From positions 43,018-107,017 of IMG/VR virus record IMGVR_UViG_3300031857_000054: 64,000 bases of DNA. The stretch is one strand, 5' to 3'. Below the pieces are notes generated by a model that ran no database searches, was not told the origin of the DNA, and worked only from the letters and a program-made list of their open reading frames with translations. Source of the DNA: a virus. Both the position numbers and the translations under genes were made by a program. Shown here piece by piece: positions 1 through 64,000 of this stretch (the stretch's first letter is position 1; each line of letters opens with the position of its first letter).

Positions 1-507
1 TTGTTTGATGACACTATGACTGTTGCTTACAAAGTAGGAGGCAAATGGGTATTTCACCAATGGATGGCTACCACAGATCCAGGTACTAAAGGTGTTAGAG
101 AATTTCACAATGCTGGTGGAGTAGCAAGACTAGTTCCAGGTCAGTACAGAGGTTCACACGGTATTGGTCTACACCAAGGTAAGTACGAAGCTTTGAAGCA
201 AGCTAAACCAGTGAAGGTTTATCGTGATGCTAACAAAGACATGACTTACGATGAGAATACCATCACTGAGGGTATCTACGGTATCAACATCCACAAAGCT
301 GGTGCAGATTCTACTTTTGTAGAAAACTGGAGCGAAGGATGCCAAGTGTTTAAGCGTGAGAAAGATTTTAACCAATTTATGGAAATCTGTAAACAAGCTC
401 GTGGCATTCATGGTAACTCTTTCACTTACACCTTGATTGAGTCTGGTGACTTTATTGTTGCTGACAAAGTAAAAGGCGAAGCTAAAAGAGCTGCTAAGAA
501 AAAATAA
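1..507 (+). CDS. Endolysin-like peptidase/L,D-transpeptidase-fold protein (5' end at window edge)
   Basis: The protein probably cleaves host peptidoglycan at lysis. The frame is open from base 1, where a TTG could be a start, but the gene may begin upstream, so it is treated as possibly 5'-truncated. The visible 168 residues contain a conserved His in GINIHK (about residue 98) followed by WSEGCQVF (residues 110-117). This His plus S-x-G-C layout is that of YkuD-like L,D-transpeptidase-fold enzymes and of the related small phage peptidases, with Cys114 the likely nucleophile. No signal peptide is visible, so it would need a holin to reach the wall. It shares one base with the next gene, a lipoprotein, and heads a run of envelope genes. 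The fold assignment rests on motif reading only, and the exact bond cut cannot be told. Confidence 0.6.
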   Translation: MFDDTMTVAYKVGGKWVFHQWMATTDPGTKGVREFHNAGGVARLVPGQYRGSHGIGLHQGKYEALKQAKPVKVYRDANKDMTYDENTITEGIYGINIHKAGADSTFVENWSEGCQVFKREKDFNQFMEICKQARGIHGNSFTYTLIESGDFIVADKVKGEAKRAAKKK

Positions 508-962
508 TGAAAAGACTACTCGTTAGTCTTTTAATATTCTTGACTATCTCCTGCAAAGCACAAACTATTGCTAAGGCAGGAGATGGTTGGGATTTAAAGA
601 TTGACTCAGCCATACAACTTATAAAGACCATTGACCCTGAAAAGTACAAAGTCTTTACAGATGTATGTCAAAGAGTTGATTTTTGGAAAAGTTCTTTTTC
701 TTCCACAGGTGTAGTCGAAGGAGACTATACCATACTAGTAGCAGACGCAGACATTAAGTTAAAGTCTATCAATAACTTAGCGGCTGTGTTAGTTCACGAA
801 AGTATGCATTTAGTATTTGTTTTACAAGATGCAGTCATGAGTGAAAAGGAAGAAGAGTATAAGTGCTATTTGTATGAATTATCCTTTATTAAAAACATCC
901 CAACCCCCGAGCCTTGGTTACTGGCAAACCTTTATGAAAAATTGCAAAAATATAAACCATGA
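507..962 (+). CDS. Lipoprotein with zincin (HExxH) motif
   Basis: This is a 151-residue exported protein. Residues 1-16 form a lipoprotein signal (basic start, hydrophobic LLVSLLIFLTI, then a lipobox ending at Cys16). The mature part has HESMH at residues 97-101, preceded by hydrophobic AAVLV. This is the metal-binding helix of zincin metallopeptidases. Several acidic residues follow at 113-124 (EKEEEY...E) and could supply the third zinc ligand, as in gluzincins. Its start overlaps the end of the endolysin-like gene by one base and its stop overlaps the next start by four, so translation is likely coupled. It may be a membrane-anchored protease acting in the periplasm or at the outer membrane, possibly during lysis. 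I do not recognise a named family, and the peptidase activity is inferred from the motif alone. Confidence 0.6.
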   Translation: MKRLLVSLLIFLTISCKAQTIAKAGDGWDLKIDSAIQLIKTIDPEKYKVFTDVCQRVDFWKSSFSSTGVVEGDYTILVADADIKLKSINNLAAVLVHESMHLVFVLQDAVMSEKEEEYKCYLYELSFIKNIPTPEPWLLANLYEKLQKYKP

Positions 963-2848
963 AAAAAATACTTTTGTTTGCGTTGGGATTGTTTATCCTC
1001 ACTACTAACTTATTTGCACAAAGTGCAAACACTTCTCCTGGAACTGGGCATTGGGTTGTTATCGACTCAGGTTATCAAGTAGCTACAACTACTGTAGGTA
1101 AAACTGTTGCTCCGTTACATTTCTACAACACTTCTACTAGTGAAAAAATTACAGGTATGCAGTTTCGTGTATTTTACGATAACACTGCATTTACTGGTGT
1201 TGTACCTTCTTTGAAGATTTCTACTTCAGATCAGTATCTTCAGTATGTAGATAGTAATTTACAAGGATTTTTAACTGTAACTCTAGCTTACACAGGTTCT
1301 AGTTCTACTTTTAACTATTCTGACGGTGCTACATTTGATTTAACTTTTACTCACGCTGCCGAAGCTATATTTAACAACTTAGATTCTATCAAGACTTTGA
1401 AAGTTGCAGGTGTGAAATCATTTGCAAATAGAGCTGCTACTAACTGGGGTAACGATACCACTTTGGTTGTCTACTCTTATGGTGGTCGTTTCAACCAAAA
1501 GGTTCTTCGCTTTGCTGCTAAGTTTAAAAACGTTACGGGTTCTGATGCTAAGAATCTTTGGGTATCTTTAGAAAAGAAAGCTCCTACAGGTTCTTGGACA
1601 CATGTAGAGTCAAAATCAACTAACTCATTGGGCCACGTAGTATTTAAGAAATTTATTGATACTACCTACTGGGATGTAAGAATGGTTGTTAAAGGCGATA
1701 CAATGACTCCTGGTAACGTATTCTCTACTGCTGATGCACAAAAGATTAACCAAGCAATCCTTGCACAATATACTCCAACAGGATTTGACTACTACACTAT
1801 GGATGTAAACGGAACTAGCGGAGACATTTCTATTGCTGACGTTTACTCTGTATACGGACGTTTGGCAGGAAGATTCTCTTCTTGGCCCAACTCTAAAAAA
1901 GACGTAATGTTCTTTACAGTAGCTGAGTATAATGCTATCAACGGTGCTACTGCTAATCCAACCTCTACTTACGCAACTGTTAACAACTTCAACTATTCTA
2001 TTGACGGTAAAGACTCTATTACTTACTACGTAGCAGTTAAAGGAGACGCAAACTCTACAGGATTTAAAATGGCTCGTTTGACTCCTATTAAAATTGTTAA
2101 CCAAGCAAATGCTAAGAACTACATCATTGACAAAACAGTAAGCTATGATGATCCTTCTTTGGAGACAGTAGAAATCAATATGCCCAAAGTAAAAGTAGAG
2201 GATGGCAATTTGGTGAGCGTACCAGTTAAAGTTTTAACTAACGGTAAAGACCTTACTGCTCTTCAGTTAGACCTTAAATATGATACTGCTTACTTGTCTT
2301 TCAAACAGATTGAAGTAACAGAAAAAATCATGAAGTGGACTGCCTACACAAACCCTTCTAATGGAGTTGTGTCTTGGGGAGGAGCTGACCTTACAAATGA
2401 CAATCTGTTAAAAGACGGAGAACAAGTATTTACTCTTCAGTTCATTGCTAAGAAACCACAGGATTCTTGGGCTACAGCAGCCATCTGGACAGCAGAAAAG
2501 TACGTAGGTGATAACAAGGCTAAGGATATGAACATTAGACCTACTATGGGCATTGTTGAGGTTCGTAGAAAAGGATTGGTATCTATCAACCAAGTAAGTG
2601 ACCTAATAGCATTTCCAAATCCTTCAGAAGGTGCTATCCAAGTACAATTCAAGATAGCCGAAGAGTCTGATGTAAACTTGTCTTTGTACAATGAGGTAGG
2701 TCAGTTAGTCCAAAATATTCTAGACAAGCACATGCCTGTAGGAAACTATAAGTATAGTGTAGATTTAGAAAGATTACCTGACGGAGTTTATATCTTAACT
2801 CTTAAAACAGAAAAACAATTCCTAGATTCTAAACTATTAATCATATGA
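959..2848 (+). CDS. Secreted cohesin/dockerin-like protein with T9SS type A C-terminal sorting domain
   Basis: This 629-residue protein appears destined for the host surface. Residues 1-21 are a Sec signal peptide ending LFAQ. A beta-rich cohesin-like domain follows (about 25-170), then a short beta domain (about 185-245). A dockerin-like segment comes next (about 250-300) with a calcium-loop-like DVNGTSGDISIADVY at 282-296, and then a GRFSSWP module. A second cohesin-like domain lies at about 410-525. The last 85 residues match the T9SS type A sorting domain: PNPSEG at 553-558, LYNEVGQLV, then LPDGVYIL near 606-613 and a terminal KLLII. In Bacteroidota this domain sends cargo through the outer-membrane type IX pore and is then cleaved. 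A phage gene with such a signal is unusual to me. Domain limits are estimates. The dockerin-like block is shared with the gene at 5616. Confidence 0.75.
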   Translation: MKKILLFALGLFILTTNLFAQSANTSPGTGHWVVIDSGYQVATTTVGKTVAPLHFYNTSTSEKITGMQFRVFYDNTAFTGVVPSLKISTSDQYLQYVDSNLQGFLTVTLAYTGSSSTFNYSDGATFDLTFTHAAEAIFNNLDSIKTLKVAGVKSFANRAATNWGNDTTLVVYSYGGRFNQKVLRFAAKFKNVTGSDAKNLWVSLEKKAPTGSWTHVESKSTNSLGHVVFKKFIDTTYWDVRMVVKGDTMTPGNVFSTADAQKINQAILAQYTPTGFDYYTMDVNGTSGDISIADVYSVYGRLAGRFSSWPNSKKDVMFFTVAEYNAINGATANPTSTYATVNNFNYSIDGKDSITYYVAVKGDANSTGFKMARLTPIKIVNQANAKNYIIDKTVSYDDPSLETVEINMPKVKVEDGNLVSVPVKVLTNGKDLTALQLDLKYDTAYLSFKQIEVTEKIMKWTAYTNPSNGVVSWGGADLTNDNLLKDGEQVFTLQFIAKKPQDSWATAAIWTAEKYVGDNKAKDMNIRPTMGIVEVRRKGLVSINQVSDLIAFPNPSEGAIQVQFKIAEESDVNLSLYNEVGQLVQNILDKHMPVGNYKYSVDLERLPDGVYILTLKTEKQFLDSKLLII

Positions 2849-3195
2849 AACTAAAAGAAAAATTAGGTTTTGGCCAAGCAGAACCCGTAGCAGTAGCAGA
2901 CAACAATCGTTTCTACTACATGTTGCAACAAATGCAAGCCAATCGTTGGAAAATTACAGCTATTGTATTGGGGTTGTTTACCTTAATCATAGTTGGTATT
3001 AATGCTGCTGTCTTTGTAGGAGCTTCTATTGGAGAAGACTGGAAAGAAATGTTACTTATCCTCTTAGGAGCTTTTGTAGGTAACTTGAACAAAGTAGTTG
3101 ACTACTGGTTCAACTCTGAAGATAGAGACAAAATGTTAATACAGAAGGTGGATGAGGAGGATGGTGTATCTTTGTCAAACACAACTAATCCATAA
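2845..3195 (+). CDS. Small membrane protein, two transmembrane helices, holin-like
   Basis: This is a 116-residue inner-membrane protein. It has a charged N-terminal region of about 35 residues, a first helix at about 36-58 (WKITAIVLGLFTLIIVGI...) and a second at about 70-88 (MLLILLGAFVGNLNKVV). A short charged tail follows (DYWFNSEDRDKM). The pattern 'GAFVGN..KVVDYWF.S' followed by a charged tail recalls small phage proteins annotated as holins or holin-like. It lies two genes after the endolysin-like and zincin genes and overlaps the upstream stop by four bases. A role in membrane permeabilisation is an inference, and a second, more typical holin lies at 63511. It could instead be an anchor for the envelope cassette. 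Confidence 0.45.
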   Translation: MKLKEKLGFGQAEPVAVADNNRFYYMLQQMQANRWKITAIVLGLFTLIIVGINAAVFVGASIGEDWKEMLLILLGAFVGNLNKVVDYWFNSEDRDKMLIQKVDEEDGVSLSNTTNP

Positions 3196-3199
3196 TATT

Positions 3200-3523
3200 A
3201 TGTCAGAAGAACAAGAAGAAGGCGGAATGTCTGGTGTAAAGAAGGCAATCATCGGAGCAATTACCACAGCGGTAACTGCAGGTGGTGCTTGGTTTGCTAC
3301 TCACTTAGGTGGTGGCGAAGATGAAAAACCAGAAACTCCAGCAGCTGTAGCTGCTCCCGCACCTGTGATTAACATCACTACGAACAACGAACAGAAGCAA
3401 CAGGCAAACACTGGTGGCGGTAATACCGTCATCATTAAGGAAAAGGTAGCACCTGCTGCATCTACTCCTGCCCCTGCTGCTCCTGCATCTAAACCCCAAG
3501 CAGATGAAGAAGATCCTTGGTAG
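3200..3523 (+). CDS. Single-pass membrane protein with Pro/Ala-rich periplasmic tail (inner-spanin-like?)
   Basis: I chose ATG 3200, five bases after the previous stop, rather than an in-frame ATG at 3152, because the extension would read the C-terminus of the upstream gene out of frame. The 107-residue product has a short acidic N-terminus and one hydrophobic segment at about 13-32 (AIIGAITTAVTAGGAWFATH). A long Pro/Ala/Gln/Asn-rich region follows and ends in EEDPW. The final 20 bases overlap the start of a lipoprotein gene. A one-helix protein with an extended periplasmic tail, overlapped by a lipoprotein gene, resembles an inner/outer spanin pair. However, the lipoprotein here is CsgG-like and larger than typical outer spanins, so this is only a possibility. 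I see no known domain. Confidence 0.5.
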   Translation: MSEEQEEGGMSGVKKAIIGAITTAVTAGGAWFATHLGGGEDEKPETPAAVAAPAPVINITTNNEQKQQANTGGGNTVIIKEKVAPAASTPAPAAPASKPQADEEDPW

Positions 3524-4193
3524 CCTACTGTTAATAATCCTTATCTATGGTTGTGGTTCTATGAAGACCACAACCGAGGATGAGGTTATTGAGAAAAAAG
3601 ATATTTCTAGCGTGTCTGGATATACTGATTCTATTAAGAAGAACGTACAAGTAATTAGCATGGACATGACTAAAGTGTTGGCTATGTACCCAAGTCTTCA
3701 AGAGAAAAATGTAGGTTTAGGTTTTGCAGAATCCGTATTAGATTATTTAGATGAAACAAATCGTTTTGTATTTACTGAAGAGAAGGGTGAAATCAAGGAA
3801 AGGATGGTAACTCAATTCAAAGCTTCTAAAAAAGGAGTCTTTGAAGAACCTATTGACGGCAAAGGAAAAATTAAAGCTGCCCACTACTTTGTTTATGTAA
3901 CCGTTGCTGATTTTGCAGTAGACGAGGACGAGACTGTACAAGGTGGAAAAGCTAAAGTAGTGGTAACTACTTTTATCCGTTTGCAAGTTCGATTTGTAGA
4001 CGCTAAAACAGGACAAATTTACATTGGTTCTGGTGAAGGCGAATCTATAAAAGTAGGAGAGTCGTTCTTAAAATCTCTAGACGATATGAAGTTTTCTCAA
4101 AGTACCGTAGGTAAGGCAACACGAAAGTCGCTTGAAACAGCAACTACCAAAGTGATTGAAAACCTTATTAGAAACGGTGTCTTTAAGAGCTAA
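3504..4193 (+). CDS. CsgG-like outer-membrane lipoprotein
   Basis: This 229-residue lipoprotein has a signal with lipobox LIYGC, so the mature N-terminal Cys is residue 17. After a short linker it follows the CsgG-family layout: a first beta strand (VQVISMD), a helix before a 'NRFVFTE' segment equivalent to the CsgG 'RFIPLER' region, a 'AAHYFVYVTVADF' strand equivalent to the 'AANIMVEGSI' segment, and long strands around VVTTFIRLQVRFVDAKTGQI. The protein ends in a helix with KVIENLIRNGVF. In curli systems CsgG forms a nonameric secretion pore in the outer membrane. Its start overlaps the previous gene by 20 bases, and the downstream signal-peptide protein begins inside its 3' end. A pore role in the phage is inferred. 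The alternative is a CsgG-fold lipoprotein without pore activity, such as LpoB-type proteins. Confidence 0.55.
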   Translation: MKKILGSLLLIILIYGCGSMKTTTEDEVIEKKDISSVSGYTDSIKKNVQVISMDMTKVLAMYPSLQEKNVGLGFAESVLDYLDETNRFVFTEEKGEIKERMVTQFKASKKGVFEEPIDGKGKIKAAHYFVYVTVADFAVDEDETVQGGKAKVVVTTFIRLQVRFVDAKTGQIYIGSGEGESIKVGESFLKSLDDMKFSQSTVGKATRKSLETATTKVIENLIRNGVFKS

Positions 4194-5619
4194 CATATTA
4201 ATCTTACTATTGAGTATAGGACTGAGTTTAAAAGCTCAGTCCTTTACTTACTCGTACAAAGATCCGTGTACAAAAGAATTAAAGTTCATTCTTGCTGATA
4301 TGAACTCTCCGATAGTAATAAGTTACTACGGACAAGTAAAAAACTTCAGTTACACAGAATTGCAGGACGGTACATTTGACGCTTGGTTAAATTATACTTA
4401 TGCCAATTACAAAACAACAACCCCATGTCAAGGAGTTTTTGCAACAACTACTACAACTACAAGCACAGCAACTATAACTTCTTTAGTAAATAATGTGATG
4501 AATCTTAACTCTTTAACGAGTTTAGATTTATCTTCGACTTCGCTAGGATCAAGTACTTCAGTAGGAAGTACAACATCTTCTGGCACAAATGTAAAAAATG
4601 ACTCTAAAAATGGAAGCTCGAATAACAAAGTTGGTAGTAATGGAAACAATAGTACTACTGATAATTCTGGGAATAATTCTAGTAACAGTGACCAGTCATC
4701 TGGACAAGGGTCCAATACGTCGTCGGAAGGACAAGTAGGCAATGGAAGCAACTCAGGTAATAATTCTAATGGCTCTAATGATGCTGGGGGTAACTCTGGG
4801 AGTGGCTCTAGTTCTTCTTCTAGTGGTGGTGGTAATGGTTCTGGTGGAGGTGGTGGTTCAGGCACCGCAGGTGATAAGAAACCTGAAGAAAAAACTCCTG
4901 AAAAGATAGAAGAACAAAAGAGTGAAACTCAACAAGCAGGTGGAAGTTCGTCTGCAAAAGCCGCTGCTAAAGGGAAAGTAGAAACTCAAAAACCAGCTAT
5001 TCTAGTTACAGGAGATATAGTTGGAGTCCAAACAGTGCAAGATAAAGCACAAGACGCTAGGGCAACAATGTCCTTTACTAGAGTTAAAGGAGACGGTACT
5101 GCCTCTGTTGGACTTGCAGCTGACTATATGGTCAATGCTAAAATAGGAAACTTTAACGGCGTGCGTTCTTGGATGGGCGTTAACAAGAAAGGCAACAAAC
5201 ATATCAATGTTCTTTCGGCAGGAATTAACCTCATGCCAAAGTCTTACAACGGTTCTTTGTTGTTTGTAAGGGTAAACTCGCTGAAGAACTTTACAGCGCT
5301 CTACGGAGCCGCCGCATCGTATGGCGAGTTATTTCAAGAAGAAGTTATATCTACCCTACTGATAGGCGGTTTTATGTATAAGGGACAACTTACTAAACAC
5401 ATAGATGCTACTATTATTGCCGCTAGTGTTTACGCTCCTTATACAAAGTATTACACAGAATCTTTATTTGAATCTCAACCAATTATAGTTCCTTTTCTAA
5501 ACATCAACTACTCACTTACAAAAACTTTTAAGTTCGGACTTACAGGAGGAGGCACGTACATCGCCAATCAGGATGTCGTCAATTATCAAATCTTAATGGG
5601 AGGTAAGTTAAAGATATGA
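4177..5619 (+). CDS. Exported protein: low-complexity Ser/Asn/Gly linker plus C-terminal outer-membrane beta-barrel
   Basis: The open frame begins at a TTG (4156), but the in-frame GTG at 4177 gives a clean signal peptide (MSLRANILILLLSIGLSLKAQ) and was chosen; the product is 480 residues. A small N-terminal domain (about 22-90) with two Cys is followed by Thr-rich and then Ser/Asn/Gly-rich low-complexity sequence (about 95-245), including runs of GGGG. A charged Glu/Lys segment follows, and then a C-terminal half (about 290-480) of alternating amphipathic strands ending in MGGKLKI, typical of an outer-membrane barrel. It overlaps the CsgG-like gene by 17 bases and its ATGA junction overlaps the next gene. 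It may form an outer-membrane pore or surface display unit alongside the CsgG-like protein. No specific family is recognised. Confidence 0.6.
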   Translation: MSLRANILILLLSIGLSLKAQSFTYSYKDPCTKELKFILADMNSPIVISYYGQVKNFSYTELQDGTFDAWLNYTYANYKTTTPCQGVFATTTTTTSTATITSLVNNVMNLNSLTSLDLSSTSLGSSTSVGSTTSSGTNVKNDSKNGSSNNKVGSNGNNSTTDNSGNNSSNSDQSSGQGSNTSSEGQVGNGSNSGNNSNGSNDAGGNSGSGSSSSSSGGGNGSGGGGGSGTAGDKKPEEKTPEKIEEQKSETQQAGGSSSAKAAAKGKVETQKPAILVTGDIVGVQTVQDKAQDARATMSFTRVKGDGTASVGLAADYMVNAKIGNFNGVRSWMGVNKKGNKHINVLSAGINLMPKSYNGSLLFVRVNSLKNFTALYGAAASYGELFQEEVISTLLIGGFMYKGQLTKHIDATIIAASVYAPYTKYYTESLFESQPIIVPFLNINYSLTKTFKFGLTGGGTYIANQDVVNYQILMGGKLKI

Positions 5620-6818
5620 GATGGCTAGTCATTCTACTCTTGTTTGCAAGTCCTCTGAAGGCTCAATTTACTTATTCTGGATACTTGTACAATGCAAACG
5701 GTTCGGGCGCCTCTAACGTTCCCGTAAAAATATACAAGAGTACAGCAGGTGCTACTACTAAGTCAGGTACTTTTGCTAAGATAACTTCAGGTATTCCTTC
5801 AGATAGAGGACGAGGAACTTCAGTACTTCACTCAACTGCTAACACAGATGAAAAGTCTGTGGCTATTACATTTCCTTCTGGCTTTAGTCCTTCTTACGCA
5901 GGAACTAGCTATTCTTCAGGCCACGTTAACGCTAACTCTTGGTTTACTTTTGGAACAAGTTCTAGTACTGGATACAACGGAAATGCTACTAGTCCTAATC
6001 AACCTACTATCCATATTGGGTCGGTGGATAATGGCTCAACAGATAACAACGTTTCTTATGTATCAACTGAAAGTTACACTGATGGAACTTACGGTGATGT
6101 GTTTAGAGTAAGATACGAGGGTAACTGTAAGTACAACCAAACGGGAATCAATTATGTTTGGGATTTATACTTTATTAAAAACCAAGCCTCAAAGCAGATA
6201 GTGGTTTGGAGAACATTCACCGCAGACGGTTCCAACCAAGAAATAATGGGTATATCTACAGGTAGTGCTTGGATGGCAAGTACTCTCGTTACTACTGGTT
6301 CTTTTTCTGGCACTAGTTGGGAGATAAACACAACCTCAACCACTACAACAAGTTCTAATGTACTTGACGCTACTGCATATACTAACTCATCGGGATACTA
6401 CTCTTTCTCAAGAACTACAGTAGCAGGTAATCAATTCACTATTCAAGTCGATGCTCCAACTAGGATTCAAGCCTACACAAACTCAGACATCCAAGCAATA
6501 TCAGACCTCATCCTCAATAAAGTGGTTAAGACTGGGTTGACTTTTCAGATGTTTGACGTAAACGATGACTCTAAAATAACTGTAGCAGATAAATACTACG
6601 TAGCGGCAAGAAAGGCTGGAAGATTTTCTAAGTGGAGAATAGCACCTGATGTCCGTATCTTTACAACAGCACAATATGATGCTATCAAAGCTGCCACAAC
6701 AAATGTAAGAGGAACTTATCCTGGAGTCAGTACTTATACTACTTCTACTCTTACTTCTGGAGGAAGTTTAAGTCTTTACCTAATAGCACCTGGTTATGCA
6801 GGACAAGTAACATACTAA
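5616..6818 (+). CDS. Secreted protein with dockerin-like module, paralogous in part to the T9SS cargo gene
   Basis: This 400-residue protein has a signal peptide (MRWLVILLLFASPLKAQ). The N-terminus (about 18-45, SGYLYNANGSGASNVPVKIY) resembles the start of a carboxypeptidase-regulatory-like beta domain. A beta-rich, Ser/Thr/Asn-rich central region (about 60-240) has the look of a lectin or jelly-roll type domain but is not assignable. Residues about 285-345 are dockerin-like, with DVNDDSKITVADKYY at 314-328. A block with GRFSKW, FTTAQYDAI and a TYPGVSTY segment follows, and the same order is found in the gene at 959. Unlike that gene it has no T9SS sorting domain and stops soon after. It may bind the cohesin-like domains of the 959 product or another surface partner; this is inference. 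Confidence 0.6.
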   Translation: MRWLVILLLFASPLKAQFTYSGYLYNANGSGASNVPVKIYKSTAGATTKSGTFAKITSGIPSDRGRGTSVLHSTANTDEKSVAITFPSGFSPSYAGTSYSSGHVNANSWFTFGTSSSTGYNGNATSPNQPTIHIGSVDNGSTDNNVSYVSTESYTDGTYGDVFRVRYEGNCKYNQTGINYVWDLYFIKNQASKQIVVWRTFTADGSNQEIMGISTGSAWMASTLVTTGSFSGTSWEINTTSTTTTSSNVLDATAYTNSSGYYSFSRTTVAGNQFTIQVDAPTRIQAYTNSDIQAISDLILNKVVKTGLTFQMFDVNDDSKITVADKYYVAARKAGRFSKWRIAPDVRIFTTAQYDAIKAATTNVRGTYPGVSTYTTSTLTSGGSLSLYLIAPGYAGQVTY

Positions 6819-6819
6819 C

Positions 6820-7260
6820 ATGAAAAAACTAATCATACTCTTAATCCTAGCATTTGCAGGTTCGTTGAATGCACAATGCTACAAAATTGACACCGTTAGA
6901 AACCACACACAACTAAGAACTATTGCAGGTAGGCCTGTAGACTTTGGTATAGTGGCAACGGCTGAACAACTTATCTCTGCCAAGTATTCGCTGTGCGATA
7001 CAGGCATTGGAGTTGACCTTGCAATTAACACAATTGCTATGCCTCAAAGACTAATTAACATTGCAGGGTTGCAGTTTTTAAAGAGGGACTATGTAGTCAA
7101 TATGTCCATCACAGCTAATAACATTACACATTATTCTAGGAACGTAAAGACCGTTTATGTCAATGCTATGTTCCTAACTGTAGAGGACATTCCTCACAAC
7201 AAAAAAGCATACTCTAGGGCAGTAGAGAAGTGCTTAATAGATTTAGTTAAGGAGTTGTAG
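6820..7260 (+). CDS. Small secreted protein of unknown function
   Basis: This 146-residue protein has a Sec signal peptide (MKKLIILLILAFAGSLNAQ) and so is predicted to be periplasmic or released. The mature part has two Cys (about residues 20 and 55) that could form a disulfide, a mix of beta strands, and a C-terminal helix (VEKCLIDLVKEL). I do not recognise the family. It starts two bases after the stop of the dockerin-like gene and is the last member of the envelope cassette. About 150 bases follow without a gene, holding AT-rich repeats and a promoter. The signal peptide is clear; nothing more can be said about function. Confidence 0.6.
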   Translation: MKKLIILLILAFAGSLNAQCYKIDTVRNHTQLRTIAGRPVDFGIVATAEQLISAKYSLCDTGIGVDLAINTIAMPQRLINIAGLQFLKRDYVVNMSITANNITHYSRNVKTVYVNAMFLTVEDIPHNKKAYSRAVEKCLIDLVKEL

Positions 7261-7281
7261 CCCGTATTTACTGGGGTTTCC

Positions 7282-7347
7282 AGTTATAATCTTATCTTAA
7301 CTTTAGTTGTTAAGTTTTTAGCTTAACTTACTTAGTTATAACTTTAG
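7282..7347 (+). repeat. Cluster of short AT-rich direct and inverted repeats upstream of the 7410 promoter
   Basis: AGTTATAA occurs at 7282-7289 and again at 7334-7341. CTTAAC (7296-7301) pairs with GTTAAG (7309-7314), and TTAAG (7310-7314) pairs with CTTAA (7322-7326). ACTTTAG occurs twice. All of these lie just upstream of the -33 element at 7350, where an activator or repressor could bind. In AT-rich DNA some of this may be chance. Confidence 0.4.
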
Positions 7348-7349
7348 AC

Positions 7350-7379
7350 TTGACTTTTTATATTAGGATAGTATATTTG
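7350..7379 (+). promoter_or_regulatory. Bacteroidota-type promoter for the 7410 gene cluster
   Basis: The -33 element TTG (in TTGAC, 7350-7354) is separated by 19 bases from a perfect TAnnTTTG -7 element (TATATTTG, 7372-7379). This is the primary sigma factor pattern of Bacteroidota. The leader to ATG 7410 is about 25 bases and contains the motif ACAGACAACCAACCA, also seen before the 13965 gene. Confidence 0.8.
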
Positions 7380-7409
7380 CATTAGTTGTAACAGACAACC
7401 AACCATATT

Positions 7410-7790
7410 ATGAAAAAACTTTTGCGAAAGTACCCTGACCCTATTTTAATTCACAGGGATTACATTGATGTCTTGCTGAGGCTAGCAGGTTATCGCTTAT
7501 CTGATTTATCAGTAACAATTTTAGCATACTCTAGTTACAGAAAAGCATTGACCTCTGAGACTAAGAAAGAGATTGCGGAAAAGTTTAACACAAGCATCCA
7601 AGTAATTTCTAACACAATCACCAAGTTAAGAAAACAACAGTTATTGTTGAAGAACAACTTGAATCCTAAATTGAAACCAGAAAACGACAACCAATCAGCA
7701 TTAACCATTTATTTTACTCTAGAGCCTAAAACTAAAATAAGAAAAACTGTATTGTCAGAAAGTAACATAACGGAACAGACTCCTGCATGA
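7410..7790 (+). CDS. Winged-helix-like DNA-binding protein
   Basis: This 126-residue basic protein is a likely transcription regulator. After an N-terminal helix (YIDVLLRLAGYRLSDLSVTI), residues about 45-95 read as helix-turn-helix plus wing: KKEIAEKFNTSIQVISNTIT as the recognition unit, then LRKQQLLLKNN as the turn into the wing. The C-terminus is polar and probably flexible. It is the first gene after a strong promoter and overlaps the HU/IHF-like gene by four bases. This suggests a small regulatory or DNA-architecture operon ahead of the terminase. Similar small winged-helix proteins sit beside the structural block in crAss-like phages, as far as I recall. Whether it controls late genes or acts on host promoters is not shown. 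Confidence 0.55.
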   Translation: MKKLLRKYPDPILIHRDYIDVLLRLAGYRLSDLSVTILAYSSYRKALTSETKKEIAEKFNTSIQVISNTITKLRKQQLLLKNNLNPKLKPENDNQSALTIYFTLEPKTKIRKTVLSESNITEQTPA

Positions 7791-8347
7791 GAAAAGACCT
7801 TCAAATAGAACTCAAGGTATTTGGATTGTATAGTACGGCAGCCAAAGAGTTAAAGTGCACTAGCTCAGAGGTAGATGAAGTTTATTCTTGGTATTTAGGA
7901 GAAATCGTAGAATCCCTAAAGAAGACCGAGACCAAACAAGTCTACCTCAAAGGCTTAGGACGCTTAAGAGCTAATCCTGCATGCATACCAAATATCCTAT
8001 ACTATAATATTGTAAGGTACATAGACATGGCTGGGTTTATGGTAAAGTTCCCAAAATACCACACCAAAAGTAGAGCAAACTTTATGACTGTTATCTACGA
8101 GAACTACAAAAAACTATACGAAGAGGGTTTGAAGAAGATGGACATTCTTATAAATGAACCTATATTTGATAAGCCTATGTATCACAAACAAAGACAAAGG
8201 CTAGTTAACTTTAACCAAGACAGATTAGAAAAACTATATGAATCCATTTGCAGACTACATGAAGCTGCTGAAGCAGGGAGTAAAGAACGCGGACAAGATA
8301 ATCGAGGGGATCAGCAACAAGACATTGAAAGAATTCAATTTACTTAA
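7787..8347 (+). CDS. HU/IHF-like DNA-binding protein
   Basis: This 186-residue protein probably bends or packages DNA. Residues about 1-70 match the HU/IHF-like proteins recurrent in crAss-like phages: a helical start (AAKELKCTSSEVDEVYSWYLGEIVESLKK), then a beta turn with QVYLKGLGRLRANP, where HU proteins have their conserved 'lxGfGtF' strand. The remainder is helical and basic. It overlaps the upstream gene by four bases (ATGA). Its last 36 codons overlap the next gene by 110 bases, and this tail (GSKERGQDNRGDQQQ...) looks like the sister frame of the downstream gene rather than conserved protein. A second HU/IHF-like gene lies at 24412, so the phage may encode two subunits. The family call comes from pattern recognition. 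Confidence 0.55.
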   Translation: MRKDLQIELKVFGLYSTAAKELKCTSSEVDEVYSWYLGEIVESLKKTETKQVYLKGLGRLRANPACIPNILYYNIVRYIDMAGFMVKFPKYHTKSRANFMTVIYENYKKLYEEGLKKMDILINEPIFDKPMYHKQRQRLVNFNQDRLEKLYESICRLHEAAEAGSKERGQDNRGDQQQDIERIQFT

Positions 8348-8612
8348 TGAAGATGATCAGAACCGTATCTCAAACCGAATGGACATATGTAACGCTTGTC
8401 CCTTCAACTCTACTAATGCTAGAGTATCTCCAGAGTACATGGCACTCACGGGTGTCCCATACGCTACTGGAAGAACCGAATCACACTGTGCGTTATGTGG
8501 TTGTGTAATTGAATTTAAAACATCTTGTTTGAGTTGTAACTGTGGAATAGAAACTTGGAACCAAAGACATCCAGAAAAGAAACAAGAACTAAAGTGGACC
8601 AAAAAACCTTAA
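8238..8612 (+). CDS. Small zinc-binding (zinc-ribbon-like) protein
   Basis: This is a 124-residue protein. A helical N-terminus (about 1-45) is followed by a cysteine-rich segment: CNACPFNS near 51-58, then HCALCGC (about 83-89) and SCLSCNCG (about 97-104). The spacing of CxxC pairs indicates bound zinc. The last 15 residues are charged (HPEKKQELKWTKKP). The start overlaps the HU/IHF-like gene by 110 bases; an internal ATG at 8259 would shorten the overlap, but the first seven residues fit the same helix. Proteins with this 'ICnaCPFNS' block occur in other phages near terminase genes, to my recollection, without a proven role. It could be a DNA- or RNA-binding regulator. Confidence 0.55.
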   Translation: MNPFADYMKLLKQGVKNADKIIEGISNKTLKEFNLLNEDDQNRISNRMDICNACPFNSTNARVSPEYMALTGVPYATGRTESHCALCGCVIEFKTSCLSCNCGIETWNQRHPEKKQELKWTKKP

Positions 8613-8623
8613 CACCTACTAAT

Positions 8624-8782
8624 ATGAAAAAACCATCAATCAAATCAAGAGCTAACAAGGTAGAAAACCTTAAGAAAGCTTTCCGTATCCTTAACGGTTG
8701 CGGAGGAAACAAAGGCACTAAGTGCGGAGTTGAAGTTTACTATATGCCAGCAGATAGTAAGCTACAAGAGATTAAAGCTTAA
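8624..8782 (+). CDS. Small basic protein, unknown
   Basis: ATG 8624 was preferred to an ATG at 8555 in the same frame, because the longer form would run 58 bases into the zinc-protein gene and the extension lacks character. The product has 52 residues and is basic, with a helix (KVENLKKAFRIL) followed by NGCGGNKGTKCGVEVYYM, in which two Cys flank a Gly-rich loop. I do not recognise it. It sits between small conserved-looking genes in a compact operon leading to the terminase. Confidence 0.5.
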   Translation: MKKPSIKSRANKVENLKKAFRILNGCGGNKGTKCGVEVYYMPADSKLQEIKA

Positions 8783-8785
8783 CCA

Positions 8786-8989
8786 ATGACAAAACAACCA
8801 ACCAACCGTTTAAAACCTGAGAGTAAACCTACTTTCCAAGACAAGTTATTTCTAGTAACTAAAGTCTTTTGGAAAGCAGGTTACTCCTATGGTAAAACAG
8901 GAAGGAATGAAGATTTTTATGCTCGTGTACTGGAAGACTTTGCAGTCATGCCTGAAGACGAGTTTATAGAAAAATACGAATCGCTTTAG
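8786..8989 (+). CDS. Small conserved-looking protein, unknown
   Basis: This 67-residue protein starts three bases after the previous stop and ends in TAG, one base before the next ATG. It has a polar N-terminus and then an aromatic-rich helical stretch (FLVTKVFWKAGYSYGKTGRN) followed by an acidic helix (EDFYARVLEDFAVMPEDEFIEKYESL). I do not know a domain for this pattern. Its place immediately before the candidate small terminase suggests a packaging- or assembly-related role, but this is context only. Confidence 0.5.
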   Translation: MTKQPTNRLKPESKPTFQDKLFLVTKVFWKAGYSYGKTGRNEDFYARVLEDFAVMPEDEFIEKYESL

Positions 8990-8990
8990 T

Positions 8991-9308
8991 ATGGCACAGA
9001 AAAAACAATCTTACATCTCAGCTGAACTAGAGTGGGCAGAGGAGAAACTTAGAGAATGGAGACAGTATGTGGATTCAAATCCACTACATTCTTTAAAAGA
9101 CCGAGTAGAATGGAAACCAACTTCTAAAGGTGGTTCTATTCCTATGGTAATTGCTTCTATTGAACAACAGATTAAATCAATACGTGATACCATGAAAGAG
9201 TATCTTGCTCTTTTAGATGTGGTAGATAAACTTCGTGAGAAAGAAGAAGCCAAACTTGAGATACGTGGTTCTCAAGAAGTTAATGGCAAGATGAGTAAAT
9301 TTATGTAA
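8991..9308 (+). CDS. Small helical protein, candidate small terminase subunit
   Basis: This 105-residue protein is immediately upstream of the large terminase (one base between stop and next ATG). It is mostly alpha-helical: AELEWAEEKLREWRQYVD, then a short loop with a basic and Gly-rich turn (RVEWKPTSKGGSIPMVIA), then a long amphipathic helix (SIEQQIKSIRDTMKEYLALLDVVDKLREKEEA) likely to form a coiled coil. Size, helical content and position fit a small terminase subunit that selects DNA for packaging, but no helix-turn-helix is evident. It could instead be a helper protein of unknown function. Confidence 0.45.
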   Translation: MAQKKQSYISAELEWAEEKLREWRQYVDSNPLHSLKDRVEWKPTSKGGSIPMVIASIEQQIKSIRDTMKEYLALLDVVDKLREKEEAKLEIRGSQEVNGKMSKFM

Positions 9309-9309
9309 T

Positions 9310-11310
9310 ATGCATTTAGATAGTCCAGAGTTTTTTGTCAATATGAAGTCTGTTCCTGATAAGGAATCGTCAGAATATGTTTCTTTTTGGGAAGCAGAAG
9401 ATAAAAAGATTACAGAGGGTATTACCATTAATGGGTTTCACTTTTCTCCTTTTATCTATTGGCATTTAAATTACTGGTCTATTTATGTAGATACAATGGT
9501 AGGCAAAAGACAAGTTCGTAAGTTAGATCGCCCTCAGTTATGGGATACTTACTTGGCTGTCGATGAAACTATCAATAGAGCAGAAAATCATCCTGACGGA
9601 AAGAAGGGAGTTGTGATGGTAGGTTCACGACGTATCTCTAAGTCAGTATTGACTTCCTCGTATATGACCCATAAAGCAGTAACCCAAAAAGGTAGCGACA
9701 ATCTTATCTCTGCTTTGAATGGGCCTGACTTAAAAATTATAACAGAGTACGTAGACTTAGGTTTACGTAATCTTCCAGAATACTTTAAGTTTCCCCGTAT
9801 TGAAGATGATTGGAAGAGACAAGTAACTCTTGGATACAAAGACAAACAAAACGTAAGACATGAATGGTCTAAATTTCACATCCGAAACTTTGACGAAGGC
9901 AACAATACGGAAGCAGCTGCTGGTCTTACTCTATCTTCTTTTATGTTGGAAGAAGGAGGAAAAGGAAAGATTCTCAATTGTTTGGCGGCAACTACTCCTT
10001 GTTTTGACAGTCCATATGGATGGCGTTGTTCTCCTTTTGTCATTGGGACTTCGGGAGATATGACAAAGGCAGGGGATTTGGAAGAGCTTTTCAATAACCC
10101 TGAAGCATACAATTTTCTTCCTGTAGAGTCACTTGACTCTGGTAAATCCTATGGTTTGTTTATCCCAGGAACTAAATCTTTGAAGGTACCAAAAGAACCA
10201 AAATCTCTTGGACTTTACTTAGAGAATGCGGAACCATCGGAATTAGACGATATAACAATTTGGGTATCTGATGAAGACAAAGGAAAAGAATTAATCTTAA
10301 AGTCTAGAGAACAAATTAAGAAATCTAGTGGTCTAGAAGCATACTTGAAGGAGGTAATGTATTATCCTCTGACACACGAAGAATGTTTCCTAGAACTTTC
10401 GCAAAACATCTTTCCTGTGGATCTTCTTCAGGAACAATTGCAAAAGATTACATCACTAGATGCAAATCCAGATTACGTAGAACTAGTGCAGAAGTCAGAT
10501 GGAAGCATTGGTCATAAGTTTACAGATAAGAAACCAGTTCAAAACTTTCCTTCTAAACCAACAGATAACTTAGAAGGTGCAGTTCAGATTTGGGAGTATC
10601 CTATACTAGGGGCACCCTATGGTCTTTATACGGCAGGAACTGACCCATATAAACAGTCACAAGCTAAATACTCAACCTCTTTAGGCTCTACTTATATTTA
10701 CAAACGTGTGCATGATATTGCAGGGGAAGGGTGGCAGAACATAGTAGTAGCAGCGTACACAGGTCGTCCTAAAAAGATTGAACAGTGGTATGAGATGACA
10801 AAGATGTTATTGAAGTACTATAACGCTAAGACACTTTGTGAAAACATGGATATGGGATTCATTCAGCATTGTATTGAAAAGAACGAATCTGCTTTTTTCT
10901 TAGAACGCACACCCTCATTCTTAAATGACATCCACCCTAGTAGTGCAGTAAATCGTGAGTATGGAATACATATGACCAGTGATATTAAAGATTACTTGAA
11001 CTCACTGATTATAGAATACATCACAGAAGTTATAGAAAGAGAGACAGATGCAGAGGGTAACGTCGTAAAAGAAAGATTAGGAGTTACTAGAATACTTGAC
11101 CCTCTACTGCTTAAAGAATTAATTAAGTTTACTCCCAAATTAAACGTCGACCGAGTTATTTCTTTTGGCCTTACTCTTGCTATGGCAAAATCCTTAAACA
11201 GCAAATCAGTAATAGTATCTTCTACACAGGATTCTCGCATGCAAGAGTACTTTAAATCCATGAAATCAAAACAACTTTTCAGGACAACAAGAAGCCCTTT
11301 TAGGTATTAA
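9310..11310 (+). CDS. terL: Terminase large subunit
   Basis: This 666-residue protein is the ATP-driven DNA packaging motor and headful nuclease. The N-terminal ATPase has a deviant Walker A, GSRRISKS at about 105-112, and a Walker B-like segment FMLEEGGKG near 212-220, in which the acidic pair follows the hydrophobic strand. The C-terminal nuclease region shows the RNase H-like start GTDPYKQS (Asp about 445) and a further acidic site in CENMDMGF (about 511-518). The protein ends in a basic tail. The length and the 'GSRR.SKS' Walker A agree with crAss-like terminases. It is followed by a gap of about 100 bases and then the portal gene, the usual order. This is one of the firmest calls in the window. 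Confidence 0.9.
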   Translation: MHLDSPEFFVNMKSVPDKESSEYVSFWEAEDKKITEGITINGFHFSPFIYWHLNYWSIYVDTMVGKRQVRKLDRPQLWDTYLAVDETINRAENHPDGKKGVVMVGSRRISKSVLTSSYMTHKAVTQKGSDNLISALNGPDLKIITEYVDLGLRNLPEYFKFPRIEDDWKRQVTLGYKDKQNVRHEWSKFHIRNFDEGNNTEAAAGLTLSSFMLEEGGKGKILNCLAATTPCFDSPYGWRCSPFVIGTSGDMTKAGDLEELFNNPEAYNFLPVESLDSGKSYGLFIPGTKSLKVPKEPKSLGLYLENAEPSELDDITIWVSDEDKGKELILKSREQIKKSSGLEAYLKEVMYYPLTHEECFLELSQNIFPVDLLQEQLQKITSLDANPDYVELVQKSDGSIGHKFTDKKPVQNFPSKPTDNLEGAVQIWEYPILGAPYGLYTAGTDPYKQSQAKYSTSLGSTYIYKRVHDIAGEGWQNIVVAAYTGRPKKIEQWYEMTKMLLKYYNAKTLCENMDMGFIQHCIEKNESAFFLERTPSFLNDIHPSSAVNREYGIHMTSDIKDYLNSLIIEYITEVIERETDAEGNVVKERLGVTRILDPLLLKELIKFTPKLNVDRVISFGLTLAMAKSLNSKSVIVSSTQDSRMQEYFKSMKSKQLFRTTRSPFRY

Positions 11311-11326
11311 ACTACACTTATTTTAA

Positions 11327-11345
11327 AATTTTGGGTATCAAAATT
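11327..11345 (+). other. AT-rich stem-loop in the terL-portal gap
   Basis: AATTTTG (11327-11333) pairs with CAAAATT (11339-11345) around a 5-base loop. No U-tract follows directly. A weak promoter-like pair lies just downstream: TTTG at 11350-11353 and TATACTTT at 11374-11381, the latter deviating from TAnnTTTG at two positions. The roughly 100-base gap thus may hold a weak promoter or RNA-processing signal for the portal gene. Nothing stronger is visible. Confidence 0.3.
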
Positions 11346-11409
11346 AAGATTTGGTATTATTTTTACCGCTAGTTATACTTTATAAGTTAATACATTAACA
11401 TCCATTGTT

Positions 11410-13860
11410 ATGATCATAGAAGCACTCAAAGAGTACACTGATGCACTGAATCACGCATACTTTTATCCAGAGCAATTTGTTTCTGCAGCCAAGAAACAAA
11501 AGCCTCAGTGGATTAAATCTACCCTTGACTACTTTGCAAATATTGCATTTGCCCAGTACCGACAAAACATAAAATTCAGAAAAAACTACCGTCTATTTAA
11601 CGGAGAGTTTAACTTTGATGATTACACCAATGAGCCCCAGATACAAGAAATTATTAGTTACCTTTCAGATACTCCTGATCAAGAGCCAGAAATTCCTCAG
11701 CATCTTAAGCATTATCCAATAGTCAACCCACCTATCAATCAATTAAAGGGTGAGTTAATTAACAGACCATTTAAGTATAAGGTCAAAGCTGTTGACGATG
11801 CGAGTGTAGATGAGAACATTGACTTCCGTACTGACTTAATTAAAGAGTTCTTCATGAATAAAATGATGGCTCGTTTAGAAGGAGTACCTGAAGAACAGTT
11901 ACAGCAGATTCAAGAAGAGATGATGGCTGAGATTCAAAACAAAATCTTGGACTACACTTCTACTGCCGAAGAGTGGGGCAACAAAGTACTTAATGCACTT
12001 AAGTATAGTTTCCGTTTAAAAGAAAAGTCTAGTCAAGGTTTCTTAGATTTCTTGATTACAGGACAAGAGTTTCACCACTTCTACCCAGACAATTCAAGAA
12101 TCGGATTTAACTACAAAGTAGAAAACCCATCTAACGTATGGTACTTAGCTAATCGTAATGCTATGTATACTACTGATTGTTGGGCTTTAGGTACTATTGA
12201 AGTTCTTTCTATGTCTGAAATAGTAGAGAGATATAATCTTTCTGGTGAAGAAGTTAAGCACTTGAATAGTCGTTCTTTACAGAATCTTCGTAACAACGAA
12301 TATTCTCCATTGTCTCCTGCACTTCCAGACCCTAATGACCCATTGTGGCAGTTGACATTTGAGAACGTGGGTGACTTTGCCAATGGAGGTATTGACCACA
12401 ACGTATTCTCGTTCAACTCTCAACACGCCTACACAGTAGTTACTTGTTACTGGCAGTCTAAAAAGAAGATATATAAGCGTCAGTACATAGACGAACAAGG
12501 ATACCTTCAAGAACAATTTGTAAGTGAAGACTACAAGTACGATAAAACTATGGGCGATATTGCTCTAGATGAGTTGTGGATTAACGAATGGTGGAAGGGT
12601 ATTAAGATTGGTGCTGACATCTACATTGATGTAGAGCCTCTAGAGTATAGCCAAACTCCTCCAATTGTAGGTATTGTAAACACTACTCGTAATACGCAAG
12701 GCAAATCCTTGCTTGATCTTCTTAAGCCTTACCAAGTTCTTTACAACATTTGTATGAACCAGTTGTGGGAGTTACTTGAGAAAGAGATTGGTGTGGTATT
12801 CTTGGGTGACTTAAAAGTAGTGCCTAAGAAAGATTCTCAAGATCCAATTGAGACAATGCTTTGGAATGCCAAGAATCGTGGTACTTTGTTTATTGATACA
12901 TCTCCAGAGAATACTGGTGGAGCTGTTCAGTTCAACCAAATGTCTCGTGTAGACTTGACTAGAACTGCAGAAATTCAATCTCGTATCCAATTGGCACAAG
13001 CTCTCCGTACAGAGGCATACGAACTTATTGGTGTAACTCGCCAGCGTCTAGGTTCAGTAACTCCCTCTGAGACGGCTACTGCTACTAAAGAAGGACTTAC
13101 TCAATCATTCTCTCAAACAGAAACATGGTTTGCTTGGCATGATAACGTAATGCAACAAGTATATCAAACAATGTTGGAGATGGCTCAGTATACAGAATTG
13201 CAAAAGCCTACCTCTACTTTGAACTACTTAAACTCAGAATTGGAAACTGTATTCTTACGTATAACTAAGAATGAGTTACTCCGTGAGTTGTTTGTATTTG
13301 TGACATCATACGCTGAGGATAGAGTAACACTTGAACAGTTGCGTTCGTTGGCTCAACCCGCACTTCAGAATGGTGCAGAGTTGATTGAGATTTTTGACCT
13401 GTACACCGCTGCCTCAGAACGTTCACTTCGTCACGTATTAGAAGGCGTACAAGAACGTAAAGCTCAATTGCAACAACAGCAAATGGCACAACAGCAACAA
13501 CAGATGGAAATGCAACAACAACAATTCCAAACTAAACTTGCTGCAGATGCTGAACAAAAACAACAAGATGCACAACGTGAGGATATGAACAAAGAACTCG
13601 ACCGTCAGAACAGACTTGACGTAGAGCGTCTGCGTGGTATTGCTAACGAATCTTCTTTCTCACAAGACAAAGATTTGACTCCTCTATTGATACAACAAGC
13701 TAACTTGGCTAAGGAACAATCTAAGATGCGATTTGAGCAACTTAAGAATGCTGACCAAGTTAGTCTTAAGAGTAGAGAGTTAGATTTAAAGGAAAAAGAC
13801 ATCGATACTAAGCTGCAAATAGCTAAGCAAAACAAGAATAAATACGATAAGAAGAAATAA
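11410..13860 (+). CDS. Portal protein
   Basis: This 816-residue protein forms the dodecameric ring at the capsid vertex through which DNA passes. It follows the terminase and precedes the scaffold-like and major capsid genes, and its length and layout fit crAss-like portals. Features seen are an N-terminal alpha-helical wing region, a central segment with NTTRNTQGKSLLDLLKPYQV (about 420-440), typical of portal stem or crown approaches, and a segment rich in RLGSVTPSETATATKEGL (about 543-560). The long C-terminal part is glutamine-rich (residues about 688-712, runs of up to five Gln) and coiled-coil forming. The C-terminus (QNKNKYDKKK) is highly basic. The call rests on position, size and overall pattern. 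Confidence 0.85.
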   Translation: MIIEALKEYTDALNHAYFYPEQFVSAAKKQKPQWIKSTLDYFANIAFAQYRQNIKFRKNYRLFNGEFNFDDYTNEPQIQEIISYLSDTPDQEPEIPQHLKHYPIVNPPINQLKGELINRPFKYKVKAVDDASVDENIDFRTDLIKEFFMNKMMARLEGVPEEQLQQIQEEMMAEIQNKILDYTSTAEEWGNKVLNALKYSFRLKEKSSQGFLDFLITGQEFHHFYPDNSRIGFNYKVENPSNVWYLANRNAMYTTDCWALGTIEVLSMSEIVERYNLSGEEVKHLNSRSLQNLRNNEYSPLSPALPDPNDPLWQLTFENVGDFANGGIDHNVFSFNSQHAYTVVTCYWQSKKKIYKRQYIDEQGYLQEQFVSEDYKYDKTMGDIALDELWINEWWKGIKIGADIYIDVEPLEYSQTPPIVGIVNTTRNTQGKSLLDLLKPYQVLYNICMNQLWELLEKEIGVVFLGDLKVVPKKDSQDPIETMLWNAKNRGTLFIDTSPENTGGAVQFNQMSRVDLTRTAEIQSRIQLAQALRTEAYELIGVTRQRLGSVTPSETATATKEGLTQSFSQTETWFAWHDNVMQQVYQTMLEMAQYTELQKPTSTLNYLNSELETVFLRITKNELLRELFVFVTSYAEDRVTLEQLRSLAQPALQNGAELIEIFDLYTAASERSLRHVLEGVQERKAQLQQQQMAQQQQQMEMQQQQFQTKLAADAEQKQQDAQREDMNKELDRQNRLDVERLRGIANESSFSQDKDLTPLLIQQANLAKEQSKMRFEQLKNADQVSLKSRELDLKEKDIDTKLQIAKQNKNKYDKKK

Positions 13861-13897
13861 GAATTTCACTTTATCTATATTTACACACTCACTTTTT

Positions 13898-13930
13898 TTA
13901 ACCTATTGTGTTAATTTTTTAATAGGTTAA
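13898..13930 (+). repeat. Perfect 10-bp inverted repeat overlapping a promoter
   Basis: TTAACCTATT (13898-13907) and AATAGGTTAA (13921-13930) are perfect inverted copies with a 13-base centre. The left arm ends within the -33 TTG and the right arm runs into the -7 element of the promoter at 13906-13935. This suits an operator. In read-through RNA it would fold as a hairpin. Confidence 0.6.
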
Positions 13931-13935
13931 CTTTG
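13906..13935 (+). promoter_or_regulatory. Promoter for the scaffold-capsid unit
   Basis: TTG at 13906-13908 lies 19 bases before TAACTTTG at 13928-13935, a perfect TAnnTTTG. The leader to ATG 13965 is about 25 bases and carries ACAGACAAACCAACCA, close to the motif in the leader of the 7410 gene. It would drive the scaffold-like protein and the major capsid protein. Confidence 0.75.
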
Positions 13936-13964
13936 AAAACAGACAAACCAACCAACTAATTGTC

Positions 13965-15176
13965 ATGAATAACAACCCAAACGACGACCAATTAGGTTTA
14001 GACAACCTAGAGTTCTTTGAAAATTTTGCTACTGATGATCCCCTAGAGGATCCCCAGTTTGATCCCAACGCTAATCTTGCCCCTGATATTTTGGGTGGCG
14101 AGAAGATGGACTTAGAAGACGATGACCTTCCTATGGGAGGACAAGGTAAAAAACCAACGGCTCCTGCAACTCCTGCCACTCCTCCAGCCTCTACTCCTAA
14201 TGAAGAAGAAGAGGAAGAAGAAGACGATGACAACAAGTCTGCAGGCAACCAAGAGCTAGAAGATGATGACTTAGAAGATGATTCTGACGACATTAACTAC
14301 TACGAAGCTTTTGGTAAAGGATTGCTGAAGTCAGGACATTTTGATTTAGGTGAGGAAATTGATCCTGACCAAGTAGAATGGACTGAAGAAAGTTTCCTTG
14401 AAATGATGTCTGCTACCGTTGAGAACAAAGCGTGGAAACAACTAGAGGAAATTGCTACTGAGGCTTATGGTCCAGAAGGACTTGAATTGGTGAAAGACCT
14501 TTTCATTAATAAAGTCCCTGTACAACAATACCTTTCTAAGTTCAACGAACAAGTTGCACTTGAAAATGTTGACTTGACTAATCCTCAGAACCAAGAAGCT
14601 ATCTTCCGTGAGTATCTTTCTCGCACTGGTTTAGACCAAGATGAGATTGATGAACAACTTGAATATGCTGTCAAGACTAATAAACTTGAGAACTTCTCAG
14701 AAAAGTACTACGTAAAATTACTTGAACGTAGTAGACAAGAGAGAGAAGTGTTAGCAGAACAAAGTGCTCAGAAACAAAGAGAAGCACAAGAAAGAGAAAA
14801 TGCAAGACAAGAATCTTACATTAAAACTTTGGAAGGTGCAATCAAGACAGGAGATATTAACGGCTTCCCTATCAATCAGAATGAAGCAGCTAACTTATTT
14901 GACTATGTAACTAACAAAAGTTATCAGTTACCTAACGGTCAAAAGATTAGCGAGTTTGAGTTTACCTTGGCAAAGATGCGTCAAGAAGATCCTCAAAAGT
15001 TTCTAGCAGTAGCAAGGTTAGTTCAATCTAACTTAGACCTAGCTCCAGTTAAGAAGAAAGGTGTAAGTGAGGAGACTAACTCAATTTTCCAAGAACTGCA
15101 AAAAAAGTCTAAAAAAGGACCTAAAGGAGAACCTAGAAAAGAGACCCAACTCTTTAGTAATTTCTTCGGTAGATAA
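13965..15176 (+). CDS. Acidic head assembly protein, putative scaffold
   Basis: This 403-residue protein lies between portal and major capsid genes, where scaffolds are usually found. The N-terminal third is strongly acidic with a Pro/Thr/Ala-rich linker (ATPATPPASTP) followed by a run of Glu and Asp (about 85-108). The rest is helical: EGLELVKDLFINKVPVQQYL, then a coiled-coil segment (RSRQEREVLAEQSAQKQREA, about 258-277) and a basic C-terminus (LFSNFFGR) that could touch the capsid protein. No protease domain is evident. Scaffold function is inferred from position, acidity and coiled coil; it could also be a retained internal head protein. Confidence 0.6.
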   Translation: MNNNPNDDQLGLDNLEFFENFATDDPLEDPQFDPNANLAPDILGGEKMDLEDDDLPMGGQGKKPTAPATPATPPASTPNEEEEEEEDDDNKSAGNQELEDDDLEDDSDDINYYEAFGKGLLKSGHFDLGEEIDPDQVEWTEESFLEMMSATVENKAWKQLEEIATEAYGPEGLELVKDLFINKVPVQQYLSKFNEQVALENVDLTNPQNQEAIFREYLSRTGLDQDEIDEQLEYAVKTNKLENFSEKYYVKLLERSRQEREVLAEQSAQKQREAQERENARQESYIKTLEGAIKTGDINGFPINQNEAANLFDYVTNKSYQLPNGQKISEFEFTLAKMRQEDPQKFLAVARLVQSNLDLAPVKKKGVSEETNSIFQELQKKSKKGPKGEPRKETQLFSNFFGR

Positions 15177-15205
15177 AATATAAGCACACATAAACTAAAA
15201 ATAAA

Positions 15206-16735
15206 ATGCCTAATCAATCCATTACCAGAGTTAACGGTCGCGTTATAGCTAATGCGCACGTTACCAGCTCTTACTATTCTAAGAATAGTTTGGGTAAGTT
15301 GACCGACAAAAACTTTGTCGAGTCAATGTTGAAAACTAAACCAGACCAGTATGACAAAGTTATGTTGCGTCTGTTCACTGACACTCGCTTGTATTCTAAC
15401 GATTTGTTGGATCTTGTGATGAAGAACGGTAAGCCATTTATGGTTAACGACCCTAATGGTGTCTTCACTTACAAAATCAAGAAGCGTGCTGAACTTCCAA
15501 AAATCATTGCCAACTTTGCTACAACTGTTGCAAAACCTGGTATTGATGGTCAAGAGTTCGAAATCGTATTTGACAAACAAGGTTTTGTTGTAAACGATAT
15601 CATCAGCGCACACCGTTATGAGCAAGAGACTTTGGTACAAATCGTATCTGAGCCTGAGCGTTACCAAAATGGTTTCAAATACCGTTGCCGTGCCGTTGCC
15701 GCTAGTAGCACTGACTTCGTTAACCAACGTTTCTTGGTTGTAGGTACTGAGTACTTCAAAGTAGGTAACGTATTGGGTGAGTACACCACTTCATTCTCTA
15801 GCTTGGGATTGTTCGATGGTCACTTGGAAGTTATGGCTGACGTATTGAGTCAATATGGTGTTGAACACACTATCACTGACTGGGCTGATGCTACTAAACT
15901 TGGTATGCAAACTGACGCTACTGGTAATCCTATGGACTTGACTTACTACACTTTGACTGATCCTACTGCTGAAGCAGAGAAGACAAAGATCGTAGGTTGG
16001 GAACCAACTGTATCTCGTTTGTTGCGTATGGAAATGATGCGCATGAAAGCAAACATGTTGATGTGGGGTCGCCAAGGTCAAGCTAAAGACGAAAGAGGTC
16101 GCTCTACTCGTATGAAGCAAGGTTTGTGGCAGCAATTGCACTTGGGTAACATTATCCAATACGATCGTGGTCAATTCTCTTTGAACTTGATTCGTACTGC
16201 AATTGGTGACTTGTTCTACAACCGTGTATTGATTGCTGATCGTAAAGTAAAAGTTTACACCAACCGTGCAGGTATGGAGTTGGCTTCTTCTGCTATCAAA
16301 AAAGACTTCAACAGTGCGAACTTTATGGTTAACGCTGATAAGTTCATGGATGGTAAAGATCGCTTGAAGCAAGGTTATGCTTTCCAATTTGACCACTACA
16401 TGACTACCGAAACTGGTCCTGTTGAGTTCGTAGAATTGGAACAGTTGAACATGCATGCTACTTTCTTGGAATTGGGACCTAATAAGAAAACTCCTCCAAT
16501 CTTTATCGTACTTGACGTATCTGGTCAAGAAGATTCAGGTATCCGTGAGGTTAAGTTGTCTACTCGTCCTAACATGTACTACCAGTACATCCCAGGTTCA
16601 GTAGGATTCGGAAGCCAACAAACCGTAATTGCTAACAAAGATCCTTATAGCACTTACATCATGAAAGACTTCTGTGGTGTCTTCTTGGAAGATCCAACCA
16701 GAACTGTAATCATTAAAGAATACCCACGCCTCTAA
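15206..16735 (+). CDS. Major capsid protein
   Basis: This 509-residue protein is the main head shell subunit, expected to have the HK97 fold. It follows the scaffold-like gene by 29 bases. Its length fits crAss-like capsid proteins, and no N-terminal delta-domain or protease site is obvious. Codon choice differs from most neighbours: CGT/CGC for Arg, TTG for Leu and GGT for Gly are favoured over AGA, TTA and GGA, as expected for the most abundant protein. Segments such as RLLRMEMMRMKANMLMWGR (about 273-291, a long helix like the HK97 spine helix) and the C-terminal TSRTVIIKEYP-like strand (DPTRTVIIKEYPRL) support the call. A strong stem-loop follows the stop codon. Confidence 0.85.
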   Translation: MPNQSITRVNGRVIANAHVTSSYYSKNSLGKLTDKNFVESMLKTKPDQYDKVMLRLFTDTRLYSNDLLDLVMKNGKPFMVNDPNGVFTYKIKKRAELPKIIANFATTVAKPGIDGQEFEIVFDKQGFVVNDIISAHRYEQETLVQIVSEPERYQNGFKYRCRAVAASSTDFVNQRFLVVGTEYFKVGNVLGEYTTSFSSLGLFDGHLEVMADVLSQYGVEHTITDWADATKLGMQTDATGNPMDLTYYTLTDPTAEAEKTKIVGWEPTVSRLLRMEMMRMKANMLMWGRQGQAKDERGRSTRMKQGLWQQLHLGNIIQYDRGQFSLNLIRTAIGDLFYNRVLIADRKVKVYTNRAGMELASSAIKKDFNSANFMVNADKFMDGKDRLKQGYAFQFDHYMTTETGPVEFVELEQLNMHATFLELGPNKKTPPIFIVLDVSGQEDSGIREVKLSTRPNMYYQYIPGSVGFGSQQTVIANKDPYSTYIMKDFCGVFLEDPTRTVIIKEYPRL

Positions 16736-16753
16736 TCTAGGCGGTCTTTAGAG

Positions 16754-16777
16754 GGGGAGGGTTCTCGGACTCTCCCC
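16754..16777 (+). other. GC-rich stem-loop after the major capsid gene
   Basis: GGGGAGGG (16754-16761) pairs with CTCTCCCC (16770-16777), including one G-U pair, around an 8-base loop. It is not followed by a U-tract, unlike the other terminators here, so it may be an RNA 3'-end stabiliser or partial terminator that raises capsid mRNA relative to downstream genes. Confidence 0.55.
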
Positions 16778-16818
16778 TGATAAAGATATTAGATTAACCA
16801 AAACAATCAACCAAAATA

Positions 16819-17760
16819 ATGAAAGGACAAGAAATCGCACGCGGAACAAAGGTTATTAAACCTTACCGCAAAGAACCTGCAAACTCTAGGAGTTTAGAAG
16901 GATCACTGTACAGGGAGGGATTTAATTTCATCCCAGGTACATCAAAAAAGTTTTACCCTCGTGTTGATTCACGTGGAGTAATACGAACAGGACTAGATGA
17001 AAACGCAATGAAGTTGCGAGCAATCGAAGACCCTGAAGTAAGAGAGCAAGAGATGAACCGTATTAAGACTTTAAAAACTTACTACGAATCTATTTTAGAT
17101 GAATCTCTTGACCCTACTAGTACGTTCTATGACGAAATAAAAGAGAATGGGTACACCCTAGAAGATGGAGACAATATCTTTAACTTGGAGAATCCCCGTG
17201 ATGCAATTAACTTCTTTTGGTTACTTGAAACGGATATGGTTGCTCACAGTATAGACGATATTGAAACTGGAAAAGCTGACGGATCTATTGTACGTTTTTA
17301 TGTACACGATGGTGAAGTAGAATCTAAATCCGCTTTTGAACGTAAAAAGCGAATTAACAGTGCGATTGCAGAGTTAGATAGAATGACTGCAGTTAAACGT
17401 AAGAAGATTCAAAAGCTTTTAGGTTTAGGATTGGCTGGAGATGCAAGTGAGGAAGAAGTATACAATGCTCTAGACGAGTATTTGCGTATTCCTGCTACTG
17501 CTCTTGACCAAGACCCAATCGCTGCGTTTACGAAAATCACTAAGTACAGTGAAGAGACCTTGGCTATCAAGTCTCTAATCCGTGAGTTGATTGACTACAA
17601 CGTTATAAGAGTTAAAGGTTCTGTAGTTTATGAAGGAGAGCACGTATGGGCTAGATCAGTAGAAGAGTTAGAATTAACTTTGGCTGACCCTAAGAACTCC
17701 GACATTTACGATGCCTTTAAAGACAAAGTAAAAAACAAAATGAAACTATCCGTTATCTAA
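16819..17760 (+). CDS. Head-associated structural protein, unknown fold
   Basis: This 313-residue protein is encoded 83 bases after the major capsid gene. It has a basic N-terminus (ARGTKVIKPYRKEP), a helical core with YYESILDESLDPTS and SAIAELDRMTAVKRKKIQKL, and a C-terminal segment (YEGEHVWARSVEELELTLAD) that I recall as a recurrent signature of crAss-like proteins in this position. It may be a minor head or head-tail completion protein. The leader contains AACCAAAACAATCAACC, a looser version of the CCAACC leader motif. No catalytic motif is seen. Confidence 0.5.
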   Translation: MKGQEIARGTKVIKPYRKEPANSRSLEGSLYREGFNFIPGTSKKFYPRVDSRGVIRTGLDENAMKLRAIEDPEVREQEMNRIKTLKTYYESILDESLDPTSTFYDEIKENGYTLEDGDNIFNLENPRDAINFFWLLETDMVAHSIDDIETGKADGSIVRFYVHDGEVESKSAFERKKRINSAIAELDRMTAVKRKKIQKLLGLGLAGDASEEEVYNALDEYLRIPATALDQDPIAAFTKITKYSEETLAIKSLIRELIDYNVIRVKGSVVYEGEHVWARSVEELELTLADPKNSDIYDAFKDKVKNKMKLSVI

Positions 17761-17769
17761 TAACCGAAG

Positions 17770-18486
17770 ATGATACCAGTACAAGAGTTGATATACGAGT
17801 TTAAGTTAAGCTTAAATAAGATGGACAGGCAAGACAACGTGCAAGTCCCTCTAGAAGATATTTTGGTTTTCTTAAATCAGGCTCAATTATCTTGGGTAGA
17901 ATCTAAAGTAGGAGAAAACAACATTTTCAGACACGGATACGAAGGGACAAGAAAGAGAATTGAAGACTTGCAAGTATTGAAAGTTGACGATGTTTCTTTG
18001 ACACTAGTAAAAACAACAGACGTTCTTTATAAAGGCTACAAAGCCAGTTTGAAATCTCTCCCTAACTACATGATGTATGTAATGTCGCATGTAGGTGCAA
18101 GGAAAGAAGATTGTAAAGCAGGTTTAACAGTAGATTTAATTAGACAAAACGATCTGTCAACATTATACTTTGATGCAAACTTCAGCCCCTCCTTTGAATG
18201 GAGAAACACATTTGCAACAATCGGCCAAGATAACATCACTGTATACACTGACGAAAGTTTTGAAATTGAGAATCTTTACCTTACTTACTTAAGATATCCA
18301 AAGCCAATAGATTCAGAAGGCTACATCAACTTAGATGGATTGGATTCAGTAAATATGGACTGTGAACTTCCTTACTATGCTAAATCAGATATTCTGAATT
18401 TAGCTATTAAGTTTGCCGCACAATCAGTAGACAACCAAGGCCAAGCAGCTTTTGCAGAGGACAGAAGTGTTAAAAACTCAGAATAA
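17770..18486 (+). CDS. Putative ring/adaptor (tail connector) protein
   Basis: This 238-residue protein has an N-terminal helical part (VQELIYEFKLSLNKMDRQDN... VPLEDILVFLNQAQLSWVES) followed by a beta-rich domain (about 70-190) and a C-terminal helix (YYAKSDILNLAIKFAAQSVDN). Helix-beta-helix proteins of this size are the ring or adaptor subunits beneath the portal in crAss-like phages (equivalents of P22 gp4 or T7 gp11). The YLRYPKPI segment near the end of the beta domain is also found, in general form, in such proteins. It starts nine bases after the previous stop. The ring assignment is by architecture and place. Confidence 0.5.
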   Translation: MIPVQELIYEFKLSLNKMDRQDNVQVPLEDILVFLNQAQLSWVESKVGENNIFRHGYEGTRKRIEDLQVLKVDDVSLTLVKTTDVLYKGYKASLKSLPNYMMYVMSHVGARKEDCKAGLTVDLIRQNDLSTLYFDANFSPSFEWRNTFATIGQDNITVYTDESFEIENLYLTYLRYPKPIDSEGYINLDGLDSVNMDCELPYYAKSDILNLAIKFAAQSVDNQGQAAFAEDRSVKNSE

Positions 18487-18503
18487 ACTAATAATATAAA
18501 AAA

Positions 18504-19922
18504 ATGAACTACGATTTCACCCAAGTATTTGTTCCGACTAACAAATACACTACAACTGGAAACGGATTCGATGCACTAGGTGCTCGTATCTTCGGCGTAT
18601 TTACTCCTACCTATGTCGCTAACACCGATCAGTTGGTAGGCTTTCAATCTGTTAACTACACTACTGGTGCTCCAACTCCTTCTACTACACAACCTTTCAA
18701 AGAGATTGTGTTGGCTATGGGTACAGGTACTTCTTACCCTGCCAATAAGTTTGGTAGCTTTAAGTCTCCTGTAATCAGAAAAGGTAAGTTGACTCAAGTT
18801 TCTTACGTGCCTGCTGATGCAAGTGCTGCTAAACAACAAATTACTTATCTTGGTTATGATGAGGTTAACGATTTCAAATCACCTAGTTTTTCTTGTGATG
18901 AGGAATACGTTGTAACCATCAAAATCGATGAGTACTGGTCTAAAGGTGTATTCCAACCAATGATTCAAGAGTCAGTTCGTGTTAAAACTGTAAACTGCTC
19001 AGAGTGCGGTGGTGGTTGTGATGCATTGGATTGCTATGATATTATGGCTTCTGTAGCTAGTAAGATCAATGCTAATCCTTTGTTGAGCAAGTACGTAAAT
19101 GCTACTCACGTATTCAAAGGTTCTGCACCTTCTTACAAGTACACTTTGACTTTGCCTGATGCTGGTAACTCTACTGCAGAAAACGCTGTGTTGACTGCTT
19201 TGCAAGCTTACTACCCATCTGCTACTTACGGTACTATTGCTATCACAACTACTGATACTGATGGTGACACTGATGCTGATGCATTGGGTAACATCTTGTA
19301 CGAAATTGCAACTCCTTTGATTGCAAACGTAGCTGATATGCCTACTTACTTAGGTGTAGCTTGGGAGTCAGTTAAGTCAAGTGCTGGTTCAGTAACTGCT
19401 TGTGGTGTTAAATTGGAAGGTAAAGCATTGGATGCTTTCGGAAACGCTTGTGTTCCTGATGCTGTTCCTTACGTATTCAACTTGGTTCGTTTCCAAGTAG
19501 TTGCGGCTAAAGGTCCTTTCACTACCCAAGACTTCGATATCAACGACTTGACTGGTCCTTGGTATGTTACTAAAACTCAAGATGTTAAGTATGCAATTGG
19601 TGCTGGTTCTGCTATGGCTGAATTGGAGCGTCACTTCTTCCGTAACAACTTGCCTAACGTAGCTGAGTCTGTGTACTACTGGAATCCTATCTACAACGAG
19701 GATGTAAACCAGTTCTTGTATGTAAACAGCACTTTGTTGTACAACGTACTTTCTGTTAAATTCTTGGATGATTCTCCAGTAGGATTTGAAAAGAAATCAG
19801 TAAATAGCCATGAGGTATTGATTATGGTAGACACAACTAACGAAGCTGCTAATAGTGTTATTAGTAGTGCAGGTAGTGTTTCTGCAAACATTCTTGCCTT
19901 CTTTAACTATTTCGCTGCCTAA
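18504..19922 (+). CDS. Abundant cysteine-containing virion protein
   Basis: This 472-residue protein has codon choice like the major capsid gene (TTG, CGT, GGT, GCT), which suggests very high expression. The N-terminal 160 residues are beta-rich (FTQVFVPTNKYTTTGNGFDA). A cysteine cluster, CSECGGGCDALDCYD at about 165-179, precedes a middle domain (about 180-320) with a second Cys pair region. The C-terminal domain includes ELERHFFRNNLPNVAESVYYW and ends with an Ala/Ser-rich helix. A strong terminator follows. It may be a capsid-surface or fibre-base protein, or another major virion component. I do not recognise a family. Confidence 0.55.
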   Translation: MNYDFTQVFVPTNKYTTTGNGFDALGARIFGVFTPTYVANTDQLVGFQSVNYTTGAPTPSTTQPFKEIVLAMGTGTSYPANKFGSFKSPVIRKGKLTQVSYVPADASAAKQQITYLGYDEVNDFKSPSFSCDEEYVVTIKIDEYWSKGVFQPMIQESVRVKTVNCSECGGGCDALDCYDIMASVASKINANPLLSKYVNATHVFKGSAPSYKYTLTLPDAGNSTAENAVLTALQAYYPSATYGTIAITTTDTDGDTDADALGNILYEIATPLIANVADMPTYLGVAWESVKSSAGSVTACGVKLEGKALDAFGNACVPDAVPYVFNLVRFQVVAAKGPFTTQDFDINDLTGPWYVTKTQDVKYAIGAGSAMAELERHFFRNNLPNVAESVYYWNPIYNEDVNQFLYVNSTLLYNVLSVKFLDDSPVGFEKKSVNSHEVLIMVDTTNEAANSVISSAGSVSANILAFFNYFAA

Positions 19923-19935
19923 TTAGACGAATAAT

Positions 19936-19960
19936 GGGGGGACTGAACTCCCCCCTTTTT
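19936..19960 (+). terminator. Rho-independent terminator
   Basis: GGGGGGA (19936-19942) pairs with TCCCCCC (19949-19955) around a 6-base loop, followed by TTTTT (19956-19960). It lies 14 bases after the stop of the abundant virion protein gene. Confidence 0.85.
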
Positions 19961-19984
19961 CTAACTTTTAAAAAATAAAAAATC

Positions 19985-20434
19985 ATGGCAAAAGATATTA
20001 TTCTTAAACTCGGCACCTACATGACCACTGTTAATAACAAAGACATTGCTGCAGGTGCTATCCCAGGAGCTTCTTTAGAGAAGTTTGTTGTTAACCTTTT
20101 AAAGAGCCCTACTTGCTGCGTTAAGTATGTAACGTTAAGCAAAGGAACTGTAACACAGTCAGGTAGTATTACTACTGCAGTTACATTGAACCAGCCTGCT
20201 GGTGAGATTACAACTGTAAGTGCTACTATTGCTGCAGGTGCAATGTCCTCTTTTACACTTAACAATAGTTTTATTAAAGCTGATTCTGTAATTATGGCTA
20301 CAGTTAACGACACTACTGGTACTGGTCTATTGGCCGTACAAGTTGATGGTATTGTTGCAGGTTCTTGCACAGTATCTCTTGGAGGTGTTGTTGCGAATAC
20401 TGGAGTTGTAATCGTTGGATTTGCAATTATGTAA
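19985..20434 (+). CDS. Putative capsid decoration (auxiliary) protein
   Basis: This 149-residue protein has a short N-terminal region with adjacent cysteines (TCCVKYV, about 38-44) and a C-terminal beta-sandwich domain (about 72-149) made of regular short strands: TVSATIAAGAMSSFTLNN, then VIMATVNDTTGTGLLAVQV, and a final VVIVGFAIM. This small domain is frequent as a stand-alone or C-terminal unit in phage head decoration proteins, to my recollection. The gene is bracketed by terminators at 19936 and 20441 with no promoter in between, so its RNA must arise by read-through or processing. That arrangement could fix its amount relative to the shell protein. Function is inferred. Confidence 0.5.
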   Translation: MAKDIILKLGTYMTTVNNKDIAAGAIPGASLEKFVVNLLKSPTCCVKYVTLSKGTVTQSGSITTAVTLNQPAGEITTVSATIAAGAMSSFTLNNSFIKADSVIMATVNDTTGTGLLAVQVDGIVAGSCTVSLGGVVANTGVVIVGFAIM

Positions 20435-20440
20435 TTAACA

Positions 20441-20462
20441 GGGGAGAGAAATCTCCCCTTTT
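20441..20462 (+). terminator. Rho-independent terminator with GNRA tetraloop
   Basis: GGGGAGA (20441-20447) pairs with TCTCCCC (20452-20458) around a GAAA tetraloop, followed by TTTT (20459-20462). It lies directly after the putative decoration gene and 12 bases before the next start codon. Confidence 0.85.
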
Positions 20463-20474
20463 AAAATGAATTAA

Positions 20475-20984
20475 ATGGCTAACTTACAAAGAAATATAGA
20501 AGTTTTAAAAGCTAAGGATTGTGCTTACTTATCAATCCTAGATACCTCGTACTATCCTGAAACTTTAGACGAGGCAAACATTCAAATCACTGCACCTGGT
20601 TATGATATTCCATTTGAATTTGCTTTTACTTTAAATGAAGTAAACGTATACAATTCATACACTTTTGGATTCACTACCAATGCAACGGCAGATTTTGTAG
20701 AATTGCCAGATGGTTTATATACTTTGAACTTAACTACTTGCCCTGACACAGGAGTATGTACTAGATATCACCTACGCACTTGTAGGATTGATTGTAGACT
20801 TGCTGTACAATGGGCTAAGTATGCACAAGATTGTGAGGATGAAAAAATCCTTTACTATCTAGATAAGATTGAGTTTCTGCTACGGGGAGGAGAAGCTAAC
20901 GCAGATTTATGTAACCCCGAAAAAGCAATTGAATTATACAGAAAAGCAGATGACTTACTTAGACGATTTGAACTTGACTGTTAA
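20475..20984 (+). CDS. Cysteine-rich putative virion protein (head fibre module)
   Basis: This 169-residue protein has an N-terminal beta domain (about 1-95) containing ELPDGLYTLNLTTCPDTG, followed by several Cys in RYHLRTCRIDCRLAVQW (about 99-115). Two or three helices follow (CEDEKILYYLDKIEFLLRGG, then ELYRKADDLLRRFELDC). The spacing of Cys before the helices suggests disulfides or a metal site. It begins 12 bases after a terminator, so its expression probably depends on read-through. It overlaps the next small gene by 35 bases. It may be a head-attachment or assembly protein for the fibres encoded at 21151 and 21726. I do not recognise the family. Confidence 0.45.
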   Translation: MANLQRNIEVLKAKDCAYLSILDTSYYPETLDEANIQITAPGYDIPFEFAFTLNEVNVYNSYTFGFTTNATADFVELPDGLYTLNLTTCPDTGVCTRYHLRTCRIDCRLAVQWAKYAQDCEDEKILYYLDKIEFLLRGGEANADLCNPEKAIELYRKADDLLRRFELDC

Positions 20985-21138
20985 AGAAAAACTTGCTAAG
21001 GCGGCAGTAAAAGAAATGCAGCATATCAAGTACTTAACAAAACCATACTACAAAAAATCTAGGAAGTATATGCGTTTCTTGAAACTAGCACATTGCTTAG
21101 ATTGTGTAGACACAAACAACCTTAAAATTAAACTATAA
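20950..21138 (+). CDS. Small basic protein, unknown
   Basis: ATG 20950 was chosen over an in-frame ATG at 20869, which would double the overlap with the upstream gene and adds residues that read as its shadow. The product has 62 residues with a helical N-terminus (DLNLTVKEKLAKAAVKEM) and a basic middle (YYKKSRKYMRFLKL). Its C-terminal CLDCVD has a CxxC pair. It may accompany the Cys-rich neighbours in head fibre assembly, but no function can be assigned. Confidence 0.4.
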   Translation: MTYLDDLNLTVKEKLAKAAVKEMQHIKYLTKPYYKKSRKYMRFLKLAHCLDCVDTNNLKIKL

Positions 21139-21150
21139 CTACGAAAAATA

Positions 21151-21714
21151 ATGGCAAACAAAGCATACAAACCTTGCTGCGAACCTAACAACTGTGGAGA
21201 GATTATTCCTTCAAAGTGTGTTAAGTATACTGGAACTCCTACTACGGATGGTCCTATTGATAAAGAGTTTACTTGTACTCCTTATCTGAATGACGTTATT
21301 CATTTATTTGATGATAATCTTAAAGACATTATTGGAAAAATCGGTATTAGCAAAACTGCGCTTGATGGTGCTAACTCATCTTGTGGTCTTAATTTGGTTA
21401 ATACTGGTTCTCTTACTACATATGAAGTTAATGATACTAGGTATGTTCAAAGTGAGGTAGTTGTACAACTGTTGAATGTTGTATGTGCTTTACAAAAACA
21501 AGTTAATTACTTGAAGAATGAGAATGTTACTACAGATAGTGGTAATGTATTCTGGCTTGATTTGCCTTTAGACCAAGATTTTAAAACATGGTTAAGTATA
21601 AACGGACAATGCGTTTTAACGGAACCTTGTGTACCTGCTGGTGGTATTACTACTTTACGTGGTTTACTTCAAGCTATGATAACTAAACTTTGTGACTGTT
21701 GCCCAAATCCATAA
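21151..21714 (+). CDS. Cysteine-rich head fibre-like protein (short paralogue)
   Basis: This 187-residue protein opens with a Cys-rich segment (CCEPNNCGEIIPSKCVKYTG, about 9-28) whose pattern is repeated at the start of the next gene (GCLSTNFGKCVTYSG). A helical region follows (NDVIHLFDDNLKDIIGKIG). A second Cys-containing part contains VVQLLNVVCALQKQVNYLKN, likely a short coiled coil for trimerisation, and the C-terminus ends MITKLCDCCPNP. It may be the base or partner of the long fibre encoded downstream. The shared N-termini point to a common docking site on the virion. Function is inferred from paralogy and context. Confidence 0.5.
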   Translation: MANKAYKPCCEPNNCGEIIPSKCVKYTGTPTTDGPIDKEFTCTPYLNDVIHLFDDNLKDIIGKIGISKTALDGANSSCGLNLVNTGSLTTYEVNDTRYVQSEVVVQLLNVVCALQKQVNYLKNENVTTDSGNVFWLDLPLDQDFKTWLSINGQCVLTEPCVPAGGITTLRGLLQAMITKLCDCCPNP

Positions 21715-21725
21715 TCTAAAATATA

Positions 21726-23651
21726 ATGAGTACTTGTCTTGACTGCTACGGAACCAACACAATAGAACCATGTGCTGAAATTGGATGCCTTTCCACAAAT
21801 TTTGGAAAGTGCGTTACTTACTCAGGCACAGGTTTGTATTGTTCTCTAGGTCCAATTAATACCTTTACCTATTCGGGTACTGCTGTTGCTATAGTTTCTG
21901 AAGTTACCGTGGTAGTTGGTGCTACTGGCGGTTCTGGTTCAGGTGCTACTTTTAGTGTAACTAGAGGACCATCTTCTACATCATACACAATCTCTATTGT
22001 AAATAAAGGTAGCGGATATGCAATAGGAGAAACTCTTACCATTGCTGGTACAGCTGTAGGTGGTACGGCTCCTGCGAATAACATTTCAATTGTAGTAACT
22101 ACACTATCAGCTATTATTGATAGCACCTATACAATGGATGCGGCTATCAAGAATTTGCATGATCGTATCTGTAACTTAACTCCAACTGGTCTTTTATACA
22201 GTGGATTTAACTATGCTTGTCTTCGTCAAGGAGGTAACTTAGAGTCAGTAGGTGCGTCTATTACTACTGCACAAGGATTTGCTGAATCTTCTTCTGCTGC
22301 GTTGTGTGCGTTAAACACACGTTTAAAAGCAGTAGAGACTCCAACCTTTACTGTGCCTGGTTGTGTAACAGGATTAACTTCTGGTGTTTCTACTCTAGGA
22401 GCAATCTTAACTGAGTATGGTAACAAACTTTGTGCTATTGCAGGAGGAACAGGAGGTATTACCATCACTGGAGTAACAGTTCCAGGTAGTTGTACAATGA
22501 CTACTATCCCCTCATCAACTGCCCCTATTGGTACTTGGTTTGATTGGGTAGTAGACAATATGTGCTCAATCACCACGGGATTGAATGCGGCAATTACTTC
22601 AACTAACTCAACCGTAAGTACTATAACTACTTTCTTGGGTAGTACCACGAAATTTAATAACAGTGCAAACTGTTTGACTGCCTTGGGAGGTACAGCAACT
22701 GATTCTGCTCATGCTACTATTGGTTATCTTACCACTAAGGTATGTGCAGTAGACACAACCGTTAACGCTATTCCTTCTTATATTAAGACTGATAGTGTTG
22801 CTCTTAACTGGGTAGGTTGTTTTGGTTCTGCACCATATAGTTACGCTAACACTGCAACTACAATTCAAACTCAATTACAAAGAATTGTAGCCGTATTGAA
22901 TGCTGAGAAAACTGCATACTCTGCAGACTTTGTACTAACTACAGCAGGTTGTGGTTCCAAGATTGTGTCTTTGGCTCCTACTGCTGCTTTCTCTTGTAGT
23001 TCACTTTCTACTTGTTCCATCAATTCTCTTGGAGATGTAATAGTAACCACTCCTGTGAATCCTGATGTACTTTACTATAACGGAACTAACTGGGTTAATA
23101 AAAATATTAACGCATTGGTTACTATGTCAAGTACTGACGGCACAGTGGCAATTACTCCAACTACAACTGCAGGTAACGTAAACTACGATTTGAGTGTTAC
23201 TGGTTTGACAGCTACTAGAGCAAACCTTACTGCAATAGCAGTAACTGGAGCAAACAACACATTCCCTGCAGCTTACCCAACTAGTCCTGGTACTGGATAC
23301 GCTCAAGTAACTAAACAAGGTAGTATTGTGACTTTAGCAGGTAGTATTGAGTTGGTGGTGACAAGTGGACTTACATTAGCTTTTGGTACACCTGTACCTA
23401 TCGCAACTGTGCCTGCTGGATTTAGACCTATAACAGGGCCTATCAGTTTCTACTCAAGAGCATTTAAAAAGGGAACTGCTCCATACAATGATCCTGATGG
23501 TTCTTTTGATGCAAGAATTACCATTGACATAGCAGGTACTGTAAATATAATTCCTTATCCTACATACCCTGCAGCAAGTTTAGTGCTTGCTACTGCTGGT
23601 AGTAAGGTAGAAATATTGTTAGGAGCACACTCCTATAGTATCCTACCATAA
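21726..23651 (+). CDS. Putative head fibre with tandem Cys-containing repeats
   Basis: This 641-residue protein begins with a Cys-rich docking segment like that of the 21151 gene. A small beta domain (about 40-125) contains GSGATFSVTRG and GSGYAIGETLTIAG, a repeat type common in phage fibres. About five degenerate units (residues 135-400) follow, each with a Cys before and after a helix, such as NKLCAIAGG, DNMCSITTGL and TKVCAVDTTV. The C-terminal part (about 440-641) is beta-rich and ends in a globular domain likely to bind a receptor or glycan. A terminator follows. Trimeric assembly with disulfides is an inference. It may be the head fibre, or a tail-side fibre. Confidence 0.5.
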   Translation: MSTCLDCYGTNTIEPCAEIGCLSTNFGKCVTYSGTGLYCSLGPINTFTYSGTAVAIVSEVTVVVGATGGSGSGATFSVTRGPSSTSYTISIVNKGSGYAIGETLTIAGTAVGGTAPANNISIVVTTLSAIIDSTYTMDAAIKNLHDRICNLTPTGLLYSGFNYACLRQGGNLESVGASITTAQGFAESSSAALCALNTRLKAVETPTFTVPGCVTGLTSGVSTLGAILTEYGNKLCAIAGGTGGITITGVTVPGSCTMTTIPSSTAPIGTWFDWVVDNMCSITTGLNAAITSTNSTVSTITTFLGSTTKFNNSANCLTALGGTATDSAHATIGYLTTKVCAVDTTVNAIPSYIKTDSVALNWVGCFGSAPYSYANTATTIQTQLQRIVAVLNAEKTAYSADFVLTTAGCGSKIVSLAPTAAFSCSSLSTCSINSLGDVIVTTPVNPDVLYYNGTNWVNKNINALVTMSSTDGTVAITPTTTAGNVNYDLSVTGLTATRANLTAIAVTGANNTFPAAYPTSPGTGYAQVTKQGSIVTLAGSIELVVTSGLTLAFGTPVPIATVPAGFRPITGPISFYSRAFKKGTAPYNDPDGSFDARITIDIAGTVNIIPYPTYPAASLVLATAGSKVEILLGAHSYSILP

Positions 23652-23655
23652 GATC

Positions 23656-23687
23656 TTGACAGTTTACTAGGGTTGGTTGTCTGTCAA
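23656..23687 (+). other. Stem-loop between fibre gene and terminator
   Basis: TTGACAG (23656-23662) pairs with CTGTCAA (23681-23687) with an 18-base loop. It lies directly before a stronger terminator. It could aid RNA 3'-end formation, or its TTGAC may be incidental. Confidence 0.3.
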
Positions 23688-23697
23688 AACCCCGAAT

Positions 23698-23722
23698 AGA
23701 GCCTAGGCAACTAGGCTCTTTT
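23698..23722 (+). terminator. Rho-independent terminator with GNRA tetraloop
   Basis: AGAGCCTAG (23698-23706) pairs with CTAGGCTCT (23711-23719) around GCAA, with TTTT at 23719-23722. It closes the head gene unit before the promoter at 23740. Confidence 0.85.
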
Positions 23723-23739
23723 GGTTTAATTAAAAGTAA

Positions 23740-23770
23740 TTGACATTAGTAACAGTTTAAATTATATTTG
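23740..23770 (+). promoter_or_regulatory. Promoter for the ring-muzzle unit
   Basis: TTG (in TTGAC, 23740-23744) lies 20 bases before TATATTTG (23763-23770). The leader to ATG 23796 is about 25 bases. It follows a terminator by 18 bases, so it starts a new transcription unit. Confidence 0.8.
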
Positions 23771-23795
23771 TACAAAAACTAACTTCAAGTAAATT

Positions 23796-24425
23796 ATGAC
23801 AATATCAGATGTAATATCCAGAGTTAGGATTTCTAATAAGTTCATTAGCGATGATGATTTCATGTCTGATAGATTTATTTACAATACCTTAAAAACTAAG
23901 GCAAGTGCAATTCTTAGAAGAGAAATTAATCTTCGTAAGTTATTAAATTCAGACAATGTATACAGTGCGTATGAATGCATTGAGTTAATACTAGCCCCAG
24001 GTGCTGAGTGTGATTTGAATTGTGACATTCGTCGTAGTAAGAAAAAGCTGCCTAAAATAGAAGAAGGGCTATATTCTTATTTTATTCAAGGGGTATTCAA
24101 TACATCTAACTCAGAAGAACTCTTCCCTACTACTATCAGGGATTTTATTAACCACACTAGACTTAGAGTTAAGACTAACCGTTCTTATTACACAATAAGA
24201 AACGGCTACTTGTATGTGTTGAATCCAGATGTAGAGGCAGTCAATATGTACGCTTACTTTACAGAACCTTTAAATCCTAAACCTTGTTCAAGTATGTATG
24301 AGCAAGATTTTAAATTCCCTGAGTACTTGTTGGATAGTTTATTAGAAATGACTAACCAAAGTTTAGTTAACTTCCATAAACTTCCTCAAGAACCATTTAG
24401 TGATAATAAGGATGACGCAATCTAA
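23796..24425 (+). CDS. Ring/adaptor protein of the tail connector
   Basis: This 209-residue protein has a helical N-terminus (DRFIYNTLKTKASAILRREI), a Cys-containing loop (APGAECDLNCDIRRSKKKLP), a beta part (RSYYTIRNGYLYVLNPDVEAVNMYAYF) and a C-terminal helix (FPEYLLDSLLEMTNQSLVNF). This helix-beta-helix build is that of T7 gp11/P22 gp4-like connector rings, of which crAss-like phages have several. It is first in the unit transcribed from 23740 and is followed by the HU/IHF-like gene and another ring-like gene. Its end overlaps the next gene by 14 bases. The assignment to a particular ring is not possible. Confidence 0.6.
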   Translation: MTISDVISRVRISNKFISDDDFMSDRFIYNTLKTKASAILRREINLRKLLNSDNVYSAYECIELILAPGAECDLNCDIRRSKKKLPKIEEGLYSYFIQGVFNTSNSEELFPTTIRDFINHTRLRVKTNRSYYTIRNGYLYVLNPDVEAVNMYAYFTEPLNPKPCSSMYEQDFKFPEYLLDSLLEMTNQSLVNFHKLPQEPFSDNKDDAI

Positions 24426-24852
24426 GGAAAAACTCTCTTTGAAGTCGGATGTCAATCCTTCTTCAATACAGGCTTATAAGAAGTTTGTAAAGGAGACAGG
24501 TCGCTCTGACATTTCCTATGACAAGTTCCGAAACATTATTCTAAAAGTAAACGAGAAAGTTCTTGAAAAAGTAATGACAGGTAGATACAAAATTAGATTT
24601 CCTAAGATTGGACTACTGTCACTCATCAAGGTAACTCCTACTAAATTATTAAAGAAGATAGACTGGGGACGTTATCACAAAGATGGAGTGTACACAACAT
24701 TTAAAAACTACCATACAGATGGTATGATGTATAGAATTTTCTTTTACTTGTACGAAAGAAAGTATCCTTACTTTGGTTTTTATAATTTTAGGTTAAGCAA
24801 ACCTAACCAAGTAATGTTAGGTCAAAAAATTAAAAACAATGAAATACGATAA
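24412..24852 (+). CDS. HU/IHF-like protein (second copy)
   Basis: ATG 24412 was chosen over a GTG at 24400. The 146-residue product has a helical start (SSIQAYKKFVKETGRSDISY), a helix (RNIILKVNEKVLEKVMTG) and then a beta segment RYKIRFPKIGLLSLIKV where HU/IHF proteins have their conserved 'G.G.F' strand. A basic C-terminus follows with YERKYPYFGFYNFRLSKPNQ. In crAss-like phages an IHF-like gene between ring protein genes is usual, to my recollection. It may bend DNA or serve as a structural adaptor protein. It overlaps both neighbours by 14 bases. The relation to the 7787 gene is by fold pattern only; sequence identity looks low. Confidence 0.55.
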   Translation: MTQSKEKLSLKSDVNPSSIQAYKKFVKETGRSDISYDKFRNIILKVNEKVLEKVMTGRYKIRFPKIGLLSLIKVTPTKLLKKIDWGRYHKDGVYTTFKNYHTDGMMYRIFFYLYERKYPYFGFYNFRLSKPNQVMLGQKIKNNEIR

Positions 24853-25672
24853 CATTAACTATATAACCTCTGAGCCTTTGATTGCTGAAGTTAAGCAAGA
24901 GTTAAAGACTTACTTTGAAGCTGGTGCTGTAAGTGAGGTTTTAATACCTTCGTTTATAGATCAAGCCCTGAGAAAACTTAAGGTACTTGCTCTTAAGCCT
25001 GAAGAGGCAGTTATTCGTTTTGAGGATTATAAGTCAGAGTTGCCTTATGATTTTTATTTATTAGACTATGCTCTTTCGTATTCATCAGATGTTTACTGGG
25101 ACAATGCAGTGAACTCTCTGACAGGTTCTTGGTATAAAAGTATACAAGCTGATGGCTGTGTTACTGATGCTACTAGCATAGAAATGTACGAAGCAATTAC
25201 AGTACCCATGCCTGGCTTTAGAATCTCTCTTAAACAACCTAGATGGGTTAGAGTTTATGCTGACTCTACTTCTTTGTGTGTGGATGGATGTCCTAACTTA
25301 AAAGCATCTAGTACTGATATCATTAAAATTAATCAACATAAGAAAGCAAGTGCCACCTTCCAAGAGGGTTGTGTATATCTTAAATACTTTTCAAGACCTG
25401 TAGATGACTACGGTATTCCAATGATTCCAGAAATTTTGGAAGTAGAAGAGTATATTAAAGCTTACTTAAAGTATAAATTCTTTGAACAAATGTGGCATTC
25501 AGTAATGGATGAGTCCACAAAACAAGTAACTGATAAATTAACCTACTACAAAAGAGAGCAGTTAGAGAAACTTCAAGCTGCATTTAACTATCTAATGACT
25601 AAATCTAAGCAACAGATAGCAGACTCAATTGTACGTACTCGTAATCGTTTTAGTAAATTCCACATTAGATAA
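24839..25672 (+). CDS. Ring/adaptor protein of the tail connector (second)
   Basis: This 277-residue protein has N-terminal helices (EPLIAEVKQELKTYFEAG, then LIPSFIDQALRKLKVLALKP), a beta segment, and two Cys-containing loops (about 103-155). A C-terminal helical part includes EVEEYIKAYLKYKFFEQMWH and a coiled coil (REQLEKLQAAFNYLM), ending in a basic tail. The layout suits a connector ring subunit, and its place directly before the muzzle gene agrees with crAss-like order. It shares one base with the muzzle gene. It could be the ring that contacts the muzzle. Confidence 0.6.
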   Translation: MKYDNINYITSEPLIAEVKQELKTYFEAGAVSEVLIPSFIDQALRKLKVLALKPEEAVIRFEDYKSELPYDFYLLDYALSYSSDVYWDNAVNSLTGSWYKSIQADGCVTDATSIEMYEAITVPMPGFRISLKQPRWVRVYADSTSLCVDGCPNLKASSTDIIKINQHKKASATFQEGCVYLKYFSRPVDDYGIPMIPEILEVEEYIKAYLKYKFFEQMWHSVMDESTKQVTDKLTYYKREQLEKLQAAFNYLMTKSKQQIADSIVRTRNRFSKFHIR

Positions 25673-28600
25673 TGGAAATTAAAGGTAATCAAAATACCAA
25701 AGGTCTTAACCTAGACTCTTTAAACTGGCAAGTAGAAGGTAGCCAGTTGACATGGGCATTGAACGCAAATATCATGTCCCATGATGGTAATACATTTACC
25801 TATACAAACGAGATGTCCAACCAAGTTTGTGTGGATTTTAGCTCGTTTAAGAACGGATACAAAATTAACGGCCTACTAAATATAATAGAACAGAATAAAG
25901 TAGTTGTGTTCTTAGTAGGTCCAGATGGAAAAGGAGAGATAGGAGTAATTACAAATAACGGTTTAGATTGTGTTGAGTTAGATTCAATAGAAACTGACTG
26001 TGGTTGTGTAGGCGGTAAAGTAATTAAAGACACAGTTGTCAAAGCAACAACTACAGTTACAGCAAACTCAACTACTTGTTTCTATGGTATTATTAACGAG
26101 ACTATAGATGATGGTTCTGGTAACTACGTAAATAACTATGCATTTCACTATGTAGACTGTAATGGAAATAGAGTAAGTGGCAATACAAGTAGCCTCGTAT
26201 TTAAAACAACACAAGAGTGGTATGCCGACTTAGGTTATACCAGTTTTGATGCCAACATGAGTCCTACTTATTTGTCTAAAGTAGTATCTATGATATGCTA
26301 TGATTCTGTAGCAACTATAGACTACATTAATGAACTAGGCACTTCAAGTAATGTGACCCCAATGCAGCATCCTCAACCGTTGTTGTATGATACATTTCCC
26401 TGTGAAGCTACAGTTGTAGAAAAGACTTGTTGCGATTACGAACCTGTGTTAATTGATGAGTGTTGTCAAGATTGTTGTCAAGATTGTTATACTGTTACCT
26501 TGCAAACAGTAAATCCATCAATACCTTCTGGAGGATCTACAGGTCAAGTAGTAATTGAATATACAGACTGTAATGGTATAGTTAGAGGCATAGAAGTACC
26601 TGAAAATACATTTGAAGGGTACGGTTCATTTAACATGATTAAGGACTCTTGGAGAGTAATCCAAAGAGGAAAACCTGGTGTTGATGTAGTAGTTGCAGTA
26701 GAACAAGTTTACTCTACAGGAAACTGCAATCCTTGTTTGAATCCTTCTCCTGAGAATTGCTGTTTGAACTTCGATATTGACTATCCTATTTATGCGACTT
26801 ATAGAGTAGATCAGTGTGAAACTAGAGTATACTTTGTACAGAAGAATAATCCTCCTAGATACTTATCATTGGAGTTTCCTCTAAATAGAGATTCCTGTGG
26901 TGAGTCACAAGATTGTGGAGGCAAGAAACTTGTAACAAAGAAGACTTGTAAAGAGTTAAATATTTTTCCTGATACCTGCCATCCTAAAGTAACTCCAACC
27001 AATGTTTCTAATGGAGGTCAACTTAAAGCAGGTAACTATCAGTTTGCTATTGCATATACAGATGAAGAAGGGGCTGAGTTAACTGATTACTTTGACTTTA
27101 GTCAGCCTATTCCAATTTTTGAAAAGAAACTTACCAACCTTACTGACTACGTTACTAACTATTCTATTACAGTTCAGATAGACCATAAGGTTAATATCTT
27201 TGACTATTTTAATTTAGTAGTAGCGGAGACAATCCAAGGGGCCACTACAAACTATCATTTGATTGGCAACTATAGAGTACAAAAACAGTACTTGATGGAT
27301 TCTATTGTTTACACAGGAGAATACAAATCTACCTTTAGTTCTATTTCTCCTTTGATTAGAACTCCGCACTATAAGAATGCAGGTATCATTGAGAATCAGA
27401 ATGATATCTTGATGATTGCAGATTTGGAAAGAGAGTATCAGTATAACTTCCAGCCTTTTGCAAACAAACTTAAATTGCAGTGGGAAACAGTAAAGATGCC
27501 CCACGGAGACAAGTGGGACTACTCTAATCCTGAGATAGTACACATGTTCCGTACTTATCAAAGGGACGAGGTATATGCTTTCGGTATTAAGTTTAAACTA
27601 AAGACAGGTAAGTATACTGAAGTATTCCATATTCCTGGCAGAGCAAAGAACGCTGCACTTGGAGATACCACTTCGGTTCCTACTTCTAGTACCGATTACT
27701 TTATAGAAGAAGGAGACTGTTCTGATGTAGCAGCACCTAAAGAAAAGTGGGAAGTATACAACACAGCAGGTAACGGTCAGGTATTTGTATCAAACAATCC
27801 TACTGAACTAGAGAAACAATTCTCTTGTGCAATTTTTAACGACAAACGTGGAGAGTTTGCTTATTGGGAATCAAAAGAACTCTATCCATGTAATGAAGAG
27901 ATTTGGGATACTGATGCTTATGGTAATCCTTTGGCAGGACAACCGATTCGTTTTCACAAGTTTCCTGATTCTTTGATATCTCACATTCATGATGGTTTAT
28001 TTAGTACGGGTAATGTTTTTCCTGCTTTTGATAACCAATCTAATATCTATCCTATAGGAGTAAGAGTAGACGCAGATGCATTCAACAATCTACTCAACAC
28101 TTTAACTATTGCTAATCCTGGAGATCCTGCTAACCCTTTCTATGCCAAAGACCTTATCTGCGGATTTGAGTTAGTGTTTGCTTCTCGTGTAGGACATAAA
28201 TCTGTAGTAGCAAAAGGACTTCTTTATGACGTAGGACACTATACCACAGATGACGGTAGTAAAGAATACTACTATCCTAACTATCCTTTCAACGATATTA
28301 ACTGGAGAGGAAGTAGTTCTGTAACAGATCCTTACTTGAGAACATCTGCAGATTGGTACAAACGTCAAGATAGAAGACGTGCTTTTAGCGGAGACCTAGG
28401 AGAGTTTGCACACAATGGTTTTGTAGACAACAACATTATTAACTACAAGCATAATAGATTTACATTCCATTCTCCTGACACACACTTCTCATATCCTAAA
28501 ATCGGTTCAGAACTTAAGTTAGAGACACTTGAGATTGGTTCTGTATTGGGACACTTTGTAGAAGTAGAAGAACATAGTAAGATTAAGTTGTACACGGATA

Positions 28601-31269
28601 AAGTACAGACTATATCTAATCTACTGTCTATGATACTCAACATCAAAGACTATCGTATCATGACTGAGAACTACTTCCAAGACAAGGAAATGTTTGCTCA
28701 GTTGATAGAAAGATTTACTCCTAAAGTAAACCTTGCTTGGCAGTATAATGGTGTCGCTAAGTATAACGGATACTTAACTATTCCAAACTCAGGACATAAA
28801 CGTAGGTCTGTTAAATTTGGTAATTACGCTCCTAGTGAAATCCTAAACTTTGGGCAAGGAGAAAAACCATTCCACAACAGATACAGAGAGTCAAGTGTAT
28901 ATCTTTCACTGAATAGTTCTTTCGATCATCACCACCCTACTCTTTTAGACAACTCTAGATACCTAGCATCTGAACACAACAAGTCTAATCCAACTGATAT
29001 AGATGATAGTAGAACTACTAGAGCATACTACGGTTCAGTAAAAGTTTATCGTCCAAACCAATATGGACCACTAACTAATTTGCGTTACCTATCTACAGGG
29101 TACTCTGTTGATATTGAAATAAATCCGAATAATGGTTTAGGTCAAGTAGTACAAACTTACTACCCTGCATTTGGTGGTGACACGTTTATTAACGCATTTG
29201 CCCTCAAACGTAAGCATGCTTTCTTCCGTCAGAATCTTGCAGGTAAGCCAGACGACATTCCATTTAACTATTACCTATTCCCCAACTTAGGATATCCAAG
29301 TCATTTCTATGGATTCAATGCTGCAGCTCAAGACGTAGAAGCAGTTTTACAAAGTAGGATTGATCTTATGGTTGCTGCTATAGCAATTGTTGCAGCTGCA
29401 GCTCTTCTTAATTCTGCATTTGGTGATGGTATTGCATTTGGAGAAACAACTACTGCTTTAGCTACAACTGCAGGAAAAATTCTTGTGCTTGATATAGTCA
29501 ATGATTTGTTAGCGTCTACTAAACCTTACATATTCCTAGATAAGGATGAGACGTTTGACAATACTTGGTTAGGAGTAGGTGTAGGGGGAACATATTTCTA
29601 CTACAAGGGAATGGTGTATCTGTTTTCTTATGGACTTCCTATCTTTTTTGTTGAGTCTGATGTAAACGTAGATTTCCGTCATGGCAGAAATGACCGTGAG
29701 GAAAACTTCTACGGAGCAAAAGAACTAGGAGAGATTCCTGACCAGTGGTTACAAGAAGTAAACGTACCAATTAAGTACGATAACTTTTACCACTACAATC
29801 CTACTTATTCTGCTCAGAACGTAATCAATCCAAACTTTGTATATAATGAAGATTGGCCAGAGTTGTATTGCGAAACTGATTTGTATAACCGAGTAGTATA
29901 CTCAGATCCAGCAGGTAAATACGGCAAAGGAGATCCTTGGTTAAACTACAGAAGAGGTAACTACTATGACTTTCCTAAAACTCATGGTAAGTTAATTGCT
30001 TTGAATGGTGTGGAGAATAGCAAAGTGTATGCTCGTTTTGAGAATAACACTAAAGTATACAACGCTATCATTACACTCGACAGCACTAATCCTATTGCAA
30101 TGGAGATTGGTGATGCCAGTATGTTTAAAAGCAAGCCTTTGGAAATGTCTACTGCAGACATTGGATACTTGGGAAGCCAACACAAAGCGTTTATTAAAAC
30201 AACTCATGGTGGGTTCTGGGTAGACGCACGTAGAGGTCACGTATACCAAGTAACTAGTGGAGGTGTAGATGAAATTTCTTTAAGAGGTTCTATGCAATGG
30301 TTTAAAGAAAATCTACCATTTAAGATTCTTAAGGACTTCCCTGACTTCCCTGTAGACAATAACTTCAAAGGTATTGGTATTGCATTGGGATGGGATGAAC
30401 GTTTCCACCGTGTGTTCTTAACTAAACTGGACTTCAGAGTTAAAGAACAATACAGAGGTTTTGTTACTTACGAGAACAAGAAGTTCTATTACAATGATAC
30501 TGAGATTGCATTTGCAGATTTGACTTACTTTGAGAATCATTCATTTACAATCTCTTATAGCGTTCTTCTTAAAGCATGGATTTCATTCCACTCTTTCTTG
30601 CCAAACGCTTACATATCTTTTATAGACCATTTCCAAACAACAACACAGACTGGAACATGGAACCACAACTTGTCTCCACTCACTTACCAAACTTATTACA
30701 ATCGTTTCTATCCTTACATTATTGAATATACTGTAAATAATCTACCTAACACACACGTAGTTAATTCAATTACTTACAATCAAGATATTCATAAGTACTA
30801 CAATAGAAACGACTATTACTCTTTGGGTTCTTACAACGATAAGAATACTCCAAACTTTACTAAGGCTATTGTTTATAACAAAGAGCAAACATCAGGATTG
30901 GTTAATCTAATACCTCAACTTCCTAATGACGCTCGCCAACGTTTGTTGTATCCTAGAGTAACTAGATTTGGTATGGAAGTATTAGTAGGCAAGAGAGACA
31001 ATAAGAATACCTTTAACGGATTCTGGGACGCTACTAATAACAAAGAAAACTTCCAAACACTATTCAGTACTAAGTGGGACGATCTAAGCGCTGACTATCC
31101 AATCGATAAAGTAGTAAATCCAAAAGCAATTATCACAACTACTAGACTAGGAGGAAAGCAAAAGATTCGTGCACCATTCTGTAAGGTTCGTCTTATTCAA
31201 GATAAATTTAACAGATACAAATTCATCAACAACCTACAACTAACACAAACCACTAACTCAGCAATATGA
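25672..31269 (+). CDS. Tail muzzle (stump/nozzle) protein
   Basis: This 1865-residue protein is likely the closing tube at the end of the short tail, the counterpart of T7 gp12. The N-terminus (KGNQNTKGLNLDSLNWQVEG) and the following TWALNA and 'DGN...YTNE.SN..C' segments are the typical start of crAss-like muzzle proteins. The rest is beta-rich and aromatic, as in nozzle propellers. A cysteine cluster CCQDCCQDC lies at 264-272, encoded by a 12-base tandem repeat. Residues about 1232-1258 form a hydrophobic Ala/Ile-rich helix (DLMVAAIAIVAAAALLNSAF) unusual for a soluble tube protein. The gene is flanked by one-base and four-base overlaps. The muzzle call is firm on start motif and position; function of the hydrophobic helix is unknown. 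Confidence 0.8.
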   Translation: MEIKGNQNTKGLNLDSLNWQVEGSQLTWALNANIMSHDGNTFTYTNEMSNQVCVDFSSFKNGYKINGLLNIIEQNKVVVFLVGPDGKGEIGVITNNGLDCVELDSIETDCGCVGGKVIKDTVVKATTTVTANSTTCFYGIINETIDDGSGNYVNNYAFHYVDCNGNRVSGNTSSLVFKTTQEWYADLGYTSFDANMSPTYLSKVVSMICYDSVATIDYINELGTSSNVTPMQHPQPLLYDTFPCEATVVEKTCCDYEPVLIDECCQDCCQDCYTVTLQTVNPSIPSGGSTGQVVIEYTDCNGIVRGIEVPENTFEGYGSFNMIKDSWRVIQRGKPGVDVVVAVEQVYSTGNCNPCLNPSPENCCLNFDIDYPIYATYRVDQCETRVYFVQKNNPPRYLSLEFPLNRDSCGESQDCGGKKLVTKKTCKELNIFPDTCHPKVTPTNVSNGGQLKAGNYQFAIAYTDEEGAELTDYFDFSQPIPIFEKKLTNLTDYVTNYSITVQIDHKVNIFDYFNLVVAETIQGATTNYHLIGNYRVQKQYLMDSIVYTGEYKSTFSSISPLIRTPHYKNAGIIENQNDILMIADLEREYQYNFQPFANKLKLQWETVKMPHGDKWDYSNPEIVHMFRTYQRDEVYAFGIKFKLKTGKYTEVFHIPGRAKNAALGDTTSVPTSSTDYFIEEGDCSDVAAPKEKWEVYNTAGNGQVFVSNNPTELEKQFSCAIFNDKRGEFAYWESKELYPCNEEIWDTDAYGNPLAGQPIRFHKFPDSLISHIHDGLFSTGNVFPAFDNQSNIYPIGVRVDADAFNNLLNTLTIANPGDPANPFYAKDLICGFELVFASRVGHKSVVAKGLLYDVGHYTTDDGSKEYYYPNYPFNDINWRGSSSVTDPYLRTSADWYKRQDRRRAFSGDLGEFAHNGFVDNNIINYKHNRFTFHSPDTHFSYPKIGSELKLETLEIGSVLGHFVEVEEHSKIKLYTDKVQTISNLLSMILNIKDYRIMTENYFQDKEMFAQLIERFTPKVNLAWQYNGVAKYNGYLTIPNSGHKRRSVKFGNYAPSEILNFGQGEKPFHNRYRESSVYLSLNSSFDHHHPTLLDNSRYLASEHNKSNPTDIDDSRTTRAYYGSVKVYRPNQYGPLTNLRYLSTGYSVDIEINPNNGLGQVVQTYYPAFGGDTFINAFALKRKHAFFRQNLAGKPDDIPFNYYLFPNLGYPSHFYGFNAAAQDVEAVLQSRIDLMVAAIAIVAAAALLNSAFGDGIAFGETTTALATTAGKILVLDIVNDLLASTKPYIFLDKDETFDNTWLGVGVGGTYFYYKGMVYLFSYGLPIFFVESDVNVDFRHGRNDREENFYGAKELGEIPDQWLQEVNVPIKYDNFYHYNPTYSAQNVINPNFVYNEDWPELYCETDLYNRVVYSDPAGKYGKGDPWLNYRRGNYYDFPKTHGKLIALNGVENSKVYARFENNTKVYNAIITLDSTNPIAMEIGDASMFKSKPLEMSTADIGYLGSQHKAFIKTTHGGFWVDARRGHVYQVTSGGVDEISLRGSMQWFKENLPFKILKDFPDFPVDNNFKGIGIALGWDERFHRVFLTKLDFRVKEQYRGFVTYENKKFYYNDTEIAFADLTYFENHSFTISYSVLLKAWISFHSFLPNAYISFIDHFQTTTQTGTWNHNLSPLTYQTYYNRFYPYIIEYTVNNLPNTHVVNSITYNQDIHKYYNRNDYYSLGSYNDKNTPNFTKAIVYNKEQTSGLVNLIPQLPNDARQRLLYPRVTRFGMEVLVGKRDNKNTFNGFWDATNNKENFQTLFSTKWDDLSADYPIDKVVNPKAIITTTRLGGKQKIRAPFCKVRLIQDKFNRYKFINNLQLTQTTNSAI

Positions 31270-31643
31270 CACCAGAAGTAATTAGCTCTATGAGACCTGA
31301 AGTGTACTTAGGGCAATTTTTCCAATCGAGAGATATCATACACCTTGCACATCTCCAAACAACTTCATACTCAGAGCATGAAGCTTTAAACAAATACTAT
31401 GATGGCCTACTTGGTCTTCTAGATAGCATGATTGAGTCTTACTTTGGCTGTATCGGAAAAAGAGTCAATATTAAGATTCCTGCATCTGATTACATAAATG
31501 CAGAAACACATCTAAAACAGTTTAAAGAATATGTCAAGAAACATCGCGGAGTTCTAGGTATGGACAGGACAGATGTACAGAATATTTTAGATGAAATAAT
31601 CGCTTTGATTAATAAGACATTATATTTGCTTAGCTTAACTTAA
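31266..31643 (+). CDS. Small four-helix (ferritin-like?) protein
   Basis: This 125-residue, almost entirely helical protein overlaps the muzzle gene by four bases. The segment HLAHLQTTSYSEHEALNKYY (about 27-46), followed by DGLLGLLDSMIESYFG, is similar to short phage proteins described as ferritin-like or DUF5856-like, from memory. These have the conserved 'SYAEHkAL..YY' block. The His/Glu residues could bind metal but no complete ferroxidase site can be assigned. It precedes small basic virion proteins and may be packaged or act in assembly. Confidence 0.5.
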   Translation: MTPEVISSMRPEVYLGQFFQSRDIIHLAHLQTTSYSEHEALNKYYDGLLGLLDSMIESYFGCIGKRVNIKIPASDYINAETHLKQFKEYVKKHRGVLGMDRTDVQNILDEIIALINKTLYLLSLT

Positions 31644-31651
31644 TTATTAAT

Positions 31652-31891
31652 ATGGGTAACTCTAGTTTAAAAGATATGTACTATGCCAAGAAAGGCATGG
31701 AGATGAAAAAAGGTGGTAAGTGGATTCAAAAAGCTATTCAAAAGCCAGGATCATTTACAGCACAAGCGAAGCGTGCAGGTATGTCTACTAGTGCATTCAG
31801 AGAAAAAGTATTAGCTAACAAAGGAAAGTTTTCATCAACTACAGTAAAAAGAGCTAACCTAGCGAAAACTTTATCTAAAATGAAAAAGTAA
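31652..31891 (+). CDS. Small basic virion-type protein
   Basis: This 79-residue, highly basic protein begins with LKDMYYAKKGMEMKKGGKW, then IQKAIQKPGSFTAQAKRAGM, and ends with FSSTTVKRANLAKTLSKMKK. The blocks 'KW.QKAI.KPG' and 'KRANLAKT' are recurrent in small basic proteins of environmental phages, to my recollection. The 'DMYY..KKGG' block occurs again in the 33342 gene product. It probably binds DNA or acts as packaged basic cargo. It shares one base with the next gene. TATATTTG at 31621-31628 lies upstream but has no correctly spaced -33 element. Confidence 0.55.
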   Translation: MGNSSLKDMYYAKKGMEMKKGGKWIQKAIQKPGSFTAQAKRAGMSTSAFREKVLANKGKFSSTTVKRANLAKTLSKMKK

Positions 31892-33345
31892 TGAAGTCTT
31901 CTCTATTTGAACACTACAAAAAGAAGTATGCTGCTGGTGGTAAACTACCAGTACGTAAGACTGGTATGTGGTATCAAGACGGGGACGTTGTAGTTCCTTC
32001 AAACGAGATTACTATGAAGGGTCCAGATGGAGAAAAAGATTACTTTGATTCCCCAATTCTAGGTATTGGACTTTTGTCTGGAGACACACAAGTAATGGAG
32101 CCAGGTAAGGACTACTTGTTTCCTAAAGACAATGCAGTACTAGAAAAGAAAATGCAGATGGGTGCAAAGGTTGCTTCTAAGGATATGACTCCTGAGCAAC
32201 AAGCAAGATTCAATGCATACGTGAGAAGTTCAAATCCTAGCAACATAGCAACTCCTGAGTGGTTAGGTCTTTCTTCTGGCGCTACTAATTATGCCCGTAG
32301 ACTTAATAACATGAGTCAAGAAGATATGATGGGTATGCCTGGAGATATATCAAGCAGAGTAAGTGATGCATTCAAAAGTGGAATAGACTATTCTGTTAAC
32401 TATGGATTACCAAAAAACACAGGTCAAATTACTACAGAAGGTAACTATAATCCTTTTGGACAAAATACTTTAGATAGTTTATATGGCGGTTTGTCTTACA
32501 GTCAATCTTTTCCAAAAGGCTCTGTAAGGTTAACTCCTGAGAAACAGGAGGTAAGACTTAGAGGTAAGGCAGGCAATCTTAAATATAAGAGAGAAATGTC
32601 TGACGAAGAAGTTATCTCTAACTTAGCTTTTGACGTTAACGTTCTTCCTGAAGCACTTAACTTATATGGCGAGGGTAGTATCTCAGATCTTGGAGTAACT
32701 AAAGACCCAACAGGTAAGACTCTTAACTATAAGGATATGCAGACGAATCCTCAATACAATGTGAGAGCAGGTATCAGAGGAGATGTAGGGCCTTTAAACT
32801 ATAACTTAAGTGGAAGTTATAATCCAGAAACAGGCTATACTTATAACGGAGATGCTGAGTTAGCTTTACTTAAAGACAGATTAACTCTTAGTGGAAGTGT
32901 TGCAGGAAGCCAAGCAAAAGGTATGGAATCTATGACTGCAGAAGCAAGAGCAAAACTTGCTAAGAATCTAAATGTAAGAGCAGGATATAGACAGTCTGGA
33001 AATGAACCTGGAAACTTTAATGTAGGTCTAACTTATAATAAGTTTTTTGAAGAAGGAGGCGAAGTTGAAGATGAGGAAGACGAACGTGAGAACGACAAGG
33101 AGATGGTAGAAGGTATTGCAGATATCTTAAGAAGAGTTAAAGATAAAAAGAATAGAAAACAAATTGCCAAGAAGATGGTAGAAGACTTTGACGAAGAAGA
33201 AGTTGAATACAATCTTGACAATTTTATGAAGGCTGCTAAACTCATGCAGATGGGTGGCATGTCTATACCAGGAGTAAATGGTGTTATTGTAGCTAACAGT
33301 AGCCCAACAAGTTTAAAGAGTGCCTACAAGAATAAGAAAAAATGA
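31891..33345 (+). CDS. Virion cargo protein with beta-barrel-like region
   Basis: This 484-residue protein has an N-terminal portion (about 1-120) with YKKKYAAGGKLPVRKTGMW and a YLFPKDN segment. The middle (about 185-390) consists of alternating amphipathic strands: GNLKYKREMS, NLAFDVNVLP, QYNVRAGIRGDVGPLNYNLS, DRLTLSGSVAG, and finally NFNVGLTYNKFF, like the strands of an outer-membrane barrel with a terminal aromatic. No signal peptide is present. The C-terminus is acidic then helical (NFMKAAKLMQMGGMSIPG). A protein without a signal but with barrel-like strands in the virion cargo region could insert into the host outer membrane on infection; this is an inference. Confidence 0.5.
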   Translation: MKSSLFEHYKKKYAAGGKLPVRKTGMWYQDGDVVVPSNEITMKGPDGEKDYFDSPILGIGLLSGDTQVMEPGKDYLFPKDNAVLEKKMQMGAKVASKDMTPEQQARFNAYVRSSNPSNIATPEWLGLSSGATNYARRLNNMSQEDMMGMPGDISSRVSDAFKSGIDYSVNYGLPKNTGQITTEGNYNPFGQNTLDSLYGGLSYSQSFPKGSVRLTPEKQEVRLRGKAGNLKYKREMSDEEVISNLAFDVNVLPEALNLYGEGSISDLGVTKDPTGKTLNYKDMQTNPQYNVRAGIRGDVGPLNYNLSGSYNPETGYTYNGDAELALLKDRLTLSGSVAGSQAKGMESMTAEARAKLAKNLNVRAGYRQSGNEPGNFNVGLTYNKFFEEGGEVEDEEDERENDKEMVEGIADILRRVKDKKNRKQIAKKMVEDFDEEEVEYNLDNFMKAAKLMQMGGMSIPGVNGVIVANSSPTSLKSAYKNKKK

Positions 33346-34988
33346 AAAAGCAAATGATAAAACGGGCTGACGGTTCCTACTCTCAACGAGGATTGTGGGA
33401 TAACATTAGAGCGAATAGAGGTAGTGGTAAGAAACCTACCGCAGAAATGCTTAAGCAAGAACGTAAGATTAAATCTAAAATGGAAGAAGGTGGTGTTAAC
33501 AACCCAGGCTTCAAAGCATTGCCAGGATATGTTCAAGCTAAAATCAAAGCCAACATGCAAGAAGGTGGAATGACAGGTTCTGCTGTTGTAGATATCATGG
33601 GTAATCAAATGCAAAAACCTATGATGCAGATGGGAGCAGTAATGCCTCAAACATCAGCAGGACAATCAGTACTTCAAGAAGCTATGATGAACAAGATGCA
33701 GTCTGGTGGTAAGATGCCAGCCGACATTGCACGTGCTCGTTTTATGGCTGCTGCTAAAGGTAACGTAAGTCAAGCTAAAGAAACTGCATCTAGATATGGA
33801 TACAAAATGCAGAACGGTGCTATGAACTTAATGGGAGTTCCTAACATGAATGCAGGTACAGCAGGATTTAATTTCTCTAAAGCCTCTGCATATGCTATGG
33901 CACCCAAAGAGGAGGTTCCTACTGATATAGAAAGAATGGAAGCCGTAGACATCAGAAGAAAACGTTCTTTCTTTGATAGAATGAAAGGCAACATAAGAAA
34001 AGCAGGAAGAGCAGTAGGTATAGGTAGTCCAGCTCCTAAGACAGATTCTCAGCAAGTAATGGATGAAGTAATCGGTCAAGTTAGAGCAGACGAACAAGCA
34101 CGTATAAAATCTAACGCACCTACTAGTGCCGAGAAAAGTAGAACTGCATTTAATAAAATTAAGTCAGGTGATGTATCAATGCAAAACATTGGTGACTACA
34201 TGGAAGGTTTTGGTACTTACTTAAATGCAAGTAGCGATAGAAATGTAGTAACCGACTTGTTTGATATTACAGCAAAAGGTGCTGCTGCAGTTGGTGCTGG
34301 TAATGCAGCAAGTAATATTCTACAAACTAAACAAGCTGCACAAGCAGCAATGCAATCTCCTGTTGGAGCAGCCGTAGATTTAGTAAATCCTTTAAGTATT
34401 GGAGCTAACTTGTTATCAGGTACAACAGATGCAATTGGAGAATTGTCTGCAGGTAACTATGAAGAAGCTACTGGCGTTGCTGCTAAAACAGCAGCACTTG
34501 CCGCTTTAAAAGGTAAAGCAGGAAATGTATCTAAAAATGCTCTAGGTAGAACAGCTAATGCTATTGGTAAAACCAGAGTAGGAAGTGCTGCAAGTAACGC
34601 TATTGGTTCTGCTACTAAACATGGAGTAGGACATCAACTTGAGCATGCAGGACAACACATGTTACTTTCTCCTCTTCTAGCACATAAGAATGGAGGTACT
34701 ATTAAAGATATGTACTACATGAAGAAGGGAGGTCAGTTCCCAGACCGTTACAAGAAGATGGGATTTTCTGGAGTGGATCAACCAAAAAGAACTACTAGTG
34801 GTGGTAAAAGTCATGCAGTAGTTACTAAAGTTGGAGGAAACTATAAGTTAATTCGCTTTGGTCAAGCAGGTGTATCAGGCTCTCCTGAAGGTTCTGCAAG
34901 AAACAAAGCATTCAAAGCACGTCACGCAAAGAATATAGCTAAAGGAAAATCTTCAGCTGCATACTGGGCTAATAAAGTAAAGTGGTAA
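33342..34988 (+). CDS. Virion protein with repeated GG motifs and conserved basic C-terminal domain
   Basis: This 548-residue basic protein has several copies of a short motif in the N-terminal half: KMEEGG, MQEGGMTG, MQMGAVMP, KMQSGGKMP and KMQNGAMN. The middle (about 300-430) is Ala/Gly-rich and helical with moderately hydrophobic stretches (GAAAVGAGNAASNI). DMYYMKKGGQFPDRYKKMG recalls the 31652 product. The last 70 residues (YKLIRFGQAGVSGSPEG through FKARHAKNIAKGKSSAAYW) match a domain I recall from other short-tailed phages, with invariant 'RFGQ.GV.GS' and 'AYWANKVKW'. It may be a DNA-linked virion protein ejected into the cell. It overlaps the previous gene by four bases. Confidence 0.6.
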   Translation: MKKQMIKRADGSYSQRGLWDNIRANRGSGKKPTAEMLKQERKIKSKMEEGGVNNPGFKALPGYVQAKIKANMQEGGMTGSAVVDIMGNQMQKPMMQMGAVMPQTSAGQSVLQEAMMNKMQSGGKMPADIARARFMAAAKGNVSQAKETASRYGYKMQNGAMNLMGVPNMNAGTAGFNFSKASAYAMAPKEEVPTDIERMEAVDIRRKRSFFDRMKGNIRKAGRAVGIGSPAPKTDSQQVMDEVIGQVRADEQARIKSNAPTSAEKSRTAFNKIKSGDVSMQNIGDYMEGFGTYLNASSDRNVVTDLFDITAKGAAAVGAGNAASNILQTKQAAQAAMQSPVGAAVDLVNPLSIGANLLSGTTDAIGELSAGNYEEATGVAAKTAALAALKGKAGNVSKNALGRTANAIGKTRVGSAASNAIGSATKHGVGHQLEHAGQHMLLSPLLAHKNGGTIKDMYYMKKGGQFPDRYKKMGFSGVDQPKRTTSGGKSHAVVTKVGGNYKLIRFGQAGVSGSPEGSARNKAFKARHAKNIAKGKSSAAYWANKVKW

Positions 34989-34989
34989 T

Positions 34990-35142
34990 ATGGCAACTAA
35001 AAAATCTACCAAAGTAACTTCTAATTCTTCTTTGTATAAAGAGAAAGGAAAAGTTAGTCGTCCTGGAGTTCACGCTAAAACTAAATCTTCTAAGTTAAAG
35101 CAAAGCAAGAACTACCATAAGGCGAGCAGAGGTCAAGGCTAA
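34990..35142 (+). CDS. Tiny basic protein (50 residues)
   Basis: ATG 34990 starts one base after the previous stop and the frame ends in TAA at 35140-35142. The product is rich in Lys and Ser, with KGKVSRPGVHAKTKSSKLK followed by QSKNYHKASRGQG. The blocks 'SRPG.HAKTK.SK' and 'SKNY.K..RGQG' recur in tiny basic proteins of phages in this class, to my recollection, so I regard this as a real gene although it is very short. The charge suggests nucleic acid binding. It closes the small virion gene group before the promoter at 35150. Confidence 0.65.
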   Translation: MATKKSTKVTSNSSLYKEKGKVSRPGVHAKTKSSKLKQSKNYHKASRGQG

Positions 35143-35149
35143 GTAAGGC

Positions 35150-35179
35150 TTGATTTTTCTTGACAATAGAGTATATTTG
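35150..35179 (+). promoter_or_regulatory. Promoter for the virion cargo unit
   Basis: TTG (35150-35152) lies 19 bases before TATATTTG (35172-35179). A second TTGAC at 35160 is too close to serve. The leader to ATG 35241 is about 55 bases, longer than at the other promoters, and contains two palindromes. Confidence 0.75.
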
Positions 35180-35185
35180 TATTTA

Positions 35186-35224
35186 AACTTTTTAAGTTCA
35201 AGTATACTTAACTTCTAAAGTTAA
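35186..35224 (+). repeat. Two palindromes in the leader of the 35241 gene
   Basis: AACTT-TTT-AAGTT occupies 35186-35198 and TTAACTT-CTA-AAGTTAA occupies 35208-35224. Both share the AACTTnnnAAGTT core, spaced 22-24 bases apart (about two helical turns), which suits a dimeric regulator. They could also fold as small hairpins in the mRNA leader. Confidence 0.5.
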
Positions 35225-35240
35225 TTAATATTTTAAGTTA

Positions 35241-38120
35241 ATGAATACTGGAAAAAACAGAGTTAAGGGTCTAAAGACGGAACTTTTTAAGAAGAAGTAC
35301 CAAACAGATCCTATGGTTAAGAATCCAACAGATATGTTGGGTATACCTGATATTACTAAAGATATATCTCAGTCATTGCCTAGTAAAGGTACTCCATACG
35401 ATTGGAGTACTGGGGCAGAACCTAACGTTAAACTCCCTGAGTATAACCCAGTTACTATTGATACAAAAGCTGAGAAAGCAGGAGATGAAAAAATTAATAT
35501 AGTAGGGGCAGAAGCAGAACCTTACAAAAGAGATTGGAGAGATTATGCCCGTATGGCTGTAGGTACAACCTCAGCTATTAAAGGTATTTACGATGACATC
35601 CAAACTCGTCAAGACAATACCGAACGTATTCAAAACTTAAATGACCGTCCTCGTTACATGCCTAATGAATATGAGTACATGGCAAGACCAGGAAGCCAAG
35701 GTGTAATCTATGCTAAGCATGGTGCAGAGATTCGCACAGGTACAGATTCAGGTGCAGAAGAAGCAGAGTTAGAGCGTGGTGAGATGTTTATGATGCCTAA
35801 CATGGACACATACATAGTAGGAGGAAAGAAGCATTCTCAAGGAGGTGAAAACTTTGTATTGCCTGAAGGTACTATTGTATTCTCTGACCATCTTAAAGTT
35901 CCAGGGTTAAACAAGACGTTTAGCGATGAAGCTAAAAAATACGACATTACTAAGTACAAAAAAATTCTAGACAACCCACACGCTAAAGCTGTTGATAGAA
36001 GTACTGCAGAAGTTTTGTTTGATAGAAACATGAAAAAACTTCAAGAGTTGTTTCAGATTCAACAAGGAATAAACGGCAACTCTACTGGTGAAATGGAACC
36101 TGAAGGTATGAGAAAAGGTCAGTTTGGTATGGGCAATCCTTCTGCAATCTTTACACCACAACAGCAAGAACAATTTCGCATTAATAACGCAAAGTTTTTT
36201 GGTCCTAATGCTCCAGTAGTTTTAACTCCAGAACAACAAAAAGGGTTCTACATGGGTCAAGGAATGTTCAACAATCCTAACTATACCGAACAAGCGGTGA
36301 CAAAGAGGGATTTTTCTACGCCTTACTCTAGTTGGAATGAAGAGAACTTAAGTACTAAAGCTGATGAAGCTGAAGCAGAGACTAAAAGACAAAAAGACTT
36401 TTTAGACAATCTAAAAGACACTGTAGATAATGCAGTAGCCAACAGCAGAATAGATGCAGATACAGGTATTAGAATGCTTGGCAATATGGAAGATAACTAT
36501 TCTTTCTACAACGCTGCACAGAATCAACCAAACAACCCTGCCACTTTAGGCGCTACTGCTACTCCTAGTCTTAATACAGCCACTGAGCAGAATAAGCAAG
36601 TACTAAGTGACGAGACAGGAACTCAAAGTAAGACTAATGCAGCAGACCCTAGTTCTGTATACTACAAAACTTTACCTAATGGTAAGAAGATCTTTATTGA
36701 GAACCAAGGAGAATTTGCAGGTAAACAATTAGCCGAGCAATATGGCAATGACCCTACTAACTTATTAAGAAATAGATTGAATGAGTTTGGAGACGAACTC
36801 AATCCATTGTTAACAGATGCATTCAACAATACTGTAAAGAATGAAGGCTTAAAAATCAGTAGTGCCGACGAACTAGTAAATATCCTAGAAGGTGGAAACT
36901 CAGACCTAACAGCTATCCGTAACTTCTATAAAGGTATGGGCCAAGAGGCTGAGTTGTTTGACTTCCAGTTAGACAAGGGATACGATCCAGATATCCAAAG
37001 ACAAAAGGCTGCTGAGAAGTACAAAGCTTATATAGAATCTTCACAGTTTGTTGAGGATGTAAAGGCAGGTAGAACTAGTCCTAACTCTTTGCCTTTTTTG
37101 AAGAATAAGCCAGTAGCATACAAAGATGCTAATGGTCAGACTAGGTATAAGATAGATAACCCTGAGTTAAACCTTGATGCTGTACAAAAGTATCAAGCTG
37201 CTTACAAAGCAATTGCTTCTGTAAAACAAGCAGAGAAAAAAAGAGGTAAAGACAAGGACCGTCTTAGAGGATTTAAAGTAGCCCCCGAAGGTTTAGCAGA
37301 CCAAATGTTTTTAGGTATGCCTATCTCTGATGATGATAGACGACACGGTAATACTGCTATGGGCCAATTGTTAGGCTTTGAGGACGAACCTTTGAAACCT
37401 AAAGAGAAACCAGGAGAAGAGCGTAAACGCAAAGATCCAGGAAAAGGTTATAATAAACAACTTGAAGGTGCTACAATGGGTAAGTACAACCCTGAAGGTT
37501 TTGACTATCCTCAGTTAGCTCCTGAGATTTACGGTGTAGCAGCATCTCAGATGTTTGCATATGCACCTATGGACTATAATGCTCCTTACTTGATGCCTCA
37601 AACATTAAACATTCAACCTCAGTTACAAGATATTGACAATTCTTATGTAGCTGCTATGAATGCAGGAGGAGATCCAAACACAGCTTTGATTGCTACACTT
37701 GGTGCTAAGCAGAGAGTATTCTCTGAGAAGCAAAACTTTGATGCACAACAAAGAGCAGCTGCTGACCAGTATAACGCACAAAGTAGATTCCAAGAAGATG
37801 TTTACGATATGCAATCTTTGGATAGAGTATACAATACTTTGATTGCACAAGCAGATGACGCAGTTACTGCACAACGTCAAGCGTTGATTGCCTCTGCTAG
37901 TCAGAAGAGGTCTGTATGGAAACAGGAAGAAGCACGTAAACAATTCTGGTATAACAACTTTGTACGTAGCTTTGACTACGATCCTAAGACTCGTTCCTTG
38001 ACAGTAAAGAAAGATGCTGACAAAGAATTTGCAGCTCAACTAGAAGGTATGTATAGTAATACCGCAGGTATCCCAGAAGTAGATAAAGCTAAAAAGACTA
38101 CAAATACCAAAACCAAATAA
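35241..38120 (+). CDS. Large virion cargo/internal protein
   Basis: This 959-residue soluble protein is first in the cargo unit. A segment at about 150-225, with EAELERGEMFMMPNMDTYIVG, then KKHSQGGENFVLPEGTIVFS, resembles a small beta domain that I have seen in other phage virion proteins of this region. The centre is low-complexity, polar and helical. The C-terminal 150 residues form a long helical segment with many Gln and Arg (QKNFDAQQRAAADQYNAQSR) ending in a Lys/Thr-rich tail. It may be a structural partner or chaperone of the giant proteins that follow, and be stored in the head or tail barrel. No enzyme motif is seen. Confidence 0.5.
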   Translation: MNTGKNRVKGLKTELFKKKYQTDPMVKNPTDMLGIPDITKDISQSLPSKGTPYDWSTGAEPNVKLPEYNPVTIDTKAEKAGDEKINIVGAEAEPYKRDWRDYARMAVGTTSAIKGIYDDIQTRQDNTERIQNLNDRPRYMPNEYEYMARPGSQGVIYAKHGAEIRTGTDSGAEEAELERGEMFMMPNMDTYIVGGKKHSQGGENFVLPEGTIVFSDHLKVPGLNKTFSDEAKKYDITKYKKILDNPHAKAVDRSTAEVLFDRNMKKLQELFQIQQGINGNSTGEMEPEGMRKGQFGMGNPSAIFTPQQQEQFRINNAKFFGPNAPVVLTPEQQKGFYMGQGMFNNPNYTEQAVTKRDFSTPYSSWNEENLSTKADEAEAETKRQKDFLDNLKDTVDNAVANSRIDADTGIRMLGNMEDNYSFYNAAQNQPNNPATLGATATPSLNTATEQNKQVLSDETGTQSKTNAADPSSVYYKTLPNGKKIFIENQGEFAGKQLAEQYGNDPTNLLRNRLNEFGDELNPLLTDAFNNTVKNEGLKISSADELVNILEGGNSDLTAIRNFYKGMGQEAELFDFQLDKGYDPDIQRQKAAEKYKAYIESSQFVEDVKAGRTSPNSLPFLKNKPVAYKDANGQTRYKIDNPELNLDAVQKYQAAYKAIASVKQAEKKRGKDKDRLRGFKVAPEGLADQMFLGMPISDDDRRHGNTAMGQLLGFEDEPLKPKEKPGEERKRKDPGKGYNKQLEGATMGKYNPEGFDYPQLAPEIYGVAASQMFAYAPMDYNAPYLMPQTLNIQPQLQDIDNSYVAAMNAGGDPNTALIATLGAKQRVFSEKQNFDAQQRAAADQYNAQSRFQEDVYDMQSLDRVYNTLIAQADDAVTAQRQALIASASQKRSVWKQEEARKQFWYNNFVRSFDYDPKTRSLTVKKDADKEFAAQLEGMYSNTAGIPEVDKAKKTTNTKTK

Positions 38121-38132
38121 GATAAGTAACCT

Positions 38133-39821
38133 ATGGCTATTTCAGCACAACATACTAGATTTGTCACCAACGATTACGTAAATGCTCTTCCTGCAGACGA
38201 CCTTATAAAGGTTGCAATGAAGAAGCAGGAGATGTATGACGAAGGTCGAAAGCAAATCAAACAGAATCTAGATAACTACGGAAAACTCCGTGGTATGTTA
38301 TTGACAGATGACGAACGTAATTACTTTGACCAAGAGTTAAATAAGTTAGTTAAGAACGTACAGGAGAATGCAGGTTTGGATTTCTCAAACATGAATAACG
38401 TAGAGGCTGTTATTAACTTGGGTAAACCTTTTGAAAATGATGAGTACATTAAGGCAGGTATTGATTGGGGAGTAGAGTATCAGAATCGCCAAAAGCAATT
38501 GTCTGGTGTTGCTAAAGAAAAAAGAAACGCAGATAACGATTTAGTTTACATGTACGATATCCAAGAACACATTGAGAAAGGTGGTCTTGGTAAAAAAGTG
38601 CAGAAGAACAAAGCCTATGTAGAGTACACAGATATTACAAAGGAGTTACGTGAGATTGAAGAGAAGGTATCTGCTGAAACTGCTACTGTATTTAAAGAAG
38701 GTCCTGCAGGATATATTCAACAGGTTGATGTTAAAAGAAAAACTAGAGAGCAAATCATGGCTCGTCTTCAAAACAGTTTAACTCCTGCACAGCAAGCCCA
38801 ACTTCAGATACACGCACAAGCTAATATGTATCGTTTAGGTAACGATGTTCTTTATCAAACTTGGGTAGGTCACAACAAAGAAGAGAAGTTGATGTACGAC
38901 CAAGCTAAGAAAGAAGCAATGCAAGAACGTTCTAGGCTAACGTCTATAGACCCAAAAAAGATGACTGCCCAAGATAAAGCAAACTTGAGAGAAGTAGAAA
39001 GCATTATTCAAAAGAGTGAGAATTACATAACTGCAGCTAACGAAAACATTAATATGAACCCAGATGATTTTGATATGGGTGAATATGTTCCGTTCTTCAC
39101 TAGCAGGTTTATCAGTGGTATTGCAGGTAACTTGACTAAAGAAGAAGTTAAAGTAGAGTTGAAAGAAGATAGAGTGTACATGGAGAACATGAAACACAGA
39201 AACAGATTAGGTGAGATTGCTGCCCAAGGTGCACAGAGTAGATTGACTAAACAGTTTGAGTTTGAGCAAGAGAACTATTCTGTAGGTAGTCAAGTAAGCT
39301 TGAATAGTTTGAAACGAGTTACCAATTACATGAGTAAGGACTTTAAACTAGACACAAGCAAGAAACCTTCTGAACAAATTGATCAGGTTATCAATCAACT
39401 TTATAACTTAAATAACGAGAATGCCGCAAAACTTAGTCCTACTCAAGTAGAACTTTATGCAAGAGAGTTAAGAACTTTGCAAGCTGTTTACAGAACTTAC
39501 GAAGGTTCTAAAGGAAGTAAAGATAAAGTATCATTAAACAGATCACAGGGATTGGGTAGAGTGGAAACATCAATAGATGATTTCCTAACTAGACCTGTAA
39601 CTGATATCTTTAACTCTGGTTTAACTTTGGAGACAATGCAGTTTCGTAAAGACCTAGGAGGTTCTAAAAGTAGCGGAGGTGCCACTCCATCAGAAACAGT
39701 ACAAAAAGAGTGGAATACAAACTACGAAAGAGCAATCAAGTTAGGTCAATCAGAAGAGCAAGCTAGAGCGTCAGCTAATGCAGCAATGAAGAAAAAACTT
39801 GAAGGAAAAGAGACCGAATAA
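38133..39821 (+). CDS. Helical virion cargo protein
   Basis: This 562-residue protein is almost wholly alpha-helical and charged. The N-terminal DDLIKVAMKKQEMYDEGRKQ followed by IKQNLDNYGKLRGML recalls internal virion proteins of crAss-like phages that start with such a paired helix motif ('K...Q..YD.G...I...L'). The C-terminus ends in basic helices (EQARASANAAMKKKLEGKETE). It sits between the 959-residue cargo protein and the first giant gene with gaps of about 12 bases, so the three are translated from one RNA. It is likely an ejected or tail-barrel protein. Function is inferred from position and pattern. Confidence 0.5.
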   Translation: MAISAQHTRFVTNDYVNALPADDLIKVAMKKQEMYDEGRKQIKQNLDNYGKLRGMLLTDDERNYFDQELNKLVKNVQENAGLDFSNMNNVEAVINLGKPFENDEYIKAGIDWGVEYQNRQKQLSGVAKEKRNADNDLVYMYDIQEHIEKGGLGKKVQKNKAYVEYTDITKELREIEEKVSAETATVFKEGPAGYIQQVDVKRKTREQIMARLQNSLTPAQQAQLQIHAQANMYRLGNDVLYQTWVGHNKEEKLMYDQAKKEAMQERSRLTSIDPKKMTAQDKANLREVESIIQKSENYITAANENINMNPDDFDMGEYVPFFTSRFISGIAGNLTKEEVKVELKEDRVYMENMKHRNRLGEIAAQGAQSRLTKQFEFEQENYSVGSQVSLNSLKRVTNYMSKDFKLDTSKKPSEQIDQVINQLYNLNNENAAKLSPTQVELYARELRTLQAVYRTYEGSKGSKDKVSLNRSQGLGRVETSIDDFLTRPVTDIFNSGLTLETMQFRKDLGGSKSSGGATPSETVQKEWNTNYERAIKLGQSEEQARASANAAMKKKLEGKETE

Positions 39822-39832
39822 TTAGATTCTAA

Positions 39833-42800
39833 ATGTACACCCCAGGAACAATCAAAGCAATTGGACTGATGTCAAAAGGCGTTAGTTCAGATAGGGCATT
39901 TGCAGAAGGCCGTAATATAGATTTACAAGCAGCACAAACTAGAATAAACTTCTATACTCAAGAAAGTTTAAAGTCTAGTATGCTTACTAGTTTACCTAGT
40001 ACTGCCTCTAGCACTAATATAAATACGCCAGGGGTAGCTTCTACAACTCCTGCAAAGGTTACTAATCCCACCCCTTCTACTACTATTAGTAAAACGTGGG
40101 ATGACATGATAAAAGAAGGCTACAAAAGAAACACAGGAGACGGTTCTTACCTAGCCAATGCACCTGGTATGGTTCAAGCACCCGTAGCAACTGGTTCACA
40201 AAAGAAGTTAAAAACTTTTTTTGATGATAGGTATATGCCTACACAGAAAGAGTTAGAGCAACAAAAGAACATTGAAGTAAAAGATGATTTACTTTATATA
40301 GAGAATTCACTGAAGAATAATGGTTGGGGAGTAAAGAATGCAAATGAAGGGATTCAAGTAGCAGCTCAAAGAACTGCTTCTATCCTAAGTAAGCCTGTGT
40401 CTGAGACTAGCTTAGTCGGAGATTTAACTAGTATGTTGACTCCTGAAAAACAAGCCGAAGTAAAAGAACAAGAGAAACAGAGAGTAAAGTCTTTTGAAAC
40501 TAGTGCTAGTAATTACTTTAAATCTACCAGTATTCCTGATTTAGTAAAAACTAAGAAGTTACTTTATACCGATATTGATGGTCAACTAAAAGATTTAGAG
40601 GAACAGTCTAAGTATTGGAGTCAGTCAGCTATTCGAAGTGGAGATCAACAATCTATTAAGGATAGCCAAGAAAGAGTAGGTAAGATTACTGCAAAGAAAC
40701 TTGAGTTAAACAAACTTAAGAATTCTCTTGAGGATACCTACGAAAAGAGAGTTACTGCTATTAAGAGTAAAGAAACAGTTGGTGCGTTAGAACAGTTAAG
40801 AACTAACTTTAAAACAGACGAAGATTTCTTAAAAAGTCTAGACTCTTTTAAAAACAAAGCAGGTGGATTGGCTACTGTTAGTAGCGACTTTACTAAGGTA
40901 CTTAAAGACATCTACAACGAAAACTACCTTGATAGAGCACTAACTGAAGCGGACATTGAAACAGGGGGTAAGAAGGTAATAAATGAAATTGCTCTTCAGA
41001 GATTTCTAGAAGGCACTCCATTGACTACTGGTGCTTTAGGAGAAGTTAATGAAAGTAGGTATGATGGCTTTAAAGGAGATTTAATCAAATCGCACCTACA
41101 ATTAGGTCAAGGTATTACTACTGAGTTGACCAATAAAGTTATTACTGCGGTAAAAAGACAAGAACAACTTGTTAAAGAAGCTGAGTCGTCTACTATAACT
41201 CCAAACAGACTACAGGAGATTCAGAAAGAAATCTCAGTACTGCAACAAAGTGTTGACTTTAATAAAAAGTTGATTGACAAAACTAGTGAGATTCATAATC
41301 CAGAAGCATTTAAGACAAACAAAGAGCTTACTAACTTCTTAGGTACATATGTAGAAAGAGAAGAAAAGAAAGAAGCTTTAAGTAAGTTTTACTTTAAGCA
41401 GGATTATGGAGTAGCTAAAGGAGCTTATATAGTAGGACGTACTGGTCAAAAGGTAGCACAGGGAGTAGCTCAGCAGTTTTTAGGAAACATAATTGAAGGA
41501 CTAGGAGGTGCTACAGGCTGGGAATGGCTAGAGACAAAAGGACGTAGATTCAATAACGCAGTTACAGTTGAAGAATTAGTAAACTTTGATAAGGTTAACT
41601 CTAGAGGACAATATCAAACTACTGCAGATTTTATTTTTGAAGATGCTGAAGGTAACAGAGAGTACAACCCAAGTGCATTAGTATTCCAAGGAGGTGAGAT
41701 GTTACCTCTAATAGTAGGGTCAATGTATGGTGGTGGTGCCATTGCAGGTGGTGCTGGCCGATTAATGGCTAGGAATTTAAAGACTCTAACTGCAAAAGGA
41801 ATGATGAGTAGTGCAAGAGCAGCACAATTCACAGGCACACTTGCAAAGACTGGTAGTTATAGAGCAGCATTTCAAAATGTAACAGCAGCTAGTAAGAATC
41901 CATTAGTACAACAGTTGAGTGCAAGAGTACCTAACGCAATGAGTATGACTGCAATTGTTTACCCCCAACAGTTTGTCGCTACTTATAGAGACTTATACGA
42001 GAAGGGCGTAGAGAATGCTAGAACTAAGGCACATGCAATTGCGAGTATATCTACAGGAATAGAAGTTCTTACAGAGAACATATTTCCTGATATGAAGTAC
42101 TTAGATGATTTTGCGGAGAAAGGTATCTTCGGCAAAGCCTGGGTAGGTAGTTATCAGCAATACAGAACTTTATATGGCAATGTTTTTGGTGATGCTTTTA
42201 GTCCTACGACTTTAGATTACTTAGCTACAAGATCTTTGAATCTAGCTGGTAAGGGAGCTTCTGTAGGTAGGTTTATGTTGGCTCGTGGAACTGAGGAAGG
42301 AATAGAAGAAGTGTCAGCAGAGTTAATGAACTTCTTTGCTGATAACGAAGGGCTAGCAAACTTAAAAGGAGAACCTGCAAAAGAATTAACAGTTGATGGT
42401 TTGATTACAGCATTTTCAGGAAGTTACTTTACGTTTCCAATCGGAGCAGGTAAACAGATAAAGGCACATAATGAAAATAGAAAGTATGGTGAGATGTACG
42501 ACATCATGCTTAATGCTCAGTACTATAAAAACAAAATAGACCAAGAGTTAAAGGCAGGTAAGATAACAGCCGACAAAGCTGCTACTGCTTTAGGTAAGAT
42601 ACAAGAGTTAGAGGCAATAGAAAAAGAATACGGAGTTCGTAATCTTAAGAATCTAGACAATAAGAAACTAGAGCAGCTAACAGATTTAATGGAAGATCAA
42701 CATCTTCAGTTTGATTACTTTAAGAACATCTTAAAGAAAAACTCAATTGATGAGAAACTTACTTCCTTAGACAAACAGACTTATACTGAAGACCAAAAGA

Positions 42801-45800
42801 AAGAGCTGATAGCTATGTCTGAAGAGGCAGCTAAGACAATAGACCAGTATAAAAAGAAGTCTGATTTCTACAGTCAATTAACAGATGAAGATAAAAAAGG
42901 AGTTCTTGACAATAGTATTAATGGTAAGTTACAGTTAACTCGTTTTGCTAGAACGGAAGACATAGAAAACTTAGGATCAAATCTTGAGGACTATGCGGCG
43001 ACGGTTGTTGCAAGTAGAAGACCTGGTTACTTTGTTGAAAGTATTAGACAGTACAGAGATAACGTCAAAAAGATTAAAGATGAAAGAGAGCAGGCCGAGC
43101 AAGATGCAATTGCAGGAGGCACTTATAATCCTTTAGTTGACGCTATAGAGAACAAAACTCCCACCACTACTCCTACTAGTATTACATCACAAGATGAACT
43201 TCAAGGAGTATTAGCACAAGCTGTCATGGCTCCAGACAGAGGCGGAGACTTAGTTGCTTATTTTAATGGATCATTTGATCAGCAGTTAGAAGCAATTGAA
43301 GCAGATACAGAAAGAGTTACTGCAATGTACTTAGAGTCAGTATCTAGCTCAGGACAAAGTGGTGACACTATAGAAATGCAACCTGATGGTACTGAAGAAA
43401 TCAGTACTCAAGAAAGAGATCCTATAGACAACGATAAGCGAATTGCGGACTTAACAGAAGAACAGCAAGATGAGTTGGCTGAGATGCTTGCTGAACTTAA
43501 TAATCAATACGATGATGTTTTAGAAAGAAAGCAAACTATTGCTAAGGTAGTTGGAACTGCTATAGACGCTGTAGCACCTAGCGAGATAATGGGAATGACT
43601 GATGCAGCTGCTCAGACAGAAGCTTACACAGAGTGGGTTAAAGACTTACTTACTAAAGTAACAGAGGAAGCAGAAGCTGTTAGGCAAGTTATGGCTGATG
43701 ATACTTCTTTAGCTCAGAGTGTTTTCTACGACAAGATATCTTATCTTGAATATAAAGCAGACAATAAAGAAAAAATTGACAAGAAGTTAGCTGAGATTAA
43801 AAAAATTAAAGAAGAGAGAAAAGCTGCTGAAACTCCAACTGTAGAAGAAACAAGAAATAATGTAACTGCTAAAGAGAAGTCAGAGGAAACTGGCAAAGAA
43901 GTTAGCATTGAAGTTCCAGAGTTGATTCAATCAGATGTAACTCCAGAGTTTGCACAAGGTCTTACTGCGTTGGAAACTATGCCAAAGAGTAGACTTACAG
44001 CAACAGCAAGTCAAGCAGCAGGAGATATTGTTACAGATGAAGAGTACAATGCCCAACGTGGTGTTGTTATTCAAAACCTATTAGGAGAAGTTCTAGGTTC
44101 TACTTCCTTGGATTCTGCTTTGGCTAAGATGTACTCTATTATGGAGGCGGCCGAAGTATCAGTAGAAGAGAAAGCAAAAACCTTAGAGTTAATGAAGAAG
44201 GTTGCAAACAGTGAGCCTGTGCTTGAAGAGGACTACACTCACATGTTTGAGTTACTTTTAATCAAAGCAAACCTTGACTTAGCAAAGCTTAAGTTTACAG
44301 GTCCCGAAGCAGAAGTTGAGGTACCAGCAATAGTAGCAACACAGGTTGACGAAAGAACTGCCGAAGAGATAGAAAGAACTACTGCCATTCCTGCTCCTGT
44401 AACTAAGAAAGCAAAGACTAAAAAAGTAGAGGCTAAGATTAGTTTACCTGCAGAACAACCTACTGCTGAAACAAATGTTATTGATACACTAGCAAACAAT
44501 CAAAAGATTGTAAGTGAAGTTAAAGTAGAAGTAGCTACAACAGAGGAAGCAAAATCTGAAGTACAGAGTAAGAATCAAATAGTAAGTACTAGTAAAATAT
44601 ATAGGCCTGGTGACCCAAATGCTAGAACTGCAGAGCATTTTACTATCCAAGAAAAAATTATTGAGTCTGTAGACAAAGAGTTTAGGACTGTTAATACAGC
44701 AGTAGTAGATTTGTTTACTATTGTGGAGCAAGTCTTAGGAGCAGAAACTTTAGTTAAGATGGAAGAAATCTTTGACGAAGTACAATCTAAACCTACACCA
44801 GAAAGACTGCAAGAGTTACGTGGGCAGTTCTTAAAACTATTCCCTGCAAACTTTATGGATATTGGGAAAATTGAATATATGTTTGATACTCAGATGGTTA
44901 AGAATGTTTCTCAGTCTGACTTAACACAAGTTAATGAAAGAAACCTTAATGCTACTGAAACTGAAATTTACCAGGTAAACAAAGGAAGAAAAGTTCCAGA
45001 AGTAAAACTAAAAGATGGTCGTATCATAAAAGATACTGTAGTAAGAGAGAGTAATGGAAAATTACTTTTGTTAAAAGCAGTAGATGTACTGGATGCAAAA
45101 GGTAAACCGATTACAGATAAAGAAGGTAAACCTATTGTTGATAAAACTTGGATTCGTTTTGAGCAAATAGCAAATCCTACTGAGATACTTGCCTACCCAA
45201 TAATAGGAACAGAGCCAATGACTTTTACTGCTTTAAATGTACTAACGTTTACAGTATTAGATGGTGATGGAAAAGTTCAGAAGTATAACAACAATGGGGA
45301 TAAGACAGAGTCAGGTAATAAAGTATTGATAACTTATTTGCCTACAAGTAAAGGAAAAGCAAATCCTACCCCACAGCAAAAAGCATTTGATACTATGAGG
45401 AATTCAGTATCCCAAGGAGAAAGAGTAGTACACAATGTAAAGATTACAGGACCTAGTGATAGTGATTCTGAAGTTACAATGCCAGACAAAACTGTTAAAA
45501 AAGGAAACTATGGATTTACATTCAGTACAGAAACTTTAACCCCTGTAGATAAGACATTACCTATAGCAGAAGTTGAAGAAGAAAAAGCAGTTACTCAAAT
45601 TATTGCAAATAAAGGGAATCAACAAGATTCTGTAAATGCTTTAGAGGTTCTAGTAAAGAAAGCTAAAACTATACCAGATCCTTCTAAAGAAGGTTACTTA
45701 ATTGACGGAGAAAGATATGAGCGTCAGTCAGGCTTCACTAGACGTGTTATGGGTAAGACTCAAGTAGATACAGAAGATTCTGTTATCAACATGGAAAAGG

Positions 45801-46687
45801 GAGCTGCTGTAGGTAACTTGTTAGACATCATTGGACGTGATGTTCTTGGAGGTCGTACCGTAAAATCTTTGAGTGAGTATATCAAAGAAGCAGAAGGTAT
45901 GGGTAAATCTCTGAGAGAAGGTAAAGGATACAAACTTGAGTTTACACAAGAACAGTTTGATGCTTTAGTAGCAGAACTAGAAAGTGTTAAAAAAGAACTT
46001 ACTCGTCAGGGATACAAAGTATATACTGAAGGACTTGTAATCTATCGTAAGTACACTCAGGAAGAAAAGGTAGCTACAGGTTTTGCTGGTGTTGCAGGTG
46101 CTATGGATATTGTAGCAGTAGACAAAGACGGAGGTGTTCATATCATTGACTTCAAGAACAAGAAGTTTAAGAATACTCAAACGTTTAAGTCAAGCATGTA
46201 TAACTCCAATGAACGTTTCCCTTCTAACATTAGTAAGTGGGGTACGCAGCAAACTGCATACGGTGTATTATCAGGTGACTTTGGTTTACCTATTCGTTCA
46301 ATTAATATCTTAGCTTTTGCTTCTCAGTATGAAGAAAGTAATGGAGTTATTACAGTTAATATGTTGAGTAAAGGTAGTGACCAGGTTCCTGTGTTAGCAC
46401 AGAACAAGAGTGACATTTCTGACTCAATTATTAGATTAAAATATGATAGCAAAATTGCTGCACAAATTAATTCACGTACAGTAAAGCCTACTCCTCAACC
46501 ACTTAACAAGGAAGCTGATAAAGTACAACTAGAGACTATCAAAGAAAATGTTCCTGATTTGACTGATTCAGAAGCTAGAAACGCTAGTCTTGTATTATCT
46601 TCGCTAGGTATGAATTTAAACAATGTAAAATCTGGTTTAGATTCTAAAGACGAAAATCCCACCACTAAAAATCCCCCTACCTGTTAA
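39833..46687 (+). CDS. Giant virion protein with C-terminal PD-(D/E)XK nuclease-like domain
   Basis: This 2284-residue protein is probably packaged and ejected. The N-terminal half is mostly helical; around residues 620-660 there are Gly/Ala-rich hydrophobic stretches (GGEMLPLIVGSMYGGGAIAGG) that could interact with membranes, followed by a conserved-looking EEGIEEVSAELM. The C-terminal domain (about 1960-2210) fits the PD-(D/E)XK nuclease fold: a helix with EKGAAVGNLLDIIGRD, a VYTEG strand with Glu (about 2077), AMDIVAVD with Asp2092, and HIIDFKNKK with Asp2106 and Lys2108. These are the positions of the E-D-(D/E)xK catalytic set. It may cut host DNA or process phage DNA after entry. It is followed after two bases by the RNA polymerase gene. 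Confidence 0.65.
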   Translation: MYTPGTIKAIGLMSKGVSSDRAFAEGRNIDLQAAQTRINFYTQESLKSSMLTSLPSTASSTNINTPGVASTTPAKVTNPTPSTTISKTWDDMIKEGYKRNTGDGSYLANAPGMVQAPVATGSQKKLKTFFDDRYMPTQKELEQQKNIEVKDDLLYIENSLKNNGWGVKNANEGIQVAAQRTASILSKPVSETSLVGDLTSMLTPEKQAEVKEQEKQRVKSFETSASNYFKSTSIPDLVKTKKLLYTDIDGQLKDLEEQSKYWSQSAIRSGDQQSIKDSQERVGKITAKKLELNKLKNSLEDTYEKRVTAIKSKETVGALEQLRTNFKTDEDFLKSLDSFKNKAGGLATVSSDFTKVLKDIYNENYLDRALTEADIETGGKKVINEIALQRFLEGTPLTTGALGEVNESRYDGFKGDLIKSHLQLGQGITTELTNKVITAVKRQEQLVKEAESSTITPNRLQEIQKEISVLQQSVDFNKKLIDKTSEIHNPEAFKTNKELTNFLGTYVEREEKKEALSKFYFKQDYGVAKGAYIVGRTGQKVAQGVAQQFLGNIIEGLGGATGWEWLETKGRRFNNAVTVEELVNFDKVNSRGQYQTTADFIFEDAEGNREYNPSALVFQGGEMLPLIVGSMYGGGAIAGGAGRLMARNLKTLTAKGMMSSARAAQFTGTLAKTGSYRAAFQNVTAASKNPLVQQLSARVPNAMSMTAIVYPQQFVATYRDLYEKGVENARTKAHAIASISTGIEVLTENIFPDMKYLDDFAEKGIFGKAWVGSYQQYRTLYGNVFGDAFSPTTLDYLATRSLNLAGKGASVGRFMLARGTEEGIEEVSAELMNFFADNEGLANLKGEPAKELTVDGLITAFSGSYFTFPIGAGKQIKAHNENRKYGEMYDIMLNAQYYKNKIDQELKAGKITADKAATALGKIQELEAIEKEYGVRNLKNLDNKKLEQLTDLMEDQHLQFDYFKNILKKNSIDEKLTSLDKQTYTEDQKKELIAMSEEAAKTIDQYKKKSDFYSQLTDEDKKGVLDNSINGKLQLTRFARTEDIENLGSNLEDYAATVVASRRPGYFVESIRQYRDNVKKIKDEREQAEQDAIAGGTYNPLVDAIENKTPTTTPTSITSQDELQGVLAQAVMAPDRGGDLVAYFNGSFDQQLEAIEADTERVTAMYLESVSSSGQSGDTIEMQPDGTEEISTQERDPIDNDKRIADLTEEQQDELAEMLAELNNQYDDVLERKQTIAKVVGTAIDAVAPSEIMGMTDAAAQTEAYTEWVKDLLTKVTEEAEAVRQVMADDTSLAQSVFYDKISYLEYKADNKEKIDKKLAEIKKIKEERKAAETPTVEETRNNVTAKEKSEETGKEVSIEVPELIQSDVTPEFAQGLTALETMPKSRLTATASQAAGDIVTDEEYNAQRGVVIQNLLGEVLGSTSLDSALAKMYSIMEAAEVSVEEKAKTLELMKKVANSEPVLEEDYTHMFELLLIKANLDLAKLKFTGPEAEVEVPAIVATQVDERTAEEIERTTAIPAPVTKKAKTKKVEAKISLPAEQPTAETNVIDTLANNQKIVSEVKVEVATTEEAKSEVQSKNQIVSTSKIYRPGDPNARTAEHFTIQEKIIESVDKEFRTVNTAVVDLFTIVEQVLGAETLVKMEEIFDEVQSKPTPERLQELRGQFLKLFPANFMDIGKIEYMFDTQMVKNVSQSDLTQVNERNLNATETEIYQVNKGRKVPEVKLKDGRIIKDTVVRESNGKLLLLKAVDVLDAKGKPITDKEGKPIVDKTWIRFEQIANPTEILAYPIIGTEPMTFTALNVLTFTVLDGDGKVQKYNNNGDKTESGNKVLITYLPTSKGKANPTPQQKAFDTMRNSVSQGERVVHNVKITGPSDSDSEVTMPDKTVKKGNYGFTFSTETLTPVDKTLPIAEVEEEKAVTQIIANKGNQQDSVNALEVLVKKAKTIPDPSKEGYLIDGERYERQSGFTRRVMGKTQVDTEDSVINMEKGAAVGNLLDIIGRDVLGGRTVKSLSEYIKEAEGMGKSLREGKGYKLEFTQEQFDALVAELESVKKELTRQGYKVYTEGLVIYRKYTQEEKVATGFAGVAGAMDIVAVDKDGGVHIIDFKNKKFKNTQTFKSSMYNSNERFPSNISKWGTQQTAYGVLSGDFGLPIRSINILAFASQYEESNGVITVNMLSKGSDQVPVLAQNKSDISDSIIRLKYDSKIAAQINSRTVKPTPQPLNKEADKVQLETIKENVPDLTDSEARNASLVLSSLGMNLNNVKSGLDSKDENPTTKNPPTC

Positions 46688-46689
46688 CA

Positions 46690-49600
46690 ATGAACGCTTG
46701 TAGCATAAAAGGAACGCCCTACGAAGAAGAGTACAGACAGTTTATGTCTGAGGGTCGAATGATATTTGCATGGAATAAAAACAATGAACAGCCTCTAGAT
46801 AAAATAAAAGTAGGTAATGAAGTTGTAGAAAATCCATTGTACACCGAGTTGATGGCTCATCCTATTACACAAGGTAATAGGACAGAGGCATTAAAAATCA
46901 TTGCCGAGACATTTCAAAGCGACTTTACAAGTAAGTATACTCCAGGAGATAATGGACAGTTTTCTTTAGTTCAAGTTATAGATTACCTACAGCAAAAACA
47001 AAAGAGAATTGAGGATGCTTTAGCTCAGAAGATACAGAGTGTAAACGTAACTACAAGTAAAAGTATTAACTTCTATGAGGCTCAGATTAACGGAACCCCG
47101 ACAGAGATTCACTTTAGTGATGCTGAAGGACAAGAAATCTTTGAAACCTTTGAGTACATGCTTGGTGAGTATGGTAGTTGGGCTGAAGTACAACAACAGT
47201 TATTAAGTCATAAGAATAACCTAATCTCTAAGATTGATCCCAACAACGCTACTAGTATAGACATTAAACAACTAAAGGCATTGGTAGAGATATCAGAAAA
47301 CTTTGAGTTGTTTAGAGATTGGTATGAGGACCAAGAAGGTGTAGTAGGTATAGAAGAACTCGAAGCTGAATTAGGAGAGAGTCAAGACTGGAAGACTAAA
47401 GAGAAGTCACAGAAAGAAAGAGCAAGTAAAAGAATCCTTGCACTAGTAACTTCACTGCCGTCTTATAGAAAAGCAAGTGTAGGAGAATACAACTTTGCTG
47501 AGGAGAGACCATACAAAAGTGATGAGAAGGTAATAATCCAAGGAACATTACTAGGTTTACCTAAGTCTGGTGACTTCCAAAAGAACTGGAACTTGTTGAG
47601 TACAGCTTTATCGGGAATTACCGATTATACAAAACAATATGATGAGATTGCAATCTTAGCAAAAACTCATCCTCAGTTTAACAATCTACTAAAAAAGATT
47701 CCTAACCCACGTGTAGCAAACAGTACAAAGACAATCAAACAAATTATGTTTGCTATGGGACTAAAGAGAATCTTTAGTAACCCAGAAACAATAGCTGTAT
47801 CCCTTGACGTAAGTAAGAAAGGTAACTCTGTGTTTGTTACCCAACAGATAAAAGGATTCAGAAACATCAAGAACCTATTCAATCAATTAGACAAAAACTA
47901 CTTTGCGTATAACAAAGACTACGCAATGGTGGGAGATACTGGTACAGAGTTTAACGTAGATAAATTTGTCTCTGACTTTTCAAATCTGTTTTCTAATGAT
48001 GTAGCTAAAGCTGCACTCATGATGAAGGATGTAAAGAAGAAGAAAGAACTTATCAAAGGTTTGTTTACTGGTCCTAATAAAAGTTACTACATCAATGAGT
48101 TTACTAAGTTGTTAAATGCACTAGGAGTAGGGTTATCTAATAAAGAGTATTTACTGCCTTCTAACATTGGTACAACAACTGAAATGTATGCTGAGTACTT
48201 TGCAAGTTTCTCAAACATCTTTGCTAAGTTAAGACTAACTGCTCAAATCAATAGTGAACTTTTAAAGAACAGTAGACCTACAATCAGTATTAAAGGTCCT
48301 TTGGCTTACATAGCAAATGCTGATGCGGCTGTTTTTCCTGATGGAAAGAACCCTTCTGAGGATGTTAAAGCGGCAGCACAACAACTTGTTTCTGATAGAA
48401 AAACTCCATTCAAGATAGAAGGAGTATTTGGTTTCCTACAGAAGAAGCAATCAGAATTAACAAGACTCGTAGAGTACATTAGTTCTTATGATATAGAACT
48501 TCGTCCTAGTTCTTACTTGACTGCAGAAGACAAAAAGAAGTTTATAAGAGGCCCATGGTTTTACTTGACTCAAAACACAAAAGCTGTTAATGAGGCTAGT
48601 AACTATGAAGAGTTAATTACAACTCCAGGTTTTGAAAGATTTGACTACCGCAAGAATCCAGATATTCTTGGATCTGTTTGGTTGACTCGTCTATTTGGTT
48701 TACCTAAAACTGTTAGAGAGATTGAAAGTCGTCCCCTCAATAGTTATAAAAAACAAGAGAAGTTTGGACTTCCTGTAAACCTTGAAATTAGAGACTTCAA
48801 TGGTATAGAGTTCAAGAACATGGGAGAAAAGGTAGGTAAAACTACCACTAACCTACATCCTGGTGATAAAGTTATGCAGGACTTTATGAGTTTCTTTCAA
48901 AGCACAGAGATGGAGAACATCCGTTTTGGAGACAAGTCAAGTTCATTTAGCATTTACTTCAGTAACCCTGTACTTGGAGAGAAGATATATGTCCCTATCT
49001 CTACTAGTAGATTAGAAGGAAAGCCTGATGGTGACGCAGAGATAAGTGCTAAGCAGCAATTCCTAGATACAATGACAGGGTATTTGCAATCTGAGTTCAC
49101 TAGAGTTTTGGATTTGATTAGTAACCCTCAGTCAGCAAATACTACCTATCAGAAGTACGGTAAGAACCTATTTATCTTCGGAGAGATTCTACCTGATATA
49201 GCAGACAAAGTAAAAAATGCAGAGACAAGAGAGCAACTAGTTAGTTTGTACGAACTTGCTGTACAATCACTTCCTGCAGCTTTAGATAACTATTTTAAGA
49301 AAGAAGCAAGTAATCTTGTACGTACTATGGTTAAGACTATGTCTTTGCCTATAGACAGACAATCTAGACCTACTGATGAAAGAACTAGATTGTTGAGTAC
49401 AGTTGCATCTTTGAATAAGTTAAAGTTTGTTAACAGCCAGTTACTTCCAAAAGGCTATGACTTAAAAGTAACTGCAAATAACCTACAGTATCTTGCTGAG
49501 TTGTACATAAAGAATGGATTCATCAACAACGTAGAGTTTATGAAATTCTTTGTAGGTGACTTAGCAAACTTCAATAAGACAGACAAAGATGCTCGTGAGG

Positions 49601-52600
49601 TATTTAAACGTATTCCTTTTACTTCTTCTCCTGGAACTCCTCCATATTGGGATAGCGCTTTACAAGAATTTTTCAAAGAAGATGCTAACCAAGATTCTTT
49701 AAGTAGAATCTACACAGGCACATCACACGCATTTAGTCCTATTGTAAGAACTGTAGTATACAACGATATACTTACGTTTGAGGCAGACGAGTTTGAGAAG
49801 TATAAAGAAGTCTATAACAGTGGTCTATGGGATTCTCTTTCAGAGAACGAACGTTACGAGTATGATGCATACGTAAACAAAAGTGACGAAGAGGCAAATG
49901 CTCAAGGTGTAGTTACTTTAGATTTCTACAGAAACTATCTTATTTCTATTGAAGGTTGGAGTGACGCACAAGAAAAGTCATTCAATGACCAAGTAAGGAT
50001 AGCTCAGATTACCCAAGACCTAAAGAACAATCCTGCTAACGCACAAGACTTAATAGAAGAGCGTAGAGGACTTATTGAAAAGACAGGTAACGTACCATTC
50101 CCTCCTCTTAAGTTGGGACACTATGGACCTATAGTAGAAGATCCAAAGTTGAATGCTTTACACAAGTATTCTTTGGTTCCACTAATACCGAGTGCAATCA
50201 TTGGCAAACAACTTGAAAAACAGTTAGAGTTAATGTATCAGAACAGAGTTGACTATTATACTTTTAAATCTGGTTCTAAGATGGCTAACTACGGAGAGAT
50301 GTTAGATTTCTACAAAGTAGCTGAAGATGCTGATGGCAATCAAATGAAAGTAATGAATGATGCTCTTTCTGATAGGAACGTAACATCTATTCACTTACAT
50401 AACCTAAGACAGCAGCAGTACCAAGCACCTAAGTTTAAAGGAGAAAGTACTCTATCAACTCAGATGATGAAGTTGGTATTTGGAGATTTCTATGAGTTTG
50501 GTGAACTCTCTACTGATTTTACAGAACCTACTAGACAGTATGTAAGTAGTTTGTACGATAGGTTTAAGACTTCGTTGAACGACTTAGTTAAGTTTGAGCA
50601 AGTACGTCTAGAAAGAAAACTAGGAGTAACTAGAAACGCTGAAGGTAAGATAGAAAACATCAATCAACTTCAGTTGGCAAACTACCTTGCAAAAGAGTTT
50701 GAAAAGAAAGAAGTATCAGAATCACTTCGTAAGTATATCCAGGTAGATGATAAAGGTAACTTTAAGTACCCACTAGACGCTATCAATGACAGAAGTCAGA
50801 TAGAATCTATGTTGTTGAATCTAATCAACAGCAAAGTTATTAGTCAAAAAATCTTTGGAGAAAGTTATATTCAGATTGCAGGTTCTGGATTTGAAGCATC
50901 ACGTTTTGCTAAACCTACTAAAGAACAGTTAGAGAAGTATGGTGCAAACGACTTACAGTTCTACAGAGTAGATCCTGTTACAGGTGAGACTCTTCCTATG
51001 GAAGTAAGAGTAGGATTCAATCCTGAGAAACATAGCGGTTTACTTAAACTTATGTATAAGGAAAAACCAGTGGGTACTCTTGAGAATCTAAATGAGATTC
51101 TTAAGTCAGACAATCCATTGGCTCTTAAGTTTAAGGAGAAGTACAAAGAGCAGTTGACTATGGTTGGAGTACGTATTCCTGTACAAGGATTCCAATCAAT
51201 GGAACATGTAATTGTAAAAGAGTTTCTTCCAGAGTCTGCAGGTGCAATTATGATTCTTCCTGCACAGATTGTAGTTAAATCAGGGGGTGACTATGACATT
51301 GACAAACTTACTTTCTTTGAAACAGCGTATGACGAAAATGGTAACGTTATCGATAAAGCATTTGACTTAAAAGACTACGAGAGTAAGTTAGCTGAGCAGA
51401 GAGAACTTAAGAAAGAGAAACAACGTTTGTTAGGAATCCTTAAAGTAATCAAGGATGAGATGAACGAGAACGAGGCGTATGCTCAAAGAGAAGACTTAAA
51501 GAAAGAGTTAAAGAAGTTAGACGCTGAAGTAAAAAAATCACTAAAGAATCTTAACGGCCTACTAAATAGAGAAGAGTTCACAAAAGAAGACAAAGAAAAA
51601 GGACTCGACGAATTATCTGAAAGTAAGTATGCTTTAATGAGAGCAGTAGCTGACTTAAGGTCATTTGATGGGAAGAACGATACTAAAGCCTTAAATGTAA
51701 TGTCTGCTCTTAGAAAGGACTTAGCAGAAGTTAATAAGAAGATTAATCAAGTAGACGATTATAAAAAAGGCATAACTAACAACCTAGTACAAACTCTAAA
51801 AGAAGTATTGTCTATTGGTGAATTGTATGACCACTTAGTAGTTCCTAACAATAATAACATCCTTACCCAGTACACAGGTAAGAGTAGACCGATTAGCACC
51901 ACTCAGGTGTTTAATCCTATGACCTCTTGGAGAATCTACGCAGAGAACATCTTGTCTAAAGATGCTTTGGGTATCGATGCTAAGATTAACACTATGCAAA
52001 AGGAGTTTCAAAGAGCTAATCTTAAGTTCAACAGTAAACTCCTCAATGCCTACTATTTTCCATCAAACAAAGATGCTGAAGGTAACATACAACTAGGAGG
52101 CAAGAAAGACCAAGCAGGTAATCGTATATCTAAAATCCTAAGTGAGTTTATCAATGGTCACGTAGATATTGCAAAAGAAGATTGGATTATTCTTTTGGGT
52201 ATGAACCAAGAGACAAGTCCTCTAGCGCATGCTATGATTCTTGCAGGTACTCCTGTAAAAACAGTTATTGACTTTATTAAGTCTAAGCCAATACAATTGA
52301 TATTGGAGTTATCTAATCGTCCTGTAATCAACCAGAAACTAGACAAGGCATACTTTAGCAAGAACTCTGCTATTGTTTCTCTAATAAAAAGTATAGCATA
52401 CGAGATTACAGATCCAGATATTTCTAAAGAACTACAGTTAATAGCTAAGAATCAGACTGACAATCGAGTAAAAGGAAAGAAAGCATTAGGACAATACATT
52501 GAAACGTTGTTAAGTAATCCTAAGATAAACAAGTACTTAACTAATTTCAATCCAGAAGTAACACTAGTACCTGAAGAAACAGCCTTAAGAGACTTAGCTT

Positions 52601-54186
52601 ACTATCTTCAGTTTGGTGTAGTTGTAGCACAACAAGAAAGTCTAAGAGAACTTACCAGTTTAGCTGATTTTAACACAGCCAACTACAGAACTACTTTCCA
52701 AAGTGTAGAATTGTTGGACAAACAAAGCACATTGAAGAGTGCATTTAATGGAGAGGCAATTGACTTTATGTTTAAAGACTCTGCCTTGGCACAGTTTAAC
52801 GTAGGTTCTTTCACTTTAGATTTGATGAGTGAGACTTTTCCTCTTTCTGACTCTAAAGAAGTACATGCTCAATTGAATAAGATGCTTGAGTTCTCCGAGT
52901 TAGTTTCTGAGGACGAAAGAAGAGAAGCAATTACTCAGTACAAAAACAACCTACTGTACACTCACGTGGCTATGAATGCTAAGAATGAAAATGGTTCTTT
53001 GCTTGAGTACTACAGAGGGAAAGATGGATTGTTTGTTAAAAACATTGAGAACAACATGGCTCAACGTTTTGAAAAATTAGCTTCAAATCCCGATCTAAGA
53101 GGAAACTTCCTATTCAATAACTTATACATAGAAGACGATAACATCTTTGACAGAGAGTTTAGTTTCCATTTAAGAAACATTGAAAGTGTTGAGTATGGTA
53201 AACAGTACAGAGAAGCATTCCTAGAAGGGCTTAATCACGCTGATGCAGAGGTTAGAAGTTTCTTTAAAGACCTAGCATTGGGTTCTTTTATGCAGAACGG
53301 AGCTCACTATAGAAGTAGGGATGTATCTTCAGTAGTTCCCTTTGAGGCTTACGTAGAATACACTGCAACAGCCTATAACGAGCTAATAGACATGAAGGAC
53401 AACAATCCTGAAATGTTTAGCAAGTACTTAAGTCTAGTTGGATTTGCTACTGTGTTATCCAGAGCCAACGGTTCTAGACCTCTAATTGCCCTTCCGTCTT
53501 ATCTTTCTCAGTATCATAAAGAAGCCATTGATGCATTCTATCAATTGACTCCCGAGTTAGTAGAAAAAGTAACTGCACTAGAGAATGCAGTTTTAGGAAA
53601 AGAAGTAAGCCCAGTTACAAAACTAGAAGGACAGATGACATATTCCTATGGTAATGAAAAACGTCCTGATGTTACTGCTACTACTACTTTTGATGCAATT
53701 CTTAGTGGAGAAAGAACTGCTACGACTCGTTTTGAAAAGGACGGTAAATTAGACTATTGGAAAAGTGCTAAAGTAGGAGATATTATTACTTGGAAATCAG
53801 GGGATGGTCGTACTGTAGATGTAGAAGTAACTAAAGCATTACATCCTTTAGTTGGTTCTGGAAAGACTCCAGAGATATGGTCTAAGTTAGAGGGATGGTC
53901 AATAGGTCGTTTTAATACAAAGGTAAGACCTCTGATAAATCAAGCATATCAGATTGAGTTTAAATTAGTTAAGAGTGTAGATGTTACCAATACAAATAGT
54001 TTAAACCAAGATATGTTTGGTCCAGCAGAAACTCCTACTGATGTAGTGCCTCCTCAGAATCCTACTCTTCCTACTACTGATAAAGGTCCAGTTAATCTTA
54101 AGAACAAGTTAAACCCAGGTCAACCTGGCAATGACGAAGGAAACTTAGATGGCTTGGGCTTTGAAGAGGTCAGCTGTGATGTATAA
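46690..54186 (+). CDS. Virion RNA polymerase (crAss-like, DxDxD) with C-terminal ASCH-like domain
   Basis: This 2498-residue protein is likely the single-chain, two-barrel RNA polymerase carried in crAss-like virions and injected to transcribe early genes. The metal-binding motif DYDID lies at 1534-1538 within KSGGDYDIDKLTFFE, preceded by VRIPVQGFQSMEHV (about 1497-1510), the block that precedes the motif in relatives. This matches the phage phi14:2 polymerase, related to eukaryotic RNA-dependent polymerases such as QDE-1. Helical charged segments around 1560-1690 may be an insertion. Residues about 2320-2425 form an ASCH-like domain: FDAILSGERTATTRFEKDG, then VGDIITWKSGDGR. The gene directly follows the nuclease-like giant and ends where the 54187 promoter begins. 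Confidence 0.85.
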   Translation: MNACSIKGTPYEEEYRQFMSEGRMIFAWNKNNEQPLDKIKVGNEVVENPLYTELMAHPITQGNRTEALKIIAETFQSDFTSKYTPGDNGQFSLVQVIDYLQQKQKRIEDALAQKIQSVNVTTSKSINFYEAQINGTPTEIHFSDAEGQEIFETFEYMLGEYGSWAEVQQQLLSHKNNLISKIDPNNATSIDIKQLKALVEISENFELFRDWYEDQEGVVGIEELEAELGESQDWKTKEKSQKERASKRILALVTSLPSYRKASVGEYNFAEERPYKSDEKVIIQGTLLGLPKSGDFQKNWNLLSTALSGITDYTKQYDEIAILAKTHPQFNNLLKKIPNPRVANSTKTIKQIMFAMGLKRIFSNPETIAVSLDVSKKGNSVFVTQQIKGFRNIKNLFNQLDKNYFAYNKDYAMVGDTGTEFNVDKFVSDFSNLFSNDVAKAALMMKDVKKKKELIKGLFTGPNKSYYINEFTKLLNALGVGLSNKEYLLPSNIGTTTEMYAEYFASFSNIFAKLRLTAQINSELLKNSRPTISIKGPLAYIANADAAVFPDGKNPSEDVKAAAQQLVSDRKTPFKIEGVFGFLQKKQSELTRLVEYISSYDIELRPSSYLTAEDKKKFIRGPWFYLTQNTKAVNEASNYEELITTPGFERFDYRKNPDILGSVWLTRLFGLPKTVREIESRPLNSYKKQEKFGLPVNLEIRDFNGIEFKNMGEKVGKTTTNLHPGDKVMQDFMSFFQSTEMENIRFGDKSSSFSIYFSNPVLGEKIYVPISTSRLEGKPDGDAEISAKQQFLDTMTGYLQSEFTRVLDLISNPQSANTTYQKYGKNLFIFGEILPDIADKVKNAETREQLVSLYELAVQSLPAALDNYFKKEASNLVRTMVKTMSLPIDRQSRPTDERTRLLSTVASLNKLKFVNSQLLPKGYDLKVTANNLQYLAELYIKNGFINNVEFMKFFVGDLANFNKTDKDAREVFKRIPFTSSPGTPPYWDSALQEFFKEDANQDSLSRIYTGTSHAFSPIVRTVVYNDILTFEADEFEKYKEVYNSGLWDSLSENERYEYDAYVNKSDEEANAQGVVTLDFYRNYLISIEGWSDAQEKSFNDQVRIAQITQDLKNNPANAQDLIEERRGLIEKTGNVPFPPLKLGHYGPIVEDPKLNALHKYSLVPLIPSAIIGKQLEKQLELMYQNRVDYYTFKSGSKMANYGEMLDFYKVAEDADGNQMKVMNDALSDRNVTSIHLHNLRQQQYQAPKFKGESTLSTQMMKLVFGDFYEFGELSTDFTEPTRQYVSSLYDRFKTSLNDLVKFEQVRLERKLGVTRNAEGKIENINQLQLANYLAKEFEKKEVSESLRKYIQVDDKGNFKYPLDAINDRSQIESMLLNLINSKVISQKIFGESYIQIAGSGFEASRFAKPTKEQLEKYGANDLQFYRVDPVTGETLPMEVRVGFNPEKHSGLLKLMYKEKPVGTLENLNEILKSDNPLALKFKEKYKEQLTMVGVRIPVQGFQSMEHVIVKEFLPESAGAIMILPAQIVVKSGGDYDIDKLTFFETAYDENGNVIDKAFDLKDYESKLAEQRELKKEKQRLLGILKVIKDEMNENEAYAQREDLKKELKKLDAEVKKSLKNLNGLLNREEFTKEDKEKGLDELSESKYALMRAVADLRSFDGKNDTKALNVMSALRKDLAEVNKKINQVDDYKKGITNNLVQTLKEVLSIGELYDHLVVPNNNNILTQYTGKSRPISTTQVFNPMTSWRIYAENILSKDALGIDAKINTMQKEFQRANLKFNSKLLNAYYFPSNKDAEGNIQLGGKKDQAGNRISKILSEFINGHVDIAKEDWIILLGMNQETSPLAHAMILAGTPVKTVIDFIKSKPIQLILELSNRPVINQKLDKAYFSKNSAIVSLIKSIAYEITDPDISKELQLIAKNQTDNRVKGKKALGQYIETLLSNPKINKYLTNFNPEVTLVPEETALRDLAYYLQFGVVVAQQESLRELTSLADFNTANYRTTFQSVELLDKQSTLKSAFNGEAIDFMFKDSALAQFNVGSFTLDLMSETFPLSDSKEVHAQLNKMLEFSELVSEDERREAITQYKNNLLYTHVAMNAKNENGSLLEYYRGKDGLFVKNIENNMAQRFEKLASNPDLRGNFLFNNLYIEDDNIFDREFSFHLRNIESVEYGKQYREAFLEGLNHADAEVRSFFKDLALGSFMQNGAHYRSRDVSSVVPFEAYVEYTATAYNELIDMKDNNPEMFSKYLSLVGFATVLSRANGSRPLIALPSYLSQYHKEAIDAFYQLTPELVEKVTALENAVLGKEVSPVTKLEGQMTYSYGNEKRPDVTATTTFDAILSGERTATTRFEKDGKLDYWKSAKVGDIITWKSGDGRTVDVEVTKALHPLVGSGKTPEIWSKLEGWSIGRFNTKVRPLINQAYQIEFKLVKSVDVTNTNSLNQDMFGPAETPTDVVPPQNPTLPTTDKGPVNLKNKLNPGQPGNDEGNLDGLGFEEVSCDV

Positions 54187-54216
54187 TTGCATTCGTTTAA
54201 AAATCTATTAAATTTG
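54187..54216 (+). promoter_or_regulatory. Promoter directly before the zincin giant gene
   Basis: TTG (54187-54189), starting one base after the polymerase stop codon, lies 19 bases before TAAATTTG (54209-54216). The expected transcription start is about 54220-54222, at the ATG of the next gene (54221), so the transcript would have almost no leader. Confidence 0.65.
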
Positions 54217-54220
54217 TATA

Positions 54221-57200
54221 ATGTCTTGTATTGCTAAAATAAAATCACCTGTAAGTGGTAAGTCTATAAATAGTCCTGCGTACTATCAACTAACTTCTTT
54301 CTTTTCTCAAGCAGAGGGAAAGAAGGTATATGAGGCTATGACCACAGATACCTTCAAGGCCAACTTTGGCTTTGATTGGACTAAACCACATATCGGTGCT
54401 AGCACACGGGTAAACTACGCAGGTGAGCCTAAGATTCGTGAGATTAACCAACACCTTAAGTTGGGGATGTCCGAAGAAGAACTACAAGCAGCAGAACAGA
54501 TTGAAGAGATTGGAGTACTTGGTTATTTGGGAGAAACGTTTAGTTCTCCTAAAGCACTTGAGAACATAGGACTAGAGATTCAGTTAAATCCTAAGTTTGA
54601 CATGATTAACTATGAAGTCATTTCTGTAGGAAACAGATTCCAGTTGTCAGTTAAACCTAAAGTAGGAGAGAAAAAACAGTATCCAATAAGTAGAGAGATT
54701 CTTGAGAAGTTTAAGTTTCCTCAGTTTGTTATTGACTCAGTACAGGATTTTAACAACGCAACATTTAAAGAGTTAATAGATAACCTAGCTAGTAACTCAG
54801 AGTTAGAACCTTTCCAACAAGAGATACTTAAGAAGCTGTCTCCCTTGATGTCAAAGAATCCTACACTGAAGTTAGCGTTGTTTGATGACCTCAATGTAAC
54901 TGACGAGTATCAGCGTTCGTTCTACGACCCCAAGACAAACACAGTATACATTGCAAAATCAACTTACACTCCTACTGATAATAAGTTCTTGGCTAGAGAG
55001 ATTATCCACGAAGCAGTACATGCTTTTACAATCTCTATCCTAAATAATCCAAGAAACGCACAAGAGGTACAGTTTGTACAGGAGATGGAACAGTACTTTC
55101 AAAAGTACAGAAACATGAATCCTGAGTTACAAAGCTACTATGGTCTTAAGAACGTAGAGGAGTTTGTATCTGAGTTCCTGTCTAATCCTTACTTCAGAGA
55201 GCAACTACAAGTAGCAGAGGCGCAAAAAGAGGCATCTGCAGGAATCATAGAACGGATGTGGAATAGCATCAAAGGATTCCTTAACAGATACATCTTTGGA
55301 GACATGGGTTCTACCATGTTTGACCAAGTGCAGGAAACCCTAGATGACTACTTTGATTACTTGATGACACTACAGGATTATCCAGAAAGTCCAGCAGAAC
55401 ATCAAGTTAGGTTTAGTCAGCCTTTTCAGAACAGAGAACAGAAGCCAACAATCTATAGTAAGTTAACTGACTTCTACGAATACATTGATAGTAACGTAGA
55501 TAGTACAATTTGGAATCAGTTGAGTCAGAACCTTACTGACATTGGTGGTAAAGAAACAATTGAACTGAGAGCAATCAGTCGTCTTCAAGATACCTTTGGT
55601 AAAATCTCTACATCGGATATTACAGGAAGTTTAATTGCGTCTGGACAGTTTGCAGTTGAGTTAAGACAGTTTACAGCTAAGTTAGAAGAGGATTTAGAAA
55701 TCTTAACTAGAGCTACGTCATACTATAGGCCTGATGTACTCCTTAAGAAGTACAATAGTGCTATTGCAATTGCACAGAGTATTAGAGAACAGATTGAGGG
55801 CTTCCAAAATAACCTAGTAGACCAATTAACTTTTGCTACTTTCTCAGACTACGAAGCTAAGCAACTTAGAGACGTAGCTCAGAAACGATTAGATCTACAG
55901 AAAGAAGTAGCAAATATCGAAGACTATCGGAAGATTATTGAGGATGAGTTAAAAAAATCTAAAGCAGCTGTAGATGCAATTGAAGATAGAGCTAGGCGTG
56001 CCATGCTTGATCCAGTAGCAGAAGTAGCTTCTCGTTTATTTATTAAGATTGCTGAGGACATGAAGAGTCCTGAGCATCCTCTTAGAAAAGAGTTAGCAGA
56101 ATTGCTAGAGAAAAAAGCATACTACGAAAAGGTTGGTAATAAGAAACTACTACTTGACGTTGATAAACAAATCGTAGATGTAAAAAAAGCACTAGCATTT
56201 GCACCTACTCCTGAAAACATTAGAGCCTTATTAAACTCTTCTATGGACCAAGCAATGGCCAATGAAAACATGTTTACTAGGTATCTAAATGTAGGTGGTT
56301 TTTCAGGTGTACCTATTGTAGACATTGTAAATGCTTTTATAAATGCGCATACCACAGATGCAACTAACGATAACTTAGAAAAAGATGCTAAGATTAGAGA
56401 GATAGAAGAACGTATAGCTGCAAGAAATCGTAAGAAAGGGATTGGTAGGAATGTTCTGCAAAGTGTAAAAGGACAATTTACTGTTAAAACTTCTAGCCTT
56501 AAGGACAAGTTTGAAGGATTCTTTAGAGTAGTTCCTATAAAGTATTATGATAAGAAAGGCAATGTCAAAATAGTTACTCAGAAAGTATACAACACTCCTA
56601 TGAAGGAGGCTGAGTTTCAAAATGACTTAGGAGATTTGCAACATGCTTTGTATAAAGCACGTAGAACTGGAGAAGTTGATAAGATTGAAGCAGCTGAAAA
56701 AGCGTTAAAAACATTTTTAGATGACTACTCACAGACTCAGTTTACAAATGACTACTATGAGGCAGAGAAATTATTAAGTGATGATGCTAGAGAAGCACGT
56801 CAAGAGTTACTTAATGAGATAGAAAATTATAGTAGTGTCTTTGGGGATGAGGATTTGGATGTACTTAGGACTAACTCTGTTAGAGGTTCTAAGTCAGAGA
56901 ACGATCCTACCATGCGAGAAATAAGAGCAGCTAAGCGTAGGGCTTATGTGAGATTAGGTTCTATCTATAACGAAGATGGTACTGAAAAACCTATTGGAAG
57001 TAAAGAACGTGATATAGCTGAGTCTATTATTGCTTACAACAAAGCACGTAAGGAGTTAGATGTTGTTGAATTTGTTATTGGAGAAGAGACTCTAAACAAA
57101 TTTAATCAGATTAAAGACCAATTTGTTAGAAGGATATCTGAACTTAAATCTCAGGTTAGCAGTTTACAAGATACACTAGATGCTGCTATAATCGCTAACG

Positions 57201-60200
57201 ACTTATCTCAGGCTGAAGCAATTCAGAGTCTTATATTTAACAAAAAACTAGAGTTAGAAGCTGAAATTAAAAAGCAATCAGACTGGCTTGATGCAAATAG
57301 CAGAGTTGAGATTTTACCTGAGTTCTTTGAAAAGCAGCAAAACTTAAGTGACCAGATTAAAAACATCCTTCTTAAGTACGGAGAGAATCCAGAAGTTACT
57401 GAGAAGTATCAAAGATTATTTAGCGCAGTTAAAGGTTTCAGAGACCAAGACGGGACTATACAAGGTAGTCTAGTTGCAGAAGGACTGACTAAGACTATCA
57501 AGGATATTGAACAGTCTATTGAGGATTTAAAGAAACAGATTAAGAAAGACAGTAACATATCTGATGCAGATCAAAATGCTTTAAAGGCTTTGTTTAGTGA
57601 ACTCTATAATCTGCAGTCAAAAGTAAATACTCCGTACTACACAGAGACAGTAGAGACAATTAAACATAAACTAGAGGCAGATTTAACTGGTGAACAGAAG
57701 ACAGACATATTCAACCAGGCTAATAAAGAAGCTGATGCATTTATGTCTAATGGAAACTTACTTACTTTAAATCAACTTAGGTTGTTAAGTAGTGAGAACT
57801 TTCAACCTGATGAATACTTTGTAGGTAGAAACGCAGAAGACTTTGAAACCCAAGAAAGTGATAAAGAAGCAATAGTGTCTATGTTCAAGGAGATACTTGT
57901 TAGAAAGTATTTGAATGAACAATTAAGAGAAACAGATTGGTATAAGAATAACCACGTTGCTATTACCTACGAGGTTAAGACAGGAAACATGCTTGTGTTT
58001 CCTGACGGTTCGTCTAGGCCAGAGATGAGAGAGGTTACAGAGATGCGACCTATTTACATTTGGAGAAAGACTATCCCCAACAACCAGAAGTATATTAAAA
58101 GAGATAGCCCTAGCTTCGACTGGGCTACTCCTAGAATACGTACCGAGTATAAAAATCCTAACTATAAATTCTTAGGACAAGCACGCCCCCGTACTGATGC
58201 TAAAGACAACAAGTATGTTAACGAAGAGTACACTAAACTAAGTGACGAAGAAAAAGGTATCATGAATGATATCCTTGCAATCTATGAAGATGACCAGCGC
58301 TCTATGCCAGTGTCTCAGAGATTGAAAGGGTATGTAATGCCTAACGTATCTAAAGAAAGTAAAGAAGAGACAGTTGATTACTTCAGACCTTTATATAAAT
58401 TGTATAGCGCCATTAAGTCTTTAAAGGTAGCATTCAAAGAAAACGTTGTAGGGCAAGGAGATGAAGAAATAGAAGTAGACATTAGAGAAGCCCAAAAGAA
58501 AATTAGTAGAAAGACTAATGTACGTTTGATTAAGACAAGGTTCAAAGAGCCACTATCTGAGGGAGCATCTACTGATAATATCTTAGGTGCATTGCATGCA
58601 TACTCAATGTATGCTGCTGAGTTCAAAGGATTACAGAAAGCATTACCTACAGTTTTTGCTATTAGAGATACTTACGCTGCTAAAGGAAAAGAAGCCCGCG
58701 CAAAAAATCCTCAAGACGCTGCAACTGTTTGGCAGAAATTTAAAAGATCTTCTGGCAAGTTAGTAGACTCAGTAGTAGGAGCAGACGAAAGTCAGAAAGA
58801 ACTTATCCTTACTCAGATAGATGACCAGATTGCTAGATTTTTCTATGGTGCTTCTCTCAAAACAGGAAACAATGCAGTAAGTAGAGTGATTGATCGTTTG
58901 GTTAACCACATGACTAATACATTCCAAAAGTATGTGTTAAAGTGGAATCCTATGCGTGTAGTTAAAAACATAACTAGTAACATACTTAATGCCGTAGGAA
59001 ACACTTCTAAGTTTGGTTTAAGTAAAAAAGATATGTTGGCAGGTGTAGCAAAAGCTGCTTACCATAGAGCTGAGATTATAGGACTAGAGCAAGGCATGAC
59101 TAAAATGACTCCTTACGTTGCCAAGTTAATCTATTTTCGAGCCATCCCTCTTGCTGACCCTACTGATTTATACCGTACAATTAACTCAGGATTTGTAACA
59201 CGCTACTTAAACGGAGATAACTATAATGCTCAAATCTTTTCTTCTAATGAGGCTATATCTACAATGGGTATCTATGAAGCGTTTATGGCAAAGACGTATG
59301 TACCATTTGAAGGTCCTAACGCAGCGCCTGGAACAAAGATTAAACTTCAAGATGCTTATGACTATATAGACGGTAAGTTAGTTCCTAAGGAAGGAGTATT
59401 TGGAATTAATCGCAGTAAACTGAATGAGTTAGTTGCTGAACGAAATGACTTTATTATTTCATACTTGCAAACTAATGGAGTTGACAACTACGACAAACTT
59501 TCTACAGTAAAAAAGGTTGAGTTAGGAAAACAACTTGCAGCTAAGTTTGACACTAGAATTAAAGCTGAAGAAGCATTTATCTCTAGTAGAGTTGACAAGT
59601 TAAAAGAAGTAGAACGTGAGATGAGAGATAAAATTTTCCAACTTTATACTGCAACTCAAGGTAACTACACGAGACGTGGTAGGTCCTACTACCAAAGTGT
59701 AGTGTGGTTAAAAGCACTCATGTCGATGAAAGCTTGGTTATTCCCACAAGCAAGCAATATGTATGGTGGTAAAAAGTTTTCTATAACTACAGGTAGAATG
59801 GATCAGGGTATGTACTCTACATTCTTAGGTGCTGTTCGTAGAAAAGCTTTGGGGGTAAGAAGGCAAGGTATGAGTTTGGCTATGGACTATCAGTTTACTG
59901 AAAGAGAAAAGGAAGCTACTCAACGTGTAGGTTGGAACATGGCCAATGCAAGTGTAATGTACTTACTAAGTTACTATATAGTAAACTCAGCTATGCAGGC
60001 TCTTAGAGGAGCAGGTGAAGATGACGATTACAGTGATTGGGCACAGTACTTGATTGCTCAATTAGCACTGGGTATGTTTGATGAAAACGCAGGTTCATTG
60101 AATCCAGTATTTGCACCAGCTATCCAATACAATAAATTTAAAACAGACCCACTTAAGAAACCTTATGAAGAGAAAGGAGTAGCAGGTAGAATCTTAAGTA

Positions 60201-61120
60201 TGGCTTATGTTGCAACATTTGGACAACAGATTGTAACTATAGATAAGATTTTAGATGGCTATGGTCTTTTAGGTGAAGCTGTTGCAAGTATTCCAGGACG
60301 TACTAAAAAGTGGTATGAACGTGGTGCAAGCTTAGGTGATGTTGGAGAAATATTTGATGAACCATACTACGAGATGAGTAGTGATGGCAGTGGATATAGA
60401 TTGGCGAACCCCGCTATACCTTTTAACACAGGCCGAAGTAAGTTTGCAGTAGGATTTAGTAAAGTTATTGGTATGGAAGTAGGTGTTAAGTCTATGGGTA
60501 ATACAGGTTATAGACTTGCACAACAAGTTAAGTTTACTCCTGTTCCTGGAGTTACTAATCCATATGGTAGACTTAACGAGATTAACAGTAGGATGGATGA
60601 TATTTGGGATAGGTGGAGACTTAAGAGTACTGAAGACATCAAAGCTATTGATGATGCCGTTACAAGTGAGACAGATCCAACAACAGGAAAAACAAAGATT
60701 GTAGTAGACGAACAAGCAATTAAAAACATCGGTGGTTTAACTACTATGTCTAAAGAAGACAGAGCAAAGTTTGTAGTAGAGTATGTGAAACTAGCTCAAG
60801 AAAAAGATGCTCTACTTGATCCAAAAACAGGCTATTCTTTCTTAAGGTCATACGAAGAAAACCTACGTGTGTCTCAACAGTTGGGTCAAAAAGAAGCTGC
60901 GCAGAGAGATAAGTTTCTGAAGAAAGTAACAGGATACAAGAAACCTAAATTTGAAATAGGTCCTAAAGGAAAAGAAGTGTTAAAAGAAGCAAGTCAATAC
61001 AGAAAAATGCTTAAGGAAGAGTTAAACAACAACACAAGTTACTATGACTCAATTTACAATGCTAGTCCTGAGGATAGGGAATTGATGGACGAGATAGATA
61101 GAAATCTACCACCTGAATAA
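54221..61120 (+). CDS. Giant virion protein with zincin metallopeptidase domain
   Basis: This 2299-residue protein has a zincin domain at about 200-340: REIIHEAVHAFT places HEAVH at 263-267, and NVEEFVSEFLSNP (about 308-320) supplies a likely third ligand Glu. Similar zincin domains occur in giant proteins of crAss-like phages. Most of the rest is coiled coil. The C-terminal third (about 1490-2000) has KWNPMRVVKNITSNILNAVG and hydrophobic helices such as ASVMYLLSYYIVNSAMQAL (about 1910-1930). This pattern recalls the large polyvalent or ejection proteins of phages. It may degrade host proteins or aid membrane passage. Its own promoter precedes the gene, so it can be expressed apart from the polymerase. 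Confidence 0.65.
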   Translation: MSCIAKIKSPVSGKSINSPAYYQLTSFFSQAEGKKVYEAMTTDTFKANFGFDWTKPHIGASTRVNYAGEPKIREINQHLKLGMSEEELQAAEQIEEIGVLGYLGETFSSPKALENIGLEIQLNPKFDMINYEVISVGNRFQLSVKPKVGEKKQYPISREILEKFKFPQFVIDSVQDFNNATFKELIDNLASNSELEPFQQEILKKLSPLMSKNPTLKLALFDDLNVTDEYQRSFYDPKTNTVYIAKSTYTPTDNKFLAREIIHEAVHAFTISILNNPRNAQEVQFVQEMEQYFQKYRNMNPELQSYYGLKNVEEFVSEFLSNPYFREQLQVAEAQKEASAGIIERMWNSIKGFLNRYIFGDMGSTMFDQVQETLDDYFDYLMTLQDYPESPAEHQVRFSQPFQNREQKPTIYSKLTDFYEYIDSNVDSTIWNQLSQNLTDIGGKETIELRAISRLQDTFGKISTSDITGSLIASGQFAVELRQFTAKLEEDLEILTRATSYYRPDVLLKKYNSAIAIAQSIREQIEGFQNNLVDQLTFATFSDYEAKQLRDVAQKRLDLQKEVANIEDYRKIIEDELKKSKAAVDAIEDRARRAMLDPVAEVASRLFIKIAEDMKSPEHPLRKELAELLEKKAYYEKVGNKKLLLDVDKQIVDVKKALAFAPTPENIRALLNSSMDQAMANENMFTRYLNVGGFSGVPIVDIVNAFINAHTTDATNDNLEKDAKIREIEERIAARNRKKGIGRNVLQSVKGQFTVKTSSLKDKFEGFFRVVPIKYYDKKGNVKIVTQKVYNTPMKEAEFQNDLGDLQHALYKARRTGEVDKIEAAEKALKTFLDDYSQTQFTNDYYEAEKLLSDDAREARQELLNEIENYSSVFGDEDLDVLRTNSVRGSKSENDPTMREIRAAKRRAYVRLGSIYNEDGTEKPIGSKERDIAESIIAYNKARKELDVVEFVIGEETLNKFNQIKDQFVRRISELKSQVSSLQDTLDAAIIANDLSQAEAIQSLIFNKKLELEAEIKKQSDWLDANSRVEILPEFFEKQQNLSDQIKNILLKYGENPEVTEKYQRLFSAVKGFRDQDGTIQGSLVAEGLTKTIKDIEQSIEDLKKQIKKDSNISDADQNALKALFSELYNLQSKVNTPYYTETVETIKHKLEADLTGEQKTDIFNQANKEADAFMSNGNLLTLNQLRLLSSENFQPDEYFVGRNAEDFETQESDKEAIVSMFKEILVRKYLNEQLRETDWYKNNHVAITYEVKTGNMLVFPDGSSRPEMREVTEMRPIYIWRKTIPNNQKYIKRDSPSFDWATPRIRTEYKNPNYKFLGQARPRTDAKDNKYVNEEYTKLSDEEKGIMNDILAIYEDDQRSMPVSQRLKGYVMPNVSKESKEETVDYFRPLYKLYSAIKSLKVAFKENVVGQGDEEIEVDIREAQKKISRKTNVRLIKTRFKEPLSEGASTDNILGALHAYSMYAAEFKGLQKALPTVFAIRDTYAAKGKEARAKNPQDAATVWQKFKRSSGKLVDSVVGADESQKELILTQIDDQIARFFYGASLKTGNNAVSRVIDRLVNHMTNTFQKYVLKWNPMRVVKNITSNILNAVGNTSKFGLSKKDMLAGVAKAAYHRAEIIGLEQGMTKMTPYVAKLIYFRAIPLADPTDLYRTINSGFVTRYLNGDNYNAQIFSSNEAISTMGIYEAFMAKTYVPFEGPNAAPGTKIKLQDAYDYIDGKLVPKEGVFGINRSKLNELVAERNDFIISYLQTNGVDNYDKLSTVKKVELGKQLAAKFDTRIKAEEAFISSRVDKLKEVEREMRDKIFQLYTATQGNYTRRGRSYYQSVVWLKALMSMKAWLFPQASNMYGGKKFSITTGRMDQGMYSTFLGAVRRKALGVRRQGMSLAMDYQFTEREKEATQRVGWNMANASVMYLLSYYIVNSAMQALRGAGEDDDYSDWAQYLIAQLALGMFDENAGSLNPVFAPAIQYNKFKTDPLKKPYEEKGVAGRILSMAYVATFGQQIVTIDKILDGYGLLGEAVASIPGRTKKWYERGASLGDVGEIFDEPYYEMSSDGSGYRLANPAIPFNTGRSKFAVGFSKVIGMEVGVKSMGNTGYRLAQQVKFTPVPGVTNPYGRLNEINSRMDDIWDRWRLKSTEDIKAIDDAVTSETDPTTGKTKIVVDEQAIKNIGGLTTMSKEDRAKFVVEYVKLAQEKDALLDPKTGYSFLRSYEENLRVSQQLGQKEAAQRDKFLKKVTGYKKPKFEIGPKGKEVLKEASQYRKMLKEELNNNTSYYDSIYNASPEDRELMDEIDRNLPPE

Positions 61121-61125
61121 ATGAC

Positions 61126-61155
61126 TTGACAAAACTAGAATTAAAAGTAACTTTG
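61126..61155 (+). promoter_or_regulatory. Promoter for the fibre-holin unit
   Basis: TTG (in TTGAC, 61126-61130) lies 19 bases before TAACTTTG (61148-61155). The leader to ATG 61194 is about 32 bases and includes a small GAGCC-ACAA-GGCT hairpin. It starts a new unit after the giant gene. Confidence 0.8.
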
Positions 61156-61193
61156 TAATACGAGCCACAAGGCTGGGATAAAACCGATATACT

Positions 61194-61505
61194 ATGAGCG
61201 TAAATGCAGAACAACTATTTAATGAGCAGTCTAAAAAGTTAAGACAGATTGCCGCAAGTACAGGTCTAATGGCAGGAGCTGGAGGCTTTGTACGTTACTC
61301 AACAGGAACTGTAAACGATGTACAGTTTACTGCAATTGTACCACAAGAAGACACAGTCTTTACTTCATTTAAAGTTAATGGAGTAGAACGCTTAACTGCT
61401 AATGGTATGAGTGGAGTTACGTTTAAGCAGTTTGCTTACCTTCCAGGTGGCGGAATTATTACAGGATTTGCTATCTCCTCAGGTAGTATAATTGCTTATA
61501 AGTAA
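61194..61505 (+). CDS. Small protein, likely fibre-associated
   Basis: This 103-residue protein has a helical N-terminus (EQLFNEQSKKLRQIAAST) and a beta-rich, Gly/Thr-rich remainder (AIVPQEDTVFTSFKVNG, then a terminal GIITGFAISSGSIIAYK strand). Such small proteins with a short beta domain ending in '..GSIIAYK' precede fibre genes in many phages, to my recollection. It shares one base with the repeat fibre gene. It may be an adaptor or a head or tail fibre base protein; no enzyme motif is seen. Confidence 0.45.
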   Translation: MSVNAEQLFNEQSKKLRQIAASTGLMAGAGGFVRYSTGTVNDVQFTAIVPQEDTVFTSFKVNGVERLTANGMSGVTFKQFAYLPGGGIITGFAISSGSIIAYK

Positions 61506-63133
61506 TGATTGGGATTGGTATAGGGGTAGTAGGAGGTGGTATAGTAAATCAACTTCCTTTTAGATTTACAGTAAATACGAACAATACCTCAGCAGGTAGT
61601 AGTACAAGTACGCAGTTTAGAATGCCCCTTACTACTTCTACAGGATTAAATATGCGAGTAGATTGGGGGGACGGAACTGTAGAAACAATTGCAAATCATA
61701 CGTTAGCCATTCACACTTATGCAAGTGTAGGTACTTACACTATAAGTGTTACGGGTTCTATTTTAGGATGGCAGTTTAATAATGGAGGAGATAGATTAAA
61801 AATACTTGATATTATCAATTGGGGTAGTTTAAATATTAGTGTTGATGCGGGATTTGCGGGTTGTACAAATTTAACCGCAAGTGCAACAGATGCTCCTACT
61901 ATTACAACTACAAGTTTGGCTACTTATTTTAGAAGTTGTAACAACTTTAATTCGGCAATCGGCTCTTGGAACGTATCAAATGTTCTTAATTTTCATGAAA
62001 TGTTTTATATAAGCGGATTTAACAATGGAAATTCTGCGGATATAAATAATTGGACTATCAGAACAACGGGGTCGGTTTCAATGTCTCAAATGTTTAGACA
62101 ATGCCCATTTAATCAACCAATTGATAATTGGAATACGAGTGCAGTTACTACTATGAACAATATGTTTCACGAAAATAGTTTTAATAGAGACATTAGCAAT
62201 TGGAATGTAGGAAACGTAACAACTATGAATAGGATGTTTTTTGGCAACTATTTTTTCAATCAAGATATTGGTTCTTGGAATACGGGTGCAGTTACTAATA
62301 TGGGAGAAATGTTTCAAAATGCGTCTTCATTTAATCAAAATATTGGAGCATGGAACGTGTCTAATGTTACCAATTTTTCATCTATGTTTAATGGGGCAAC
62401 CGCATTTAATAATGGAGGCTCAGCAGATATAAATAATTGGACAATTAGAACGGCAAGTGCGGTAAGTATGGGTAGTATGTTTAGGAGTTCTTCATTCAAT
62501 CAAAACATTTCAAGTTGGAACACAAGTGCAGTCACGAATATGTCAAGCATGTTTTCATTAAATAGTGCATTCAACCAACCAATTGGCTCATGGAATACAA
62601 GTGCGGTAACTGACATGAATAATATGTTTTCCACATCCAATTTTAATCAAAACATTGGGGCATGGAACGTGTCAAACGTAACAAGTTTCACAAATATGTT
62701 TGGAGCGAATTATTCATTTAACAATGGAGGTTCCTCGGATATTAACAACTGGACAATTAAAAACACGGGTACGGTAAGTATGGCTGGTATGTTTGGAGAT
62801 AGCACATTTAATCAGCCAATAGGAAATTGGAATACAAGTGCGGTAACAAATATGTCATTAATGTTTAGGTTTAATACAACTTTTAATCAAGCTATTGGAA
62901 ATTGGAATGTATCAAATGTAACTAACTTTTCAAGTTTCATGGACGGCAAATCAGCAGCCAACTATTCCGCAGCCAATCTTAATGCCATTTACAATGGATG
63001 GAGTTCAAGATCTGTACAACCTAACTTGAGTATTAGTTTTGGAACTATTAAGTACACTGCAGAGGCTCAAGCAGGTAAAAATATTTTAGATTTTGCACCA
63101 AATAACTGGACAATAGTAGACGGAGGTATATAA
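61505..63133 (+). CDS. BspA/DUF285-repeat receptor-binding fibre-like protein
   Basis: This 542-residue protein starts with an N-terminal segment (about 1-35) that may dock to the virion, then a PKD-like domain (about 45-120) with VDWGDGTVETI and YASVGTYTISVTG. From about 150 to 480 it consists of about 13 repeats of the BspA/DUF285 type (WNTSAVTNMSSMF with FNQPIGSW between them), which usually mediate surface adhesion. It ends in a short cap (FAPNNWTIVDGGI). There is no signal peptide, so it is likely a virion fibre that binds the host surface rather than a secreted protein. It is followed by a putative chaperone and a holin. Confidence 0.65.
   Translation: MIGIGIGVVGGGIVNQLPFRFTVNTNNTSAGSSTSTQFRMPLTTSTGLNMRVDWGDGTVETIANHTLAIHTYASVGTYTISVTGSILGWQFNNGGDRLKILDIINWGSLNISVDAGFAGCTNLTASATDAPTITTTSLATYFRSCNNFNSAIGSWNVSNVLNFHEMFYISGFNNGNSADINNWTIRTTGSVSMSQMFRQCPFNQPIDNWNTSAVTTMNNMFHENSFNRDISNWNVGNVTTMNRMFFGNYFFNQDIGSWNTGAVTNMGEMFQNASSFNQNIGAWNVSNVTNFSSMFNGATAFNNGGSADINNWTIRTASAVSMGSMFRSSSFNQNISSWNTSAVTNMSSMFSLNSAFNQPIGSWNTSAVTDMNNMFSTSNFNQNIGAWNVSNVTSFTNMFGANYSFNNGGSSDINNWTIKNTGTVSMAGMFGDSTFNQPIGNWNTSAVTNMSLMFRFNTTFNQAIGNWNVSNVTNFSSFMDGKSAANYSAANLNAIYNGWSSRSVQPNLSISFGTIKYTAEAQAGKNILDFAPNNWTIVDGGI
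61961..62940 (+). repeat. Array of about 13 DUF285-type coding repeats
   Basis: The repeats are about 23-26 codons each. Each has a core W-N-[VT]-S-[NA]-V-T-x-[MF] followed by MF. A longer unit recurs three times: a WNVSNV repeat, then NNG(G/N)S(A/S)DINNWTI, then a WNTSAV repeat. This shows duplication of blocks of repeats. Confidence 0.75.
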
Positions 63134-63504
63134 TGAGCGAGATAAAATTTCCAACACAGAGAACATACTTTATCACTTATACTGATACGAGTATTTTTAA
63201 TTATGGTTATATTGATCCAGAACAGCAAATGACAAGCGGTCAACCTGAACTATACCAAACAACAGATGAGCAGGCTTGGATAGTACAATTACAAACTGTA
63301 TTTAATCTTGCTTATCCTATTTTGCCTTACGGTAAAGTATGGGGTTATCAGTATGCTACAGAACATTCAGGCCAAGAAGCACTACAAGAAATTGCAATTG
63401 AGTTTTCTAAGACTCGGTTAAACTCTTTAAGTAACTTTTGGTACATTATTTTTGAAGATGGTATGCAAACAACACTTGGTAATCCTTCTATAGTAAATCT
63501 ATAA
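63133..63504 (+). CDS. Small protein after the fibre gene, possible chaperone
   Basis: This 123-residue protein shares one base with the fibre gene. It has an N-terminal beta segment with many Tyr/Thr (RTYFITYTDTSIFNYGYIDP), and then helical segments (QEALQEIAIEFSKTRLNS). No signal or membrane segment is visible. Position after a repeat fibre suggests a fibre assembly chaperone, but size and sequence do not match a family I know. The next gene is a holin. Confidence 0.4.
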   Translation: MSEIKFPTQRTYFITYTDTSIFNYGYIDPEQQMTSGQPELYQTTDEQAWIVQLQTVFNLAYPILPYGKVWGYQYATEHSGQEALQEIAIEFSKTRLNSLSNFWYIIFEDGMQTTLGNPSIVNL

Positions 63505-63510
63505 TAACTA

Positions 63511-63930
63511 ATGAAAACATCAGCACTACTATACACAGGTACAACTCTCTTAGCTTTTTTAGGAACTTACTTCCTTAAGTTAGGAGCAGATAATATAGAA
63601 CAGTACTTAGCTGTAGTTGCTGTTGTGTTTATAGATGGATTCTTTGGGGTCTGGGCAGGAACTAAGATGGAAGGTTTTAAGACGCATAAGGCTCTTAGCG
63701 TGCTTAAAACTTTAATGGTGTGGGTATTTATGCTTACAGGTATTTTAATGATTGAGAAGGGCTTTGAGGGCACTTTCTGGTTAAGTGAGACTATCTGTGC
63801 TCCCTTCATTCTCTTTCAGCTTATAAGTGCACTCAAGAACGCAGCCAGAGCAGGCTTGATAAAGAATGAGTTACTGCAGTTAATCTTAGATAAAATAGAC
63901 CAACACAAAGTAAATGAAAAACAAAATTGA
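63511..63930 (+). CDS. Phage holin family protein
   Basis: This 139-residue protein has three to four transmembrane helices: about 6-25, 31-50 (VVAVVFIDGFFGVWAGTKMEG), 66-84 (VLKTLMVWVFMLTGILMIEK) and 92-107. The FIDGFFGVWAGTKMEGFKTH block is the typical cytoplasmic turn of the phage holin 4 (Hol44) family. A charged C-terminus follows (LILDKIDQHKVNEKQN). It would form pores in the inner membrane that release the endolysin. It overlaps the next start by 17 bases. A distinct two-helix holin-like protein lies at 2845, so two membrane-lesion genes may exist. Confidence 0.75.
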   Translation: MKTSALLYTGTTLLAFLGTYFLKLGADNIEQYLAVVAVVFIDGFFGVWAGTKMEGFKTHKALSVLKTLMVWVFMLTGILMIEKGFEGTFWLSETICAPFILFQLISALKNAARAGLIKNELLQLILDKIDQHKVNEKQN

Positions 63931-64000
63931 AGCTATCATAATAGGGCTACTGCTAATAACAGTAGCCTTCTTGTTATGGGAAAGGCAATCCCTAAATAGC
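63914..64000 (+). CDS. Start of a spanin-like single-pass membrane protein (cut by window end)
   Basis: ATG 63914 lies within the holin 3' end and the frame stays open to the end of the window (29 codons). The visible product has a basic start, one hydrophobic helix (AIIIGLLLITVAFLLW) and then ERQSLNS, typical of the start of an inner-membrane spanin (Rz-like) located after a holin. The rest lies outside the window. Confidence 0.5.
   Translation, partial: MKNKIEAIIIGLLLITVAFLLWERQSLNS

Follow-up and report, generated by a model that had tools for sequence, protein, structure and literature searches.

Large multidomain transcription proteins, together with a PDDEXK domain, have been described in crAss-like phages (Yutin et al. 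2021, PMC7886860). For crAss001, Bayfield et al. 2023 (PMC10172136) report the detection of gp47, gp49 and gp50 in the virion by mass spectrometry, as well as the formation of disulfides in crassvirus tail and portal-vertex proteins. The delivery of the cargo proteins is treated there as a proposed model only, according to which they exit before the DNA in a partly unfolded state. Polyvalent proteins, including N4-like virion RNA polymerases (vRNAPs) with metallopeptidase, ART or RNase domains, have been described by Iyer et al. 2017 (PMC5512222), a paper in which the term crAss is not present.

The locus considered here comes from a virus record of 107,017 bases, and the final 64,000 nucleotides of that record, in which it lies, are referred to as the window. 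The window encodes TerL, the portal and the major head protein (PHROGs), as well as a 2498-residue open reading frame on the plus strand (46690..54186), which begins with ATG and contains no internal stop. The original prediction had read this frame as a crAss-like virion polymerase encoded in one unbroken chain, on the basis of the DYDID motif and the upstream RIPVQGFQSM block; the two motifs are found exactly at residues 1534-1538 and 1495-1504, respectively, and the chain is indeed continuous. With the standard code the frame has no interruption, and there is no need to invoke an intein, stop-codon recoding or an intron. A single unbroken vRNAP chain is normal in most of the crAss-like phages seen here and is thus unremarkable by itself. 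A split or truncated vRNAP frame was encountered in four loci (L029 at 3019-9849, L081, L083 and L122), where an intron, recoding or an assembly error is possible.

The similarity to gp66, the phi14:2 polymerase, becomes visible by profile-profile and fold comparison, unlike in direct scans: the whole vRNAP gave zero matches to Pfam and PHROG, and a PDB sequence search with the single protein or a shallow profile returned nothing useful. In the hhalign comparison, a profile built from 14 relatives can be aligned to gp66 from profile position 246 to 1873 (probability 99.5%); tblastn against phage records matches crAss-like phages whose identity around the motif is 20-25%. The motif block is invariant or near-invariant across 82 aligned relatives, the aspartates being invariant, and is therefore not a product of chance. 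In 12 diverse vRNAPs, that of the window among them, the invariant positions comprise the three aspartates, three lysines and, upstream of the motif, one Arg and one Pro, among others; K1141 and K1159 of the window align with two of these lysines. They lie in the first (beta-like) double-psi-barrel region (50077..50499, plus strand, barrel limits approximate), located from the alignment and the fold of the enclosing region, and the DYDID metal-binding motif (51289..51303, plus strand) lies in the second (beta-prime-like) barrel. The AlphaFold2 model of residues 1090-1584, calculated with 82 diverse rows, has a pLDDT of 89.5 and a pTM of 0.85, and its top PDB match in Foldseek is 6vr4_A, the phi14:2 virion RNAP (E 1.3e-12, probability 1.00), with AR9 RNAP, QDE-1 (E 4e-4) and bacterial beta-prime chains ranked lower. 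An earlier model, which covered residues 935-1905 and drew on 21 close relatives, was of poor quality (pLDDT 46) and was set aside.

The absence of a double-psi-barrel fold around the motif had been chosen beforehand as the outcome that would refute the polymerase reading, which survived this test, since the predicted fold best matches 6vr4_A; the proposed profile comparison with gp66 was likewise positive. Taking into account the profile, the fold, DxDxD, the lysines and the synteny, the ORF is securely assigned as the catalytic subunit of a crAss-like vRNAP, a new member of a known family, and the vRNAP tree (one gene, no order-level markers) places it among crAss-like and environmental relatives. 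By analogy with phi14:2 and crAss001, the protein is probably packed in the virion and injected into the bacterium, and it is expected to be an active polymerase. For this phage such activity is a prediction only, so that a DxDxD-bearing virion protein which has lost RNA polymerisation may be considered; with DYDID, the conserved lysines and the fold all intact, it is extremely unlikely.

Two further giant genes flank the polymerase on the same strand. The upstream giant protein, UP (2284 aa, 39833..46687), is by synteny the counterpart of phi14:2 g067; its C-terminal part is variable between relatives, and a weak PD-(D/E)XK-like stretch is found at 46097-46270 (PDDEXK_1 only at E 0.086). The downstream giant protein, DN (2299 aa, 54221..61120), is a homologue of the phi14:2 g065 'RNA polymerase associated protein' (tblastn, E 5e-13), and the gene order UP-vRNAP-DN matches the g067-g066-g065 block. 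Ahead of UP, four long ORFs (31891-39821; 484, 548, 959 and 562 aa) contain zero cysteines and are perhaps further virion or ejected proteins. Three ORFs at 20475-23651 are cysteine-rich (4.7%, 6.4% and 3.0%), in contrast to the cysteine-poor cargo block, and the repeats of a 542-aa ORF at 61505-63133 resemble BspA/DUF285 surface proteins by eye only.

A first feature that goes beyond the polymerase assignment is the position of the cysteines in this block. UP, vRNAP and DN together contain 4 cysteines in 7081 residues, and about 72 would be expected from the 1.02% content of the other proteins of the window. The only cysteine of UP is its last residue, C2284 (46682..46684); vRNAP has C4 (46699..46701) and C2496 of 2498 (54175..54177); and the only cysteine of DN is C3 (54227..54229), all on the plus strand. 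These positions correspond to one cysteine on each side of both gene junctions. The same pattern is readily apparent in phi14:2, where g067 has only C1797, its last residue, g066 only C3 and C2179 of 2180, and g065 only C3. It recurs in crAss001, with C2339 of 2341 in gp47, C5, C1334 and C2404 of 2412 in gp50, and C5 in gp49. DAC15, cr128_1 and Dulem virus 41 carry the same four junction cysteines, some members having extra internal ones, as is also observed for some Suoliviridae gut phages. Overall, some 100 diverse relatives keep this pattern along with phi14:2 and crAss001; among the close set, each complete vRNAP possesses exactly two cysteines, one near each end, and the terminal cysteine is the sole near-invariant column in the vRNAP C-terminal alignment. 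N4 vRNAP (3500 aa), gp51 and gp52 contain zero cysteines, which suggests that cysteine avoidance may be general for virion proteins of this kind, and against such a background the junction cysteines stand out.

Across 80 diverse IMG/VR loci, the UP C-terminal cysteine is present in 26/27 unfused relatives and the DN N-terminal one in 63/64 relatives. A crude control, made up of every remaining ORF of 500 aa or more in these loci and unscreened for missed block members or spurious antisense frames, has the cysteine at the N-terminus in 14/47 cases and at the C-terminus in 12/57. The exceptions to the cysteine rule are L052, where the lone cysteine of UP is 31 residues from the end, L062, which has no adjacent DN gene, and L087, which is interrupted by a stop. 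The annotated start of crAss002 gp33 (L043, 12151) is probably 32 codons early, and an internal start at M33 gives MSC as in its relatives. In Intestiviridae (L042 1551-4124, L043 1456-3129 and L046 1490-3763), another protein encoded ahead of UP carries a lone cysteine close to its C-terminus, for example p-crAss gp47 (C856 of 857).

Gene fusions within the family provide a natural experiment, and fused ORFs are a better control than the crude set above. In the 80 loci, the vRNAP N-terminal cysteine is found in 33/33 proteins with a separate UP and in 0/29 with a fused UP (Fisher 2e-18, kinship ignored), and ORFs preceding a fused UP+vRNAP have the junction cysteine in 0/28 cases. At the other end, the C-terminal cysteine is present in 71/72 vRNAPs with a separate DN and in 0/2 with a fused one. 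Furthermore, the effect is selective for the junction concerned. In Suoliviridae and Fpv3, where UP and vRNAP form one ORF, the N-terminus lacks the cysteine and the vRNAP C-terminal and DN N-terminal cysteines are retained; in Intestiviridae (p-crAss, crAss002 and R. jaberico), where vRNAP and DN form one ORF, the fused C-terminus lacks it and the UP C-terminal and vRNAP N-terminal cysteines are retained, in crAss002 with the start at M33. L095 encodes UP, vRNAP and DN in a single 5002-aa ORF, and the terminal cysteines are absent. Many of the fusions are confirmed by UP and DN profiles, with the matches of the UP profile falling in the N-terminal portion of fused vRNAPs. A tree built from 112 vRNAP cores requires at least 8 changes of fusion state, 5 of them forced by well-supported branches, and the cysteine also changes 8 times. 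In 5/5 independent pairs the cysteine went the opposite way to fusion; for the well-supported branches alone, the sign test gives p 0.0625, the minimum possible with five pairs.

The loss of a pair upon fusion of exactly that junction makes homodimers or a metal site less likely. An ordinary crAss-like vRNAP, with end cysteines that are left over from the past or that each protein uses on its own, for example in a homodimer or in a ring between the vRNAP ends, agrees with the secure polymerase assignment, and homodimerization via a single terminal cysteine is possible for UP and DN. On the other hand, the cysteines are conserved among phages with about 20-25% core identity, and the fusion of a junction removes both of its cysteines while the pair at the other junction persists. 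A fused UP+vRNAP often keeps only the C-terminal cysteine, so a ring within vRNAP is impossible there. Taken as a whole, this explanation is unlikely. The end cysteines might instead mediate contacts other than disulfides, for example by contributing to a common metal site or by anchoring the proteins covalently to a part of the virion such as the portal or the tail. Contacts of this kind would fit the lack of clear density for most of these proteins in Bayfield et al. 2023 (PMC10172136), and also the lone C-terminal-side cysteine of some other Intestiviridae virion proteins, exemplified by p-crAss gp47. One cysteine per end makes a poor metal site, however, and an anchor leaves unexplained why the vRNAP N-terminal cysteine is absent upon UP fusion; this second explanation is considered improbable as well.

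The reading preferred here is that UP, vRNAP and DN are joined by head-to-tail disulfides, as suggested by cysteine position, which is the only evidence for it. It is held to be probable that the three giants form such a chain around vRNAP, with a cargo slot before the cysteine tail. Once the particle is assembled and exposed to oxidising conditions outside the cell, the cysteines would pair as UP-C~C-vRNAP-C~C-DN, converting three separately translated proteins, 7081 residues in all, into one head-to-tail chain. This chain would be kept in the capsid and then pass through the tail before the DNA does, and threading as one chain would fix both stoichiometry and order. If cargo exits ahead of the DNA, as in the model of Bayfield et al., linking the proteins would make their exit ordered and coupled. 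The reducing host cytoplasm would subsequently cut the disulfide links, freeing the polymerase, which would transcribe the early genes. In phages with fused genes, peptide bonds would do the same job and the cysteines would not be needed. A literature search, with the phi14:2 structure paper and Yutin 2018 outside its scope, returned no report of terminal cysteines or disulfides in these proteins, and the passages found in PMC10172136 contain no mention of a disulfide linkage of crAss001 gp47, gp50 and gp49.

The second feature of the polymerase concerns the region between its core, which ends near residue 2260, and the cysteine tail, where relatives differ completely. The conserved tail (LGFEEVSCDV type, 54151..54183, plus strand) lies beyond this slot and bears C2496. 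In the window, the slot holds one module (53632..53970, plus strand, residues about 2315-2427, with GERTATTR at 2340), and across relatives it is occupied by diverse domains. The window module is described as ASCH-like from weak matches below the Pfam cut-off. The best PDB match of the family profile is the ASCH-type protein YqfB 1te7 (E 0.055), with 9kyf at 0.36; the best module relative matches Pfam ASCH at E 0.0033, the L015 copy reaches 15.6 bits against a cut-off of 21.2, and the window copy alone gave no Pfam ASCH match. The window and L015 modules are 66% identical with flanks included, moderately above the core (52%). The same module occurs near the vRNAP C-terminus of the gut phages cr272_1 and cr114_1, and a narrow scan with it found only two near-identical contigs.

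Replacement of the module is evident from pairs of closely related loci. L020 and L021 share 97% DNA identity on both flanks and carry unrelated inserts (about 474 vs 1230 bp), while L022 and L023/L027 are 99% identical on the flanks and carry an ART-like and an ASCH-like module, respectively. Conversely, L021 and L005 have in common a 675-bp module at 91% DNA identity with cores about 65-74% identical, and L021 and L026 have 516 bp in common at 92%. The C-terminal part of UP varies too, as illustrated by a 545-bp insertion in L021 relative to L020. Recognisable cargo includes an AlkB-like oxygenase (L006, E 1.9e-14), ART-PolyVal (L022, E 5e-5) and an AAA_33 or Zeta-toxin-like kinase (L030, AAA_33 E 1e-18); DUF7831, a RecD-like helicase, RNase H, cpYpsA SLOG and DprA are found among further relatives. 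The annotations of the gut vRNAPs L034-L039 read 'nuclear pore complex protein-like', 'DNA helicase', 'DprA-like' or 'DUF1768', odd names which apparently stem from cargo or error.

Since all close loci are metagenome assemblies and some modules are known from single examples (L021 and L022), the variable C-terminal part could stem from chimeric assembly or from the neutral drift of a loose terminus, rather than being selected cargo. This is very unlikely: the flanks are collinear on both sides at 97-99% identity, distinct contigs agree (L020 with L028, L023 with L027), and the modules are intact recognisable domains, followed by the cysteine tail in nearly all cases. Moreover, modules 91-92% identical in DNA are found in phages whose cores are only about 65-74% identical. 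The end of vRNAP, and of UP, before the cysteine tail would serve as a slot in which phages swap small enzymatic modules that would reach the cell together with the polymerase. Their role, a guess from domain names, would most likely be to disarm host defence or to protect the incoming nucleic acid before phage gene expression. A search whose scope lay outside the main phi14:2 paper found no report of exchange at the vRNAP end.

In several relatives, the modules are separated by the heptapeptide TQPSTSV, encoded by the identical 21-nt word ACTCAACCATCTACTAGTGTT. This linker is found at module borders in the vRNAP C-termini of L006, L021, L024 and L026 and also in L130-L172. An exact IMG/VR scan located it at 48 sites on 43 contigs, all in frame within long ORFs, many of which end in a cysteine tail. 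In loci chosen independently of the word, it is exact at 4/6 sites and differs by 1-2 bases at the other two. Thousands of synonymous codings of TQPSTSV are possible, and conservation falls sharply outside the 21 nucleotides; from these sequence patterns we infer that the linker may provide short homology for module recombination. The window contains no copy of the linker even when up to 3 mismatches are allowed, and its own module is accordingly not put forward as a product of exchange through the linker. In its broader form, the proposal is that a chain held by single disulfides is an ejectable, redox-released equivalent of gene fusion, whose internal ends form a cargo slot partly shuffled via the 21-nt linker; on balance, this picture is rather favoured.

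Both the junction cysteines and the swappable C-terminal module are new here, being absent from the original prediction, and they concern the whole crAss-like group, the polymerase itself being an ordinary family member. A disulfide-linked chain, if true, would be a simple mechanism for the ordered delivery of several giant proteins through a narrow tail and would account for the occurrence of the genes as separate units in some crAss-like phages and as fusions in others; it can be tested directly by simple biochemistry. With a swappable module, the polymerase would serve as a vehicle for enzymes that act at time zero of infection, and the cargo slot of abundant gut phages and their environmental relatives is a place to seek new counter-defence functions.

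Among the known systems compared, the polyvalent proteins include large virion proteins in which a polymerase is joined to various predicted effector domains, and one relative of the window, L022, carries ART-PolyVal. The N4 vRNAP, by contrast, belongs to the T7-like single-subunit enzymes; its core is unrelated and it lacks cysteines. The single-chain two-barrel RNAP of phi14:2 (gp66, PDB 6VR4; Drobysheva et al., Nature, doi 10.1038/s41586-020-2921-5) shares DxDxD and the lysines with the window, and its three-gene block has the four junction cysteines in equivalent places; the window vRNAP differs from it in showing about 20% identity, in being 318 aa longer and in carrying an ASCH-like module before the tail. 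In crAss001, gp47, gp50 and gp49 form a homologous set with the same four terminal cysteines, but gp50 has one extra internal cysteine and gp47 is on the opposite strand, so the genes are not always arranged head to tail. Finally, the fused UP-vRNAP of Suoliviridae and Fpv3 and the fused vRNAP-DN of p-crAss and crAss002 have the same domains in the same order as the window; in these phages the parts are joined by a peptide bond, and the cysteines of the fused junction are missing.
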